Part shown: piece by piece, positions 1 through 41,190 of the stretch
Layout of the letters: each line of letters starts with the position of its first letter
How positions within the stretch are numbered: position 1 is the stretch's first letter
Source: an uncultured Rhodospirillales bacterium
GTDB lineage: Bacteria > Pseudomonadota > Alphaproteobacteria > Acetobacterales > Acetobacteraceae
Length of the DNA: 41,190 nucleotides
NCBI GenBank assembly: GCA_903823665.1
Contig: CAIJTR010000197.1
Span: 1-41,190, forward strand
Direction: 5' to 3'
Position numbers and translations under genes: made by a program
Notes under the pieces: generated by a model
What the model was told of the DNA's origin: nothing
The model's input: the letters and a program-made list of their open reading frames with translations, nothing else
Database searches by the model: none

Positions 1-1
1 G

Positions 2-33
2 ACACTCTTTCCCTACACGACGCCTTCCGATCT
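2..33 (+). other. Illumina sequencing adapter remnant at contig end
   Basis: Positions 2-33 match the Illumina universal adapter (ACACTCTTTCCCTACACGAC followed by GC-CTTCCGATCT), with one T missing compared with the standard GCTCTTCCGATCT ending. It is not genomic. It is joined directly to pdxH coding sequence, so the contig was assembled through untrimmed reads and genomic sequence begins at about position 34. Confidence 0.96.
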
Positions 34-343
34 ATCGACACACGTCACCCTCGATGCGCACCTGACGACGCAGCGACTTCCAGTGGAACAGCAGCGCCGC
101 ATGGTGGTTGGTGTTCAACTCCCCCGCCTTGCGACTGGTCTTGTTGGTGTAGAAAACGAAACCGCGTGTATCAAAATCCTTCAGCAGCACCATGCGAGCC
201 GACGGCCTGCCATCCGGCGTGCAGGTGGCCACCGTCATCGCATTGCTGTCATTGATCTCGCTCTCGCGGGCCTCGGCGAACCACTCCGCGAACAATTCAA
301 ACGGGTTGGTGGCAATGATCGGCTTGGCGGCAACATCGTCCAT
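34..343 (-). CDS. pdxH: Pyridoxamine 5'-phosphate oxidase, N-terminal part (truncated by contig end)
   Basis: This is the first ~103 residues of the FMN-dependent oxidase that converts pyridoxine/pyridoxamine 5'-phosphate to PLP in the cytoplasm. Family signatures visible are [21 protein letters not shown] (residues ~35-55), [15 protein letters not shown] and the FMN-binding [16 protein letters not shown] near the break. The full enzyme is about 200-220 residues, so roughly half is missing. The apparent stop (TAG at 34-32) is made by the join to adapter sequence and is artificial; the last one or two residues before it may also be unreliable. An AGGAG Shine-Dalgarno lies 8 nt before the ATG at 343. 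The gene is divergent from fabI-aroC, an arrangement common in alphaproteobacteria. Confidence 0.93.
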
Positions 344-486
344 GGCAATCGCTCCTGTTACGCTATGTATGTGCAGCGATAGGGGTGTATCGCAACCACC
401 CTCTTGTGGCGCAGTGGCCGGTCATGCCACCACAGTGCTTTAGCGTGATACGAGGATCAAAGCCGATGCCGGAAGGTGAAACCGCA
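344..486. promoter_or_regulatory. Divergent pdxH / fabI intergenic region
   Basis: This 143-bp region must hold the promoters for pdxH (leftward) and fabI-aroC (rightward). It carries the pdxH ribosome site (AGGAG, minus strand) and the fabI site (GGAAGG at 471-476). I see no -35/-10 pair close enough to consensus on either strand to mark one. Confidence 0.4.
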
Positions 487-1317
487 ATGGCCCCAGTGAA
501 GGGCAATCTCATGGCGGGCAAGCGAGGCCTGATCATGGGTGTTGCCAACAACCGCTCGATCGCCTGGGGCATCGCGTCGGCCTGCGCCGCGCAAGGGGCC
601 GAACTCGCGTTCAGCTTCCAGGGCGAGGCGCTGGAAAAGCGCGTCCGCCCGCTGGCCGCCAGCGTCGGTGCCAAGGTCGTCGTCCCGTGTGACGTGGCCG
701 ACGACGCCAGCATGGACGCAGCGTTCGAGGCTCTGAAGTCCGAATGGCCGGAGGGGATCGATTTTCTCGTTCATGCCATAGGCTTTGCCGACAAAGCCTA
801 TCTGCGCGGTCGCTACGCCGACACGCCCCGCCACGTGTTCCTACAGGCGATGGATATTTCCTGCTTCAGCTTCACCGCCGTGGCCGCGCGCGCCGCTGCG
901 ATGATGCGCCCCGGTGGCTCGCTGCTCACGCTCAGCTACCTTGGTGCCGAGCGCGTCATGCCGCATTACAACGTCATGGGCGTCGCCAAGGCCGCACTTG
1001 AAGCCTCCGTCCGCTACCTCGCCGCCGATCTCGGGCGCGACAACATCCGCGTCAACGCCATCAGCGCCGGCCCCATCAAAACGCTCGCCGCCAGCGGCAT
1101 CGGCGATTTCTCCTACATCCTGAAATGGAACCAGTACAACGCCCCGCTGGAGCGCACGGTCTCCATCGAGGATGTCGGCGGGGCCGGGCTTTATCTGCTG
1201 TCTGACCTGTCCAGCGGCGTCACCGGCGAAGTGCATCACGTCGATAGCGGCTATCACATCGTGGGCATGAAGAACCCGACCGCACCGGACATCAACGTGG
1301 CGTCCAGTGAGTCATAA
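487..1317 (+). CDS. fabI: Enoyl-[acyl-carrier-protein] reductase (NADH), FabI
   Basis: FabI performs the last reduction of each fatty-acid elongation cycle, trans-2-enoyl-ACP to acyl-ACP, in the cytoplasm. The 276-residue protein has the family start [20 protein letters not shown] (residues 7-26), the [19 protein letters not shown] block with Tyr151, catalytic Tyr161 and Lys168 in the FabI Y-x6-K spacing, and HAIGFA around Gly99 where triclosan contacts the E. coli enzyme. The ATG at 487 was chosen because GGAAGG (471-476) sits 10 nt upstream and FabI homology begins there. An ATG at 466 in the same frame is a less likely start. The 3' end overlaps aroC by 11 bp, indicating coupled translation. 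Confidence 0.96.
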
Positions 1318-2407
1318 CAGCTTCGGCCACCTCTTCCGCGTCACCACCTGGGGCGAAAGCCATGGACCGGCCATCGGCGGCGTTGTCGATGGCTGCCCGC
1401 CGCTGATTGCACTCACCGAGGCCGATATCCAGCCCTGGCTGGACAAGCGCCGTCCCGGACAGTCGAAATTCACCACCCAGCGGCAGGAGCCGGACGAGGT
1501 GCGCATCCTCTCCGGCGTGTTTGACGGCCAGACCACCGGCACGCCCATCGCCCTGCAAATCGAAAACGTCGATCAGCGCAGCAAGGATTACGGGGCCATC
1601 GCCCAGCAATTCCGCCCCGGTCACGCCGACCTCACCTACCAGCTGAAATACGGCATCCGCGACTATCGCGGCGGCGGGCGCTCATCCGCCCGCGAAACCG
1701 CCATGCGGGTGGCAGCAGGGGCCGTCGCCCGCAAAATCCTGTCCGGCGTCACCATTCGCGGGGCCCTCGTGCAAATGGGACCGCACAAGATCGACCGCTC
1801 GCGCTGGGACTGGTCGCAAGTGGACGAAAACCCGTTCTTCTGCCCCGATCCGGTCGCCGCCGCCGCGTGGGAGGACTACCTCTCCGCCATCCGCAAATCC
1901 GGCTCCTCCTGCGGGGCCGTCATCGAACTTGTTGCCGAAAATGCCCCGCCCGGCCTGGGTGCGCCGATCTACGGCAAGCTCGACGCCGATCTCGCCGCAG
2001 CCCTGATGAGCATCAACGCCGTCAAAGGGGTTGAGATCGGAGACGGGTTTGACGCAGCCGCCCTCTCCGGTGAGGACAATGCCGACGAGATGCGGATGGA
2101 CAGCCACCATGTCCGCTTCAGCGCCAACCACGCCGGTGGCATTTTGGGCGGCATCTCCACCGGCCAGCCGATCATCGCCCGCTTCGCCGTCAAACCCACC
2201 AGCTCCATCCTCACGCCCCGCCACTCCGTTGATCAATCCGGTCAAGACGTTGATATCCTGACCAAAGGCCGCCACGACCCCTGCGTCGGCATCCGCGCCG
2301 TGCCGGTGGGCGAGGCCATGCTGGCCTGCGTGCTGGCGGACCATCTGCTCCGCCATCGTGCACAAAATCCAGACGCGCCGCGTGAGGTGATGCTGCCGCG
2401 CAATTGA
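1307..2407 (+). CDS. aroC: Chorismate synthase
   Basis: AroC makes chorismate from 5-enolpyruvylshikimate-3-phosphate using reduced FMN, the final step of the shikimate pathway. The 366-residue protein is of normal length. Visible signatures are [16 protein letters not shown] at the N-terminus, the [12 protein letters not shown] region, [20 protein letters not shown] near residue 125, and [16 protein letters not shown] near the C-terminus. It starts with GTG at 1307, inside fabI, overlapping it by 11 bp. fabI and aroC therefore form an operon. Confidence 0.97.
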
Positions 2408-2418
2408 CAACATTAAAC

Positions 2419-2434
2419 TGAACCGTTCGGTTCA
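2419..2434. promoter_or_regulatory. TetR-type operator-like palindrome upstream of the 402-residue gene
   Basis: TGAACCG-TT-CGGTTCA is a perfect inverted repeat with 7-bp arms and a 2-bp centre. It lies 12 bp after the aroC stop and about 70 bp before the next start codon. Its size and sequence resemble operators bound by TetR-family repressors. A TTGACA -35-like hexamer lies at 2404-2409, overlapping the aroC stop, but no well-spaced -10 is clear. No regulator gene is in the window, so the binding protein is unknown. Confidence 0.5.
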
Positions 2435-2506
2435 ATCGCCCCTCGCTTTGTATTGCAAACTGTGTCAAGGGTTCTTGTCACGACAGTTTGAATGCGAGGA
2501 TCACCG

Positions 2507-3715
2507 ATGGCCTCCGCCGCCCCGCCAGCCTTGAAGACGATCACCGCCTTCATTGCGTGCGTCGGGCCTAAACGTTGGGCGGAACGCATGTCGCAAATCG
2601 AACGCGATGCCGGCAGCAGCCAGCGCGTGGGTCGCGCTTTGGCACAGCAGCACGCCATCGAAATCACGCTCGAACGCCTCCGCCGCGCCAAGCCTTGCTA
2701 CACGCCCACACCGGCCGAGATCTGCCTCGTCGAACTCGCCCGCGAGGCCGTGCTGCTCGACCGCGCGCTCAGTCCCGCAGGCCGCACCCGCTTCCGCGCC
2801 GTCCTCATCGCCGCGATGCAGCACGAGGCGACGCTGGTGCCGATGTTCCACCTGCTGCGCACCGCCCTGCTGCAGCGCCGCCGTGGCTTCACCGTCACCT
2901 TCGCGGGCCTGGAAAACGAAGCCTCGTATGACCTGCTCCTCGAACGCGACGGGGCCGAGGCCGAGCTGGTCTGTGACGTTCTTTCCGCCGAAGACGGGCG
3001 AGACGTACATCGCGGGGCCTGGGTCCGCCTCGTCGATGGCATCGACGAAGATCTGCAAACCTGGCTCTCCGACCACCCCGGCCGCTACCTCCTCAAGCTC
3101 ACCTTGCCGCAGGGGCTGAATGCCGATGCCTGCAAGCTGCAAAACCTGCAGGGCCGCATCCGCACCATGCTCGCCTCCAGCAGCCGCCAGGAGAACGACG
3201 AAGCCTGCGTGCTCCGGCTCGACCCGCTGATGCTCGCCGCAGCCCAGATCGGTGAGGTCAAGGCCGAGACCACTCTGCTTTCCTCGCTGCGCCGTGAATT
3301 CGGCCATCAGGCGCATCTGGCCGTCACCACAAAAGGCACGGCCATGGTGGCGCTGGCCGCCCGCGCCGGGCGGGAGGATGAAGTGGCGGTGGCCCTTCGC
3401 CGCAGGCTCGCAGCCCTCGCGCCAACCCGCCTGTCCGGCACCCGCCCCGGCATCCTCGCCATGTTCATCGAGGACACCGACCGCACCGAATGGCGCCATC
3501 TGCGCGACCGGCTGGAACTGGAAGGCGAAACCCGCCAGTTCCTGACCTTCCCGGAAGCCAAGATCGTCGTTGCCGTCACCTGCGCCTCACGCCTGGAACT
3601 GCTTGGCGGTGTGGCACCGGATGCCGCGTGCGACGGCGAGCTGCGCTTCCGCAACCCCGCCCACCCCGCCGCAAAGGTGGCAGGCCTCGCCCCAGCCGTC
3701 CTATCGTCCGTGTAA
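2507..3715 (+). CDS. Conserved-looking protein of unknown function (402 aa)
   Basis: I do not recognise a named family. The protein is soluble, without signal peptide or membrane segment. Its first ~130 residues are helix-rich with many Arg/Leu/Ala. Around residues 140-185 there is FTVTFAGLENEASYDLLLER followed by AELVCDVLSAEDGRD. This alternation of short hydrophobic strands with acidic residues could be a degenerate PD-(D/E)xK-like nuclease core, but that is only a guess. Base composition and third-position GC match the neighbouring genes, supporting a real gene. GAGGA (2496-2500) lies 6 nt before the ATG at 2507, which decides the start over an in-frame ATG at 2492. The operator-like palindrome upstream suggests separate regulation from aroC. 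Confidence 0.8.
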   Translation: MASAAPPALKTITAFIACVGPKRWAERMSQIERDAGSSQRVGRALAQQHAIEITLERLRRAKPCYTPTPAEICLVELAREAVLLDRALSPAGRTRFRAVLIAAMQHEATLVPMFHLLRTALLQRRRGFTVTFAGLENEASYDLLLERDGAEAELVCDVLSAEDGRDVHRGAWVRLVDGIDEDLQTWLSDHPGRYLLKLTLPQGLNADACKLQNLQGRIRTMLASSSRQENDEACVLRLDPLMLAAAQIGEVKAETTLLSSLRREFGHQAHLAVTTKGTAMVALAARAGREDEVAVALRRRLAALAPTRLSGTRPGILAMFIEDTDRTEWRHLRDRLELEGETRQFLTFPEAKIVVAVTCASRLELLGGVAPDAACDGELRFRNPAHPAAKVAGLAPAVLSSV

Positions 3716-3722
3716 AACCTGA

Positions 3723-3748
3723 GGGTGCGCCGCGCTTGAGCGGCACCC
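3723..3748. terminator. GC-rich hairpin between convergent genes (REP-like)
   Basis: The arms GGGT(GC)GCCGC and GCGGCACCC pair around loop GCTTGA (4 + 5 bp with a 2-nt bulge), 8 nt after one stop and 4 nt before the convergent one. There is no T-tract, so it is at best an imperfect bidirectional terminator. On the minus strand it reads GTAGGGTGGGTGCC, similar to two other hairpins in the window (7180-7197 and 7783-7859). Confidence 0.45.
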
Positions 3749-3751
3749 ACC

Positions 3752-4852
3752 CTACTGCTCAACGGCCATCGTCCGAAAAAGCTCCACCCCACGGTGAAGT
3801 TCGGCAATCTCCACGCACTCGCCCGGGCGATGCGCCTGGGCGATGTCGCCGGGGCCGATGATCACGCACGGTGCCAGCACCTGCAGTTCTGAGGCATCGG
3901 TGCCAAACGGAACCGTCATCGCCGCAGCCCCGGACAGCGCACAGGCCTGACGGATCAGCGGGTGATCCAGCGGCAGTTCCGGCGGGCTGCCCTCGGTGTC
4001 GATCACCAGTTCGAGCCCGCTCTGCCCAGCGGCCGCACGCACGGCACGCGTGATGATCTCCGGATCAATCCGGTGCGAGTAGCGATATTTGATCTTCACC
4101 GTGGCCTTCGGCACCGTCACGTTGAACGCCGCACCATGGTTGTCGATGATCAGATTGAAATCACTCACCACCGGATCATACGCCGCATCCTGCAACGAGG
4201 GATCGTCGATCAACCGCTGACGCACCGCCTTCATCTCGGCGAGAAACTCCACCAATGCCCAGTTCGCGTTAACCCCCTTGCCGGTCGCCGAATGTGCCTG
4301 CACACCGCGCGAGATGGCCGTGAACGTCACGCTGGCACGATGCCCCCGAACCGGCACCAGACGCGTCGGCTCCGCCACCACAATGCCGCGCGGTGCGAAG
4401 CTGCGCGCCAGCCGGGACCGCTCCACAATCGCCCGAGCGCCGAGCTTCGTCGTCTCCTCATCCGTCGTGATCAACAGACAAACCGGCACCTCCGCCGGAA
4501 GCCCCCGCGCCGCCAGAATGCAGGCAGCCAACGGTCCCTTCATGTCGGCACTGCCAAGCCCGTGCAGCACGCCGTCACGCACCTCGCCGGACCACGGATC
4601 AGTCGTCCATCCGGTATCCGGCACCGTGTCCATATGCCCGGAAAATGCCAGACCGCCGCTCCCACGTGCCGCCACCAGCGCATATTTGGCCACGCCGGCA
4701 GCATCGACATAGTCCAGCCGCTCAATCTCGAACCCCACCAACTCCGGCAATATCCGCTCAACCACAGCAAGATTTGAACGCGGGGACCGGCTGTCCAGCC
4801 GCACCAGATCAGAAGCCAGTCGCACCAACGCGTCCAAACCCGCACCCTCCAT
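3752..4852 (-). CDS. M20-family metallo-deacylase (ArgE/DapE-like)
   Basis: This is a zinc-dependent amidohydrolase of the M20 family, acting on N-acylated amino acids or short peptides in the cytoplasm. Metal ligands are visible: SGHMDTVP (His73, Asp75), GSADMKG (Asp103), the catalytic pair TTDEE (Glu132-Glu133), VVAEPT, and AHRPGE near the C-terminus. Length is 366 residues, close to ArgE (~380). N-acetylornithine deacetylase is the closest guess, but the neighbourhood of PLP enzymes and a peptide importer suggests a catabolic deacylase instead. The ATG at 4852 was chosen. A GTG at 4873 with AAGG 8 nt upstream is an alternative and would leave only 15 bp to the divergent gene. Confidence 0.85.
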   Translation of the reverse strand: MEGAGLDALVRLASDLVRLDSRSPRSNLAVVERILPELVGFEIERLDYVDAAGVAKYALVAARGSGGLAFSGHMDTVPDTGWTTDPWSGEVRDGVLHGLGSADMKGPLAACILAARGLPAEVPVCLLITTDEETTKLGARAIVERSRLARSFAPRGIVVAEPTRLVPVRGHRASVTFTAISRGVQAHSATGKGVNANWALVEFLAEMKAVRQRLIDDPSLQDAAYDPVVSDFNLIIDNHGAAFNVTVPKATVKIKYRYSHRIDPEIITRAVRAAAGQSGLELVIDTEGSPPELPLDHPLIRQACALSGAAAMTVPFGTDASELQVLAPCVIIGPGDIAQAHRPGECVEIAELHRGVELFRTMAVEQ

Positions 4853-4888
4853 CTTGCCAAGCCAGCAAAGCACGGCCAGCCTTGCACA

Positions 4889-6019
4889 ATGTTAGACCAT
4901 CCCCCCGCCTATCTCGACCCCCGCTCCGGCGAAACATTTGACCTCGCTGTGCCGCGCTGGTGCGGAACCGCGCAGGCTCCCCTCGCCATCACCGATCTGC
5001 CCGGCATCACACGCGCGCAGATCGACACCACCAAGCGCAGCATCTGGCGCTATGCCGCGTCCTTCCCGATGGCGTGTGCCGACCCGATCAGCATGGGCGA
5101 AGGCTGCACGCCCCTCCTGCCGCGCACGCTGCACGGTGCCCCCGTCCACCTGAAATGCGAGTGGTTCATGCCCACCGCCAGCTTCAAGGATCGCGGCACC
5201 AGCGTCATGCTGAGCCTGCTGCGCCAGCAGGGCGTTCGCGCCGTGCTGGAGGACAGCTCGGGCAATGGCGGTGCCTCCGTCTCCGCCTACGCCGCCGCCG
5301 GAGGCCTCGCCGCCACCATCATGGCCCCCGCCTCCACCAGCCCCGCCAAAACCGTGCAAATGCGCGCCCATGGGGCCACCGTCGAACTCATCCCCGGCAC
5401 GCGGCAGGACACGTCCACCGCCGCCGAACAGCGCGCCTCGCAAATTTTCTACGCCAGCCACAACTGGCACCCGTTCTTCCTGCACGGCACCAAAACCCTT
5501 GCCTATGAGCTGTGGGAGGACCTCGGCTTCCGCGCCCCCGACAACGTCATCGTCCCCTGCGGTGCTGGCTCCAACGTGCTCGGCTGTGCCATCGGATTTG
5601 CCGAACTCCTCCGCGCCGGCCAGATCGACCGCATGCCGCGCATTTTCGCGGCACAGCCGGAAAACTGCGGCCCCATCGCCCGCGCGTTCCTCGGCATGCC
5701 AGCCATCGCCGCCATCCCCACCATCGCCGAGGGCACCGCCATCGCCGCCCCCATCCGCCTGCCGGAAATCTGCGACGCCCTGCGCAACAGCCACGGCTCC
5801 GCCATCCTGCTCAGCGAGGCGGAGATCGGCGCGGCCCTCATCACCCTCGCCCACACCGGCATCTACGTGGAACCCACCTGCGCCCAGGTCGCCGCCGCCT
5901 TCTCCCGCCTGCTTGACGCCGGCACCATCCGCCCCGCCGAAACCACCGTGCTCGTGCTCACCGGCACCGGCATCAAAGCCACGCCCCGCATCGCTGAATA
6001 TCTCGGCGTCGAAATCTAA
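4889..6019 (+). CDS. Threonine-synthase-like PLP-dependent enzyme (fold type II)
   Basis: This PLP lyase belongs to the threonine synthase / serine-threonine dehydratase fold. The PLP lysine is Lys100 in PTASFKDRGTSVM. The substrate loop is SSGNGGASVSAYAA (~122-136), and the phosphate-binding glycine loop is CGAGSNVLGCAIG (~230). The terminal strand has VLVLTGTGIKA, as in threonine synthases. At 376 residues it fits the shorter ThrC group, but lacks the N-terminal CxxC zinc site of many of them. Its real substrate may be another hydroxy- or phospho-amino acid. It is divergent from the M20 gene by 36 bp and lies 12 bp before the DSD1-like gene, forming a two-gene operon. No clear Shine-Dalgarno precedes the ATG. 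Confidence 0.85.
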   Translation: MLDHPPAYLDPRSGETFDLAVPRWCGTAQAPLAITDLPGITRAQIDTTKRSIWRYAASFPMACADPISMGEGCTPLLPRTLHGAPVHLKCEWFMPTASFKDRGTSVMLSLLRQQGVRAVLEDSSGNGGASVSAYAAAGGLAATIMAPASTSPAKTVQMRAHGATVELIPGTRQDTSTAAEQRASQIFYASHNWHPFFLHGTKTLAYELWEDLGFRAPDNVIVPCGAGSNVLGCAIGFAELLRAGQIDRMPRIFAAQPENCGPIARAFLGMPAIAAIPTIAEGTAIAAPIRLPEICDALRNSHGSAILLSEAEIGAALITLAHTGIYVEPTCAQVAAAFSRLLDAGTIRPAETTVLVLTGTGIKATPRIAEYLGVEI

Positions 6020-6031
6020 AAGAGCACCCAA

Positions 6032-7165
6032 ATGCGCCTTTCCGACCTGCCAACCCCCTGCCTCGTGCTCGACCGGCGCGTGCTCGCCCGCAACCTCAAC
6101 GTCATGGCGCAGGTGGCGAGCTATCACGGCGTGGCCCTCCGCCCGCACATGAAAACCGCCAAATCCATCGACGTCGCCCGCATGGCCCTCGCCCTCAACC
6201 CCGGCGCTGCGGCGGGCGGTGAGCAAGGCGGCGTCACCGTCTCCACCCTCGCCGAGGCCGAATACTTCGCCGGACACGGCCTGTCCGACATGCTCTACGC
6301 CGTCGGCATCACCCCGCAAAAACTCGATCAGGTCGCCAAGCTGAACACCGCCGGGGCCGACATCATCGTCATCACCGATGATGCCACCGTCGCCTCCGCC
6401 ATCGCCGCCCACCCAGCCCCGCCGCGCACCCTCATCGAGATCGACACCGGCGAACATCGCGGCGGCCTGTTCCCCGACGACCCGATGGTGCTCGACATCG
6501 CAGCCCGCCTCGGCCCCAATCTGGTCGGCGTGATGACCCATGGCGGCCACAGCTACGGCGCGCGCTCCGTCCCCGAAATGCGCCAAACTGCCGAGCAGGA
6601 GCGCCTTGGCTGCGTCCACGCCGTCTCCCGCCTGCGCGCCGCCGGACACCCCGCCCCCATCGTCTCCATCGGCAGCTCCCCCACCGCCCGCGCCGCCACC
6701 AGCATGGAGGGCGTGACGGAGTTGCGTGCCGGCGTCTACATGTTCGGCGATCTGTTCCAGGCCGAAATCGGCACCCATGGCCCGGACGACATCGCCGTCA
6801 GCGTGCTCACCAGCGTCATCGGCAACCGCCCATCCCAACGCCGCCTCCTCGTCGATGCCGGAGCCATCGCGCTCTCGAAAGACCGCAGCACCCAGGCCAC
6901 CGCCAACGATTACGGCTTCGGCATCCTCGCCGACATGCAGGGCCGCCGCAGCCTCGGCCGCTCCATCGTCCGCACCGCCTATCAGGAGCACGGCGTGGTC
7001 GAGCTCGACCCGCAACTCGGCACCTTCGCACCCCCGATCGGCACCAAATTCCGCGTGCTCCCCAACCACACCTGCCTCACCGCCGCCGCCCACGACCGCT
7101 ACTTCGTCATCGAAGACGACAGCGAGACGGTGACGGCGATCTGGCCCAGGGTGAACGGCTGGTAG
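6032..7165 (+). CDS. DSD1-family PLP enzyme (D-threonine aldolase / D-serine dehydratase-like)
   Basis: An N-terminal alanine-racemase-type PLP barrel is followed by the DSD1 C-terminal beta domain. It starts LPTPCLVLDRRVLARNL; the PLP lysine is Lys41 in RPHMKTAKS. The GVMTHGGHSYGA, IGSSPTA and ELRAGVYMFGD blocks are typical of the family. The C-terminal LPNHTCLTAAAHD supplies His346 and Cys348, the zinc ligands of D-serine dehydratase and D-threonine aldolase homologues. It therefore probably cleaves or dehydrates a D-beta-hydroxy amino acid. It lies 12 bp after the threonine-synthase-like gene, suggesting they act on related substrates. AAAGAG upstream of 6032 is a weak ribosome site. Confidence 0.88.
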   Translation: MRLSDLPTPCLVLDRRVLARNLNVMAQVASYHGVALRPHMKTAKSIDVARMALALNPGAAAGGEQGGVTVSTLAEAEYFAGHGLSDMLYAVGITPQKLDQVAKLNTAGADIIVITDDATVASAIAAHPAPPRTLIEIDTGEHRGGLFPDDPMVLDIAARLGPNLVGVMTHGGHSYGARSVPEMRQTAEQERLGCVHAVSRLRAAGHPAPIVSIGSSPTARAATSMEGVTELRAGVYMFGDLFQAEIGTHGPDDIAVSVLTSVIGNRPSQRRLLVDAGAIALSKDRSTQATANDYGFGILADMQGRRSLGRSIVRTAYQEHGVVELDPQLGTFAPPIGTKFRVLPNHTCLTAAAHDRYFVIEDDSETVTAIWPRVNGW

Positions 7166-7179
7166 CCGGTCGCCCGCAG

Positions 7180-7197
7180 GGTGGGCTTCAGCCCACC
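7180..7197. terminator. Perfect 7-bp hairpin after the DSD1-like gene (REP-like)
   Basis: GGTGGGC-TTCA-GCCCACC is a perfect 7-bp stem with a tetraloop, 14 nt after the stop at 7165. It has no immediate T-tract. It starts with AGGGTG like the hairpins at 3723-3748 (minus strand) and 7783-7859, suggesting a common repeat type. Confidence 0.5.
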
Positions 7198-7211
7198 ATC
7201 GGCAGCTAATT

Positions 7212-7694
7212 TCAATACGATTCCGTAACGATTAAGACGCAGTTCGACACGAAAGCCAAACCGGGTGCAAAAAATTTGAAAAATGAGAGCGACGATAACC
7301 GCCGCGTGACACTCCAACCAAGGGACGGCACGCGTTGTCCGGGAAACGCCACCGGCGGAGCCACCACGAGCGGCACCATCACCGCGAGGCCAAACCGCGT
7401 CACATGCCGCCACAGCACCACACGACCGCGCGGCGTCGTCCTCGCGGGATAATACCCATCCGGCCCACCCCACCCAGCCTCGATCACCCCCGGCTCGGGC
7501 TCAAACTCCAAGCCCGCAAACCGTTCTTCCGTCGAAAGCCACGCCAGCAAAGCGTGCTTCATCAGCGGGCTGCAGGTGGCAATGAACATCAGCTGCAACA
7601 GAAGATTCAGCTCCCCCGCCCCACGCACAGCTCTGCCAATGAGGCAAAGCGCCGCCATCGGATCAGAGGTTGCGGAAGAACGAGAAGCAGTCAT
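7212..7694 (-). CDS. Hypothetical small protein (160 aa), possible membrane segment
   Basis: This is an unrecognised reading frame. The middle contains GLEFEPEPGVIEAGWGGPDG and PRGRVVLWRHVTRFG, followed by a hydrophobic stretch FGLAVMVPLVVAPPVAF (~100-117) that could span a membrane. The C-terminal ~30 residues run into AT-richer DNA and look less protein-like. The opposite-strand frame is His/Arg/Pro-rich and looks like a shadow. AGGA lies ~15 nt before the ATG at 7694, rather far. If the gene is not real, 7166-7855 is a ~690-bp gap holding only repeat hairpins. Confidence 0.45.
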   Translation of the reverse strand: MTASRSSATSDPMAALCLIGRAVRGAGELNLLLQLMFIATCSPLMKHALLAWLSTEERFAGLEFEPEPGVIEAGWGGPDGYYPARTTPRGRVVLWRHVTRFGLAVMVPLVVAPPVAFPGQRVPSLGWSVTRRLSSLSFFKFFAPGLAFVSNCVLIVTESY

Positions 7695-7782
7695 AGGGGC
7701 AAGGTTCCTGTGCGGGAGGTGATATCAACCCCTAAGCTGCCCCTTGGCCCAACGCAAGAAAATAGAACATATGTAGAACTAC

Positions 7783-7859
7783 GTAGGGTGCAGTTCGCTT
7801 TGGGATTGCACCGCTTCCGCCGCGAAATTGGTGCATTACCAAAACGCACTTCGCCCTAC
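7783..7859. repeat. Diverged 30-bp inverted repeat (REP/MITE-like)
   Basis: Left arm 7783-7812 (starting GTAGGGTGCAGTTCGC) and right arm 7830-7859 (its reverse complement starting GTAGGGCGAAGTGCGT) agree at 23 of 30 positions around a 17-nt loop. The outer GTAGGG ends and inner TGCACC ends are conserved. GTAGGGTG-type inverted repeats are widespread non-autonomous elements in proteobacteria. The right end supplies the TAG stop codon (7858-7856, minus strand) of the flavoprotein gene, so the element abuts and probably defines its C-terminus. Confidence 0.7.
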
Positions 7860-9295
7860 CGCACCACCGCCTGCGGCACGTCATAAGCCTTCAGCGTCGC
7901 CCAATGCCGGTCCAAATCGGCTGTGAACAGCCCGCGCGTCAGCCCATGCACCAGCTTCGGCACGGCCGTCGTCATCGCGTTGATCGAGGAGCCCGAGGGG
8001 CCAAAACTCATCGTTGCCGCAATGTTGAAAAGATGGATGTCCGCCATCCACTCCGTCTCGCCCTCCACACGCGGCAACAGGCTGTAATCGGCGGCGAGAT
8101 ACGGGAAGCGCGCCAGCCGATCATCGCGCTCCTCCTCCGGCGGGGTGTAGCGATCCGACCAGCGCGCGATGTTGTGCGCCACCCGCGCAAGCTCCGGTCT
8201 GCGGGCGAAATCCATCTCCACGCCGGTGCCGCAAATCAGAAAATCCGCCACCGCCGGGCCACGCGGCGTCTCAATCTCCACCTGCCCAGCCTCCCCCACC
8301 CGCGCTGACAACCAAGGCGCGCCGGATTGCAGCGTGAAGCCCGCATGCGCCGCACACCGATCATAGGTCGGCTGCGGAAACCCTTCGCGCAGCCCCAGCA
8401 CATGGCTCATAAACCGCCAGCGCCACGCGTCATCCAGCTCCGACAGATGCCGCAAAAAACCGGCAAAGGTGAGCCACCGATAGGGCTGGATCACCTGCGG
8501 CTCCGCCCGCCTGCAATACAGCGTCACGGCAGCAGCCCCAGCCTCCAGCGCCATCGCCGCATTGTCGAATGCCGAGGCACCCGCCCCCAGCACCGCCACC
8601 CGCTTGCCGCGCAACGCCGCGAAATCAATCTCATCCGCCGCATGCGCCCGCAGATGCGTGGGCAGAGCGCGCACAAACTCCGGCATCCACCACTCGCCCG
8701 CTCCATCCTGCCCAGTGGCGAGCACAATCTTGCGGGCATAGCGAACACTCTCCCCACCGGCATCGCGCAAAATCGCCGCCAGCAGCCCGCCGGGGGCTGG
8801 CGCGATATCCACCACCACCGTCTCGTTCCGCACCGGCACGCCCACCGTGTCGCGCACCCAGCCGAGATACGCCGCCCAATCCTCCCGCAAAATCTGATCG
8901 AGCGACTGCCAATGCGCGGGGCCATAAACCGCCTCGTGCCACGCCTGATACCCCAGGCTCGGCAGGTCCAGATCCGGCCCGGTGTAGTCCTTCGGCGAAC
9001 GCAACGTGCGCATGCGGGCGAATGTCAGCCACGGCCCCTCCAGCCCGCGCGGCGCACGATCCACCACCAGAATATTCGTCACCTGCGCCCGCAAAAGCGC
9101 ACTCGCAATGCCAAGGCCCGATTGCCCGCCGCCCACCACCAGAACATCCAGCGCCGCCGCCCCATCCGGCCCAACCCGAGGCTCCAGCCACGGCATCCGT
9201 GGGTGCGAAATCCGCGCCAGATCGTCCCGCGCGCGGGCGGTCAGCGCCGTGAGTGCGTCGGGGATTATTCCGCTATCCGGCAAGCCAGCCTCCAT
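7856..9295 (-). CDS. FAD-dependent, flavin-monooxygenase-like NAD(P)-binding protein
   Basis: This two-dinucleotide-fold flavoprotein is related to flavin-containing or Baeyer-Villiger monooxygenases. The FAD motif is LVVGGGQSGLGIASALL (~52-68). The NADPH motif is VAVLGAGASAFDNAA (~232-246). Other features are RTLRSPKDYTGPDL and the C-terminal FNIAATMSFGPSGSSINAM, which probably closes the FAD site. It is a likely oxygenase or oxidoreductase for a small organic substrate. Length is 479 residues from the ATG at 9295, chosen because homology starts just after it. The upstream in-frame extension is Arg-rich and is antisense to the SDR gene's frame. It overlaps the SDR gene by 23 bp and is last in the operon. 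Its stop codon lies in a repeat arm. Confidence 0.82.
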   Translation of the reverse strand: MEAGLPDSGIIPDALTALTARARDDLARISHPRMPWLEPRVGPDGAAALDVLVVGGGQSGLGIASALLRAQVTNILVVDRAPRGLEGPWLTFARMRTLRSPKDYTGPDLDLPSLGYQAWHEAVYGPAHWQSLDQILREDWAAYLGWVRDTVGVPVRNETVVVDIAPAPGGLLAAILRDAGGESVRYARKIVLATGQDGAGEWWMPEFVRALPTHLRAHAADEIDFAALRGKRVAVLGAGASAFDNAAMALEAGAAAVTLYCRRAEPQVIQPYRWLTFAGFLRHLSELDDAWRWRFMSHVLGLREGFPQPTYDRCAAHAGFTLQSGAPWLSARVGEAGQVEIETPRGPAVADFLICGTGVEMDFARRPELARVAHNIARWSDRYTPPEEERDDRLARFPYLAADYSLLPRVEGETEWMADIHLFNIAATMSFGPSGSSINAMTTAVPKLVHGLTRGLFTADLDRHWATLKAYDVPQAVVR

Positions 9296-10040
9296 CCACC
9301 ACCAGTTCCGTGCCGGTTGTGAAGGTGGAAGCGTCAGACGCCAGGTAAAGTGCGGCCTGCGCCACCTCCTCATCCCGCCCGAACCGCCCCATCGGGTGAC
9401 GCAGGCGCGAGGCCTCCCGCGTCGCCTCGGGCGTGGCCGAGCGCGCAAAGCTACGCGCGAGCAACGGCGTGTCGATGGCACCGGGCAGAATGGCGTTCAC
9501 CCTGATGCCATCAGCCACATAATCAAGCGCCGTGGTTTTCGTCAGCCCTAAAATACCCGCTTTGGCCGCGATATACGCCACGTTGTTCCGCCCGCCCGCG
9601 CGCGCCAGCTGTGAGGCCACGGTGACGATGCTCCCGCCGCCCTGCCGCTGCATCACCGGCAGCACCGCCCGCATCCACAGCCACGTGCCGGTGAGATTGG
9701 CACCGATCACCGCGTCCCAATTCTCCGGGCTGATCGTCGTCGCAGTCCCCCCGCTGGAAAACCCAGCCGCCGTCATCAGCACATCAACCCGGCCATACCG
9801 CGCGAGACACGCCGCCACATCCGGCTCAGCCGCACCGGGCTCCCCAACATCACTCACCCGCATGATCGCCTCGCCACCGATGGCACGAACGGCGAACATC
9901 GCCGCCTCCACCGCCGCCGCGTCCCGATCCACTAGGCAAAGCTTCGCCCCCTCACGCGAGAACAGCAGCGCCGAAGCCCGCCCAATGCCGGAGCCCCCGC
10001 CGGTGATGATCGCCACACGCCCCGCCAATCGTCCGCTCAT
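9273..10040 (-). CDS. Short-chain dehydrogenase/reductase (SDR)
   Basis: This is a classical 255-residue SDR. The cofactor motif is TGGGSGIG (13-20). An Asp near residue 38 (LCLVDRD) favours NAD(H). NAAG is changed to TAAG (90-93). Asn114, Ser143, Tyr156 and Lys160 (YIAAK) form the catalytic tetrad, and PGAIDTPL follows. It should oxidise or reduce a hydroxy/keto group of an unknown substrate. The ATG at 10040 overlaps the upstream ATPase gene by 4 bp (ATGA), which decides the start over an upstream in-frame ATG at 10070. It belongs to the peptide-importer operon. Confidence 0.9.
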   Translation of the reverse strand: MSGRLAGRVAIITGGGSGIGRASALLFSREGAKLCLVDRDAAAVEAAMFAVRAIGGEAIMRVSDVGEPGAAEPDVAACLARYGRVDVLMTAAGFSSGGTATTISPENWDAVIGANLTGTWLWMRAVLPVMQRQGGGSIVTVASQLARAGGRNNVAYIAAKAGILGLTKTTALDYVADGIRVNAILPGAIDTPLLARSFARSATPEATREASRLRHPMGRFGRDEEVAQAALYLASDASTFTTGTELVVDGGWLAG

Positions 10041-11707
10041 AACGCAACACTCTCCCGCTCGGCATGGCACGCAGGCTCGAAATGCGGGATCGCATCCAGC
10101 AGCGCCCGCGTGTAATCGGCCTGCGGATTGGCGAACACCGCAGCACTCGCCCCAGCCTCCACAATCCGCCCCTGCTTCAGCACCACCAGATCATCGCACA
10201 ACATCCGCACCACATTCAGATCATGGCTGACAAACAACAGCCCAATGTCATCCTCGCGCCTGAGGCGGTCGAGCAGTTGCAAAATCACCGCCTGAACCTG
10301 CACATCGAGTGCCGCCGTCGGTTCATCCAAAACCAACAATTTCGGCCGAGGAGCAATCGCCCGCGCAATCCCAACCCGCGCCTTCTGCCCGCCGGACAAT
10401 TGATGCGGAAACCGCTCCAACAAACCCTCCGGCAACCCAGCCCGCCCCGCCGCCTCGCGCACCCGAGCCTCCAACGCCGCCCCGTCCCGCATCCCCTCCA
10501 ACCGCCGCAGCGGATGCGCGATGCAGTCAAAGGCCGAAAAGCGCGGGTTCAAACTGTCATGCGGGTCCTGAAACACAATCTGGATCAACTTCCGCTGCGG
10601 GGCCCGATGAAAATCCCGCGCCGGCATGTCGCTGATCGACTGGCCCTGAAAGATAATCTCGCCGCCATCCACATCCGCCAGCCGGCAGATCAGCCGGGAC
10701 AGCGTGGTCTTGCCCGACCCACTCTCCCCCACCAGCCCCAACGCGCCGCCCTGCGGCAACACGAACGACACATCATCCACCGCATGCACCGGCCCCGGAA
10801 AGCTCTTGCGCACATGCGTCAGTTCCAGAAGTGGCCCAGCGCCCGGCACCCTCACCCCGTCATTGCGAGCCCCCGCTTGGGGGCGCGGCAATCCAGGCGC
10901 CAAATCCGCCAACGTCGAATCCCGCCGAGGCGAGGCCGCCACCAGCATCCGCGTGTAATCATGCCGCGGCGACTGAAACAGCGCCGCCACCGGCCCACGC
11001 TCCACAATCTCACCGTTCTGCATCACCGCAATATCGGCGCAATACCGCGCCGCCAGACCCAGATCATGCGTGATCAAAATCATCGCCATGCCGCGCTCAG
11101 CCGTCAGCCCCGCGAGCAAATCCATCACCGCCTTCTGCGTCGTCACATCAAGCCCCGTCGTCGGCTCATCGGCGATCAGCAGCGCGGGCTTGCAGGCCAT
11201 CGCCATCGCAATCATCACCCGCTGACACATCCCGCCAGACAATTCCGCCGGATACGCCGCAAGCCTGCTTTCGGGATCATGGATCAGCACCGCGCGCAGC
11301 AAATCCAGCGCCTCCGCCCGCGCCTGCCGCACACTCATCGAGCGATGCGCCCGCAACACATCCACAATCTGCTGCTCCACCGTGCGAATAGGGTTCAGCG
11401 CCGCGCGAGGGTTTTGGAAAATCATCGACATCGCGGCACCCCGCAATTCGCGCAGATCAGACCGGCCCAGCCGCGTCACATCCTGCCCGCGAAACAACAC
11501 CCGCCCCTGCGTGATCCGCCCGGCCCGATCCAGCAGCCGCATCACCGCCAGCGAGGTCACGGATTTGCCAGACCCACTCTCCCCCACAATCCCCAGCGTC
11601 TGCCCAGCCCCGAGCGAGAAGCTGACCCCCCGCAACGCCTGCACCACGCCCTGCCGCGTGGAGAAACTGACATGCAAATCCTCCACCTGCAGCAAAGGTG
11701 CCGTCAC
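10037..11707 (-). CDS. Dipeptide/oligopeptide ABC transporter, fused double ATP-binding subunit
   Basis: DppD-like and DppF-like ATPases are fused in one 556-residue chain, as in GsiA/YejF. First domain: Walker A GESGSGKS (42-49), LSGGMCQ (156-162), Walker B LLIADE (176-181). Second domain: Walker A GESGSGKT (327-334), LSGGQKA (437-443), Walker B LLVLDE (457-462). The oligopeptide-transporter C-terminal tail follows each domain. All catalytic motifs are intact. Residues 271-284 of the linker are encoded by a palindromic element inserted in frame (10857-10897). It has 4-bp overlaps with the permease gene before it and the SDR gene after it. It powers import by the adjacent permeases at the inner membrane. 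Confidence 0.93.
   Translation of the reverse strand: MTAPLLQVEDLHVSFSTRQGVVQALRGVSFSLGAGQTLGIVGESGSGKSVTSLAVMRLLDRAGRITQGRVLFRGQDVTRLGRSDLRELRGAAMSMIFQNPRAALNPIRTVEQQIVDVLRAHRSMSVRQARAEALDLLRAVLIHDPESRLAAYPAELSGGMCQRVMIAMAMACKPALLIADEPTTGLDVTTQKAVMDLLAGLTAERGMAMILITHDLGLAARYCADIAVMQNGEIVERGPVAALFQSPRHDYTRMLVAASPRRDSTLADLAPGLPRPQAGARNDGVRVPGAGPLLELTHVRKSFPGPVHAVDDVSFVLPQGGALGLVGESGSGKTTLSRLICRLADVDGGEIIFQGQSISDMPARDFHRAPQRKLIQIVFQDPHDSLNPRFSAFDCIAHPLRRLEGMRDGAALEARVREAAGRAGLPEGLLERFPHQLSGGQKARVGIARAIAPRPKLLVLDEPTAALDVQVQAVILQLLDRLRREDDIGLLFVSHDLNVVRMLCDDLVVLKQGRIVEAGASAAVFANPQADYTRALLDAIPHFEPACHAERESVAL
10857..10897. repeat. Palindromic element in frame inside the ATPase linker (RPE-like)
   Basis: The plus strand reads CCGTCATTGCGAGC, then a perfect GCCCCC-GCTT-GGGGGC hairpin, then GCGGCAATCCAGG. 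The flanks CGTCATTGCGAG and GCAATCCAG are the hallmark ends of a palindromic repeat commonly found between proteobacterial genes. ATTGC (10862-10866) and GCAAT (10888-10892) form the outer stem. On the coding strand it is read as PGLPRPQAGARNDG, residues 271-284 of the fused ATPase, with no frameshift or stop. Confidence 0.75.
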
Positions 11708-12573
11708 GTCCGCATCCGTGGATCAAGAATGTCCCGCAGCCCGTCGCCCAGCAGGTTGAAGCACAGCACCGTCAGCATCAGCGCCAGCCCAGGGCACGCC
11801 ACCAACCACCACTTGCCGGTGGAGATGAACCGCGCCCCCTCCGCCACCATAATCCCCCATTCCGGCGTCGGTGCCGTCACACCAAGGCCAATGAACGACA
11901 GCCCCGCCGCGTTCAAAATCGCCCAGCCGAGGTTGAGCGAAATCTGCACCGCCATCGCCGGCAGCACGTTCGGCAGCAAAAACCGCAGCACCACCGAGAT
12001 CGGCCCATCGCCACATGCCCGCGCCGCCTCCACCCACCCAGCATTGCGCCGCACATTCACCTCCGCGCGCGCAAAGCGGATGTAGAACGGCAGATTGATC
12101 ACGGCCGTGGCAATAATGATGTTCTCAACCCGATTGCCCAACGCTGCCACCAGCGCCATCGCCAGCACGAACAGCGGAAACGCCATCAGCACATCCACAA
12201 TCCGCCCCACCCAGCGATCCAGCCGCCCGCCGCGATAGCCGCAGAACCCGCCGATCACCGCCCCCACCGCAAACGAAATCCCCACCGCCGAAACCGCAAT
12301 CGCCAGATCCAGCCTCGCTGCGAGCAAAATACGACTGAGAATGTCGCGCCCCAGCTGATCCGTCCCCGCCCAATGCGCCGCATTTGGCGGCTGCAGCGCG
12401 TGCGAAACATCCGACGCAATCGGATCATACGGTGCAATCCAAGCGGCCAGCAGCGCCACCGCCACCAGCAGCAACGTGCCGGCCGACGCCAGCGCCGTCA
12501 CCTTGTTCGACCGCAGCACATAGATCACGTGCCGCAGCAGGCTCGGCCGCGCCATCATCGCGGCGGCACTCAT
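11704..12573 (-). CDS. Dipeptide-type ABC transporter permease (DppC-like)
   Basis: This inner-membrane permease of the oligopeptide importer family has 289 residues. It has the DppC N-terminal segment (~29-47), the GTDQLGRDILSRIL signature (70-83), further membrane helices at about 90-112, 126-145, 150-167, 208-230 and 255-275, and an EAA loop EAARACGDGPISVVLRFLLP (182-201) that contacts the ATPase. The end ILDPRMRT is typical. It overlaps both neighbours by 4 bp. Alternative ATGs lie at 12558 and 12555. Confidence 0.93.
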   Translation of the reverse strand: MSAAAMMARPSLLRHVIYVLRSNKVTALASAGTLLLVAVALLAAWIAPYDPIASDVSHALQPPNAAHWAGTDQLGRDILSRILLAARLDLAIAVSAVGISFAVGAVIGGFCGYRGGRLDRWVGRIVDVLMAFPLFVLAMALVAALGNRVENIIIATAVINLPFYIRFARAEVNVRRNAGWVEAARACGDGPISVVLRFLLPNVLPAMAVQISLNLGWAILNAAGLSFIGLGVTAPTPEWGIMVAEGARFISTGKWWLVACPGLALMLTVLCFNLLGDGLRDILDPRMRT

Positions 12574-13595
12574 TCCACCGAAACCCGCGGGTCGATGATG
12601 CCGTACAACACGTCAATCGCCACGTTCACCACCACGAAGATGAACGCCATCAGCAGCACAAACGCCTGCACCGGCGCGTAATCCGAGGCCAGCAGCGCAT
12701 CGAGCGCATAGGACGCAACACCCGGCCAGGAGAACACTTTCTCCACCAGCACATTCGCCCCCAGCATCGTCGAAAACACGATGCCCGTGATCGTCAGCAC
12801 CGGCAGCAACGCGTTGCGCAGCGCGTAGGCCACCACGATCCGATACCCCGGCAACCCCAGCGACCGCGCCGCGCGAATAAAGTCGCTCCCCATCACCGCC
12901 AGCATGGAGGCCCGCGTCATCCGTGCCAGTGGCGCCAGCACGAACAACGCCATCGTAAACGCCGGCAACAACAACTGCCGCGCCGCCGCCGACCAGCCTT
13001 CCCAATCCCGGGCCAGCGCAAAATCCACCAGATAAAACCCGGTGATCTCCGGTGGCGTGGACGCAAAAATATCAATCCGCGCTGTTGGGTCCGGTGCCCA
13101 ACCCAGCAAATAGTAAAACGCATAGATCAGCAGCAGGCCCGACACGAAGGTCGGCACACACACACCCAACGTGCAGAGCATCCGCACCGCATGGTCCACC
13201 GGCGACCCCGGCCGCAACGCCGCCAGCACGCCCAGGGGCACCGACAAGCTCAACGCAATCGCCAGAGCGGTGAAGGTGAGTTCGAGCGACGCCGGAAGCT
13301 TCCGCCCAATATCCTGCGTCACCTTCTGCCCAGTCGTCAGCGACCGTCCTAGATCACCGGTGGCGATATCGCCGAGATAGTGCAGCAACTGCACCGGCAA
13401 CGGCTGATCGAGCCCCATCTTGTGCCGCAGAGCCTCAATCTCCGCCTGTCCCGCCGAGGGTCCAGAAGCGAAGAACACCGCCGGATCCCCCGGCAGCACC
13501 CGCATCAGCACGAACGTGATCACCACCACGCCAAACAATGCGGGCACCGACGACACCAGCCTGCGCCCCACCCGTCGCGCGATGGCGGCGAGCAC
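12570..13595 (-). CDS. Dipeptide-type ABC transporter permease (DppB-like)
   Basis: This inner-membrane partner permease has 341 residues. It has the DppB N-terminal helix (~13-31) followed by RVLPGDPA, the periplasmic LGLDQPLPVQLLHYLGDIATGDLG-like segment (61-83, in parts), helices near 105-126, 139-163, 208-228, 260-283 and 310-332, and EAA loop RAARSLGLPGYRIVVAYALR (241-260). The GRSL motif after GDLG and the IDPRVSVE end are standard. It starts 5 bp after the binding-protein stop and overlaps the next gene by 4 bp. Confidence 0.93.
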   Translation of the reverse strand: MLAAIARRVGRRLVSSVPALFGVVVITFVLMRVLPGDPAVFFASGPSAGQAEIEALRHKMGLDQPLPVQLLHYLGDIATGDLGRSLTTGQKVTQDIGRKLPASLELTFTALAIALSLSVPLGVLAALRPGSPVDHAVRMLCTLGVCVPTFVSGLLLIYAFYYLLGWAPDPTARIDIFASTPPEITGFYLVDFALARDWEGWSAAARQLLLPAFTMALFVLAPLARMTRASMLAVMGSDFIRAARSLGLPGYRIVVAYALRNALLPVLTITGIVFSTMLGANVLVEKVFSWPGVASYALDALLASDYAPVQAFVLLMAFIFVVVNVAIDVLYGIIDPRVSVE

Positions 13596-13600
13596 TTGGG

Positions 13601-15214
13601 CTAAACCCGCTTGAGGTCGCGGAAATCAGCCTGCCGGTAGAACTGATAGGTGTAGCCATCAATGTTGCCCGCCATCACCGCATCATGGTTCGGCTGCCAC
13701 AGCATCACCAGCGGCACCTGATCGGCAAACACCTCGATCATCTTCTTGCACTCCGCCTCATACTTCGCAGCATCCGTCTCGAAGCGGGCGGCGGCGGAGA
13801 TCGTCTCGATGTCCGTGTTCTTCCAGTTGGCAAAGTTCCAGCGCTGGTCGCGGGTGAAGTAGAGCCGGAAATAATAGTCAGTGGCGGGCAGCCATGCCGT
13901 CGCACCATCGATATAGAACGGCAGCTTCTTCTCCGCCTCCATCGTGTTAAACTCGGCATCCGGCTTCTTCTGGATTTCCACCTGAATGCCGATTTTGCCG
14001 AGCGCTTCCTTCAGCAGCGCCGCAACCGGCTCAGCCGTCGCCGACTGCCCGGCACTGAACGCGAACGTGGTGCTGAAACCACTGGCCATCCCGGCCTCCG
14101 CCATCAACGCCTTCGCGCGGTCGAGATTGGTCTTAATCGGAATGGGCTGCGGGAAATTGCTGTCCGGCGGGGTGCTGCTCCATTCCGCGCCATAAAGCCG
14201 GAAACCACGGCCAAACAGCGCCGCCTTGAACATATCCTCATACGGCAGCGCCGCCGCAATCGCCTGACGCACCTTCGGATTGTTGAACGGGGCCAGCTGC
14301 GTGTTCACCGTGATATGCGTGAACCCGTTGGTCTGCGGCACAGACACAACCTTCACCTTCGCCGCCTTCTCCATCGTCGGCAGATCAGAGGCGGCAAGGT
14401 CAATCGACAGATCAGCATCGCCCTTCTCGATCAGATTGGCGCGGGTCGCCGCTTCCGGCACGGTCTGGATGATGATGCGGCGGAAATCCGGCAGCTTGCC
14501 GTCCACGCCCGCTTTCCACGCCTCGTTCCGGCGCAGAATGAGGCTCTCACCGGCGCGGTAGCTCTCGACCATATAGGCCCCGCTGGCCGCCGTGTTGGTC
14601 TTCATCCATTCCTGCGCCCAAGGGTCAGCCGCCGTGGCGTGGGACTTCGCCAGCTTGCTGTTGATCATAATGGCGTAAGGCACGCAGAGATTGGACAGCG
14701 CAAGGCGGTCCGGCTGCGGCAGCGTGATCTCAATGGTGTGCGCATCGATGATCTTGAACTGATCAGCACTGGTCAGCGAGCCCGTTGAAAGCTGCGGCGG
14801 GGCCAGCGAGTTGGCGGTAACAGCGCGATCAAGCGACCATTTGATATCCTCAGCGGTCACCGGTGAGCCATCATGCCACACCGCATCAGGGCGCAGATGA
14901 ACACTGATCTTCAGGCCGTCGGCACTGGTCGTATACCCAGAAGCCAACTCGCCGCGAATGACCTTGTGGTCAAACACCCAGTTATTGCCGAGCTTCTTGC
15001 GGCCGAAGCTGAACAGACGGTCATAGACGTTCATGCTCAACCCGAAGGATTCACGGGTGGCACCGGGCGTGGTGGTATCGAGCGAGTTGATGGTATTGCC
15101 GGTCACATAACGCAGCGTCTCAGCGCGCGTCTGTGCGTCGGCAGAACCTGCATGGCCCACCAGAAACGCTGATCCGGCCGTTCCCATCAGAACGGTTCTG
15201 CGAGAAATATTCAT
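13601..15214 (-). CDS. ABC transporter substrate-binding protein, family 5 (peptide/nickel type)
   Basis: This is a periplasmic solute-binding protein of the oligopeptide class, 537 residues. The N-terminus ISRRTVLMGTAGSAF is a twin-arginine signal (S-R-R-T-V-L), with likely cleavage after SADA near residue 27, so it is probably exported folded by Tat. Family features are DAVWHDGSPVTAEDIKWSLD (~110-130), the IEITLPQPDRLALSNL strand and the NNPKVRQAIAAALPYE block (~270). It would deliver a short peptide or similar amphipathic ligand to the two permeases. It lies 106 bp after the amidohydrolase gene, in the same direction. Confidence 0.92.
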   Translation of the reverse strand: MNISRRTVLMGTAGSAFLVGHAGSADAQTRAETLRYVTGNTINSLDTTTPGATRESFGLSMNVYDRLFSFGRKKLGNNWVFDHKVIRGELASGYTTSADGLKISVHLRPDAVWHDGSPVTAEDIKWSLDRAVTANSLAPPQLSTGSLTSADQFKIIDAHTIEITLPQPDRLALSNLCVPYAIMINSKLAKSHATAADPWAQEWMKTNTAASGAYMVESYRAGESLILRRNEAWKAGVDGKLPDFRRIIIQTVPEAATRANLIEKGDADLSIDLAASDLPTMEKAAKVKVVSVPQTNGFTHITVNTQLAPFNNPKVRQAIAAALPYEDMFKAALFGRGFRLYGAEWSSTPPDSNFPQPIPIKTNLDRAKALMAEAGMASGFSTTFAFSAGQSATAEPVAALLKEALGKIGIQVEIQKKPDAEFNTMEAEKKLPFYIDGATAWLPATDYYFRLYFTRDQRWNFANWKNTDIETISAAARFETDAAKYEAECKKMIEVFADQVPLVMLWQPNHDAVMAGNIDGYTYQFYRQADFRDLKRV

Positions 15215-15266
15215 TGTTCACCACCCAAGTTGTTGAAGAGGGCGGCGCTTCGTCCCGAGGCTTTAT

Positions 15267-15286
15267 TGCCGACGAGAGTATCGGCA
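15267..15286 (-). other. Intercistronic hairpin between amidohydrolase and binding-protein genes
   Basis: TGCCGA-TACTCTCG-TCGGCA is a perfect 6-bp stem in the 106-nt gap, followed on the minus strand by ATAAA rather than a T-tract. Hairpins before a binding-protein gene often protect its mRNA or set expression ratios. That role is inferred only. Confidence 0.35.
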
Positions 15287-15320
15287 CCCCAGAGCCTGCG
15301 CAAGCGCCGGAACCGAGCCA

Positions 15321-16550
15321 TTACAAACGGCAAGTGTGAAACGCGCCACCCTTCATAATCGCGGCGATATGCGCACCTTGGCCCTGGAACACCGCAAGAT
15401 CAGCCAGCGGATCACTGTCCAGCACCAGCAAATCAGCGAAAGCACCAGGCTTCAACGTGCCGATCTTCCCCTCCATCCGCGTGATCTGCGCACCGGTCGT
15501 GGTCGCGGAACGGATGATGTCGAGGTTGGACAACACCTCGCGCCGCAGCAGAAACTCCCGGCTCTGATCCACCTGCAACTGCCCCAGCAAATCGCTGCCA
15601 TAGGCCACCGGAACGCCCGCCTGCTTGCAGATTTCGAGCGAGCGCAGGCCGCCATCAATCACCAGATCGTTCTTCGCCAGCATATCAGCCGACATGCCAA
15701 ACTCTGACGCCCGCTCCTTCATCGCGTAATACGCAACCAGATTGGCGATCAGGAACATGCCTTTCTCGGCCATCAGCTTTGCCGAAGCCGCGTCGATCAG
15801 ATTGCCATGCTCAATCGTGCGCACACCTGCCTTCGCCGCGCGCGTGATAGCCTCCGGCGTATAGGCATGCGCACACACATACCGCCCAAACGCATGTGCC
15901 TCCTCAACGGCGGCTGCGATCTCCCCATCGGAAAACTGGAGCGAATCCAGCGGATCGTAAGGCGAGGCCACACCGCCGGACATCATGATCTTCACCTGAT
16001 CCGCACCCTGCCGCATCTGCTCCCGCACGGCCTTGCGCGTCTCGCTCACCCCGTCCGAAATGCACATCGAGAACGCCATGGCATTGCAGCAATGGCAGCG
16101 CGCGCCGAATACGTCGGTGCGCCTGCGTGGATCGGAATGCCCACCCGTCGGCCCGATCGCCTGCCCTGCAATGAACAGCCGCGGGCCGGGAATAGAGCCC
16201 TCCTCCACCGCCTTCTTGATCCCCCAATCCGCGCCGCCGGTGTCGCGCACCGTGGTAAAGCCCCGCCCCAGCATCGCCTTCATGCTCGCCGCCGCCCGCC
16301 CGGTTGCAAGCGTCAGCGGCACCGCTTCCAAATTGCGCGTGTTCACCTCGCTCAGCATCACATGCACGTGGCTGTCGATCAGCCCGGGCATCACCACCCG
16401 GCCGCCGCAATCCACCACCACCGCACTGCCAGGGGCGAGCGCTTCGCCAACCTCCACCACGTGCTCCCCGTCCACACGGATTTCCACGCCGTGCTGCAAC
16501 GCGCCGAATTCGGGCTCAAGAAGGGACAGATTGCGGAACAGATAACCCAT
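15321..16550 (-). CDS. Metal-dependent amidohydrolase, Xaa-Pro dipeptidase-like (imidazolonepropionase-like subgroup)
   Basis: This TIM-barrel amidohydrolase of 409 residues has a binuclear metal site: His61 and His63 (DSHVHVM), the carboxylated Lys187 (QVKIMMSGGVASPYDPL), His228 (CAHAYTPEA), His248 (EHGN) and Asp320 (YGSDLLG). The MSGGVASPxDPL stretch is characteristic of the amidohydrolase-superfamily prolidases (Sgx9260-type Xaa-Pro dipeptidases). Hydrolysis of imported dipeptides fits the adjacent importer. A Cys-rich RCHCC (151-155) is unusual. The ATG at 16550 was chosen for AGGAG 9 nt upstream and because homology starts there. It is the first gene of the operon and is divergent from the CHR-cupin-eutA cluster. 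Confidence 0.88.
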   Translation of the reverse strand: MGYLFRNLSLLEPEFGALQHGVEIRVDGEHVVEVGEALAPGSAVVVDCGGRVVMPGLIDSHVHVMLSEVNTRNLEAVPLTLATGRAAASMKAMLGRGFTTVRDTGGADWGIKKAVEEGSIPGPRLFIAGQAIGPTGGHSDPRRRTDVFGARCHCCNAMAFSMCISDGVSETRKAVREQMRQGADQVKIMMSGGVASPYDPLDSLQFSDGEIAAAVEEAHAFGRYVCAHAYTPEAITRAAKAGVRTIEHGNLIDAASAKLMAEKGMFLIANLVAYYAMKERASEFGMSADMLAKNDLVIDGGLRSLEICKQAGVPVAYGSDLLGQLQVDQSREFLLRREVLSNLDIIRSATTTGAQITRMEGKIGTLKPGAFADLLVLDSDPLADLAVFQGQGAHIAAIMKGGAFHTCRL

Positions 16551-16678
16551 CGGACGACGCTCCTGCGGTCTGACAGCAAGCCTAAGCGACATCAGACGGC
16601 CCACGCAACGTCCTCCCCCGGCTTGACGCCACGTCGGGCCAGGGTGTCTTTCTGAAGCGGGTCGTCGGGAGAGCCTTC
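16551..16678. promoter_or_regulatory. Divergent promoter region between the peptide operon and the CHR-cupin-eutA operon
   Basis: These 128 bp separate two divergent operons. Visible are AGGAG for the amidohydrolase (minus strand), GGGAGA (16667-16672) for the CHR gene, an imperfectly spaced plus-strand TTGACG (16623-16628), and a 6-bp inverted repeat GTCTGA/TCAGAC (16568-16573, 16592-16597) that might be an operator. No convincing -10 and no cobalamin-riboswitch boxes were seen. Confidence 0.4.
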
Positions 16679-17260
16679 TTGCCAGATCAAACCGCAACAT
16701 CAGCCTCGGCACGCCCAGGCCTCACCACGCTGTTCCATGTGTTCGCCAAGCTTGGCATCACCAGCTTCGGCGGCGGGCTGAGCGGCTGGATGATGCGCGA
16801 ATGCGTGCAGCAGCGGCGGTGGCTTTCGGAGGATGAATTCCTCGCCGGCCTGGCCATGTCACAGGCGCTGCCCGGCGTGAACGTCGTCAACCTGCCAATC
16901 TGGATCGGCTATCGCATGGCGGGCAGCCCCGGTGCCGTCGTGTCCGCGCTTGGCGTCATCGTGCCGCCCATGGGCATCGTGATGGCGATGGCCGCGACAT
17001 ACGGCTTTCTGCAACGCTTCGAGGCAACGCATCTCGCACTCCAAGGTGCCGCAGCGGCCGCGATCGGCCTTTCGCTCTCGATGGGCCTGCGCTCCGGCTA
17101 CCGCCACATCCGCAAACTCTGGCCCGCCTGCATGCTGGCAGCCACCTTCACCGGCGTCGGATTGCTGCATTTCCCAATGATCGAAGTGCTCATCGCCATA
17201 GCCCCCATCAGCATCGCCCTGGCCTACCGTGACGTTAGGGCAGCGCGCGCCAATGGATGA
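16679..17260 (+). CDS. CHR-family (chromate transporter-like) protein, N-terminal half protein
   Basis: This 193-residue membrane protein carries one CHR domain. The hallmark FAKLGITSFGGGLSGWMMRE (22-41) with WLSEDEFLAGLAMSQALPGVN is the transporter signature, followed by about five hydrophobic helices. CHR proteins carry chromate in some bacteria, but the natural substrate of many is unknown. This gene and the next form a short-chain CHR pair, which must assemble together. It begins with TTG at 16679, supported by GGAG 7 nt upstream; no ATG is nearby. It overlaps the second CHR gene by 8 bp. Context with cupin and EutA suggests uptake or efflux of an organic or oxyanion substrate rather than chromate resistance. 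Confidence 0.85.
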   Translation: MPDQTATSASARPGLTTLFHVFAKLGITSFGGGLSGWMMRECVQQRRWLSEDEFLAGLAMSQALPGVNVVNLPIWIGYRMAGSPGAVVSALGVIVPPMGIVMAMAATYGFLQRFEATHLALQGAAAAAIGLSLSMGLRSGYRHIRKLWPACMLAATFTGVGLLHFPMIEVLIAIAPISIALAYRDVRAARANG

Positions 17261-17780
17261 CGACATCCTCCTCAAACTCGTGCTCATCATGGCCCCGCTA
17301 TCGCTGGCGACAGTCGGCGGCGGGCAATCGATCCTGCCGGATATTCATCGCCAAATCGTCGATGTGCATGGCTGGCTCAGCGAGAGCCGGTTCGTGGCCG
17401 ACTTCGCCATCTCCCGCATGGCACCGGGCCCCGGCTCGCTGATCGTAACATTGATCGGCTGGCAGGTGGCGGGGTTCTGGGGCGCGGTCATCTGCACCTT
17501 TGCGATGTTCGTGCCGTCCTCGCTGCTGGTGCTGGCTCTCGCCCGCATCTGGGCACGCAATCGCGGGGCGGCATGGCAGATCGCGGTCGAAAAGGGCCTC
17601 GCCCCGGTCGCGGCAGGGCTCATTCTGGCGGCCAGCCTGACACTGTTCCGCGCGGCCTCCGGCGGATGGCTGGCATGGCTGGTGGCGGCCACCTCCACCG
17701 CCATCATTCTCCGCCTCGCCGTAAGCCCGCTCATCCTGATCGCAGGTGGTGCTTGCGTGTTTTTGCTGATGGGAAGCTGA
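17253..17780 (+). CDS. CHR-family (chromate transporter-like) protein, C-terminal half protein
   Basis: This is the second half of the split CHR transporter, 175 residues. It repeats the motif as APLSLATVGGGQSILPDIHR (~15-34), with WLSESRFVADFAISRMAPGPG, then about four to five hydrophobic helices. The ATG at 17253 overlaps the first half gene by 8 bp and matches the homology start. The stop shares one base with the cupin start (TGATG). Stoichiometric co-translation of the two halves is likely. Confidence 0.85.
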   Translation: MDDDILLKLVLIMAPLSLATVGGGQSILPDIHRQIVDVHGWLSESRFVADFAISRMAPGPGSLIVTLIGWQVAGFWGAVICTFAMFVPSSLLVLALARIWARNRGAAWQIAVEKGLAPVAAGLILAASLTLFRAASGGWLAWLVAATSTAIILRLAVSPLILIAGGACVFLLMGS

Positions 17781-18955
17781 TGCCACACGAAGCCGAAGGC
17801 CAACTCCACTGGCATGAGCCCGCCGGGTTGGAACCAGCGGGCGTCTCCCGCTTCCGCCAGCCGCCGCTCGCCTATGACCGCTTCATTGAGAACGAGGACG
17901 TGCCGGCCATCCGCGCCGCCTCCGTGGTAGCAGGCGAAATCGCTCTGGCAGACTGGCGCAGGCTCGCTGCGCGCGGGGCCTACCTGCCGCTGTTCGGCAA
18001 CGAGGGCGCACTCGGATTGGCATTGATCGAGGTCCCAGCAGCAGGCTCAATCCAACCCGAACAGCATTTGTTCGAGGAAATTCTGTTCGTGCTGGAAGGC
18101 CGCGGCACCGCCGAACTCTGGCTGCCCGGCAGCACCGACCGCGTGGTGTTCGAATGGCAACCGGGCTCGTTGTTCTCAATTCCGCCAAACGCCCTGCACC
18201 GGCTGGTGAACGCAACGAACACGCCTGCACTGCTACTCTCCGCCAACACCGCACCAGCCCTGCTCAATCTCCTCGGCGATGTGGACGCGGTGTTCGCCAA
18301 TCCCTTCCTGTTCCAAAGCCGCTTCGATAACGAAACCGGACAGGCCTTCGACGCAATCGAGCCTGATCCAGTCAGAGACATCGCATTGTGCCGCACCAGC
18401 CTCGTGCCGGATGCCATCGGCTGTGACCTGCCACTCGACAACCGCCTCTCCCCCGGTCACCGCAGGCTGCAACTGGCAATGACCGGACTATCATTGGAAT
18501 GCGCCTTGGGTGAACATCGCCCCGGCCGATACGGCCGCGCACAACTCCTCGATGGTGCCGCTGCGAGCGTTTGCCTGCGAGGGCGCGGCTATCTCTATCT
18601 CTGGCCGGAACGTCTCGGACCGGCACCTTGGCGAAATGGTCTCGATTCGGAAGTCCTAAGGATAGAACTGCATCACGGCGTGATCACCGGCTCCGGCCCA
18701 GGCGGCGGGCGCTGGTATCAGCAAACCTTCGTCACCTCCGCCGAACCCTTGCGACAGCTCGTGTTCTCAATGCCACCACGCCCAGCCGTGCCACCGGGAA
18801 TGGAGACGCGAGATGCCGCGTACGTGGAATCCGTTGATGGAGGCTGCATGATTGGCTACGCGCAGGAAGACGCACATCTCCGCACTGAGTATGCCGCCAC
18901 CATACAGTCACTCGGCCTGCCAAACCGGATGAAGCCCGCCGACTATGCCGAGTGA
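17780..18955 (+). CDS. Two-domain cupin (bicupin) protein of unknown function
   Basis: This 391-residue protein has two cupin barrels. The first carries PEQHLFEEILFVLEGRGTAE (93-112) and SIPPNALHRLVNAT (133-146). The usual HxH is reduced to one His, with His96, Glu100 and His140 as likely metal ligands. The second has GEHRPGRYGRAQLLDG and SVCLRGRGYLYLW (263-275), followed by GGGRWYQQTFV, without a His pair where the metal would sit, so it looks degenerate. Proteins of this type occur in catabolic clusters, but I know of no assigned reaction. It overlaps the previous gene by 1 bp and eutA by 11 bp, so it is surely co-expressed. It could be a dioxygenase-like enzyme or a ligand sensor. Confidence 0.82.
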   Translation: MPHEAEGQLHWHEPAGLEPAGVSRFRQPPLAYDRFIENEDVPAIRAASVVAGEIALADWRRLAARGAYLPLFGNEGALGLALIEVPAAGSIQPEQHLFEEILFVLEGRGTAELWLPGSTDRVVFEWQPGSLFSIPPNALHRLVNATNTPALLLSANTAPALLNLLGDVDAVFANPFLFQSRFDNETGQAFDAIEPDPVRDIALCRTSLVPDAIGCDLPLDNRLSPGHRRLQLAMTGLSLECALGEHRPGRYGRAQLLDGAAASVCLRGRGYLYLWPERLGPAPWRNGLDSEVLRIELHHGVITGSGPGGGRWYQQTFVTSAEPLRQLVFSMPPRPAVPPGMETRDAAYVESVDGGCMIGYAQEDAHLRTEYAATIQSLGLPNRMKPADYAE

Positions 18956-20396
18956 GTCCGAGAGTGGGCGCGTTTTCTTCGCCCGCAGCAGGCGGGCACC
19001 CGACCGCGACAGCGAAATCCGCCTCGTCAGCGCAGGCGTCGATATCGGATCATCCACATCCCATCTGGCATTTTCCCGATTGGTGCTGCGTCGTGCCGGT
19101 GGCCGCGCGCATCTGGTCCGGCGTGAGTTGCTGCACCGCTCCGATATCATGCTCACACCCTACGCAAACCCAGAGAGCATCGACACCGCGGCACTCGGCC
19201 AATTCATCAGCGCCCAATACGAAAAAGCCTCGATCACGCCTGAGATGATCGACACGGGTGCGCTCATCCTCACCGGCCTTGCCGCACGCACCGCCAACGC
19301 CCGCGCCATCGGCGATCTGTTCGCCGTACAAACCGGGCGCTTCGTTGCAGTGGCCGCAGGTGATGCACTGGAAACCCGCCTCTCGGCCTATGGCTCGGGT
19401 GCGGTGGAGGCTTCCAGGCAAACCGGCGCACGCGTGATGAACATCGACATAGGCGGTGGCACCAGCAAGATTGCAATTTGCGCCAATGGAGAAATCGAAG
19501 CACTCACAGCCATCGACATCGGCGCACGCCTTGTTCAACTCGACACCGATGGGCGAGTTTCACGCATCGAACCAGCCGCGCATGACATGGCAATGAACGC
19601 CGGCATCAAGTTGGGCGACGCATCGTCGGAGAGTGCATTGCAGATGGTCGCGCGTGCAATGGCACAATGCCTGCTCGAAGCCTGCGGTGGGGCGGCAATG
19701 TCCACACAGACACGCAAGCTACTCCGCCTTCCAGCACTCCCACACAGCAAACCACCAGATGTCATCAGCCTATCCGGCGGAGTGTCGGAATATCTCCACA
19801 ACCGCGAGGAACGCCAGTTCGGTGATCTCGGCCCGGCACTCGCCACCGCGGTGGCAGAGGCATTTCGCGGTTGGGGACCGATGCTGCGAGAGCCCGACGC
19901 AGGCATTCGCGCAACCGTGCTGGGAGCCTCGCAATACACCGTCCAACTCAGCGGCAACACAATCTTCGTAGACCCAGCCAGCGCTTTGCCCCTCCGCAAC
20001 CTGCCGGTGATCGTGCCCGCCATCGAATGGAAAGCAACGCTCAACCCCATCCAGCTCGCCGAGGCAATCACGGCATCCCTGCAACGGCTGGACTCTCCGG
20101 CCACAGCAGCGCTCAGCTATCGCTGGCAGGGCGAGGCCAGCCACGCTCGTATTTTGGCATTCTGCGAAGGCGTGCTGCGGGCACTTACCGGGCCAATCAT
20201 CCTCGTCGGCGAACGAGATGTCGGCGGGCTGATCGGCGCACATCTCAAAACGATGCAGCCCAACACAGCAATCATCTCAATCGACAGCGTGTCAGTCCGC
20301 GAATTGGACTTCATCGATATCGGCGAATTGCTGCTCGTCTCCGGCGGCGTGCCCGTGGTGGTGAAGTCGCTGGTCTTCGGCACGGGCAAAAGCTGA
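18945..20396 (+). CDS. eutA: EutA homologue, ethanolamine ammonia-lyase reactivating ATPase
   Basis: EutA belongs to the ASKHA ATPase fold and swaps damaged cobalamin out of ethanolamine ammonia-lyase using ATP. Shared landmarks along the 483 residues are VDIGSSTSHLAFSRL (32-46), IDTGALILTGLAARTANAR (102-120), NIDIGGGTSKIAI (166-178), ISLSGGVSEY (274-283), RATVLGASQYTVQLSGNTI (322-340), LPLRNLPV and IDIGELLLVSGGVPVVVKSL near the end. A ~30-residue polar, Arg-rich N-terminal extension precedes the fold; enteric EutA begins about 10 residues before it. The start overlaps the cupin gene by 11 bp. eutB, eutC and microcompartment genes are absent from the window, so its client enzyme is unknown. 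It converges on acyP with a 2-bp gap. Confidence 0.88.
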   Translation: MPSESESGRVFFARSRRAPDRDSEIRLVSAGVDIGSSTSHLAFSRLVLRRAGGRAHLVRRELLHRSDIMLTPYANPESIDTAALGQFISAQYEKASITPEMIDTGALILTGLAARTANARAIGDLFAVQTGRFVAVAAGDALETRLSAYGSGAVEASRQTGARVMNIDIGGGTSKIAICANGEIEALTAIDIGARLVQLDTDGRVSRIEPAAHDMAMNAGIKLGDASSESALQMVARAMAQCLLEACGGAAMSTQTRKLLRLPALPHSKPPDVISLSGGVSEYLHNREERQFGDLGPALATAVAEAFRGWGPMLREPDAGIRATVLGASQYTVQLSGNTIFVDPASALPLRNLPVIVPAIEWKATLNPIQLAEAITASLQRLDSPATAALSYRWQGEASHARILAFCEGVLRALTGPIILVGERDVGGLIGAHLKTMQPNTAIISIDSVSVRELDFIDIGELLLVSGGVPVVVKSLVFGTGKS

Positions 20397-20398
20397 AC

Positions 20399-20674
20399 CT
20401 AAACTGCCGACCTTCGCACAAAGCCAGGCTCCTCGGGTGCCTCAGCAAAATACTCGGTGATATCTGAAACCTTGGCAAACCGAGGCCCTCGACGGCACGC
20501 GCGCAGCAACTCCTGCACCGCGTCGCGCTCACCGGCCAGCAAAGCCTCCACAGTGCCATCCGCCCGGTTGCGCACCCATCCAAAAACACCAAGCGCTTGG
20601 GCGGCCTCACACATCCAGTCGCGATAGCCGACACCCTGCACCTCACCCGCAACCACGATACGGATCGCCGTCAT
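20399..20674 (-). CDS. acyP: Acylphosphatase
   Basis: This small cytoplasmic enzyme, 91 residues, hydrolyses acyl phosphates such as acetyl or carbamoyl phosphate. The signature GEVQGVGYRDW (10-20) contains catalytic Arg18. GWVRNRADGTVEALLAG (32-48) contains catalytic Asn36. AAGGA lies 7 nt before the ATG. It follows the ATP12 gene by 25 bp on the minus strand, with a seven-T run in between, and is tail-to-tail with eutA. Confidence 0.94.
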   Translation of the reverse strand: MTAIRIVVAGEVQGVGYRDWMCEAAQALGVFGWVRNRADGTVEALLAGERDAVQELLRACRRGPRFAKVSDITEYFAEAPEEPGFVRRSAV

Positions 20675-20699
20675 GCGGCGATCCTTTCAAAAAAAGCCT

Positions 20700-21407
20700 T
20701 CATAGAGCGCAAAGATCCAGAAACCGGCCGCAAGCCGCCACGTCCTCGGCAATGCGGGCCATACGGGCCTCCGCCTCATCATCGGCACCCCAGAACTCAG
20801 CCTGATGGCGCTCATCGAGCGTGGCAATCTCATGCGCCTCAGCCGCCGACAACGCCCCTGCCGCAACCGCCAAACCCAGCACGAGGCTGCCAAAGGACGG
20901 CACCAAAATGCTCAACGCGCCCAGCCGGTGCGGATCGTGCCGCGCAACTGCGACGGCCAGCGCCGACAAGGCTGACTCCGGTTGCGCCACATGGATGATG
21001 CCGCTCGTCACCAGCAACTCCGCACCCAGCGTGTTCCGCGCCCAATCAAGCCATGGCTGCCACTGCTCCGCCTGACGTACGACCAGCGTGCGAGGTTGGT
21101 CCGCGCGATAGCACAGCAGATCACTTTGCCCATAGCGCGCCAGCTCCAGCACGATGGGGCCAGGATTTGGCGCAATCCGCTCTTGCACAGTGCCCGCGAG
21201 CCGGGTCAAAGGCAGGTCTTCGTAGGACATTTCACCGCCCACGCCGCTGCCCGCCGCCTGCCACTCCGCCGCCACGCCCTGCGCCAGCGCCCGGGTTGGC
21301 AAGGACAGCAGCCCGCCGCCGGGCACCCGCACCGGCTTGCCATCCAGCGCCACGGCCCACGCGTCGCCGTCCTCAATCACGCTGGCTTGTTCCCAGAATC
21401 GCTTCAT
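20700..21407 (-). CDS. ATP12-family F1-ATPase assembly chaperone
   Basis: This homologue of mitochondrial Atp12 is characteristic of alphaproteobacteria and binds the F1 alpha subunit during ATP synthase assembly. The 235 residues show the KRFWEQASV start, VALDGKPVRVPGG (~20-32), MSYEDLPLTRLAGTVQERI (~58), ARYGQSDLLCYRA (~87), and the C-terminal EIATLDERHQAEFWGADDEA. AAAGG lies 6 nt before the ATG at 21407. It starts 10 bp after the AsmA gene. Confidence 0.92.
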   Translation of the reverse strand: MKRFWEQASVIEDGDAWAVALDGKPVRVPGGGLLSLPTRALAQGVAAEWQAAGSGVGGEMSYEDLPLTRLAGTVQERIAPNPGPIVLELARYGQSDLLCYRADQPRTLVVRQAEQWQPWLDWARNTLGAELLVTSGIIHVAQPESALSALAVAVARHDPHRLGALSILVPSFGSLVLGLAVAAGALSAAEAHEIATLDERHQAEFWGADDEAEARMARIAEDVAACGRFLDLCAL

Positions 21408-21417
21408 GGCTTGCCTT

Positions 21418-23958
21418 TCACGGCTTCAGCGCCGGACGTGCCGCACGGGCCGCTGAAATCGCAGGGCCACACGCATCACCACCACGTTCCCCTGCGAGTG
21501 CCGAGCTCAAGACAGCCGCCGGGTTTTTGGCCAGCCCACCCAATCCGCCCAGCAGACCGCTCGCGAGTCCTGTTGCCGCACCCTGCAATGCGCCGTTTCT
21601 GTCCACCATCGCACTCGGGCGCTCAATCGGGCCTGTGACCTGCACCGGGATCACAATCCCAGGCCCACCCGTCCGCAGCATCGGACGAATGCGCAGACCC
21701 AGCGTTTCTGCCTCCAGGTTGATCACACCACTGCCGTGCACCAAGGCCCGCGCAGTGTCAAACACAAGGGCATTGACGTTTGCCTGCCCCTTCGCCGCGT
21801 CAATCCGCATAGCCACGCATTTAATTCGCGTCCGCCCAACACCGCCGCCACCGCCGAACAATTCGCCAGGCACGTTGGTCGCCTTCAGCACCAGCCCTGC
21901 GGTCTGACCAAGCAGTATGTTGTCCAGCTCGCCATCCTGCATCACCACGCCCATCTTGCCGGCCAGAGTGGATGCCAGCTGATGCTCCGAGTTACCTTCC
22001 GCTGTCAGGTCCGCCATCAGTTCCACCGTGCCCGTCACGTCATCGGGTTGGCGCAGCGCGACCAGCAGCGGCTTCAGCGCAAGCCCCGGCGCATGCAGCG
22101 CCAGTGATATCCTGGCGGGCAGCACGGTGGTGTCGAGCATAAGGCGAAGATCAAGTTTGCCGCCGGGCAGCGTGGCTGAAAACGGGTCGATCGTAAGCTT
22201 GCCGTGATCGAGCACCACATGCTCACTGAGATCACGATAGCTTATTCCGCCAGAGCGAATTTCCCCCATCGCCAGCTTCAGATCCGCATCCTCGGCGGAG
22301 ATCACTGAAAGATCGAACGCCTTATCGGAAAACAACCGCTTCGGACCGGGTGGCGGTGCCGGTACGGCCGGAGGTGCAGCAGATTTGCTGGCCTCCACGA
22401 AGGGCGGGGCCACAAAGGTCGGGGCCTTGGCATACGCGGCTTGCAAGGCATCAAGGTCCAGCCGCTTTCCAGCGAGCGCACCTGACACGCCCAGACGTGG
22501 CTTCCATGCAAGTGTGATGTCGCCAGCCACATCACCATCCGGCCCGGTCAGCGACAGGCCGTGCAGCATGACGGATTTGCCAAAACCACCATCGCCGTCT
22601 GTCACCCGGCTGCCGAACGCAATATTGGTGAGCGCGGGCAGGCGCTGCCGCAACAGCGACGACAGCGCCGCAAGATCAGGTATTCGGGCGGCTACGGTTA
22701 CATCCAGACCGTGATTGCCCAACGGATCAGCGATGCTCCCCTTCGCCGCAAGCTTGGCGCCTGCTGCCTCACCGGTGACATCAACCGCAAAGGCAGGCCA
22801 TGGATAGGTGCCCGCAGGCGTGCCGGGCGGTGTGCCAAGCAGACCCGCCTCCAGCGTATTGACCGACCCTAAACGCCCATCAAGTCGCAGTTTGGTGCCC
22901 GCCAGAGCGCCTTCAACCGCGGCCTGAATCGGCTGGTCGAGTGCGGCTGCGGTCACATCCAGATGATCCAAACTCAATCCCGGTGCGAACTCCGCCAGAT
23001 CGGAGGCACCCACATGCACCAGAATCGAGGTCGGCACCGGCTGGCCGGACGCATCACTCACCTTCGCCGACAGCGTCACATCACGCAGCGCAGGTAGATT
23101 TTGGCCGGTGATGGCACCTGCTGCTTTCAAATCAGGCACATTGCCGTCCAACGTCACCTGATACCCACGCCCATCCAGCGGCCGGTCAATGCTGCCCGCA
23201 GCCGCAAGCCGTATGCCCTCCACCCGCGCCACCAGTTGGATCGGCCACGGCGCTGCACCGGCCACCGACGTCAACAACCGGTCAAGCGAGCCCAGTTCCG
23301 CCGTTGCGGCGATCTTGTGATTGGCCAGCATGAGATTGGCGGTGGCCGAAATCGGTCCGTTGGGGCTTTTGGTTTGAGCGACGAAATCCTGAATGCCGAC
23401 AGTCCGCACCACGCCTGTGGCCGCGTTGATCCAGTCGACCTTGCCACCCTTGATCCGCACAGTGCCGATTTCAAACCGCGGCGTGTTGGCAGGCGTGGCG
23501 GAGGCAGCGACCGGAGCCGAAGATGACGCAGGTGCCACCGCCTGAACGGGACCCATCTTCCAGTTCGTCTGCCCGCTGGCATTGGTCTCCAGGCTCAGAT
23601 CAGGCTCCTGTAGGTCCAGCCGGATAATCTCCACATGCCCGCTCAGCAGCGGCCACAATCCCAGCTGCACCTCCGCCTTCGCCAACGTCGCCATCTGTGG
23701 GCGGGAGAAGCCGGGCGGGTTTGAGAAGCTGACATCGCTCAACTGCAGCGTCGGCTGGAGCGACAAGCCGAGCGAAATCGGCCCCTTCAGCGTCAGCTCG
23801 CGCCCCGTGGCGGCGCGCACCGCATCGGCAATACGGGGCTTGAAGCTGTTCGGATCAACAAAGAGGGTGATCGCCAGAATGGCCACAGCGGCCAAGGCCA
23901 CAAGCGAAATTAAGATCCCCAGGAACGGACTGGTCGACCGGGAACGGCGGCGAGGCAT
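21418..23958 (-). CDS. AsmA-family envelope protein
   Basis: This large protein of 846 residues has an N-terminal membrane anchor (PFLGILISLVALAAVAILAITLFV, ~11-34, in parts) and a periplasmic beta-rich body. The first ~120 residues carry the AsmA N-terminal domain (LTLKGPISLGLSLQPTLQL, DVSFSNPPGFSRPQMATLAK). The C-terminal third has the AsmA-like end with VMQDGELDNILLGQ, VINLEAETLGLRIRP and IVIPVQVTGPIERPSA. AsmA relatives (TamB/YhdP superfamily) are linked to lipid transport and outer-membrane homeostasis. AAGGAG lies 6 nt before the start. It appears to be first in the asmA-ATP12-acyP group. Confidence 0.9.
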   Translation of the reverse strand: MPRRRSRSTSPFLGILISLVALAAVAILAITLFVDPNSFKPRIADAVRAATGRELTLKGPISLGLSLQPTLQLSDVSFSNPPGFSRPQMATLAKAEVQLGLWPLLSGHVEIIRLDLQEPDLSLETNASGQTNWKMGPVQAVAPASSSAPVAASATPANTPRFEIGTVRIKGGKVDWINAATGVVRTVGIQDFVAQTKSPNGPISATANLMLANHKIAATAELGSLDRLLTSVAGAAPWPIQLVARVEGIRLAAAGSIDRPLDGRGYQVTLDGNVPDLKAAGAITGQNLPALRDVTLSAKVSDASGQPVPTSILVHVGASDLAEFAPGLSLDHLDVTAAALDQPIQAAVEGALAGTKLRLDGRLGSVNTLEAGLLGTPPGTPAGTYPWPAFAVDVTGEAAGAKLAAKGSIADPLGNHGLDVTVAARIPDLAALSSLLRQRLPALTNIAFGSRVTDGDGGFGKSVMLHGLSLTGPDGDVAGDITLAWKPRLGVSGALAGKRLDLDALQAAYAKAPTFVAPPFVEASKSAAPPAVPAPPPGPKRLFSDKAFDLSVISAEDADLKLAMGEIRSGGISYRDLSEHVVLDHGKLTIDPFSATLPGGKLDLRLMLDTTVLPARISLALHAPGLALKPLLVALRQPDDVTGTVELMADLTAEGNSEHQLASTLAGKMGVVMQDGELDNILLGQTAGLVLKATNVPGELFGGGGGVGRTRIKCVAMRIDAAKGQANVNALVFDTARALVHGSGVINLEAETLGLRIRPMLRTGGPGIVIPVQVTGPIERPSAMVDRNGALQGAATGLASGLLGGLGGLAKNPAAVLSSALAGERGGDACGPAISAARAARPALKP

Positions 23959-24012
23959 GTTGAGCTCCTTGGCGTCGGGCGGAGACTAGCCTCCCGGCCG
24001 CCGCGAGAGAAG

Positions 24013-25005
24013 TCACCGCCGCAGCGGGGCAGACGCAATGGGGGCTGTGAAACCGAGATCGCGGAACGTCACCAGCATGTGCGCCGGCAATTCCGCCTCC
24101 ACAATCAGCGTGCCGCCAGCTGGATGCGGGAAGGCGATGGTGCGGGCATGCAGATGCAGCTTGTCGCCCAGCCCGTCCACCAGCGCGGTATTCCGGCCCT
24201 CAACCTCTTTGCCATACGGCTCATCGCCCAGAATGGGAGCACCAACGGCAGCGCAGGACACACGAAGCTGGTGCGTGCGGCCGGTCAGCGGCTTCATCTC
24301 CAGCCAGGCCAGCTTGCGCCCGGCATGATCCAGCGTGCGAAAATCGGTGATCGCCCGCGCAGTGTCCGTGTCATACGGCCCCGCCAACGCCGCACGCTCG
24401 CCACGGAATCCGTCGATGCGCACGAGGTTCACGTCAATCCGCCCTTCGACGGGAACAGGACGCCCCACCACCACGCACCAATACGTCTTCTCCACGTCCC
24501 GCCCGCGGAACGAGGCCGCGAGCTTGGCCGCCACCCCCGGCGTCCGCGCCACCACAAGGACACCCGTTGTGTCCTTGTCCAACCGATGCACAAGGCGCGG
24601 GCGATGCTCCGAGCCATAGCGCAACCCGTCCAGCATACCGTCCAGATGCTTGGTGATCCCAGGCCCGCCCTGGCTTGGCAGACCGAATGGCTTGTTGAGC
24701 ACGATCACATGGTCGTCCTTGTAGAGCACAAGCCTGCTCATCTCGGCTTCCAGCAACGGATCGAACACCGGCGCGGGCTTCACCGCCACGGCAGGCGTGG
24801 AGGACGGCAGCGGCGGCACACGCACATTCATGCCGGGGGTGAGGCGAGTGCCCGTCTCCACCCGCTTGCCATCCACCCGGATTTGCCCGGTGCGGCATAG
24901 CTTCTGTATCACGCCCTGCGTGGCCGACGGAAAATGCCGGCGAAACCAGCGATCGAGACGCAGATCGGCCTCATCGGCGGTGACAGTCTTGGTGGCGATG
25001 CTCAT
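24013..25005 (-). CDS. RluC/RluD-family 23S rRNA pseudouridine synthase
   Basis: This protein isomerises uridines in 23S rRNA. The 330 residues show an N-terminal S4 RNA-binding domain (RLDRWFRRHFP...IRVDGKRVETGTRL, ~16-55), then the catalytic domain with LYKDDHVIVLNKPFGLPSQG (94-113) and PRLVHRLDKDTTGVLVVAR (136-154). Catalytic Asp143 lies in HRLDKDT. MKPLTGRTHQLR follows near residue 243. The RluC type (positions 955/2504/2580 in E. coli) is likely but cannot be settled here. The ATG at 25005 overlaps rarA by 4 bp, which decides the start. Confidence 0.92.
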   Translation of the reverse strand: MSIATKTVTADEADLRLDRWFRRHFPSATQGVIQKLCRTGQIRVDGKRVETGTRLTPGMNVRVPPLPSSTPAVAVKPAPVFDPLLEAEMSRLVLYKDDHVIVLNKPFGLPSQGGPGITKHLDGMLDGLRYGSEHRPRLVHRLDKDTTGVLVVARTPGVAAKLAASFRGRDVEKTYWCVVVGRPVPVEGRIDVNLVRIDGFRGERAALAGPYDTDTARAITDFRTLDHAGRKLAWLEMKPLTGRTHQLRVSCAAVGAPILGDEPYGKEVEGRNTALVDGLGDKLHLHARTIAFPHPAGGTLIVEAELPAHMLVTFRDLGFTAPIASAPLRR

Positions 25006-26267
25006 GGCTTCTTGTCCTCGCGCAGCTTCGCCCAATGGGCCAGCCGCTTGCCCAGTTCGCGCTCGAAGCCGCGATCTCGGGGCTGATAAAATTCGTGACG
25101 CTTCAGGCCATCGGGGAAGTAGTTCTGGCCGGAAAATGCGTCGTCCTGATCGTGGTCATAGGCGTAACCCGCGCCATAGCCCAGCGTTTTCATGAGTTTT
25201 GTCGGCGCATTGAGGATATGCGCTGGCGGCATCAGACTGCCGGTGCCCTTCGCCGCCGCCATGGCCTGCTTGATGGCAGAATAAGCGGCGTTCGATTTGG
25301 GCGCGGTGCCGAGATAAAGCACCACCTGCGCCAAGGCCAACTCCCCCTCCGGCGAGCCCAGCCGCTCATACGCCTCCCACCCAGCCAACGCCTGCGGAAG
25401 TGCCAGCGGATCGGCAAGCCCGATGTCCTCGGACGCAAACCGCACCAGCCGTCGCGCGATGAAACGCGGGTCCTCGCCCCCGGCCAGCATGCGCGCATAC
25501 CAATACAGTGCCGCATCCGGGTCCGATCCACGCAGCGACTTATGCAGCGCCGAGATGAGGTTGTAGTGCTCCTCACGATCCTTGTCATACAGCGCAGCAC
25601 GCTTGGACAGCAGTTCGGACAAGCCTGCCACATCAAGCGGCGTGGTGTCCTCGACCGCCGCCAATTGCTCCGCGAGGTTGAGCAGATACCGCCCATCACC
25701 ATCCGCCATCGCCCGCAGCGTCGCGCGTGCCTCAGGGTCGAGCGGCAATGCACGGCCAATCTCAGCCTCAGCGCGATCCAGCAACAGTTCGAGAGCCGCA
25801 TCATCCAGGCGCTTCAGCACCAGCACCTGCGTGCGCGACAGCAACGCGCCATTCAGCGCGAAGGACGGGTTTTCCGTCGTCGCCCCCACCAGCGTGACAG
25901 TGCCGTTCTCCACCACCGGCAAAAATCCATCTTGCTGGGCGCGATTGAAGCGGTGGATTTCATCGACGAACAGCAGCGTGCCCTCACCGAGCCGTCGCCG
26001 CTTGGTCGCCTCTTCAAACACCCGCTTCAGATCGGCCACGCCGGAGAACACGGCGGAAAGCTGCACGAATTCCAGCTTCGCCTGATCCGCCAGCAACCGC
26101 GCAATGGTGGTTTTGCCAACGCCAGGCGGTCCCCACAGAATGAGGCTCGCCAGCGACCCTCGGGCGAGCATGCGCGTCAGCGTGCCGGAGGGACCCACCA
26201 GATGGTCCTGCCCCGCCACCTCGCCCAACATCTTCGGCCGCAGCCGATCCGCCAGCGGTGCGATCAC
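25002..26267 (-). CDS. rarA: Replication-associated recombination ATPase RarA (MgsA)
   Basis: This clamp-loader-like AAA+ ATPase acts at stalled replication forks. It opens APLADRLRPKMLGEVAGQDH, with Walker A GPPGVGKT (46-53) and Walker B LLFVDEIHRF (98-107), GATTENPSF sensor 1 (128-136), and the RarA C-terminal tetramerisation domain (YWYARMLAGGEDPRFIARRL). It is about 421 residues from the GTG at 26267, preferred because six Gs lie 7 nt upstream. A TTG at 26282 is the longest alternative, but would sit in the T-tract of the rplQ terminator. It is followed by the pseudouridine synthase gene with 4-bp overlap. Confidence 0.93.
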   Translation of the reverse strand: MIAPLADRLRPKMLGEVAGQDHLVGPSGTLTRMLARGSLASLILWGPPGVGKTTIARLLADQAKLEFVQLSAVFSGVADLKRVFEEATKRRRLGEGTLLFVDEIHRFNRAQQDGFLPVVENGTVTLVGATTENPSFALNGALLSRTQVLVLKRLDDAALELLLDRAEAEIGRALPLDPEARATLRAMADGDGRYLLNLAEQLAAVEDTTPLDVAGLSELLSKRAALYDKDREEHYNLISALHKSLRGSDPDAALYWYARMLAGGEDPRFIARRLVRFASEDIGLADPLALPQALAGWEAYERLGSPEGELALAQVVLYLGTAPKSNAAYSAIKQAMAAAKGTGSLMPPAHILNAPTKLMKTLGYGAGYAYDHDQDDAFSGQNYFPDGLKRHEFYQPRDRGFERELGKRLAHWAKLREDKKP

Positions 26268-26280
26268 CGGATGGCCCCCC

Positions 26281-26320
26281 AAAACGAAACCGGCCCCCGC
26301 TCTTGTCGAACGAGGGCCGG
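26281..26320 (-). terminator. Rho-independent terminator of the ribosomal superoperon
   Basis: On the minus strand CCGGCCCTCG (26320-26311) pairs with CGGGGGCCGG (26299-26290), 10 bp including one G-U, loop 11 nt, followed by TTTCGTTTT (26289-26281). It lies ~30 bp after the rplQ stop and just before rarA, so rarA-rlu need read-through or their own promoter. Confidence 0.85.
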
Positions 26321-26351
26321 CTTCAGCATGTCTGTCCCTGGATGGGAGAGA

Positions 26352-26771
26352 TTATTCGTCGTCGCCAGCTTCCACTTCGGCCTTCGGACCGCTGTCGAGG
26401 CCCTTCGCGGCCGGATCGCGATCAACCAGCTCGATCACCGCCATGTCGGCTGCATCGCCATGGCGCATACCGGCGCGCATCACGCGGGTGTAGCCACCGG
26501 CGCGGGTCTTGTAGCGCTCGGCAATGGTCGTGAACAACTTGCTCACAATCACGTCGTCGCGCAGCTGCGCATAAGCCTGACGACGCGCATGCAGCGTGCC
26601 GCGCTTGCCCAGCGTGATCAGCTTCTCCGCCACCGGGCCCAACTCCTTGGCCTTCGGCAGCGTGGTCGTGATCTGCTCATGCTTGATCAGCGCATGAGCC
26701 ATGTTGCGGAACATCGCGAAGCGATGGCTCGCAGTAACGCCGAGCTTCCGGCCGGCTACCCCGTGACGCAT
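26352..26771 (-). CDS. rplQ: 50S ribosomal protein L17
   Basis: The 139-residue L17 starts [20 protein letters not shown] (normal start MRH). The core [19 protein letters not shown] is intact. The acidic tail [10 protein letters not shown] is an extension over the ~120-residue core, common in alphaproteobacteria. It is the last gene of the superoperon and is followed by a strong terminator. AAGGG lies 10 nt before the start. Confidence 0.97.
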
Positions 26772-26794
26772 TGGTCTGTACCCTTCAAATCAAT

Positions 26795-27826
26795 CTAGAA
26801 CGGCTCTTCAAGCCGTTTGGCGAGGTCTTCAACATTTTCAGGCGGCCAGCCGGTCACAGCCATGCCCAGTGCGAGGTTCATGGAAGTCAGCACTTCCTTG
26901 ATCTCGTTGAGCGACTTGCGACCGAAGTTCGGCGTGCGCAGCATTTCCTGCTCCGACTTCTGAACGAGATCGCCGATATAGACGATGTTGTCGTTCTTCA
27001 GGCAGTTCGCCGAACGCACCGACAGCTCCAACTCGTCAACCTTGCGCAGCAGGTTCCGGTTGAACGGCAGATCGTCCTCCGGCTCCTCATGGCGCACGGC
27101 CTGCGGCTCATCGAAGTTGATGAACAGCTGCAGCTGGTCCTGCAAAATGCGCGAGGCCAAGGCCACCGCGTCCTCAGGCGTTACTGCACCATTGGTTTCG
27201 ACCGTCAGCAGCAACTTGTCATAATCGGTGATCTGACCCACGCGGGTCGGCTCGACCTTGTAGGACACGCGGCGCACCGGCGAGAAAATGCTGTCGATCG
27301 GGATCAACCCAATCGGCGCATCCTCAGGGCGGTTCGCAGAAGCAGCAACGTAGCCCTTCGACGACTCAACCGTGAATTCCATGCCGAGCTTGATGCCGTC
27401 ATCGAGCGTGCAAATCACCAACTCAGGGTTCATCACATCGATGTCATGCCCGGTCGTGATCTGGCCGGCACGAACTTCACCGGGGCCGGTGGCGTTCAGC
27501 ACCATGCGCTTCGGGCCATCACCATGCATGCGCAGAGCAAGCTGCTTGATGTTAAGCACGATATCCGTCACGTCCTCACGAACGCCCGGGATCGAGCTGA
27601 ACTCATGCAGCACGCCGTCGATCTGAACAGCCGTCACGGCAGCACCCTGCAGCGACGACATCAGCACGCGACGAATGGCGTTGCCCAGCGTCATGCCAAA
27701 GCCACGCTCCAGCGGCTCGGCAATGATCGTGGCCACGCGCGCCGGATCGGAACCGGGCTCGACGTCGAGCTTTTCCGGCTTGATCAGCGATTGCCAATTC
27801 TTTTGAAGAACTGCGGATAATCTCAT
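26795..27826 (-). CDS. rpoA: RNA polymerase alpha subunit
   Basis: The alpha subunit, 343 residues, nucleates RNA polymerase assembly through its N-terminal domain ([37 protein letters not shown]) and contacts UP elements and activators through its C-terminal domain ([37 protein letters not shown]). The ATG at 27826 was chosen: family homology starts there and it lies 7 bp after rpsK. The upstream in-frame extension runs back through rpsK. Confidence 0.97.
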
Positions 27827-27833
27827 GTTCGAA

Positions 27834-28226
27834 TCACACCCGCCGACGCTTGCGCGGACGGCACCCATTATGCGGCACCGGAGTGGTGTCGCGGATCGCG
27901 GAAATCGAGAAGCCCACGGCCTGAAGCGCGCGCAGCGCGCTCTCGCGGCCCGAACCCGGACCGTTCACTTCGATCTCAAGCGTCTCCATGCCGTGCTCAC
28001 GCGCCTTCTTGCCGGCATCCTCCGCCGCCATCTGGGCAGCGTAAGGCGTCGACTTGCGGCTGCCCTTGAAGCCCTGCGCACCGGCCGAAGACCAGGCAAT
28101 CGTGTTGCCCTGCGCATCAGTGATGGTGATCATCGTGTTGTTGAACGTCGCGGCCACATGGGCGACGCCTGACGTGATGTTCTTGCGCTCCTTTTTGCGG
28201 GGACGCGCGGCGGCTGGCTTCGCCAT
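27834..28226 (-). CDS. rpsK: 30S ribosomal protein S11
   Basis: S11 forms part of the platform near the mRNA exit region. The 130 residues have the standard [20 protein letters not shown] start region, [17 protein letters not shown] and the C-terminal [17 protein letters not shown] lies 10 nt before the ATG. It is 7 bp upstream of rpoA. Confidence 0.97.
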
Positions 28227-28313
28227 GGTGAGGTGATCCTGTTCAATTCATGCGATGAGGGGAACATCCCGCCACCGCCAAGTTCAGCAAAAGACGAGCG
28301 GCGCGGAAGCGCC

Positions 28314-28691
28314 TTACTTCGTCACCTTCTTCTTACCGGCGATCGCCACGGCCTTGCCCTTGCGGGTGCGGGCATTCGTGTGCGTGCGCTGACCGCGAAC
28401 CGGCAACCCGCGACGGTGGCGCAGACCGCGGTAGCAGCCCAGATCCATCAGACGCTTTATGTTCATCGCAATTTCACGACGAAGATCACCTTCGACGCGA
28501 TAATCTGCCTCGATGAGTTGACGGATCTTCAAGACCTCGTCATCCGAGAGCTGATTGACCCGACGTTCCTCGGCAATGCCCAGCGAGGTGCAGATCGCCT
28601 GCGCCTTGGCCGGACCAATGCCGTAGATATAACGAAGGCTGATCTTCACCCGCTTGTTGGTCGGGATGTTCACGCCGGCAATACGCGCCAC
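28314..28691 (-). CDS. rpsM: 30S ribosomal protein S13
   Basis: S13 sits in the 30S head and contacts P-site tRNA. The 125 residues show [15 protein letters not shown], the helix-two-turn-helix [13 protein letters not shown], and the C-terminal [19 protein letters not shown]. It starts with GTG at 28691, with AGGAG 8 nt upstream. It is the first gene after the adk gap and has its own promoter about 110 bp upstream. Confidence 0.97.
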
Positions 28692-28804
28692 GCTGTCGTC
28701 TCCTGGTCACGCGCGACAGCGCCGAAATGGCGAGCCACGATCCAATCTCATCGAAAAAACCCATCGCATCGCCCGCTTGTCGGCAGGCAATGCTGAGGGC
28801 GCGC

Positions 28805-28832
28805 ACTATAGCCACGAACGGTCAGGAGTCAA
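28805..28832 (-). promoter_or_regulatory. Promoter for rpsM-rpsK-rpoA-rplQ
   Basis: On the minus strand TTGACT (28832-28827) and TATAGT (28810-28805) are separated by 16 bp, close to the sigma-70 consensus. Transcription would start near 28798 and give a ~105-nt leader before rpsM. The promoter gives rpoA a source independent of the main S10-spc transcript. Confidence 0.7.
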
Positions 28833-28865
28833 CGAAGTCTGTTCAACTCTTCGTGATATCCTGAC
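28821..28865. other. Nested dyad (hairpin) after adk, overlapping the rpsM promoter
   Basis: GTCAGGA (28821-28827) pairs with TCCTGAC (28859-28865), and inside it ACGAAG (28832-28837) pairs with CTTCGT (28849-28854), with symmetric 4-nt internal gaps. On the minus strand it begins 17 nt after the adk stop. It has no T-tract. It could be a Rho-type stop or processing hairpin at the end of the spc section, or a protein-binding dyad on the rpsM promoter, whose -35 lies in it. Confidence 0.55.
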
Positions 28866-28881
28866 CAGCGTGGCCAAAATG

Positions 28882-29541
28882 CTAAGTCTTAGGCACCGTA
28901 TCAAGGATCGATATGAGCGAATGGGTGACTTCCGACACCTCCGCCATGCCATCCACGCTGTGCAGCAGTCCCAAAGCCGCATAGTGCGGCAGGATGGGCG
29001 CTGTCTGCTGGTGATACGCGGCAAGTCTTGCCGCCACCGTCTCTCGCTTGTCGTCCGGTCTGCGCACAAAATCGGTGCCACCGCATTTGTCGCACACCCC
29101 GGCCTTGGCGGTGGGGTGGAATTCGTCGTGATAACCCGTCCCGCAAGAGCCGCAGGTGAACCGCCCGGCGATGCGCTCCACAAGGGCGCTGTCATCCACC
29201 TTCAGCTCGATCACGGCATCCAGCTTCATGTGCTTGCTCGCCAGCATCGCATCCAGTGCCAGCGCCTGTGGAACTGTGCGAGGGAAGCCATCCAGGATGA
29301 AACCCTTCTTGCAGTCCGGCTTATCGATACGCCCCGCCAGCATGCGGATCATGATGTCATCCGACACCAATGCGCCCGACTCCATCACCGCCTTCGCCTG
29401 TAGCCCGATTTCACTGCCCGCCTTCAATTCGGCTCGCAGCATGTCACCCGTCGAGATCTGTGCGATCCCGTAGCGTTCCTCCAGCAGCTTCGCCTGTGTG
29501 CCCTTGCCAGCCCCTGGTGGTCCCAGAAATATCAGATTCAA
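28882..29541 (-). CDS. adk: Adenylate kinase with zinc-type LID
   Basis: Adk interconverts 2 ADP with ATP and AMP. The 219 residues have P-loop [10 protein letters not shown] (7-16), the AMP site STGDMLRAE (30-38), DGFPRT (84-89), and a long LID with four cysteines Cys130, Cys133, Cys150 and Cys153 (CGSC...CDKC) that bind structural zinc, unlike the E. coli LID. It overlaps secY by 4 bp, the classical secY-adk coupling. Confidence 0.97.
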
Positions 29542-30884
29542 CGTCCCCTGCCCTTCACGCGCGACTTTTTAATCATGCCTTCGTATTGATGCGCGATCAG
29601 ATGAGACTGGATTTGAGTCACCGTGTCCATCGTCACCGAAACGATGATCATCAGGCTTGTGCCACCAAAATAGAACGGCACGCCGTAATGGCTGATCAGC
29701 ACCTCGGGCATCAAACAGACGAAGCACATATAAAATGCGCCGATCGTGGTCAGGCGGGTCAGGATATGATCGAAATAATTCGCCGTGTTGGTACCAGGAC
29801 GGATGCCGGGAACAAACCCACCATATTTCTTCAGATTGTCAGCCGTCTCTTCAGGATTGAACACCACAGCGGTGTAGAAATAGCTGAAGAAAATAATCAG
29901 CGCCGCATAGGCCACCATGTAGAGCGGCTGGCCGTGCGCGAGTGCGTTTCCGATTGTAGCCAGCCAACTCATCTCGCCGTTCTGACCAGCAAAACCTGCA
30001 ATTGTCGCCGGGATCAGCAACACCGAACTCGCAAAGATCGGCGGGATAACGCCGGCGGTGTTGATCTTGAGCGGCAGGTGCGAGCTCTCGCCACCGAACT
30101 GCCGCTGGCCAACCTGGCGCTTTGGGTATTGCACCACAATGCGCCGCTGCGCCCGTTCAATGAACACGATCAGCCCGATCACCAGCACGGCCACGATGGC
30201 AAACACCAGGATGAACACAGGGCTCAGCGCACCGGTGCGGCCAAGCTCCAACAGGCTTGCCAATGCGTGCGGCAGGTTCGCCACAATGCCTGCAAAAATG
30301 ATCAGCGACGTGCCGTTGCCGATGCCGCGTGAGGTGATCTGCTCACCCAGCCACATCAGGAACATCGTGCCGCCCACCAGCGTGATCACGCACGAAATAC
30401 GGAAGAACATGCCAGGGTCGATCACCGCCGCCCCCAAACTCCCGCGCATACTCTCCAGCCCCACAGCAATGCCGTAGCTTTGGAACATGGCGATCACTAC
30501 AGTCAGGTAGCGCGTGTATTGATTGAGCTTCTTGCGCCCGCTCTCGCCGTCCTTCTTCAGCGACTCCAAGGCCGGAATGGCGGTGGACATCAGCTGGATC
30601 ATGATCGACGCCGAGATGTATGGCATGATCGCCAGTGCAAACACCGTCATACGACCCAGCGCGCCGCCGCTGAACATGTCGAACATGCCCAGGATACCGC
30701 CGCCATGCTGCGTCATCATTTCACCCATCACGGCGGCATCAACGCCAGGCACCGGGATGTAGGTGCCGATGCGATAGACGAGCAACGCCCCAAGGGTGAA
30801 CCAAATACGAGCCTTGAGCTCAGTGGCCTTCGAGAAGGCACCAGCGTTCAGGTTGGAGGCGAGTTGCTCGGCGGCCGAAGCCAT
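29538..30884 (-). CDS. secY: Protein translocase channel SecY
   Basis: SecY is the central pore of the Sec translocon, 448 residues with ten membrane helices. Visible are [24 protein letters not shown] at the first helix (in parts), the plug region [39 protein letters not shown], and the conserved QVGQRQFGG and [10 protein letters not shown] loops. GAGGA 10 nt before the ATG at 30884 decides the start. Two further in-frame upstream starts are less likely. It is preceded by a hairpin with T-rich tail in the 122-bp gap after rplO. Confidence 0.97.
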
Positions 30885-30938
30885 GGCGGTGTCTTCCTCA
30901 TTGATTGCGCGCGCCATCACATGGGGCGGCAGGCCCAT

Positions 30939-30978
30939 AAAGGCAAACGGCGCCGCCCGGTCAACCCAGGCAGCGCCG
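30939..30978 (-). terminator. Attenuator-like hairpin between rplO and secY
   Basis: On the minus strand CGGCGCTGCC (30978-30969) pairs with GGCGGCGCCG (30957-30948), 10 bp with one G-U, loop 11 nt, followed by TTTGCCTTT (30947-30939). It lies 28 nt after the rplO stop and 54 nt before the secY start. It may reduce read-through into secY-adk compared with the ribosomal genes. Confidence 0.65.
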
Positions 30979-31006
30979 AAAGTCTACATCATCCAAGCCG
31001 GCAATG

Positions 31007-31501
31007 TCAGGCCGCTTTGGGCTCGGCTGCGGCTTTGGCCGGAACCGTGGTCGTCACCGTCCCACCAGCCGCCTCAACCGCTGCAATTGCGGCAACCGAC
31101 GCACCCGAAACCGTCACGTGGATGACCTGGGTGATTTCGCCGCCTGCGAGCAGACGAACGCCCTCGACCTTGCTGCCGCGCATCAGCCCAGCATCCTTCA
31201 GCGTCACTTCAGTGATCGCATCGGTGCCGCTCAGACGGCCCTCAGCAATCGCCTTGGTGATCGCGCCGAGGTTCACCGGCGCATATTCCTTGCGGAAAAT
31301 GTTCTTGAAACCACGCTTCGGCAACCGACGATAAATCGGAAGCTGACCACCCTCGAAGCCATTCAGAGCCACACCCTCACGGGCGCTCTGACCCTTATGG
31401 CCCTTGCCGGACGTCTTGCCTTTTCCAGAGCCGATACCACGACCAAGACGCTTGAACTTCAGGCGCGAGCCTGGGTTGTCGCGGAGATTATTGAGTTCCA
31501 T
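31007..31501 (-). CDS. rplO: 50S ribosomal protein L15
   Basis: The 164-residue L15 has [39 protein letters not shown] and [19 protein letters not shown]. The C-terminal tail is Ala/Thr-rich ([12 protein letters not shown]). Its start shares one base with the rpmD stop (TGATG), so the two are translationally coupled. Confidence 0.97.
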
Positions 31502-31716
31502 CAGACCACATCCTCCACCGTAATAAGGTGGGACACCTTGCGGATCATGCCGCGCACAGAAGGGGTGTCCTCCAGCACGCGCGTCGCACGGATTTTGTTC
31601 AGACCAAGGCCCACCAGCGTCGCCTTCTGCCCCGGCTTGCGACCGAGAGCGGAATTGACCTGGGTCACGCGGACCGTCTTCTTGGCTTCCGCCGGTTTCA
31701 CATCAGCGTCAGACAT
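31501..31716 (-). CDS. rpmD: 50S ribosomal protein L30
   Basis: The 71-residue L30 has [20 protein letters not shown] and the [20 protein letters not shown] core, with a ~11-residue N-terminal extension ([11 protein letters not shown]). The ATG at 31716 overlaps the rpsE end by 8 bp. Upstream in-frame codons belong to the rpsE region and look non-homologous. Confidence 0.95.
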
Positions 31717-32299
31717 GATCAGCCTCCACCACGTCCACCGGCGCATCGCGCTTGCCGAGCAGATCACTGACCTTCTTGCCACGACGTGCAGCAACCGAGC
31801 GCGGCGATGCGGCGCGGGCCAGACCGTCGAACGTGGCTTTCACCATGTTGTGCGGGTTCCGGCTGCCGATCGACTTTGCCACCACGTCATGAATGCCGAG
31901 GGCTTCGAACACCGCGCGCATCGGGCCACCAGCGATGATCCCGGTGCCAGCCGCGCAGGAGCGCAGAACCACCGAACCAGCGCCGAAATGGCCTTCAACG
32001 TCATGATGCAGCGTGCGGCCGTCCTTCAACGGCACACGGATCATGGTCTTCTTCGCGCGTTCGGTTGCCTTGCGGATGGCTTCCGGCACTTCGCGTGCCT
32101 TGCCAGCGCCGTAGCCGACGCGACCCTTTTGGTCACCGACGACGACGAGTGCTGCAAAGGCGAAGCGCTTGCCGCCTTTGACCACTTTCGCCACGCGGTT
32201 GATGTTGACGAGCTTGTCGAGCAGCTCATCGCCGCCATCGCGCTCGCGTTCGCGGCCCCTGTTGTTGCCGCCGCCGCCTTCGCGGGGTTCACGTGCCAT
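31709..32299 (-). CDS. rpsE: 30S ribosomal protein S5
   Basis: S5 helps decoding accuracy and mRNA unwinding. The 196 residues include a Gly/Arg/Glu-rich N-terminus (~25 residues), [49 protein letters not shown]-like [15 protein letters not shown], and a C-terminal extension after KKVSDLLG. It overlaps rpmD by 8 bp and lies 11 bp after rplR. Confidence 0.97.
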
Positions 32300-32310
32300 C
32301 TGTTGCTTCC

Positions 32311-32673
32311 TTAGAAGGCCAGACCGCCCTCACGGGCGGCCTCGGCCAGCGCCTTGACGCGGCCATGATAAATATACGAACCGCGGTCGAACACGACCAT
32401 GGTCACCCCGGCAGCGAGCGCGCGCTCGGCAACCAGCTTGCCCACAGCGGCAGCCGCATCCTTGTCCGCCCCAGTTTTCAGGCCCTCGCGCAGATTGCGG
32501 TCGAGGCTCGAAGCAGCAGCCAGCGTGCGACCGGCCACATCGTCGATCACCTGGGCGTAAATGTGCTTGCCCGAGCGGAACACCGAAAGACGCGGACGAC
32601 CCACGGCCTTGCGGCGGAGCTGAAAGCGCAGGCGCGTCTTGCGACGCTGCTGCAGATCCTTGTTGTCGGCCAT
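32311..32673 (-). CDS. rplR: 50S ribosomal protein L18
   Basis: L18 binds 5S rRNA. Its 120 residues are standard: [39 protein letters not shown] and the C-terminal [25 protein letters not shown]. The start shares one base with the rplF stop (TAATG). Confidence 0.97.
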
Positions 32674-33206
32674 TATTTCTTCTTTCCTTCCTTGCGGAGG
32701 ATCTGTTCGTTCTCGTACTTCACACCCTTGCCCTTGTAGGGCTCAGGCGGACGCCAAGCGCGAATTTCAGACGCCACCTGACCAACCTGGCGCTTGTCCA
32801 TGCCGGAGACCTTGATCGACGTCGGCTTCTCACAAAGGATCGTGATGCCGGGCGGGATCGGATAGACCACGTCATGCGAGAACCCGAGGTTGATCACCAG
32901 GTTCGGGCCGGTCACAGCGGCGCGGAAACCCGTGCCGGTGATTTCCATCGTCTTGGAATAACCTTCCGAGACGCCCTTCACCATGGTCTGCACCAGCGCC
33001 CGCGTCGTGCCCCACATCTGCCGTGACGGCGTGGAGTTGTTGCGCGGAGCGACCGAGAACTTGGAGCCCTCGACCTTGGCGTCGACCTTGTCGGTCAGCG
33101 TGTATTTCAATTCGCCGAGCTTGCCCTTCGCGGACACGACGCCATTGACGATGGCGACCTGCACACCTGCGGGAATTTCGACCGGATATTTGCCTACGCG
33201 AGACAT
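32673..33206 (-). CDS. rplF: 50S ribosomal protein L6
   Basis: The 177-residue L6 has [15 protein letters not shown], the [14 protein letters not shown] repeat, [20 protein letters not shown] and the C-terminal [19 protein letters not shown]. The ATG at 33206 matches the universal MSRVGK start. It is coupled to rplR by a one-base overlap and lies 13 bp after rpsH. Confidence 0.97.
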
Positions 33207-33219
33207 CTTGCGGTCTCCC

Positions 33220-33618
33220 TCAGAACACGCGGCAAAGCACTTCGCCGCCAACATTGGCAGCGCGCGCTTCGGCATCACTCAACACGCCACGCGGCGTCGA
33301 CAGGATCGAGATGCCCAGACCGGCGTAAACGCGCGGCAGCTCCTTGATCTTCGAATAGACGCGACGGCCCGGGCGGCTCACGCGGGTGATCTCTTTGATC
33401 ACCGGCTCGCCTTCATTGTATTTCAGCTCAATGCGCAGCTGGCTCACACCAGGGCGCAGTTCCTCGGCGGAGAAGCCGCGGATGAAGCCCTCGCGCTTGA
33501 GAGCATCGAGCACATTGGCGCGCAGCAGCGAGGCCGGAGCCACGCACGCGGCATGACGGCTGCGCTGCGCATTGCGGATACGGGTGAGCATGTCACCCAA
33601 GGGATCGGACATCGACAT
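33220..33618 (-). CDS. rpsH: 30S ribosomal protein S8
   Basis: S8 is a primary 16S rRNA binder and, in E. coli, the repressor of the spc operon. The 132 residues have [18 protein letters not shown] and the C-terminal [20 protein letters not shown], with GGEVLCRVF. An ATG two codons upstream is also included in this call (MSMSDP). It lies 12 bp after rpsN. Confidence 0.97.
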
Positions 33619-33630
33619 AATGCGCTCCCC

Positions 33631-33936
33631 TTACCAGCTGGCTTTGACCATGCCGGGGATTTGGCCAGCAGAGGCCAGGTCCCGCAGCGCGATACGGCAG
33701 AGCTTGAATTTGCGATAGTTTGCACGAGCGCGACCGGTCAGCTCGCAACGCAGACGGATGCGAACCTTCGCACCGTTGCGCGGCAGTGCCGCCAGCTTCA
33801 TCGTCGCGTCAAACCGGTCTTCAACCGGCAGCGTGCGATCCATCACGATCGCCTTGAGCGTCGAGCGCTTGCCCTTGTCGCGGGCCGCCATGCCTTCCCG
33901 CTTCTTATTGCGGTTGACCTGAGAGGTCTTCGCCAT
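33631..33936 (-). CDS. rpsN: 30S ribosomal protein S14 (zinc-independent type)
   Basis: The 101-residue S14 is of the long, cysteine-free form: it lacks the CxxC pairs of short S14. [40 protein letters not shown] and [11 protein letters not shown] match the family. It is preceded by a 104-nt gap after rplE that contains an 8-bp hairpin. Confidence 0.97.
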
Positions 33937-33995
33937 TGCTTTACAATCCTTTCGGAACCTGTGGAGCGAACCCCACCGTTTTCCAATTCACCAAC

Positions 33996-34015
33996 GCGAC
34001 CCGGCCGGGCCGCGC
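33996..34015 (-). other. Hairpin in the rplE-rpsN gap
   Basis: On the minus strand CGCGGCCC pairs with GGGTCGCG (8 bp with one G-U) around loop GGCC, 25 nt after the rplE stop and 59 nt before the rpsN start. There is no T-tract. Possible roles are an r-protein binding site or mRNA processing site in the middle of the spc section. Confidence 0.45.
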
Positions 34016-34040
34016 TTCGTCCATTCAGCCAAGCCTTAGA

Positions 34041-34763
34041 TCAGCCAACCTGCTTCGGGGCAACTTCGCCCGCGAAGGGAATCTCAAACTCTTTCAGCAG
34101 CGCCTTCGCCTCGGCATCGGTCTTGGCCGACGTCACGAAAACGATGTCCATGCCGCGGATCGCGCCGACCTTGTCGTACACGATCTCCGGGAACACGATC
34201 TGCTCCTTCAGGCCCATGGCGAAGTTGCCACGACCATCGAAGCCGTTCGCCGAAATGCCGCGGAAGTCACGCACGCGCGGCAGGGCGATCGTCACCAGGC
34301 GATCGAGGAACTCATACATACGCTGCTTGCGGAGCGTCACCTTGCAACCGATCGGCAGGCCGGCGCGGATCTTAAAGCCCGCGATGGCCTTCTTGGCGAT
34401 GGTCTTCACCGGGCGCTGGCCGCTGATCAGCGTCATCTCGGCCACAGCCTGGTCGAGGATCTTCTGGTCGGCAGCGGCTTCACCAACCCCCATGTTGATG
34501 ACGATCTTTTCCAGACGCGGCACTTGCATCGGGTTCTTGTAGCCAAACTGCTTCTGCAGTTCGCCACGCACCGATGCGTAGTAACGCTTTTGCATACGTG
34601 GCATCTCTTCCGCGGCGGCCTTTGCAGGGCCTTCCGCGACGAGACTTGCGTCCGGCTTGGAACCACGGCGCTGAATTGGCTGCGCGCCAGCGGGACCCGC
34701 ACCCTTCGCACCTTTGGCAGCAGGCTTACCGCCGCCTTTGGCCTTGTTCTTTGAATCGCTCAC
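34041..34763 (-). CDS. rplE: 50S ribosomal protein L5 with N-terminal extension
   Basis: L5 binds 5S rRNA and contacts P-site tRNA. The ~180-residue core starts near residue 56 ([20 protein letters not shown]), with [54 protein letters not shown] and [20 protein letters not shown]. The first ~55 residues are an added Lys/Gly/Ala-rich, low-complexity segment ([20 protein letters not shown] onward). The 10-bp gap to rplX and the ribosomal spacing support the long start at 34763, although a core-only start (an ATG near residue 54 or 57) cannot be excluded. Confidence 0.95.
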
Positions 34764-34773
34764 GGTCTTGTCC

Positions 34774-35094
34774 TCAGCTCTCGATCACGGCACCGGTGGC
34801 TTTGGCCACCCGCACCTTGCGGCCGTCATCCAGCACGCGAAAACCAATCTTGGTCGGCTTGTCCGACTTCGGATCGACGAAGGCGAGGTTGGACAGGTGA
34901 ATGGTCGCCTCGACCTCCACAATCCCGCCCGGCTGACCCATGCCCTTCGGCTTGGTGTGCTTCTTGGCGATGTTGACGCCCTGAACCACCGCGCGATCCT
35001 CTTTCGGGATCACGCGCAGCACTTCACCGCGCTTGCCGCGATCGGCACCGCTGGTGACTTCAACCGTATCACCCTTGCGAATACGAGCAGCCAT
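34774..35094 (-). CDS. rplX: 50S ribosomal protein L24
   Basis: The 106-residue L24 carries the KOW motif [20 protein letters not shown], then [20 protein letters not shown] and [14 protein letters not shown]. The ATG at 35094 shares one base with the rplN stop (TGATG). A GTG one codon earlier (35097) is also possible. Confidence 0.96.
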
Positions 35095-35462
35095 CACAAC
35101 ACCTCCGGGGCGAGCGAGATGATCTTCATGAACTTCTTGGCGCGCAGCTCACGAACCACTGGTCCGAAAATACGCGTGCCAATCGGCTCCATGGACTTGT
35201 TGATCAGCACAGCGGCGTTGCGATCAAAGCGGATCGCACTGCCATCGGCTCTGCGCACGGGGAATGCCGTGCGCACGATCACCGCCTGATGAACGTCGCC
35301 CTTCTTCACCTTGCCGCGCGGAATGGCGTCTTTGATCGACACCACGATCACGTCGCCGACCGAGGCGGTCTTGCGCTTCGAGCCACCGAGCACCTTGATG
35401 CACAGCACGCGCTTTGCACCAGAGTTGTCGGCTACGTCGAGAGTGGCTTCAACAGCAATCAT
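35094..35462 (-). CDS. rplN: 50S ribosomal protein L14
   Basis: The 122-residue L14 is complete: [58 protein letters not shown] and [13 protein letters not shown]. It is coupled to rplX by a one-base overlap and lies 11 bp after rpsQ. Confidence 0.97.
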
Positions 35463-35473
35463 TTTTCTGTTTC

Positions 35474-35764
35474 CTAGGCCGAGACGAGGGCTGCGTCAGA
35501 GGCCTGCTTCTGCGGCTCGCCGAGCTTCACGCCGTTGCGCTCGATAACCATCCAAGTCTTGCGCTTGCTGATCGGGCGGCATTCTTCAATGCGCACCGCA
35601 TCACCAATCTTGCACTCGTTGGCCTCGTCATGCGCGGCATACTTCTTCGAAAGCCGGATGAACTTCTTATACAGCGGGTGCATAACGCGACGATCAACCA
35701 GAACCGTTACGGTCTTGGCCATCTTGTCGCTGGTAACCCGCCCAGTGAGAACGCGCCGCGGCAT
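35474..35764 (-). CDS. rpsQ: 30S ribosomal protein S17
   Basis: The 96-residue S17 has [39 protein letters not shown] and [17 protein letters not shown]. The C-terminal ~15 residues ([16 protein letters not shown]) extend beyond the usual ~80-residue core. It lies 12 bp after rpmC. Confidence 0.97.
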
Positions 35765-35776
35765 CGCTCCCCTCCT

Positions 35777-35998
35777 CTATTTCGAAGCCACAGAAGAAAT
35801 CGTCTTCTTCTGGGCCATAATGGTTTTCACACGTGCAATGTCGCGGCGCACCTGGCGCACTTGACCCACACCCTCAGTCTGTCCCGTCGCCCGCTGGAAG
35901 CGCAGGTTGAACTGCGTCTTGCGAAGGCCGAGCAGCATCGTCTGCAACTCGTCCGGCGTCTTCAACCGAAGATCGTTCGGCTTGGCTTCCTTGCTCAT
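35777..35998 (-). CDS. rpmC: 50S ribosomal protein L29
   Basis: L29 lies at the polypeptide exit tunnel and helps form the docking site for trigger factor and SRP. The 73-residue coiled helical hairpin has [40 protein letters not shown] and [14 protein letters not shown]. The ATG at 35998 lies 1 nt after the rplP stop, with GGGGA 8 nt upstream. An in-frame ATG at 36007 is an alternative. Confidence 0.95.
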
Positions 35999-35999
35999 C

Positions 36000-36416
36000 T
36001 CATGCATCCCCGATGCGGGTGATGAACTTGGTCCGGATCGGCAGCTTCGCCGCACCCAGGCTCAACGCTTCACGCGCCAACTCCGGTGCAACACCATCAA
36101 CCTCGAACATGATGCGACCCGGGGCGACCCGCGCCACCCAGAATTCAGGCGCACCTTTGCCGGAGCCCATACGGACTTCCTGCGGCTTCTGCGAAACCGG
36201 CACATCCGGGAAAATCCGGATCCAGACGCGACCAGCACGCTTCATCGCACGGGTGATCGCGCGGCGAGCCGCCTCGATCTGCCGCGCCGTGATGCGCTCC
36301 GGCTCCATGGCTTTCAGCCCGAACTGGCCGAAATTGAGTGCCGTACCGCCCTTGGCGGTGCCTTTGATCCGACCCTTGTGGGCCTTGCGGAACTTGGTCC
36401 GCTTTGGAGACATCAT
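36000..36416 (-). CDS. rplP: 50S ribosomal protein L16
   Basis: The 138-residue L16 has [70 protein letters not shown] and [20 protein letters not shown]. The arginine that is hydroxylated in E. coli L16 is retained in the RMGSGKG loop. It begins 12 bp after rpsC. Confidence 0.97.
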
Positions 36417-36428
36417 ATCACTGCATCC

Positions 36429-37106
36429 TTACCGCTGCGGCGCCTGTTCGGCGGCGCGGCGATCCTGCGCCATCGGGTCATTCACGAGGATCTCGCCCTT
36501 GAAGATCCACACTTTCACGCCGCACGTGCCATAGGTCGTCTTGGCCGTGGCAACGCCGTAATCGATATCCGCGCGCAGCGTGTGCAAGGGAACGCGACCC
36601 TCACGATACCACTCAACGCGCGCAATTTCAGCGCCGCCGAGACGACCACCGCAATTGATCCGAATGCCCTGTGCGCCCAAACGCATCGCCGACTGCACGG
36701 CGCGCTTCATGGCGCGACGAAAAGCGACGCGACGCTCAAGCTGCTGGGCGATGTTCTCGGCCACCAACGTTGCATCAATTTCCGGCTTACGGATTTCGAC
36801 GATGTTGAGGCTGACCTCACCCTTGGCCATCTTGGTCAGCTCCTTGCGGAGCGTCTCGATGTCCTGACCCTTCTTGCCGATGACGACGCCGGGGCGCGCT
36901 GCGTAGATGGTCACGCGCGGCTTCTTCGCCGGACGCTCGATCACAACGCGCGAAACGCCAGCGCCGGCCAGCTTCTTGCGAAGATGCGTGCGCAGCAGCA
37001 GGTCGCCGTGGAGCAGCTTCGCGTAGTCCGCATCAGCGAACCAGCGGCTGTCCCAAGTGCGGTTGATGCCCAGGCGCAAGCCGACGGGATTAACTTTATG
37101 ACCCAT
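36429..37106 (-). CDS. rpsC: 30S ribosomal protein S3
   Basis: S3 forms part of the mRNA entry channel. The 225 residues start at the universal [20 protein letters not shown], followed by a KH domain with [20 protein letters not shown] (GxxG loop) and a C-terminal domain with [20 protein letters not shown]. The ATG at 37106 lies 1 nt after the rplV stop. Confidence 0.97.
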
Positions 37107-37107
37107 G

Positions 37108-37527
37108 TTACGCGGCCTCCCCAGAGGCTGAAGACACGACCGGAGGCACCACTTCGTTGGAGCGCTCGGACACCACGATCTTGATATGGCTGAACCACTT
37201 CTCAATGCGTGCCGACTTGCCGCGGCCACGTGCATGGAAGCGGCGCATCACAACGGATTTGCCGACTTCAGCGCGCGACACGACCAGACGATCGACATCG
37301 AGCTGATGGTTGTTCTCAGCATTGGCGATGGCGCTCTCCAGCACCTTCTTGACCTGCTGCGCAATGCGCCGCTTGGAGAAGGTGAGGGTTGCCACGGCCT
37401 TTGCCGCCGGCTGATTGCGAATCAGACCGGCCACCAGGTTGAGCTTGCGCGGGCTGATACGGATGTTGCTCATCAAAGCCTGAGCTTCCGTGTCAGCGAG
37501 GTTGCGAGGATGTTTTGGCTTGCTCAT
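37108..37527 (-). CDS. rplV: 50S ribosomal protein L22
   Basis: L22 lines the exit tunnel. The 139 residues have [54 protein letters not shown] and the tunnel hairpin [20 protein letters not shown] short N-terminal ([16 protein letters not shown]) and a Val/Ser/Ala-rich C-terminal tail extend the core. It starts 1 nt after rpsS. Confidence 0.97.
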
Positions 37528-37528
37528 G

Positions 37529-37807
37529 TCAGCCCCGCTTCGCCTTCTTGTCCGACGAGTGGCCGGTGAAGGTCCGCGTTGGCGAGAATTCGCCGAACTT
37601 ATGCCCCACCATGTTCTCGGTCACCTGCACAGGCAGGAATTTGTGTCCGTTATAGACGCCGAAAACCAAGCCCACGAATTGCGGGAGGATCGTCGAGCGG
37701 CGCGACCAGATCTTGATGACCTCGCTGCGACCCGAAGCCTTCGAGGCCTCGGCCTTTGCCAACATATACCCGTCTACAAACGGGCCTTTCCAGACGGAAC
37801 GAGCCAT
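37529..37807 (-). CDS. rpsS: 30S ribosomal protein S19
   Basis: S19 lies in the 30S head and pairs with S13. The 92-residue protein is standard: [60 protein letters not shown] and [20 protein letters not shown]. It lies 3 nt after rplB. Confidence 0.97.
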
Positions 37808-37810
37808 GGC

Positions 37811-38641
37811 TCACTTCCCCTTATTGCGGCGACGGATAATCAAGCTATCCGTCCGCTTGTTCACACGAGTCTTATAACCCTTGGTCGGCTTGCCCCATGG
37901 CGTCACTGGATGACGGCCACCGGAGGTCCGGCCTTCACCACCGCCATGCGGATGGTCGACCGGGTTCATCACCACACCACGCTGATGCGGCTTGCGTCCG
38001 AGCCAGCGCGAACGGCCTGCCTTGCCGAGCGACTGGTTCGAGTTGTCCGGGTTGGACACCGCACCGATCGTCGCCATGCACTCACCGCGCACCACACGAA
38101 GCTCGCCGCTCATCAGCTTGACCTGCGCATAACCGCTGTCCTTGCCGACCAGCTGGGCAAACTGCCCTGCCGAGCGAGCCATCTTGCCACCGGCACCTGG
38201 CTTCATCTCGATGTTGTGGATGATCGTGCCGACCGGGATCGAGCTGATCAGCATCGCGTTGCCCGGCTTGATATCGACCTTCGCACCGGCCACCACCGCG
38301 TCGCCCGCTTTGACGCGCTGCGGAGCGAGGATATAGGCCAGCTCACCATCGGAATACTTCACCAGCGCGATGAACGCGGTGCGGTTCGGGTCGTATTCCA
38401 GACGCTCGATCACCCCGGCCACGTCCCACTTCCGGCGGCGGAAATCGACGATGCGATAGGACTGCTTATGACCGCCGCCCCGGAACCGGCTGGTGATGCG
38501 GCCATGGTTGTTGCGACCGCCGGAGTGGCTTTTGCCCTCCGTCAGCGCCTTCACCGGCTTGCCCTTCCAAAGGCCCGAGCGATCGATCAGAACCGTGCCG
38601 CGCAGCGATGCGGTGACGGGCTTGAATTGTTTAAGTGCCAT
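37811..38641 (-). CDS. rplB: 50S ribosomal protein L2
   Basis: L2 binds near the peptidyl-transferase centre and is needed for subunit joining. The 276 residues have the [20 protein letters not shown] region, [20 protein letters not shown], and the C-terminal [16 protein letters not shown], including the conserved histidine close to the catalytic centre. It lies 16 bp after rplW. Confidence 0.97.
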
Positions 38642-38657
38642 TATCTGTGCTTTCCGC

Positions 38658-38996
38658 TCACGCCAGGCCGGTGGTCAGGTCAATCGACTGACCCTCGGCC
38701 AGCGTGACATAGGCTTTCTTCACGTCCGAACGCACACCCGGGCGGCCGCGGAAGCGCTTCGTCTTCCCCTTCGCCACCAGCGTGTTCACGCCCATCACCT
38801 TCACGCCGAACAAACCTTCAACAGCCGCCTTGATTTCAGGCTTGGAGCTGTCGATGGCGACCCGGAACACGATCTGGTTCTTCTCGCCGAGCAGCGTTGC
38901 CTTCTCGGTGACGACCGGCGAGCGAATGATGTTGTACATCGACTCGCGCGACAGCACCGGCTTGCGCTTCACAGCCGTTTTCTTCGTGCCGCTCAT
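38658..38996 (-). CDS. rplW: 50S ribosomal protein L23
   Basis: L23 lies at the tunnel exit and is the main docking point for trigger factor. The 112 residues have a basic ~18-residue N-terminal extension ([18 protein letters not shown]), then [20 protein letters not shown], the [20 protein letters not shown] segment and GRRPGVRSD-like [19 protein letters not shown]. It overlaps the rplD end by 4 bp. Confidence 0.97.
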
Positions 38997-39607
38997 GCCA
39001 GTCGCTCCTTCAGGCCAGCAAGTCCGGCCGTGGTGATGGCCAGCACATCATGGTTGAGGATGTCGTAAACATTGGCACCCATGGTCGGCAGCACGTCGAG
39101 GCCCACAATGTTGCGGCTGGCGAGCAGGAAGCCACCGTCCACTTCATGGTCAACGATCAGTGCGGACTTCCAGCCGAGCACCTTCATCTTGGCCACCAGC
39201 TCACGGGTCTTGGTCGCACCCGAAGCCACGTCCAGAACCACCAGCTTGCCGTCTGCCTGCTTCTGCGAGAGAGCAGACATCAGGCCGAGGCGGCGCACCT
39301 TCTTCGGCAGGTCATAGCCATGGTCGCGAACAACCGGACCATGCACCACGCCACCGGTGCGGAACTGCGGAGCGCGCAGCGAGCCCTGACGAGCGTTGCC
39401 GGTGCCCTTCTGCTTATAAGGCTTGCGCGTGGTGCCGGACACCTCGCCCATACCCTTGATCTTGTGGTTGCCCGAGCGACGCTTGGACAACTGCCAATGC
39501 ACCACGCGCGCCATGATGTCCTGGCGCGGGATGATGGCGAAGATCTCGTCCGGCAGCTCGGCGTGGCCGACCGCTGCGTTGTCGAGGTTTTTGATTTCGA
39601 TCTGCAT
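38993..39607 (-). CDS. rplD: 50S ribosomal protein L4
   Basis: L4 lines the exit tunnel and, in gammaproteobacteria, represses the S10 operon. The 204 residues have [20 protein letters not shown], the tunnel loop [20 protein letters not shown] and [20 protein letters not shown]. It starts 11 bp after rplC and overlaps rplW by 4 bp. Confidence 0.97.
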
Positions 39608-39618
39608 GTTCCTGTTCC

Positions 39619-40329
39619 TCAGACCGGCGCTTCAGCAGGTGCCGCGGCGGCAGGTGCTGCACGCAAACCAGCCGGATACGGCGCATCTGCGTGACGCGCC
39701 TTCTTGATCGCGTCGCGCACGAAGATGTAGCCGTTCTTCGCGCCGGGAACCGCACCCTTGACGAAGATCAGGCCCTTCTCGGCATCGACATGGGCGATTT
39801 CGAGGTTGAGCGTGGTGATACGCTCATCGCCGAGATGGCCAGCCATCTTCTTGTTCTTGAAGGTCTTGCCTGGATCCTGACGGTTGCCGGTCGAACCATG
39901 CGAACGGTGAGACACCGACACACCGTGCGAGGCTTCAAGACCGGCGAAGTTCCAGCGCTTCATCGCGCCGGCGAAACCCTTGCCCTTGCTGATGCCGGTG
40001 ACATCCACCTTCTGGCCGACCACGAAATGGTCTGCCGAAAGATAGGCACCGGTTTCAAGCAGCGCGTCGGCGTCGACGCGGAATTCGGCAAGCCGCTTCT
40101 TCGGCTCAACCTTGGCGGCGGCGAAGTGTCCTTTGTTCGGCTGCGAGACGTTCTTGACCTTCGCGGTGCCCCAACCGAGCTGGACGGCGTTATAGCCTTC
40201 CTTCTCAACCGTGCGAGTGCCGACAACCTGAACCTCATCGAGGTGCAGGACGGTGCAAGGAACGTGAGTTCCATCAGCCTTAAAAAGCCGGGTCATGCCC
40301 AGCTTTACAGCAAGCAATCCAGTGCGCAT
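39619..40329 (-). CDS. rplC: 50S ribosomal protein L3
   Basis: L3 organises the peptidyl-transferase region. The 236 residues have [40 protein letters not shown] and the loop [20 protein letters not shown], whose Gln is methylated by PrmB in E. coli. An Ala/Pro-rich C-terminal tail (~15 residues) is present. The ATG at 40329 was preferred over the adjacent GTG at 40332. Two hairpins occupy the 84-bp gap after rpsJ. Confidence 0.97.
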
Positions 40330-40347
40330 CACAATCTTTCCCCAGAG

Positions 40348-40403
40348 GGACCCGCCAAGCGGGGTCCATAGGCCAAAGTCAGTCCGAACCCGTGTCCGGA
40401 CTG
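40348..40403 (-). other. Two tandem hairpins in the rpsJ-rplC gap
   Basis: Going 5' to 3' on the minus strand, CAGTCCG pairs with CGGACTG (40403-40397 with 40386-40380, 10-nt loop). Then GGACCC pairs with GGGTCC (40367-40362 with 40353-40348), extended by an inner GC pair around a bulge. Neither has a T-tract. The second ends ~18 nt before the rplC start and could influence rplC translation. Confidence 0.5.
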
Positions 40404-40413
40404 GTAGTCAAAC

Positions 40414-40722
40414 CTAAATCTTGATTTCGACGTCCACGCCGGCAGCAAGATCCAACTTCATCAGAGCATCCACCGTCTGCGGTGTCGGCTCGACGATATC
40501 GAGAAGGCGGCGATGAGTCCGGATTTCGAACTGCTCACGGCTCTTCTTGTCCACATGCGGCGAACGGTTCACGGTGAAACGCTCGATATGCGTGGGCAGC
40601 GGGATTGGCCCGCGAACCCGTGCACCGGTGCGCTTGGCCGTGTTCACGATTTCCTTCGTGCTGTTGTCGAGCACGCGATGATCGTAGGCCTTCAGCCGGA
40701 TGCGGATATTCTGGTTGTCCAT
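40414..40722 (-). CDS. rpsJ: 30S ribosomal protein S10
   Basis: S10 is in the 30S head and also joins NusB in antitermination. The 102 residues are [60 protein letters not shown] and the C-terminal GVDVEIKI. The ATG at 40722 is the conserved start. An in-frame ATG at 40737 directly abuts a hairpin and adds MKDRV. The gene order tuf-rpsJ-rplC is as expected. Confidence 0.97.
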
Positions 40723-40739
40723 AACGCGATCTTTCATGT

Positions 40740-40764
40740 CGCCCGGGGCTCAACACCCCGGGCG
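40740..40764 (-). other. Perfect 9-bp hairpin between tuf and rpsJ
   Basis: CGCCCGGGG (40740-40748) and CCCCGGGCG (40756-40764) form a perfect stem with a 7-nt loop, 15 nt after the tuf stop and 17 nt before the rpsJ start at 40722. There is no T-tract on either strand. It may be a partial attenuator, processing site or stabiliser between the highly expressed tuf and the S10 genes. Confidence 0.6.
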
Positions 40765-40778
40765 ATCTTCCGTCTAAC

Positions 40779-41190
40779 TTACTTCTTGGCGACTGGGGTG
40801 TCGGCGGAGATGGAAGCCACCACGCCTGCACCAACCGTACGGCCACCTTCACGAATAGCAAAGCGCAGGCCTTCATCCATGGCGATCGGCTGGATCAGCT
40901 GAACATCCATCGACACGTTATCGCCCGGCATCACCATCTCCACGCCCTCGGGCAGGTTCACAATGCCCGTGACGTCCGTCGTGCGGAAATAGAACTGCGG
41001 ACGATAATTGGTGAAGAACGGCGTGTGACGGCCACCCTCTTCCTTCGTCAGAATGTAGCTCTCGGCCTTGAAGTTCTTGTGCGGCTTGATGGTGCCCGGC
41101 TTTGCGAGAACCTGGCCGCGCTCAACGTCTTCACGCTTCGTGCCGCGAAGCAGCGCGCCAATGTTGTCGCCAGCCTGGCCCTGATCGAGC
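40779..41190 (-). CDS. tuf: Elongation factor Tu, C-terminal part (runs off the window)
   Basis: EF-Tu delivers aminoacyl-tRNA to the ribosome. Only the last ~137 residues are inside the window: [69 protein letters not shown], then [20 protein letters not shown] and [15 protein letters not shown]. These are domains II (end) and III. The GTPase domain lies beyond position 41190. No frame breaks are present. Confidence 0.97.

Follow-up and report, generated by a model that had tools for sequence, protein, structure and literature searches.

EutA is known as the reactivating factor of adenosylcobalamin-dependent ethanolamine ammonia-lyase, its described role being B12 reactivation (PMC5821096), and in its canonical form it adjoins eutBC. 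ATP-driven activators with the actin fold, those of 2-hydroxyacyl-CoA dehydratases and benzoyl-CoA reductases, likewise pair an ATPase with the metalloenzyme that it serves. Also relevant to what follows are the salicylate, gentisate and 5-aminosalicylate 1,2-dioxygenases, which have a two-domain cupin (bicupin) fold, and the short-chain CHR pairs, in which two single-domain CHR proteins are encoded by adjacent genes. The stretch of DNA analysed here (41,190 nucleotides, hereafter the window) holds a locus where a EutA-like protein, a bicupin and a CHR pair stand together. In the searches made of the open-licence literature EutA was not found together with a cupin and a chromate transporter, and neither a reactivating factor with aromatic catabolism nor an actin-like ATPase with a cupin and nickel was found; the one paper returned for ethanolamine ammonia-lyase with a cupin, Rieske or tricarboxylate transporter (PMC9420511) is unrelated.

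The four-gene unit and its CHR pair

Four overlapping open reading frames on the same strand, in the order CHR1-CHR2-bicupin-EutA, occupy positions 16679-20396 of the window, with successive overlaps of 8, 1 (TGATG) and 11 bp, so that the overlaps and coordinates given in an earlier note on this DNA stand. CHR1 (16679..17260, + strand, 193 aa, TTG start) and CHR2 (17253..17780, + strand, 175 aa, sharing the 8 bp with CHR1) are short-chain membrane proteins of the chromate-transporter family, which score 106.7 and 121.3 bits, respectively, against PF02417 (cut-off 28.6). They are followed by a bicupin with a salicylate/gentisate-dioxygenase-like fold (17780..18955, + strand, 391 aa; Cupin_2 34.9 bits; AlphaFold pLDDT 88.2) and by the EutA-like ATPase (18945..20396, + strand, 483 aa; AlphaFold pLDDT 88.5). 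The earlier note had proposed looking for this order in relatives, and the overlapping genes do indeed keep it in five of the eight genomes examined in the window's genus, the window's own included; of the other three, two have a contig that starts inside the bicupin and one is without EutA. Since the bicupin-EutA pair also recurs in 67 of 83 copies (see below), the unit is more than a chance arrangement.

A Pfam scan of all 45 script-called open reading frames of the window, together with six alternatives for called frames that had no match, put nothing from the EutB, EutC, microcompartment or cobalamin families above its cut-off, as the earlier note had claimed for the surroundings of this locus, and no chromate-resistance gene was recognised in it. 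Genes in the window and in relatives were called using a rough GC-position script together with tblastn; within the window the script read 4892-7093 and 25035-26798 on the wrong strand, and small or misread genes in the relatives may therefore be missed.

Although the CHR proteins resemble other short-chain CHR pairs in being two adjacent single-domain proteins, they fall under the NCBIfam cut-offs for chromate transporters, reaching at most 53.3 bits against the chromate efflux equivalogs (ChrA/ChrB, cut-off 250) and 74.9 bits against TIGR00937 (cut-off 171.7). Among the 83 copies, the window's genus is the only one in which CHR genes adjoin bicupin and EutA; in Phyllobacterium they lie some 7.7-14.8 kb from the two, and they were found near nine copies in all. 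The suggestion that EutA is tied to the CHR pair as its partner is thus not supported, and CHR was rejected as a core part: the CHR pair is a genus-level addition, while the bicupin and EutA form the core of the system.

The EutA-like ATPase and its bicupin partner

The likeness of the window protein to EutA consists of a full-length Pfam match (PF06277, 361 bits against a cut-off of 27, residues 27-478) and of nucleotide motifs that are invariant among 34 aligned EutA proteins. These comprise what we take to be the phosphate-1 loop, G-x-D-x-G (residues 31-36, 19035..19052, + strand; G31, D33 and G35 invariant), the phosphate-2 loop, NIDIGGGT (residues 166-173, 19440..19463, + strand; D168, G170-G172 and T173 invariant), and an adenosine-type motif, SGGV (residues 277-280, 19773..19784, + strand; S277-V280 invariant). 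The AlphaFold model matches proteins of the actin (ASKHA) fold, with Z of 13-17 to Ppx/GppA, FtsA and HgdC; sugar-type kinases are among the matches, as are the dehydratase and reductase activators named above (1hux, Z 13.4; 9gai, Z 13.7). When solved structures were searched with the single sequence, no EutA was found, and the two activators, which have the fold in common, gave no match either.

In other respects the protein departs from canonical EutA. It reaches none of the four NCBIfam EutA equivalogs (274.5, 261.9, 213.6 and 168.6 bits against cut-offs of 598, 769, 799 and 952), it has a bicupin rather than eutBC as its partner, and it belongs to a clade of its own, a point that the earlier note had proposed to check for cupin-linked EutA: in a tree of 43 window-type copies and seven eutBC-linked EutA, in which the branch of L122 is very long, a single branch with support 97/99 divides the two sets. 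Some members of the window-type branch also have His-rich tails.

Within 83 fetched copies of this branch, a bicupin lies no more than 300 bp from EutA in 67, while eutB or eutC occurs in the fetched stretch of none, as against all seven of the canonical EutA. (Many of the 83 are near relatives, some searches were targeted at particular families, as described below, and at least 5 kb on both sides was available for only 51, so that the counts are neither independent nor unbiased; three spurious short EutA frames, L038, L041 and L048, were dropped before counting, and seven EutA fragments, the S. chiapasense and S. mexicanum loci and a second place in S. terangae were left out.) Distances among the EutA proteins and among the bicupins are correlated over 60 pairs (Mantel r 0.884, the best of 2000 shuffles giving 0.142), a figure to which shared ancestry contributes. 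Of the 16 copies without such a bicupin, nine stand next to UbiD, whose gene is at most 100 bp away on one side, and are accompanied by a single cupin at 20-775 bp from EutA, implying that the client of EutA may not always be a bicupin; for three of the 83 no cupin was found at all. The pair is distributed over a scattered set of alphaproteobacteria, being rare overall (EutA in 11 of 385 genomes of a class sample) and frequent in some families: in searches directed at families where its presence had been established beforehand, EutA was found in 3/61, 1/2, 12/13 and 11/11 genomes. One contig scan yielded a single named relative, Roseibium marinum.

As to the bicupin itself, the Cupin_2 match spans only the first cupin domain, and the second barrel is evident from the AlphaFold model and its fold matches. 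The best of these by VIA-align are salicylate 1,2-dioxygenase (2phd, Z 21.5, rmsd 4.3, 277 aligned residues) and 3bu7 (Z 21.0), whereas Foldseek ranks MncA and oxalate decarboxylase, both of them manganese bicupins, higher than the ring-cleaving dioxygenases, and the fold is common also to oxalate decarboxylases and to seed globulins. Further likeness to the salicylate, gentisate and 5-aminosalicylate dioxygenases lies in weak profile matches, namely to MabB (16 bits for the window bicupin and 25.7-39.8 for four relatives, all below the cut-off of 650) and to gentisate dioxygenase (26.4 bits against 442.1, for one relative's bicupin), and in the presence, near relatives, of genes of aromatic type, Rieske oxygenase and UbiD among them. 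However, identity over the fold match is only 12-13%, the profile scores are far under the family cut-offs, and a search of solved structures with a relative's bicupin returned weak cupin matches only; with the family cut-offs missed, an assignment as gentisate dioxygenase was rejected.

The metal sites differ between the two domains. Domain 1 retains its motif 1, E-x-H-x-x-E-E (residues 94-100, 18059..18079, + strand; kept in five CHR-linked bicupins, with E or D at residue 99), and its motif-2 His, residue 140. In domain 2 most members have a three-His set (H-x-H plus the motif-2 His), which we take to be the metal site of the salicylate/gentisate 1,2-dioxygenases; it is present in 47 of 61 EutA-adjacent bicupins (from a ligand table in which 85 bicupins were kept and those of fewer than 330 residues dropped) and is gone from the window copy. 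There the family H-x-H is replaced by Q-x-L (residues 255 and 257, 18542..18550, + strand) and, in the alignment of bicupins, the family H-Q-H by Q-Q-T (residues 314-316, 18719..18727, + strand), so that with E-x-H plus His in domain 1 and Q-x-L plus Q in domain 2 neither domain has the three-His set. This second site is decayed in the CHR-linked bicupins of the window's genus generally.

A proposed ATP-driven helper for a metal-centred enzyme

This ATPase, then, has the actin/Hsp70/sugar-kinase fold and comes from a branch of the EutA family that appears to have a two-domain cupin, and not ethanolamine ammonia-lyase, for a partner. The pairing suggests an ATP-driven helper of the bicupin rather than a misplaced ethanolamine gene, and the reading we prefer, holding it with nearly as much belief as doubt, is that the ATPase serves a catabolic bicupin by loading its metal site or restoring it to activity. 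By analogy it would most likely act as EutA does, which is probably as an ATP-driven helper of a metal-centred enzyme, though on a different centre: it would bind the bicupin and spend ATP to open it, whereupon the catalytic metal could go in, or a spoiled one be exchanged. The bicupin itself probably acts as a metal-dependent oxygenase in pathways by which aromatic or other organic acids are taken up and broken down, and the CHR pair added in front in the window's genus would probably move the substrate or product anion.

What clues there are to the metal come from relatives only. His-rich tails mark a supported EutA clade of nine (100/99) and occur in further copies. Fourteen of the 83 copies, from six genera (seven of the 14 coming from one genus), have a nickel/cobalt transporter of NicO type no more than 10 kb away, whereas 40 control stretches, each of 20 kb and drawn from two genomes, have none, and in Phyllobacterium EutA, a HoxN/HupN/NixA transporter and NikR stand side by side. 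No urease or hydrogenase genes were seen in three NicO neighbourhoods (L045 by annotation; L086 and L095 partly by Pfam). Judging from such neighbours, nickel is plausible as the metal of the bicupin. A bolder version of the proposal, which seems to us doubtful, would make these ATPases a new class of metal-inserting or metal-exchanging chaperone, serving a family of bicupin oxygenases that depend on nickel (or cobalt) and work in organic-acid catabolism in alphaproteobacteria, with His tails and NicO/NikR supplying the metal. As the window EutA lacks both a His tail and a neighbouring NicO gene, and the domain-2 site of its bicupin is decayed, the argument is weakest for this copy. Other neighbours in relatives are of NMT1 type, giving just a weak NMT1 match by Pfam; we presume them to be Pht5-like.

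Should the pairing have the meaning suggested here, EutA-type ATPases would not be confined to cobalamin enzymes but would open metal-centred enzymes more generally, and cupin oxygenases, which to our knowledge are usually thought to take up their metal unaided, would have a dedicated ATP-driven helper.

Other possible roles

Given the fold matches to Ppx/GppA, sugar-type kinases and the dehydratase and reductase activators, and the catabolic genes that surround EutA in many relatives, the protein might instead be a catalytic subunit, an ATP-dependent enzyme that activates a pathway substrate. We consider this unlikely: by sequence its nearest family is EutA, at 361 bits, and genomes with several EutA genes mostly have a bicupin beside each copy, which a dedicated helper fits better.

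That the protein reactivates some other adenosylcobalamin enzyme, with its gene at a distance from this locus, is improbable. NicO-type transporters can carry cobalt as well as nickel, which would suit such a role, but the NikR next to the Phyllobacterium transporter indicates nickel, and no B12 enzyme recurs among the identified neighbours, many neighbours remaining untyped. The B12 reactivation described for EutA (PMC5821096) is the other point in its favour. Similarly improbable is the idea, raised in the earlier note, that EutA and the bicupin sense or regulate uptake with CHR as the transporter; the CHR-linked bicupins of the window's genus do lack the domain-2 metal site, as a sensor might, but the three-His set is retained in those 47 of 61 EutA-adjacent bicupins, and CHR genes are near just nine of 83 copies.

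The least probable reading is that an ordinary EutA has been displaced from eutBC and still reactivates an ethanolamine ammonia-lyase encoded elsewhere in the genome, given the missed equivalog cut-offs (at best 274.5 against 598 bits) and the separate, bicupin-linked clade. It is true that eutB and eutC, which the earlier note had reported missing around this locus, and which are indeed absent from the window, are present in the genome on another contig (G000:C200), without eutA there. (Such genome-wide statements rest on sequence searches of genomes, EutB and EutC being the B12-enzyme genes so searched.) The note had held that eutBC in a eutA-less operon would point to simple displacement, and formally that case applies here, yet it does not establish displacement, because in this class eutBC ordinarily occurs without EutA: in the sample of 385 genomes EutA is found in 11 and EutB in 28, 27 of these without EutA, and both occur together only in the window's own genome. 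One shared genome is about what chance would give for 11 and 28, which means no association rather than avoidance, and an anticorrelation of the two was accordingly rejected. Among 60 relatives, EutB is present in five of the eight genomes with EutA, a point in favour of displacement, but EutA occurs without EutB in the other three and EutB without EutA in 16 of 21. The wider data thus argue against a displaced eutA, and the note's other suggestion, recruitment to a different role, fares better: this EutA was probably recruited away from ethanolamine ammonia-lyase. To label such proteins EutA would mislead any inference of ethanolamine use or B12 dependence. Annotated Phyllobacterium records name them 'ethanolamine ammonia-lyase reactivating factor EutA', and in PMC5924519 the symbol EutA is used for an ectoine racemase.

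The four-gene unit and its genome

Four genes lie on one strand at 16679-20396, with successive overlaps of 8, 1 and 11 bp, and encode two single-domain CHR proteins, a two-domain cupin (bicupin) of 391 residues and a EutA-family protein of 483 residues, so that this observation of the earlier note was right. The EutA gives a near-full-length profile match (361 bits; cut-off 27) and scores below the cut-off of all four NCBIfam EutA equivalogs. Apart from it, a Pfam search of all 45 called ORFs and six alternatives found no eut, microcompartment or cobalamin gene in the window. The genes for a dipeptide/oligopeptide-type ABC transporter (10037-15214), with an amidohydrolase gene adjoining them (15321-16550), are divergent from the unit; the transporter comprises two permeases and a binding protein as well as a double ATPase.

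The window spans all of contig C197 in a 4.5-Mb genome of 211 contigs, and the emphasis previously placed on the absence of eutBC does not hold for that genome as a whole, since one eutB and one eutC occur together on its contig C200, without a eutA (a two-gene unit at 11656-13724 of the fetched locus L006, flanked by genes for ribosomal proteins L11, L1 and L10 and by glycosyltransferases). Such a eutA-less pair was just what the earlier note had named as the sign of an ordinary displaced eutA; its presence does not decide the matter. The window copy is the only strong EutA in the genome, the other match, on contig C60, being a weak one over 45 profile positions that we take to be FtsA; weak matches of this kind occur in many relatives. 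Of 385 genomes sampled from the class, 11 have EutA (searched with the window protein, E at most 1e-15) and 28 have EutB. Both occur only in the window's genome, against about 0.8 genomes expected by chance, taking the two samples of 385 as identical because the displayed genomes coincide; this implies an absence of association rather than avoidance. Among 60 relatives, strong EutA matches were present in 8 and EutB in 21, with both in 5, EutB without EutA in 16, and EutA without EutB in 3 (assemblies 92%, 92% and 74% complete).

Pairing of EutA with the bicupin

The association of this EutA with a bicupin is recurrent. Eighty-three copies of the branch were fetched with their surroundings, the window included, all from Alphaproteobacteria, and in 67 of them a bicupin gene lies within 300 bp of EutA. 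In nine of the other 16, UbiD adjoins EutA and a single-domain cupin lies 20-775 bp away (in seven of these nine a gene for a NicO-type nickel/cobalt transporter directly adjoins EutA); three sit less than 1 kb from a contig end (L077, L127, L153), one has its bicupin at 1.3 kb (L154), and in three (L078, L124, L133) no cupin was found near EutA, as may also be true of L077 because its close relative L078 is without one. Neither eutB nor eutC was found in any of the 83 fetched stretches, which vary in length, while all seven canonical EutA genes fetched are adjoined by both; two of them are on haloarchaeal plasmids, and the other five come from 398 genomes sampled across the phylum. One of these five (L122, genome G582), 28% identical to the window protein, belongs to an alphaproteobacterium, so canonical EutA is present in this class too. 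In a tree of 50 proteins a single branch (support 97/99) separates the 43 copies of this branch that were included from the seven canonical ones. The earlier proposal that EutA was recruited to another role is well supported. Distances among EutA proteins also track those among bicupins (Mantel r 0.884 over 60 adjacent pairs, the best of 2000 shuffles giving 0.142), and the nearest neighbour is identical for both proteins in 33 of the 60 pairs; shared species history contributes to this agreement, but many genomes carry two to four EutA copies. No description of the partnership was found in the literature searched.

In one family, that of G417 (L150, L152, L156), a single EutA-like gene stands beside four tandem bicupin genes, with MFS transporter genes on the opposite side. 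The haloarchaeal plasmids have eutB, eutC and eutA in that order, and their gene tables, which are incomplete, list no microcompartment genes for the stretches that were read.

The emphasis on the CHR genes fared less well, as the order CHR-CHR-bicupin-EutA was found in five genomes of the window's own genus (G000, the window's, and G001, G003, G004 and G007), while in Phyllobacterium a CHR pair in the same region lies 7.7-14.8 kb from the two EutA genes there. The CHR-linked EutA copies, with one whose contig starts inside the bicupin, form one clade (100/100). The pair was apparently added late and does not seem to belong to the core, and we infer that it moves an organic anion.

Putative metal ligands, histidine tails and NicO genes

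The AlphaFold model of the window bicupin (pLDDT 88.2) has as its top VIA-align match salicylate 1,2-dioxygenase (Z 21.5, 277 residues aligned at rmsd 4.3), with gentisate 1,2-dioxygenase scoring Z 21.0 and oxalate decarboxylases and seed globulins Z 18-19; the Foldseek order differs, with MncA and oxalate decarboxylase leading and salicylate dioxygenase at rank 21. Putative ligands were tabulated for 85 bicupins, 61 of them adjoining EutA, and 47 of these 61 have an H-x-H plus His set in domain 2. The other 14 comprise nine with Y-x-P and five that are CHR-linked, in which the set is lost by degrees (H-x-L, H-Q-S in G003; H-x-L, H-Q-V in G007; Q-x-L, Q-Q-T in the window; R-x-V, V-Q-E in G001 and G004). 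In all 14 both domain-1 histidines, those of motif 1 and motif 2, are retained. Every one of the 61 thus has either the domain-2 three-His set or both domain-1 histidines; by its putative ligands, the window bicupin is of the latter kind.

The window EutA-like protein is modelled (pLDDT 88.5) with an actin-type fold nearest to Ppx/GppA (Z 17.1), with lower matches to FtsA and to activators of 2-hydroxyacyl-CoA dehydratase and benzoyl-CoA reductase. The nucleotide motifs are invariant among the aligned EutA proteins, also in the window copy. Nine copies forming a clade (100/99) have a His/Asp stretch at the N-terminus and, in a C-terminal tail, 10-18 histidines; beyond these, six more have tails with 8 or more histidines, and one a tail with 6 (L038 and L041, whose frames were cut in this second tally, which omitted them, are counted from the first). 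His-rich tails were found neither in the canonical copies nor in the window's subclade.

Of the 83 EutA copies, 14, from six genera (seven of the 14 from one genus), have a NicO-type gene no more than 10 kb away, eight of them within 100 bp; the same queries matched none of 40 control stretches. Two of these genes were checked with Pfam, one was annotated and the others rest on tblastn similarity, that in L124 being only the end of a gene at a contig edge. NikR adjoins the annotated transporter, and no urease or hydrogenase gene was seen in three NicO neighbourhoods, two of them read in part. The window has neither NicO nor NikR genes. The unit UbiD, EutA-like, NicO and single-domain cupin is conserved in two genera (L090, L092, L095, L126, L128, L131, L140), and is followed in L095, the only one of these loci typed by Pfam, by RidA, ornithine-cyclodeaminase-like and NMT1-type genes.

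A possible role, and other neighbours

EutA is described (PMC5821096) as the ATP-requiring factor that takes damaged cofactor out of ethanolamine ammonia-lyase. With belief and doubt about balanced, the simplest reading by analogy is that the present branch may serve the bicupin as EutA serves its lyase: it would use ATP to open the bicupin, in which metal would then be loaded or exchanged. Nickel is the most specific part of this metal-loading reading and the least secure. The partnership is of most interest in those relatives that combine an intact domain 2 with His tails.

Other genes within 10 kb of EutA, set against the 40 controls (20-kb stretches, taken from two genomes), encode TctC- and TctA-type proteins of tricarboxylate transporters (38/83 against 3/40, and 23/83 against 2/40), NMT1-type proteins (32/83 against 0/40), Rieske oxygenases (18/83 against 2/40) and UbiD (16/83 against 2/40). 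A protein of about 165 residues (L038:14274-14771, that copy having no Pfam match) has counterparts in L041, L045 and L046; in L038 and L041 its gene separates that of the Rieske oxygenase from that of the His-tailed EutA, and in L045 and L046 it is next to the Rieske gene. Pfam likewise gave no match for a 470-residue protein (L084:4320-5732, cluster 26) that is conserved near bicupin-EutA in several genomes.
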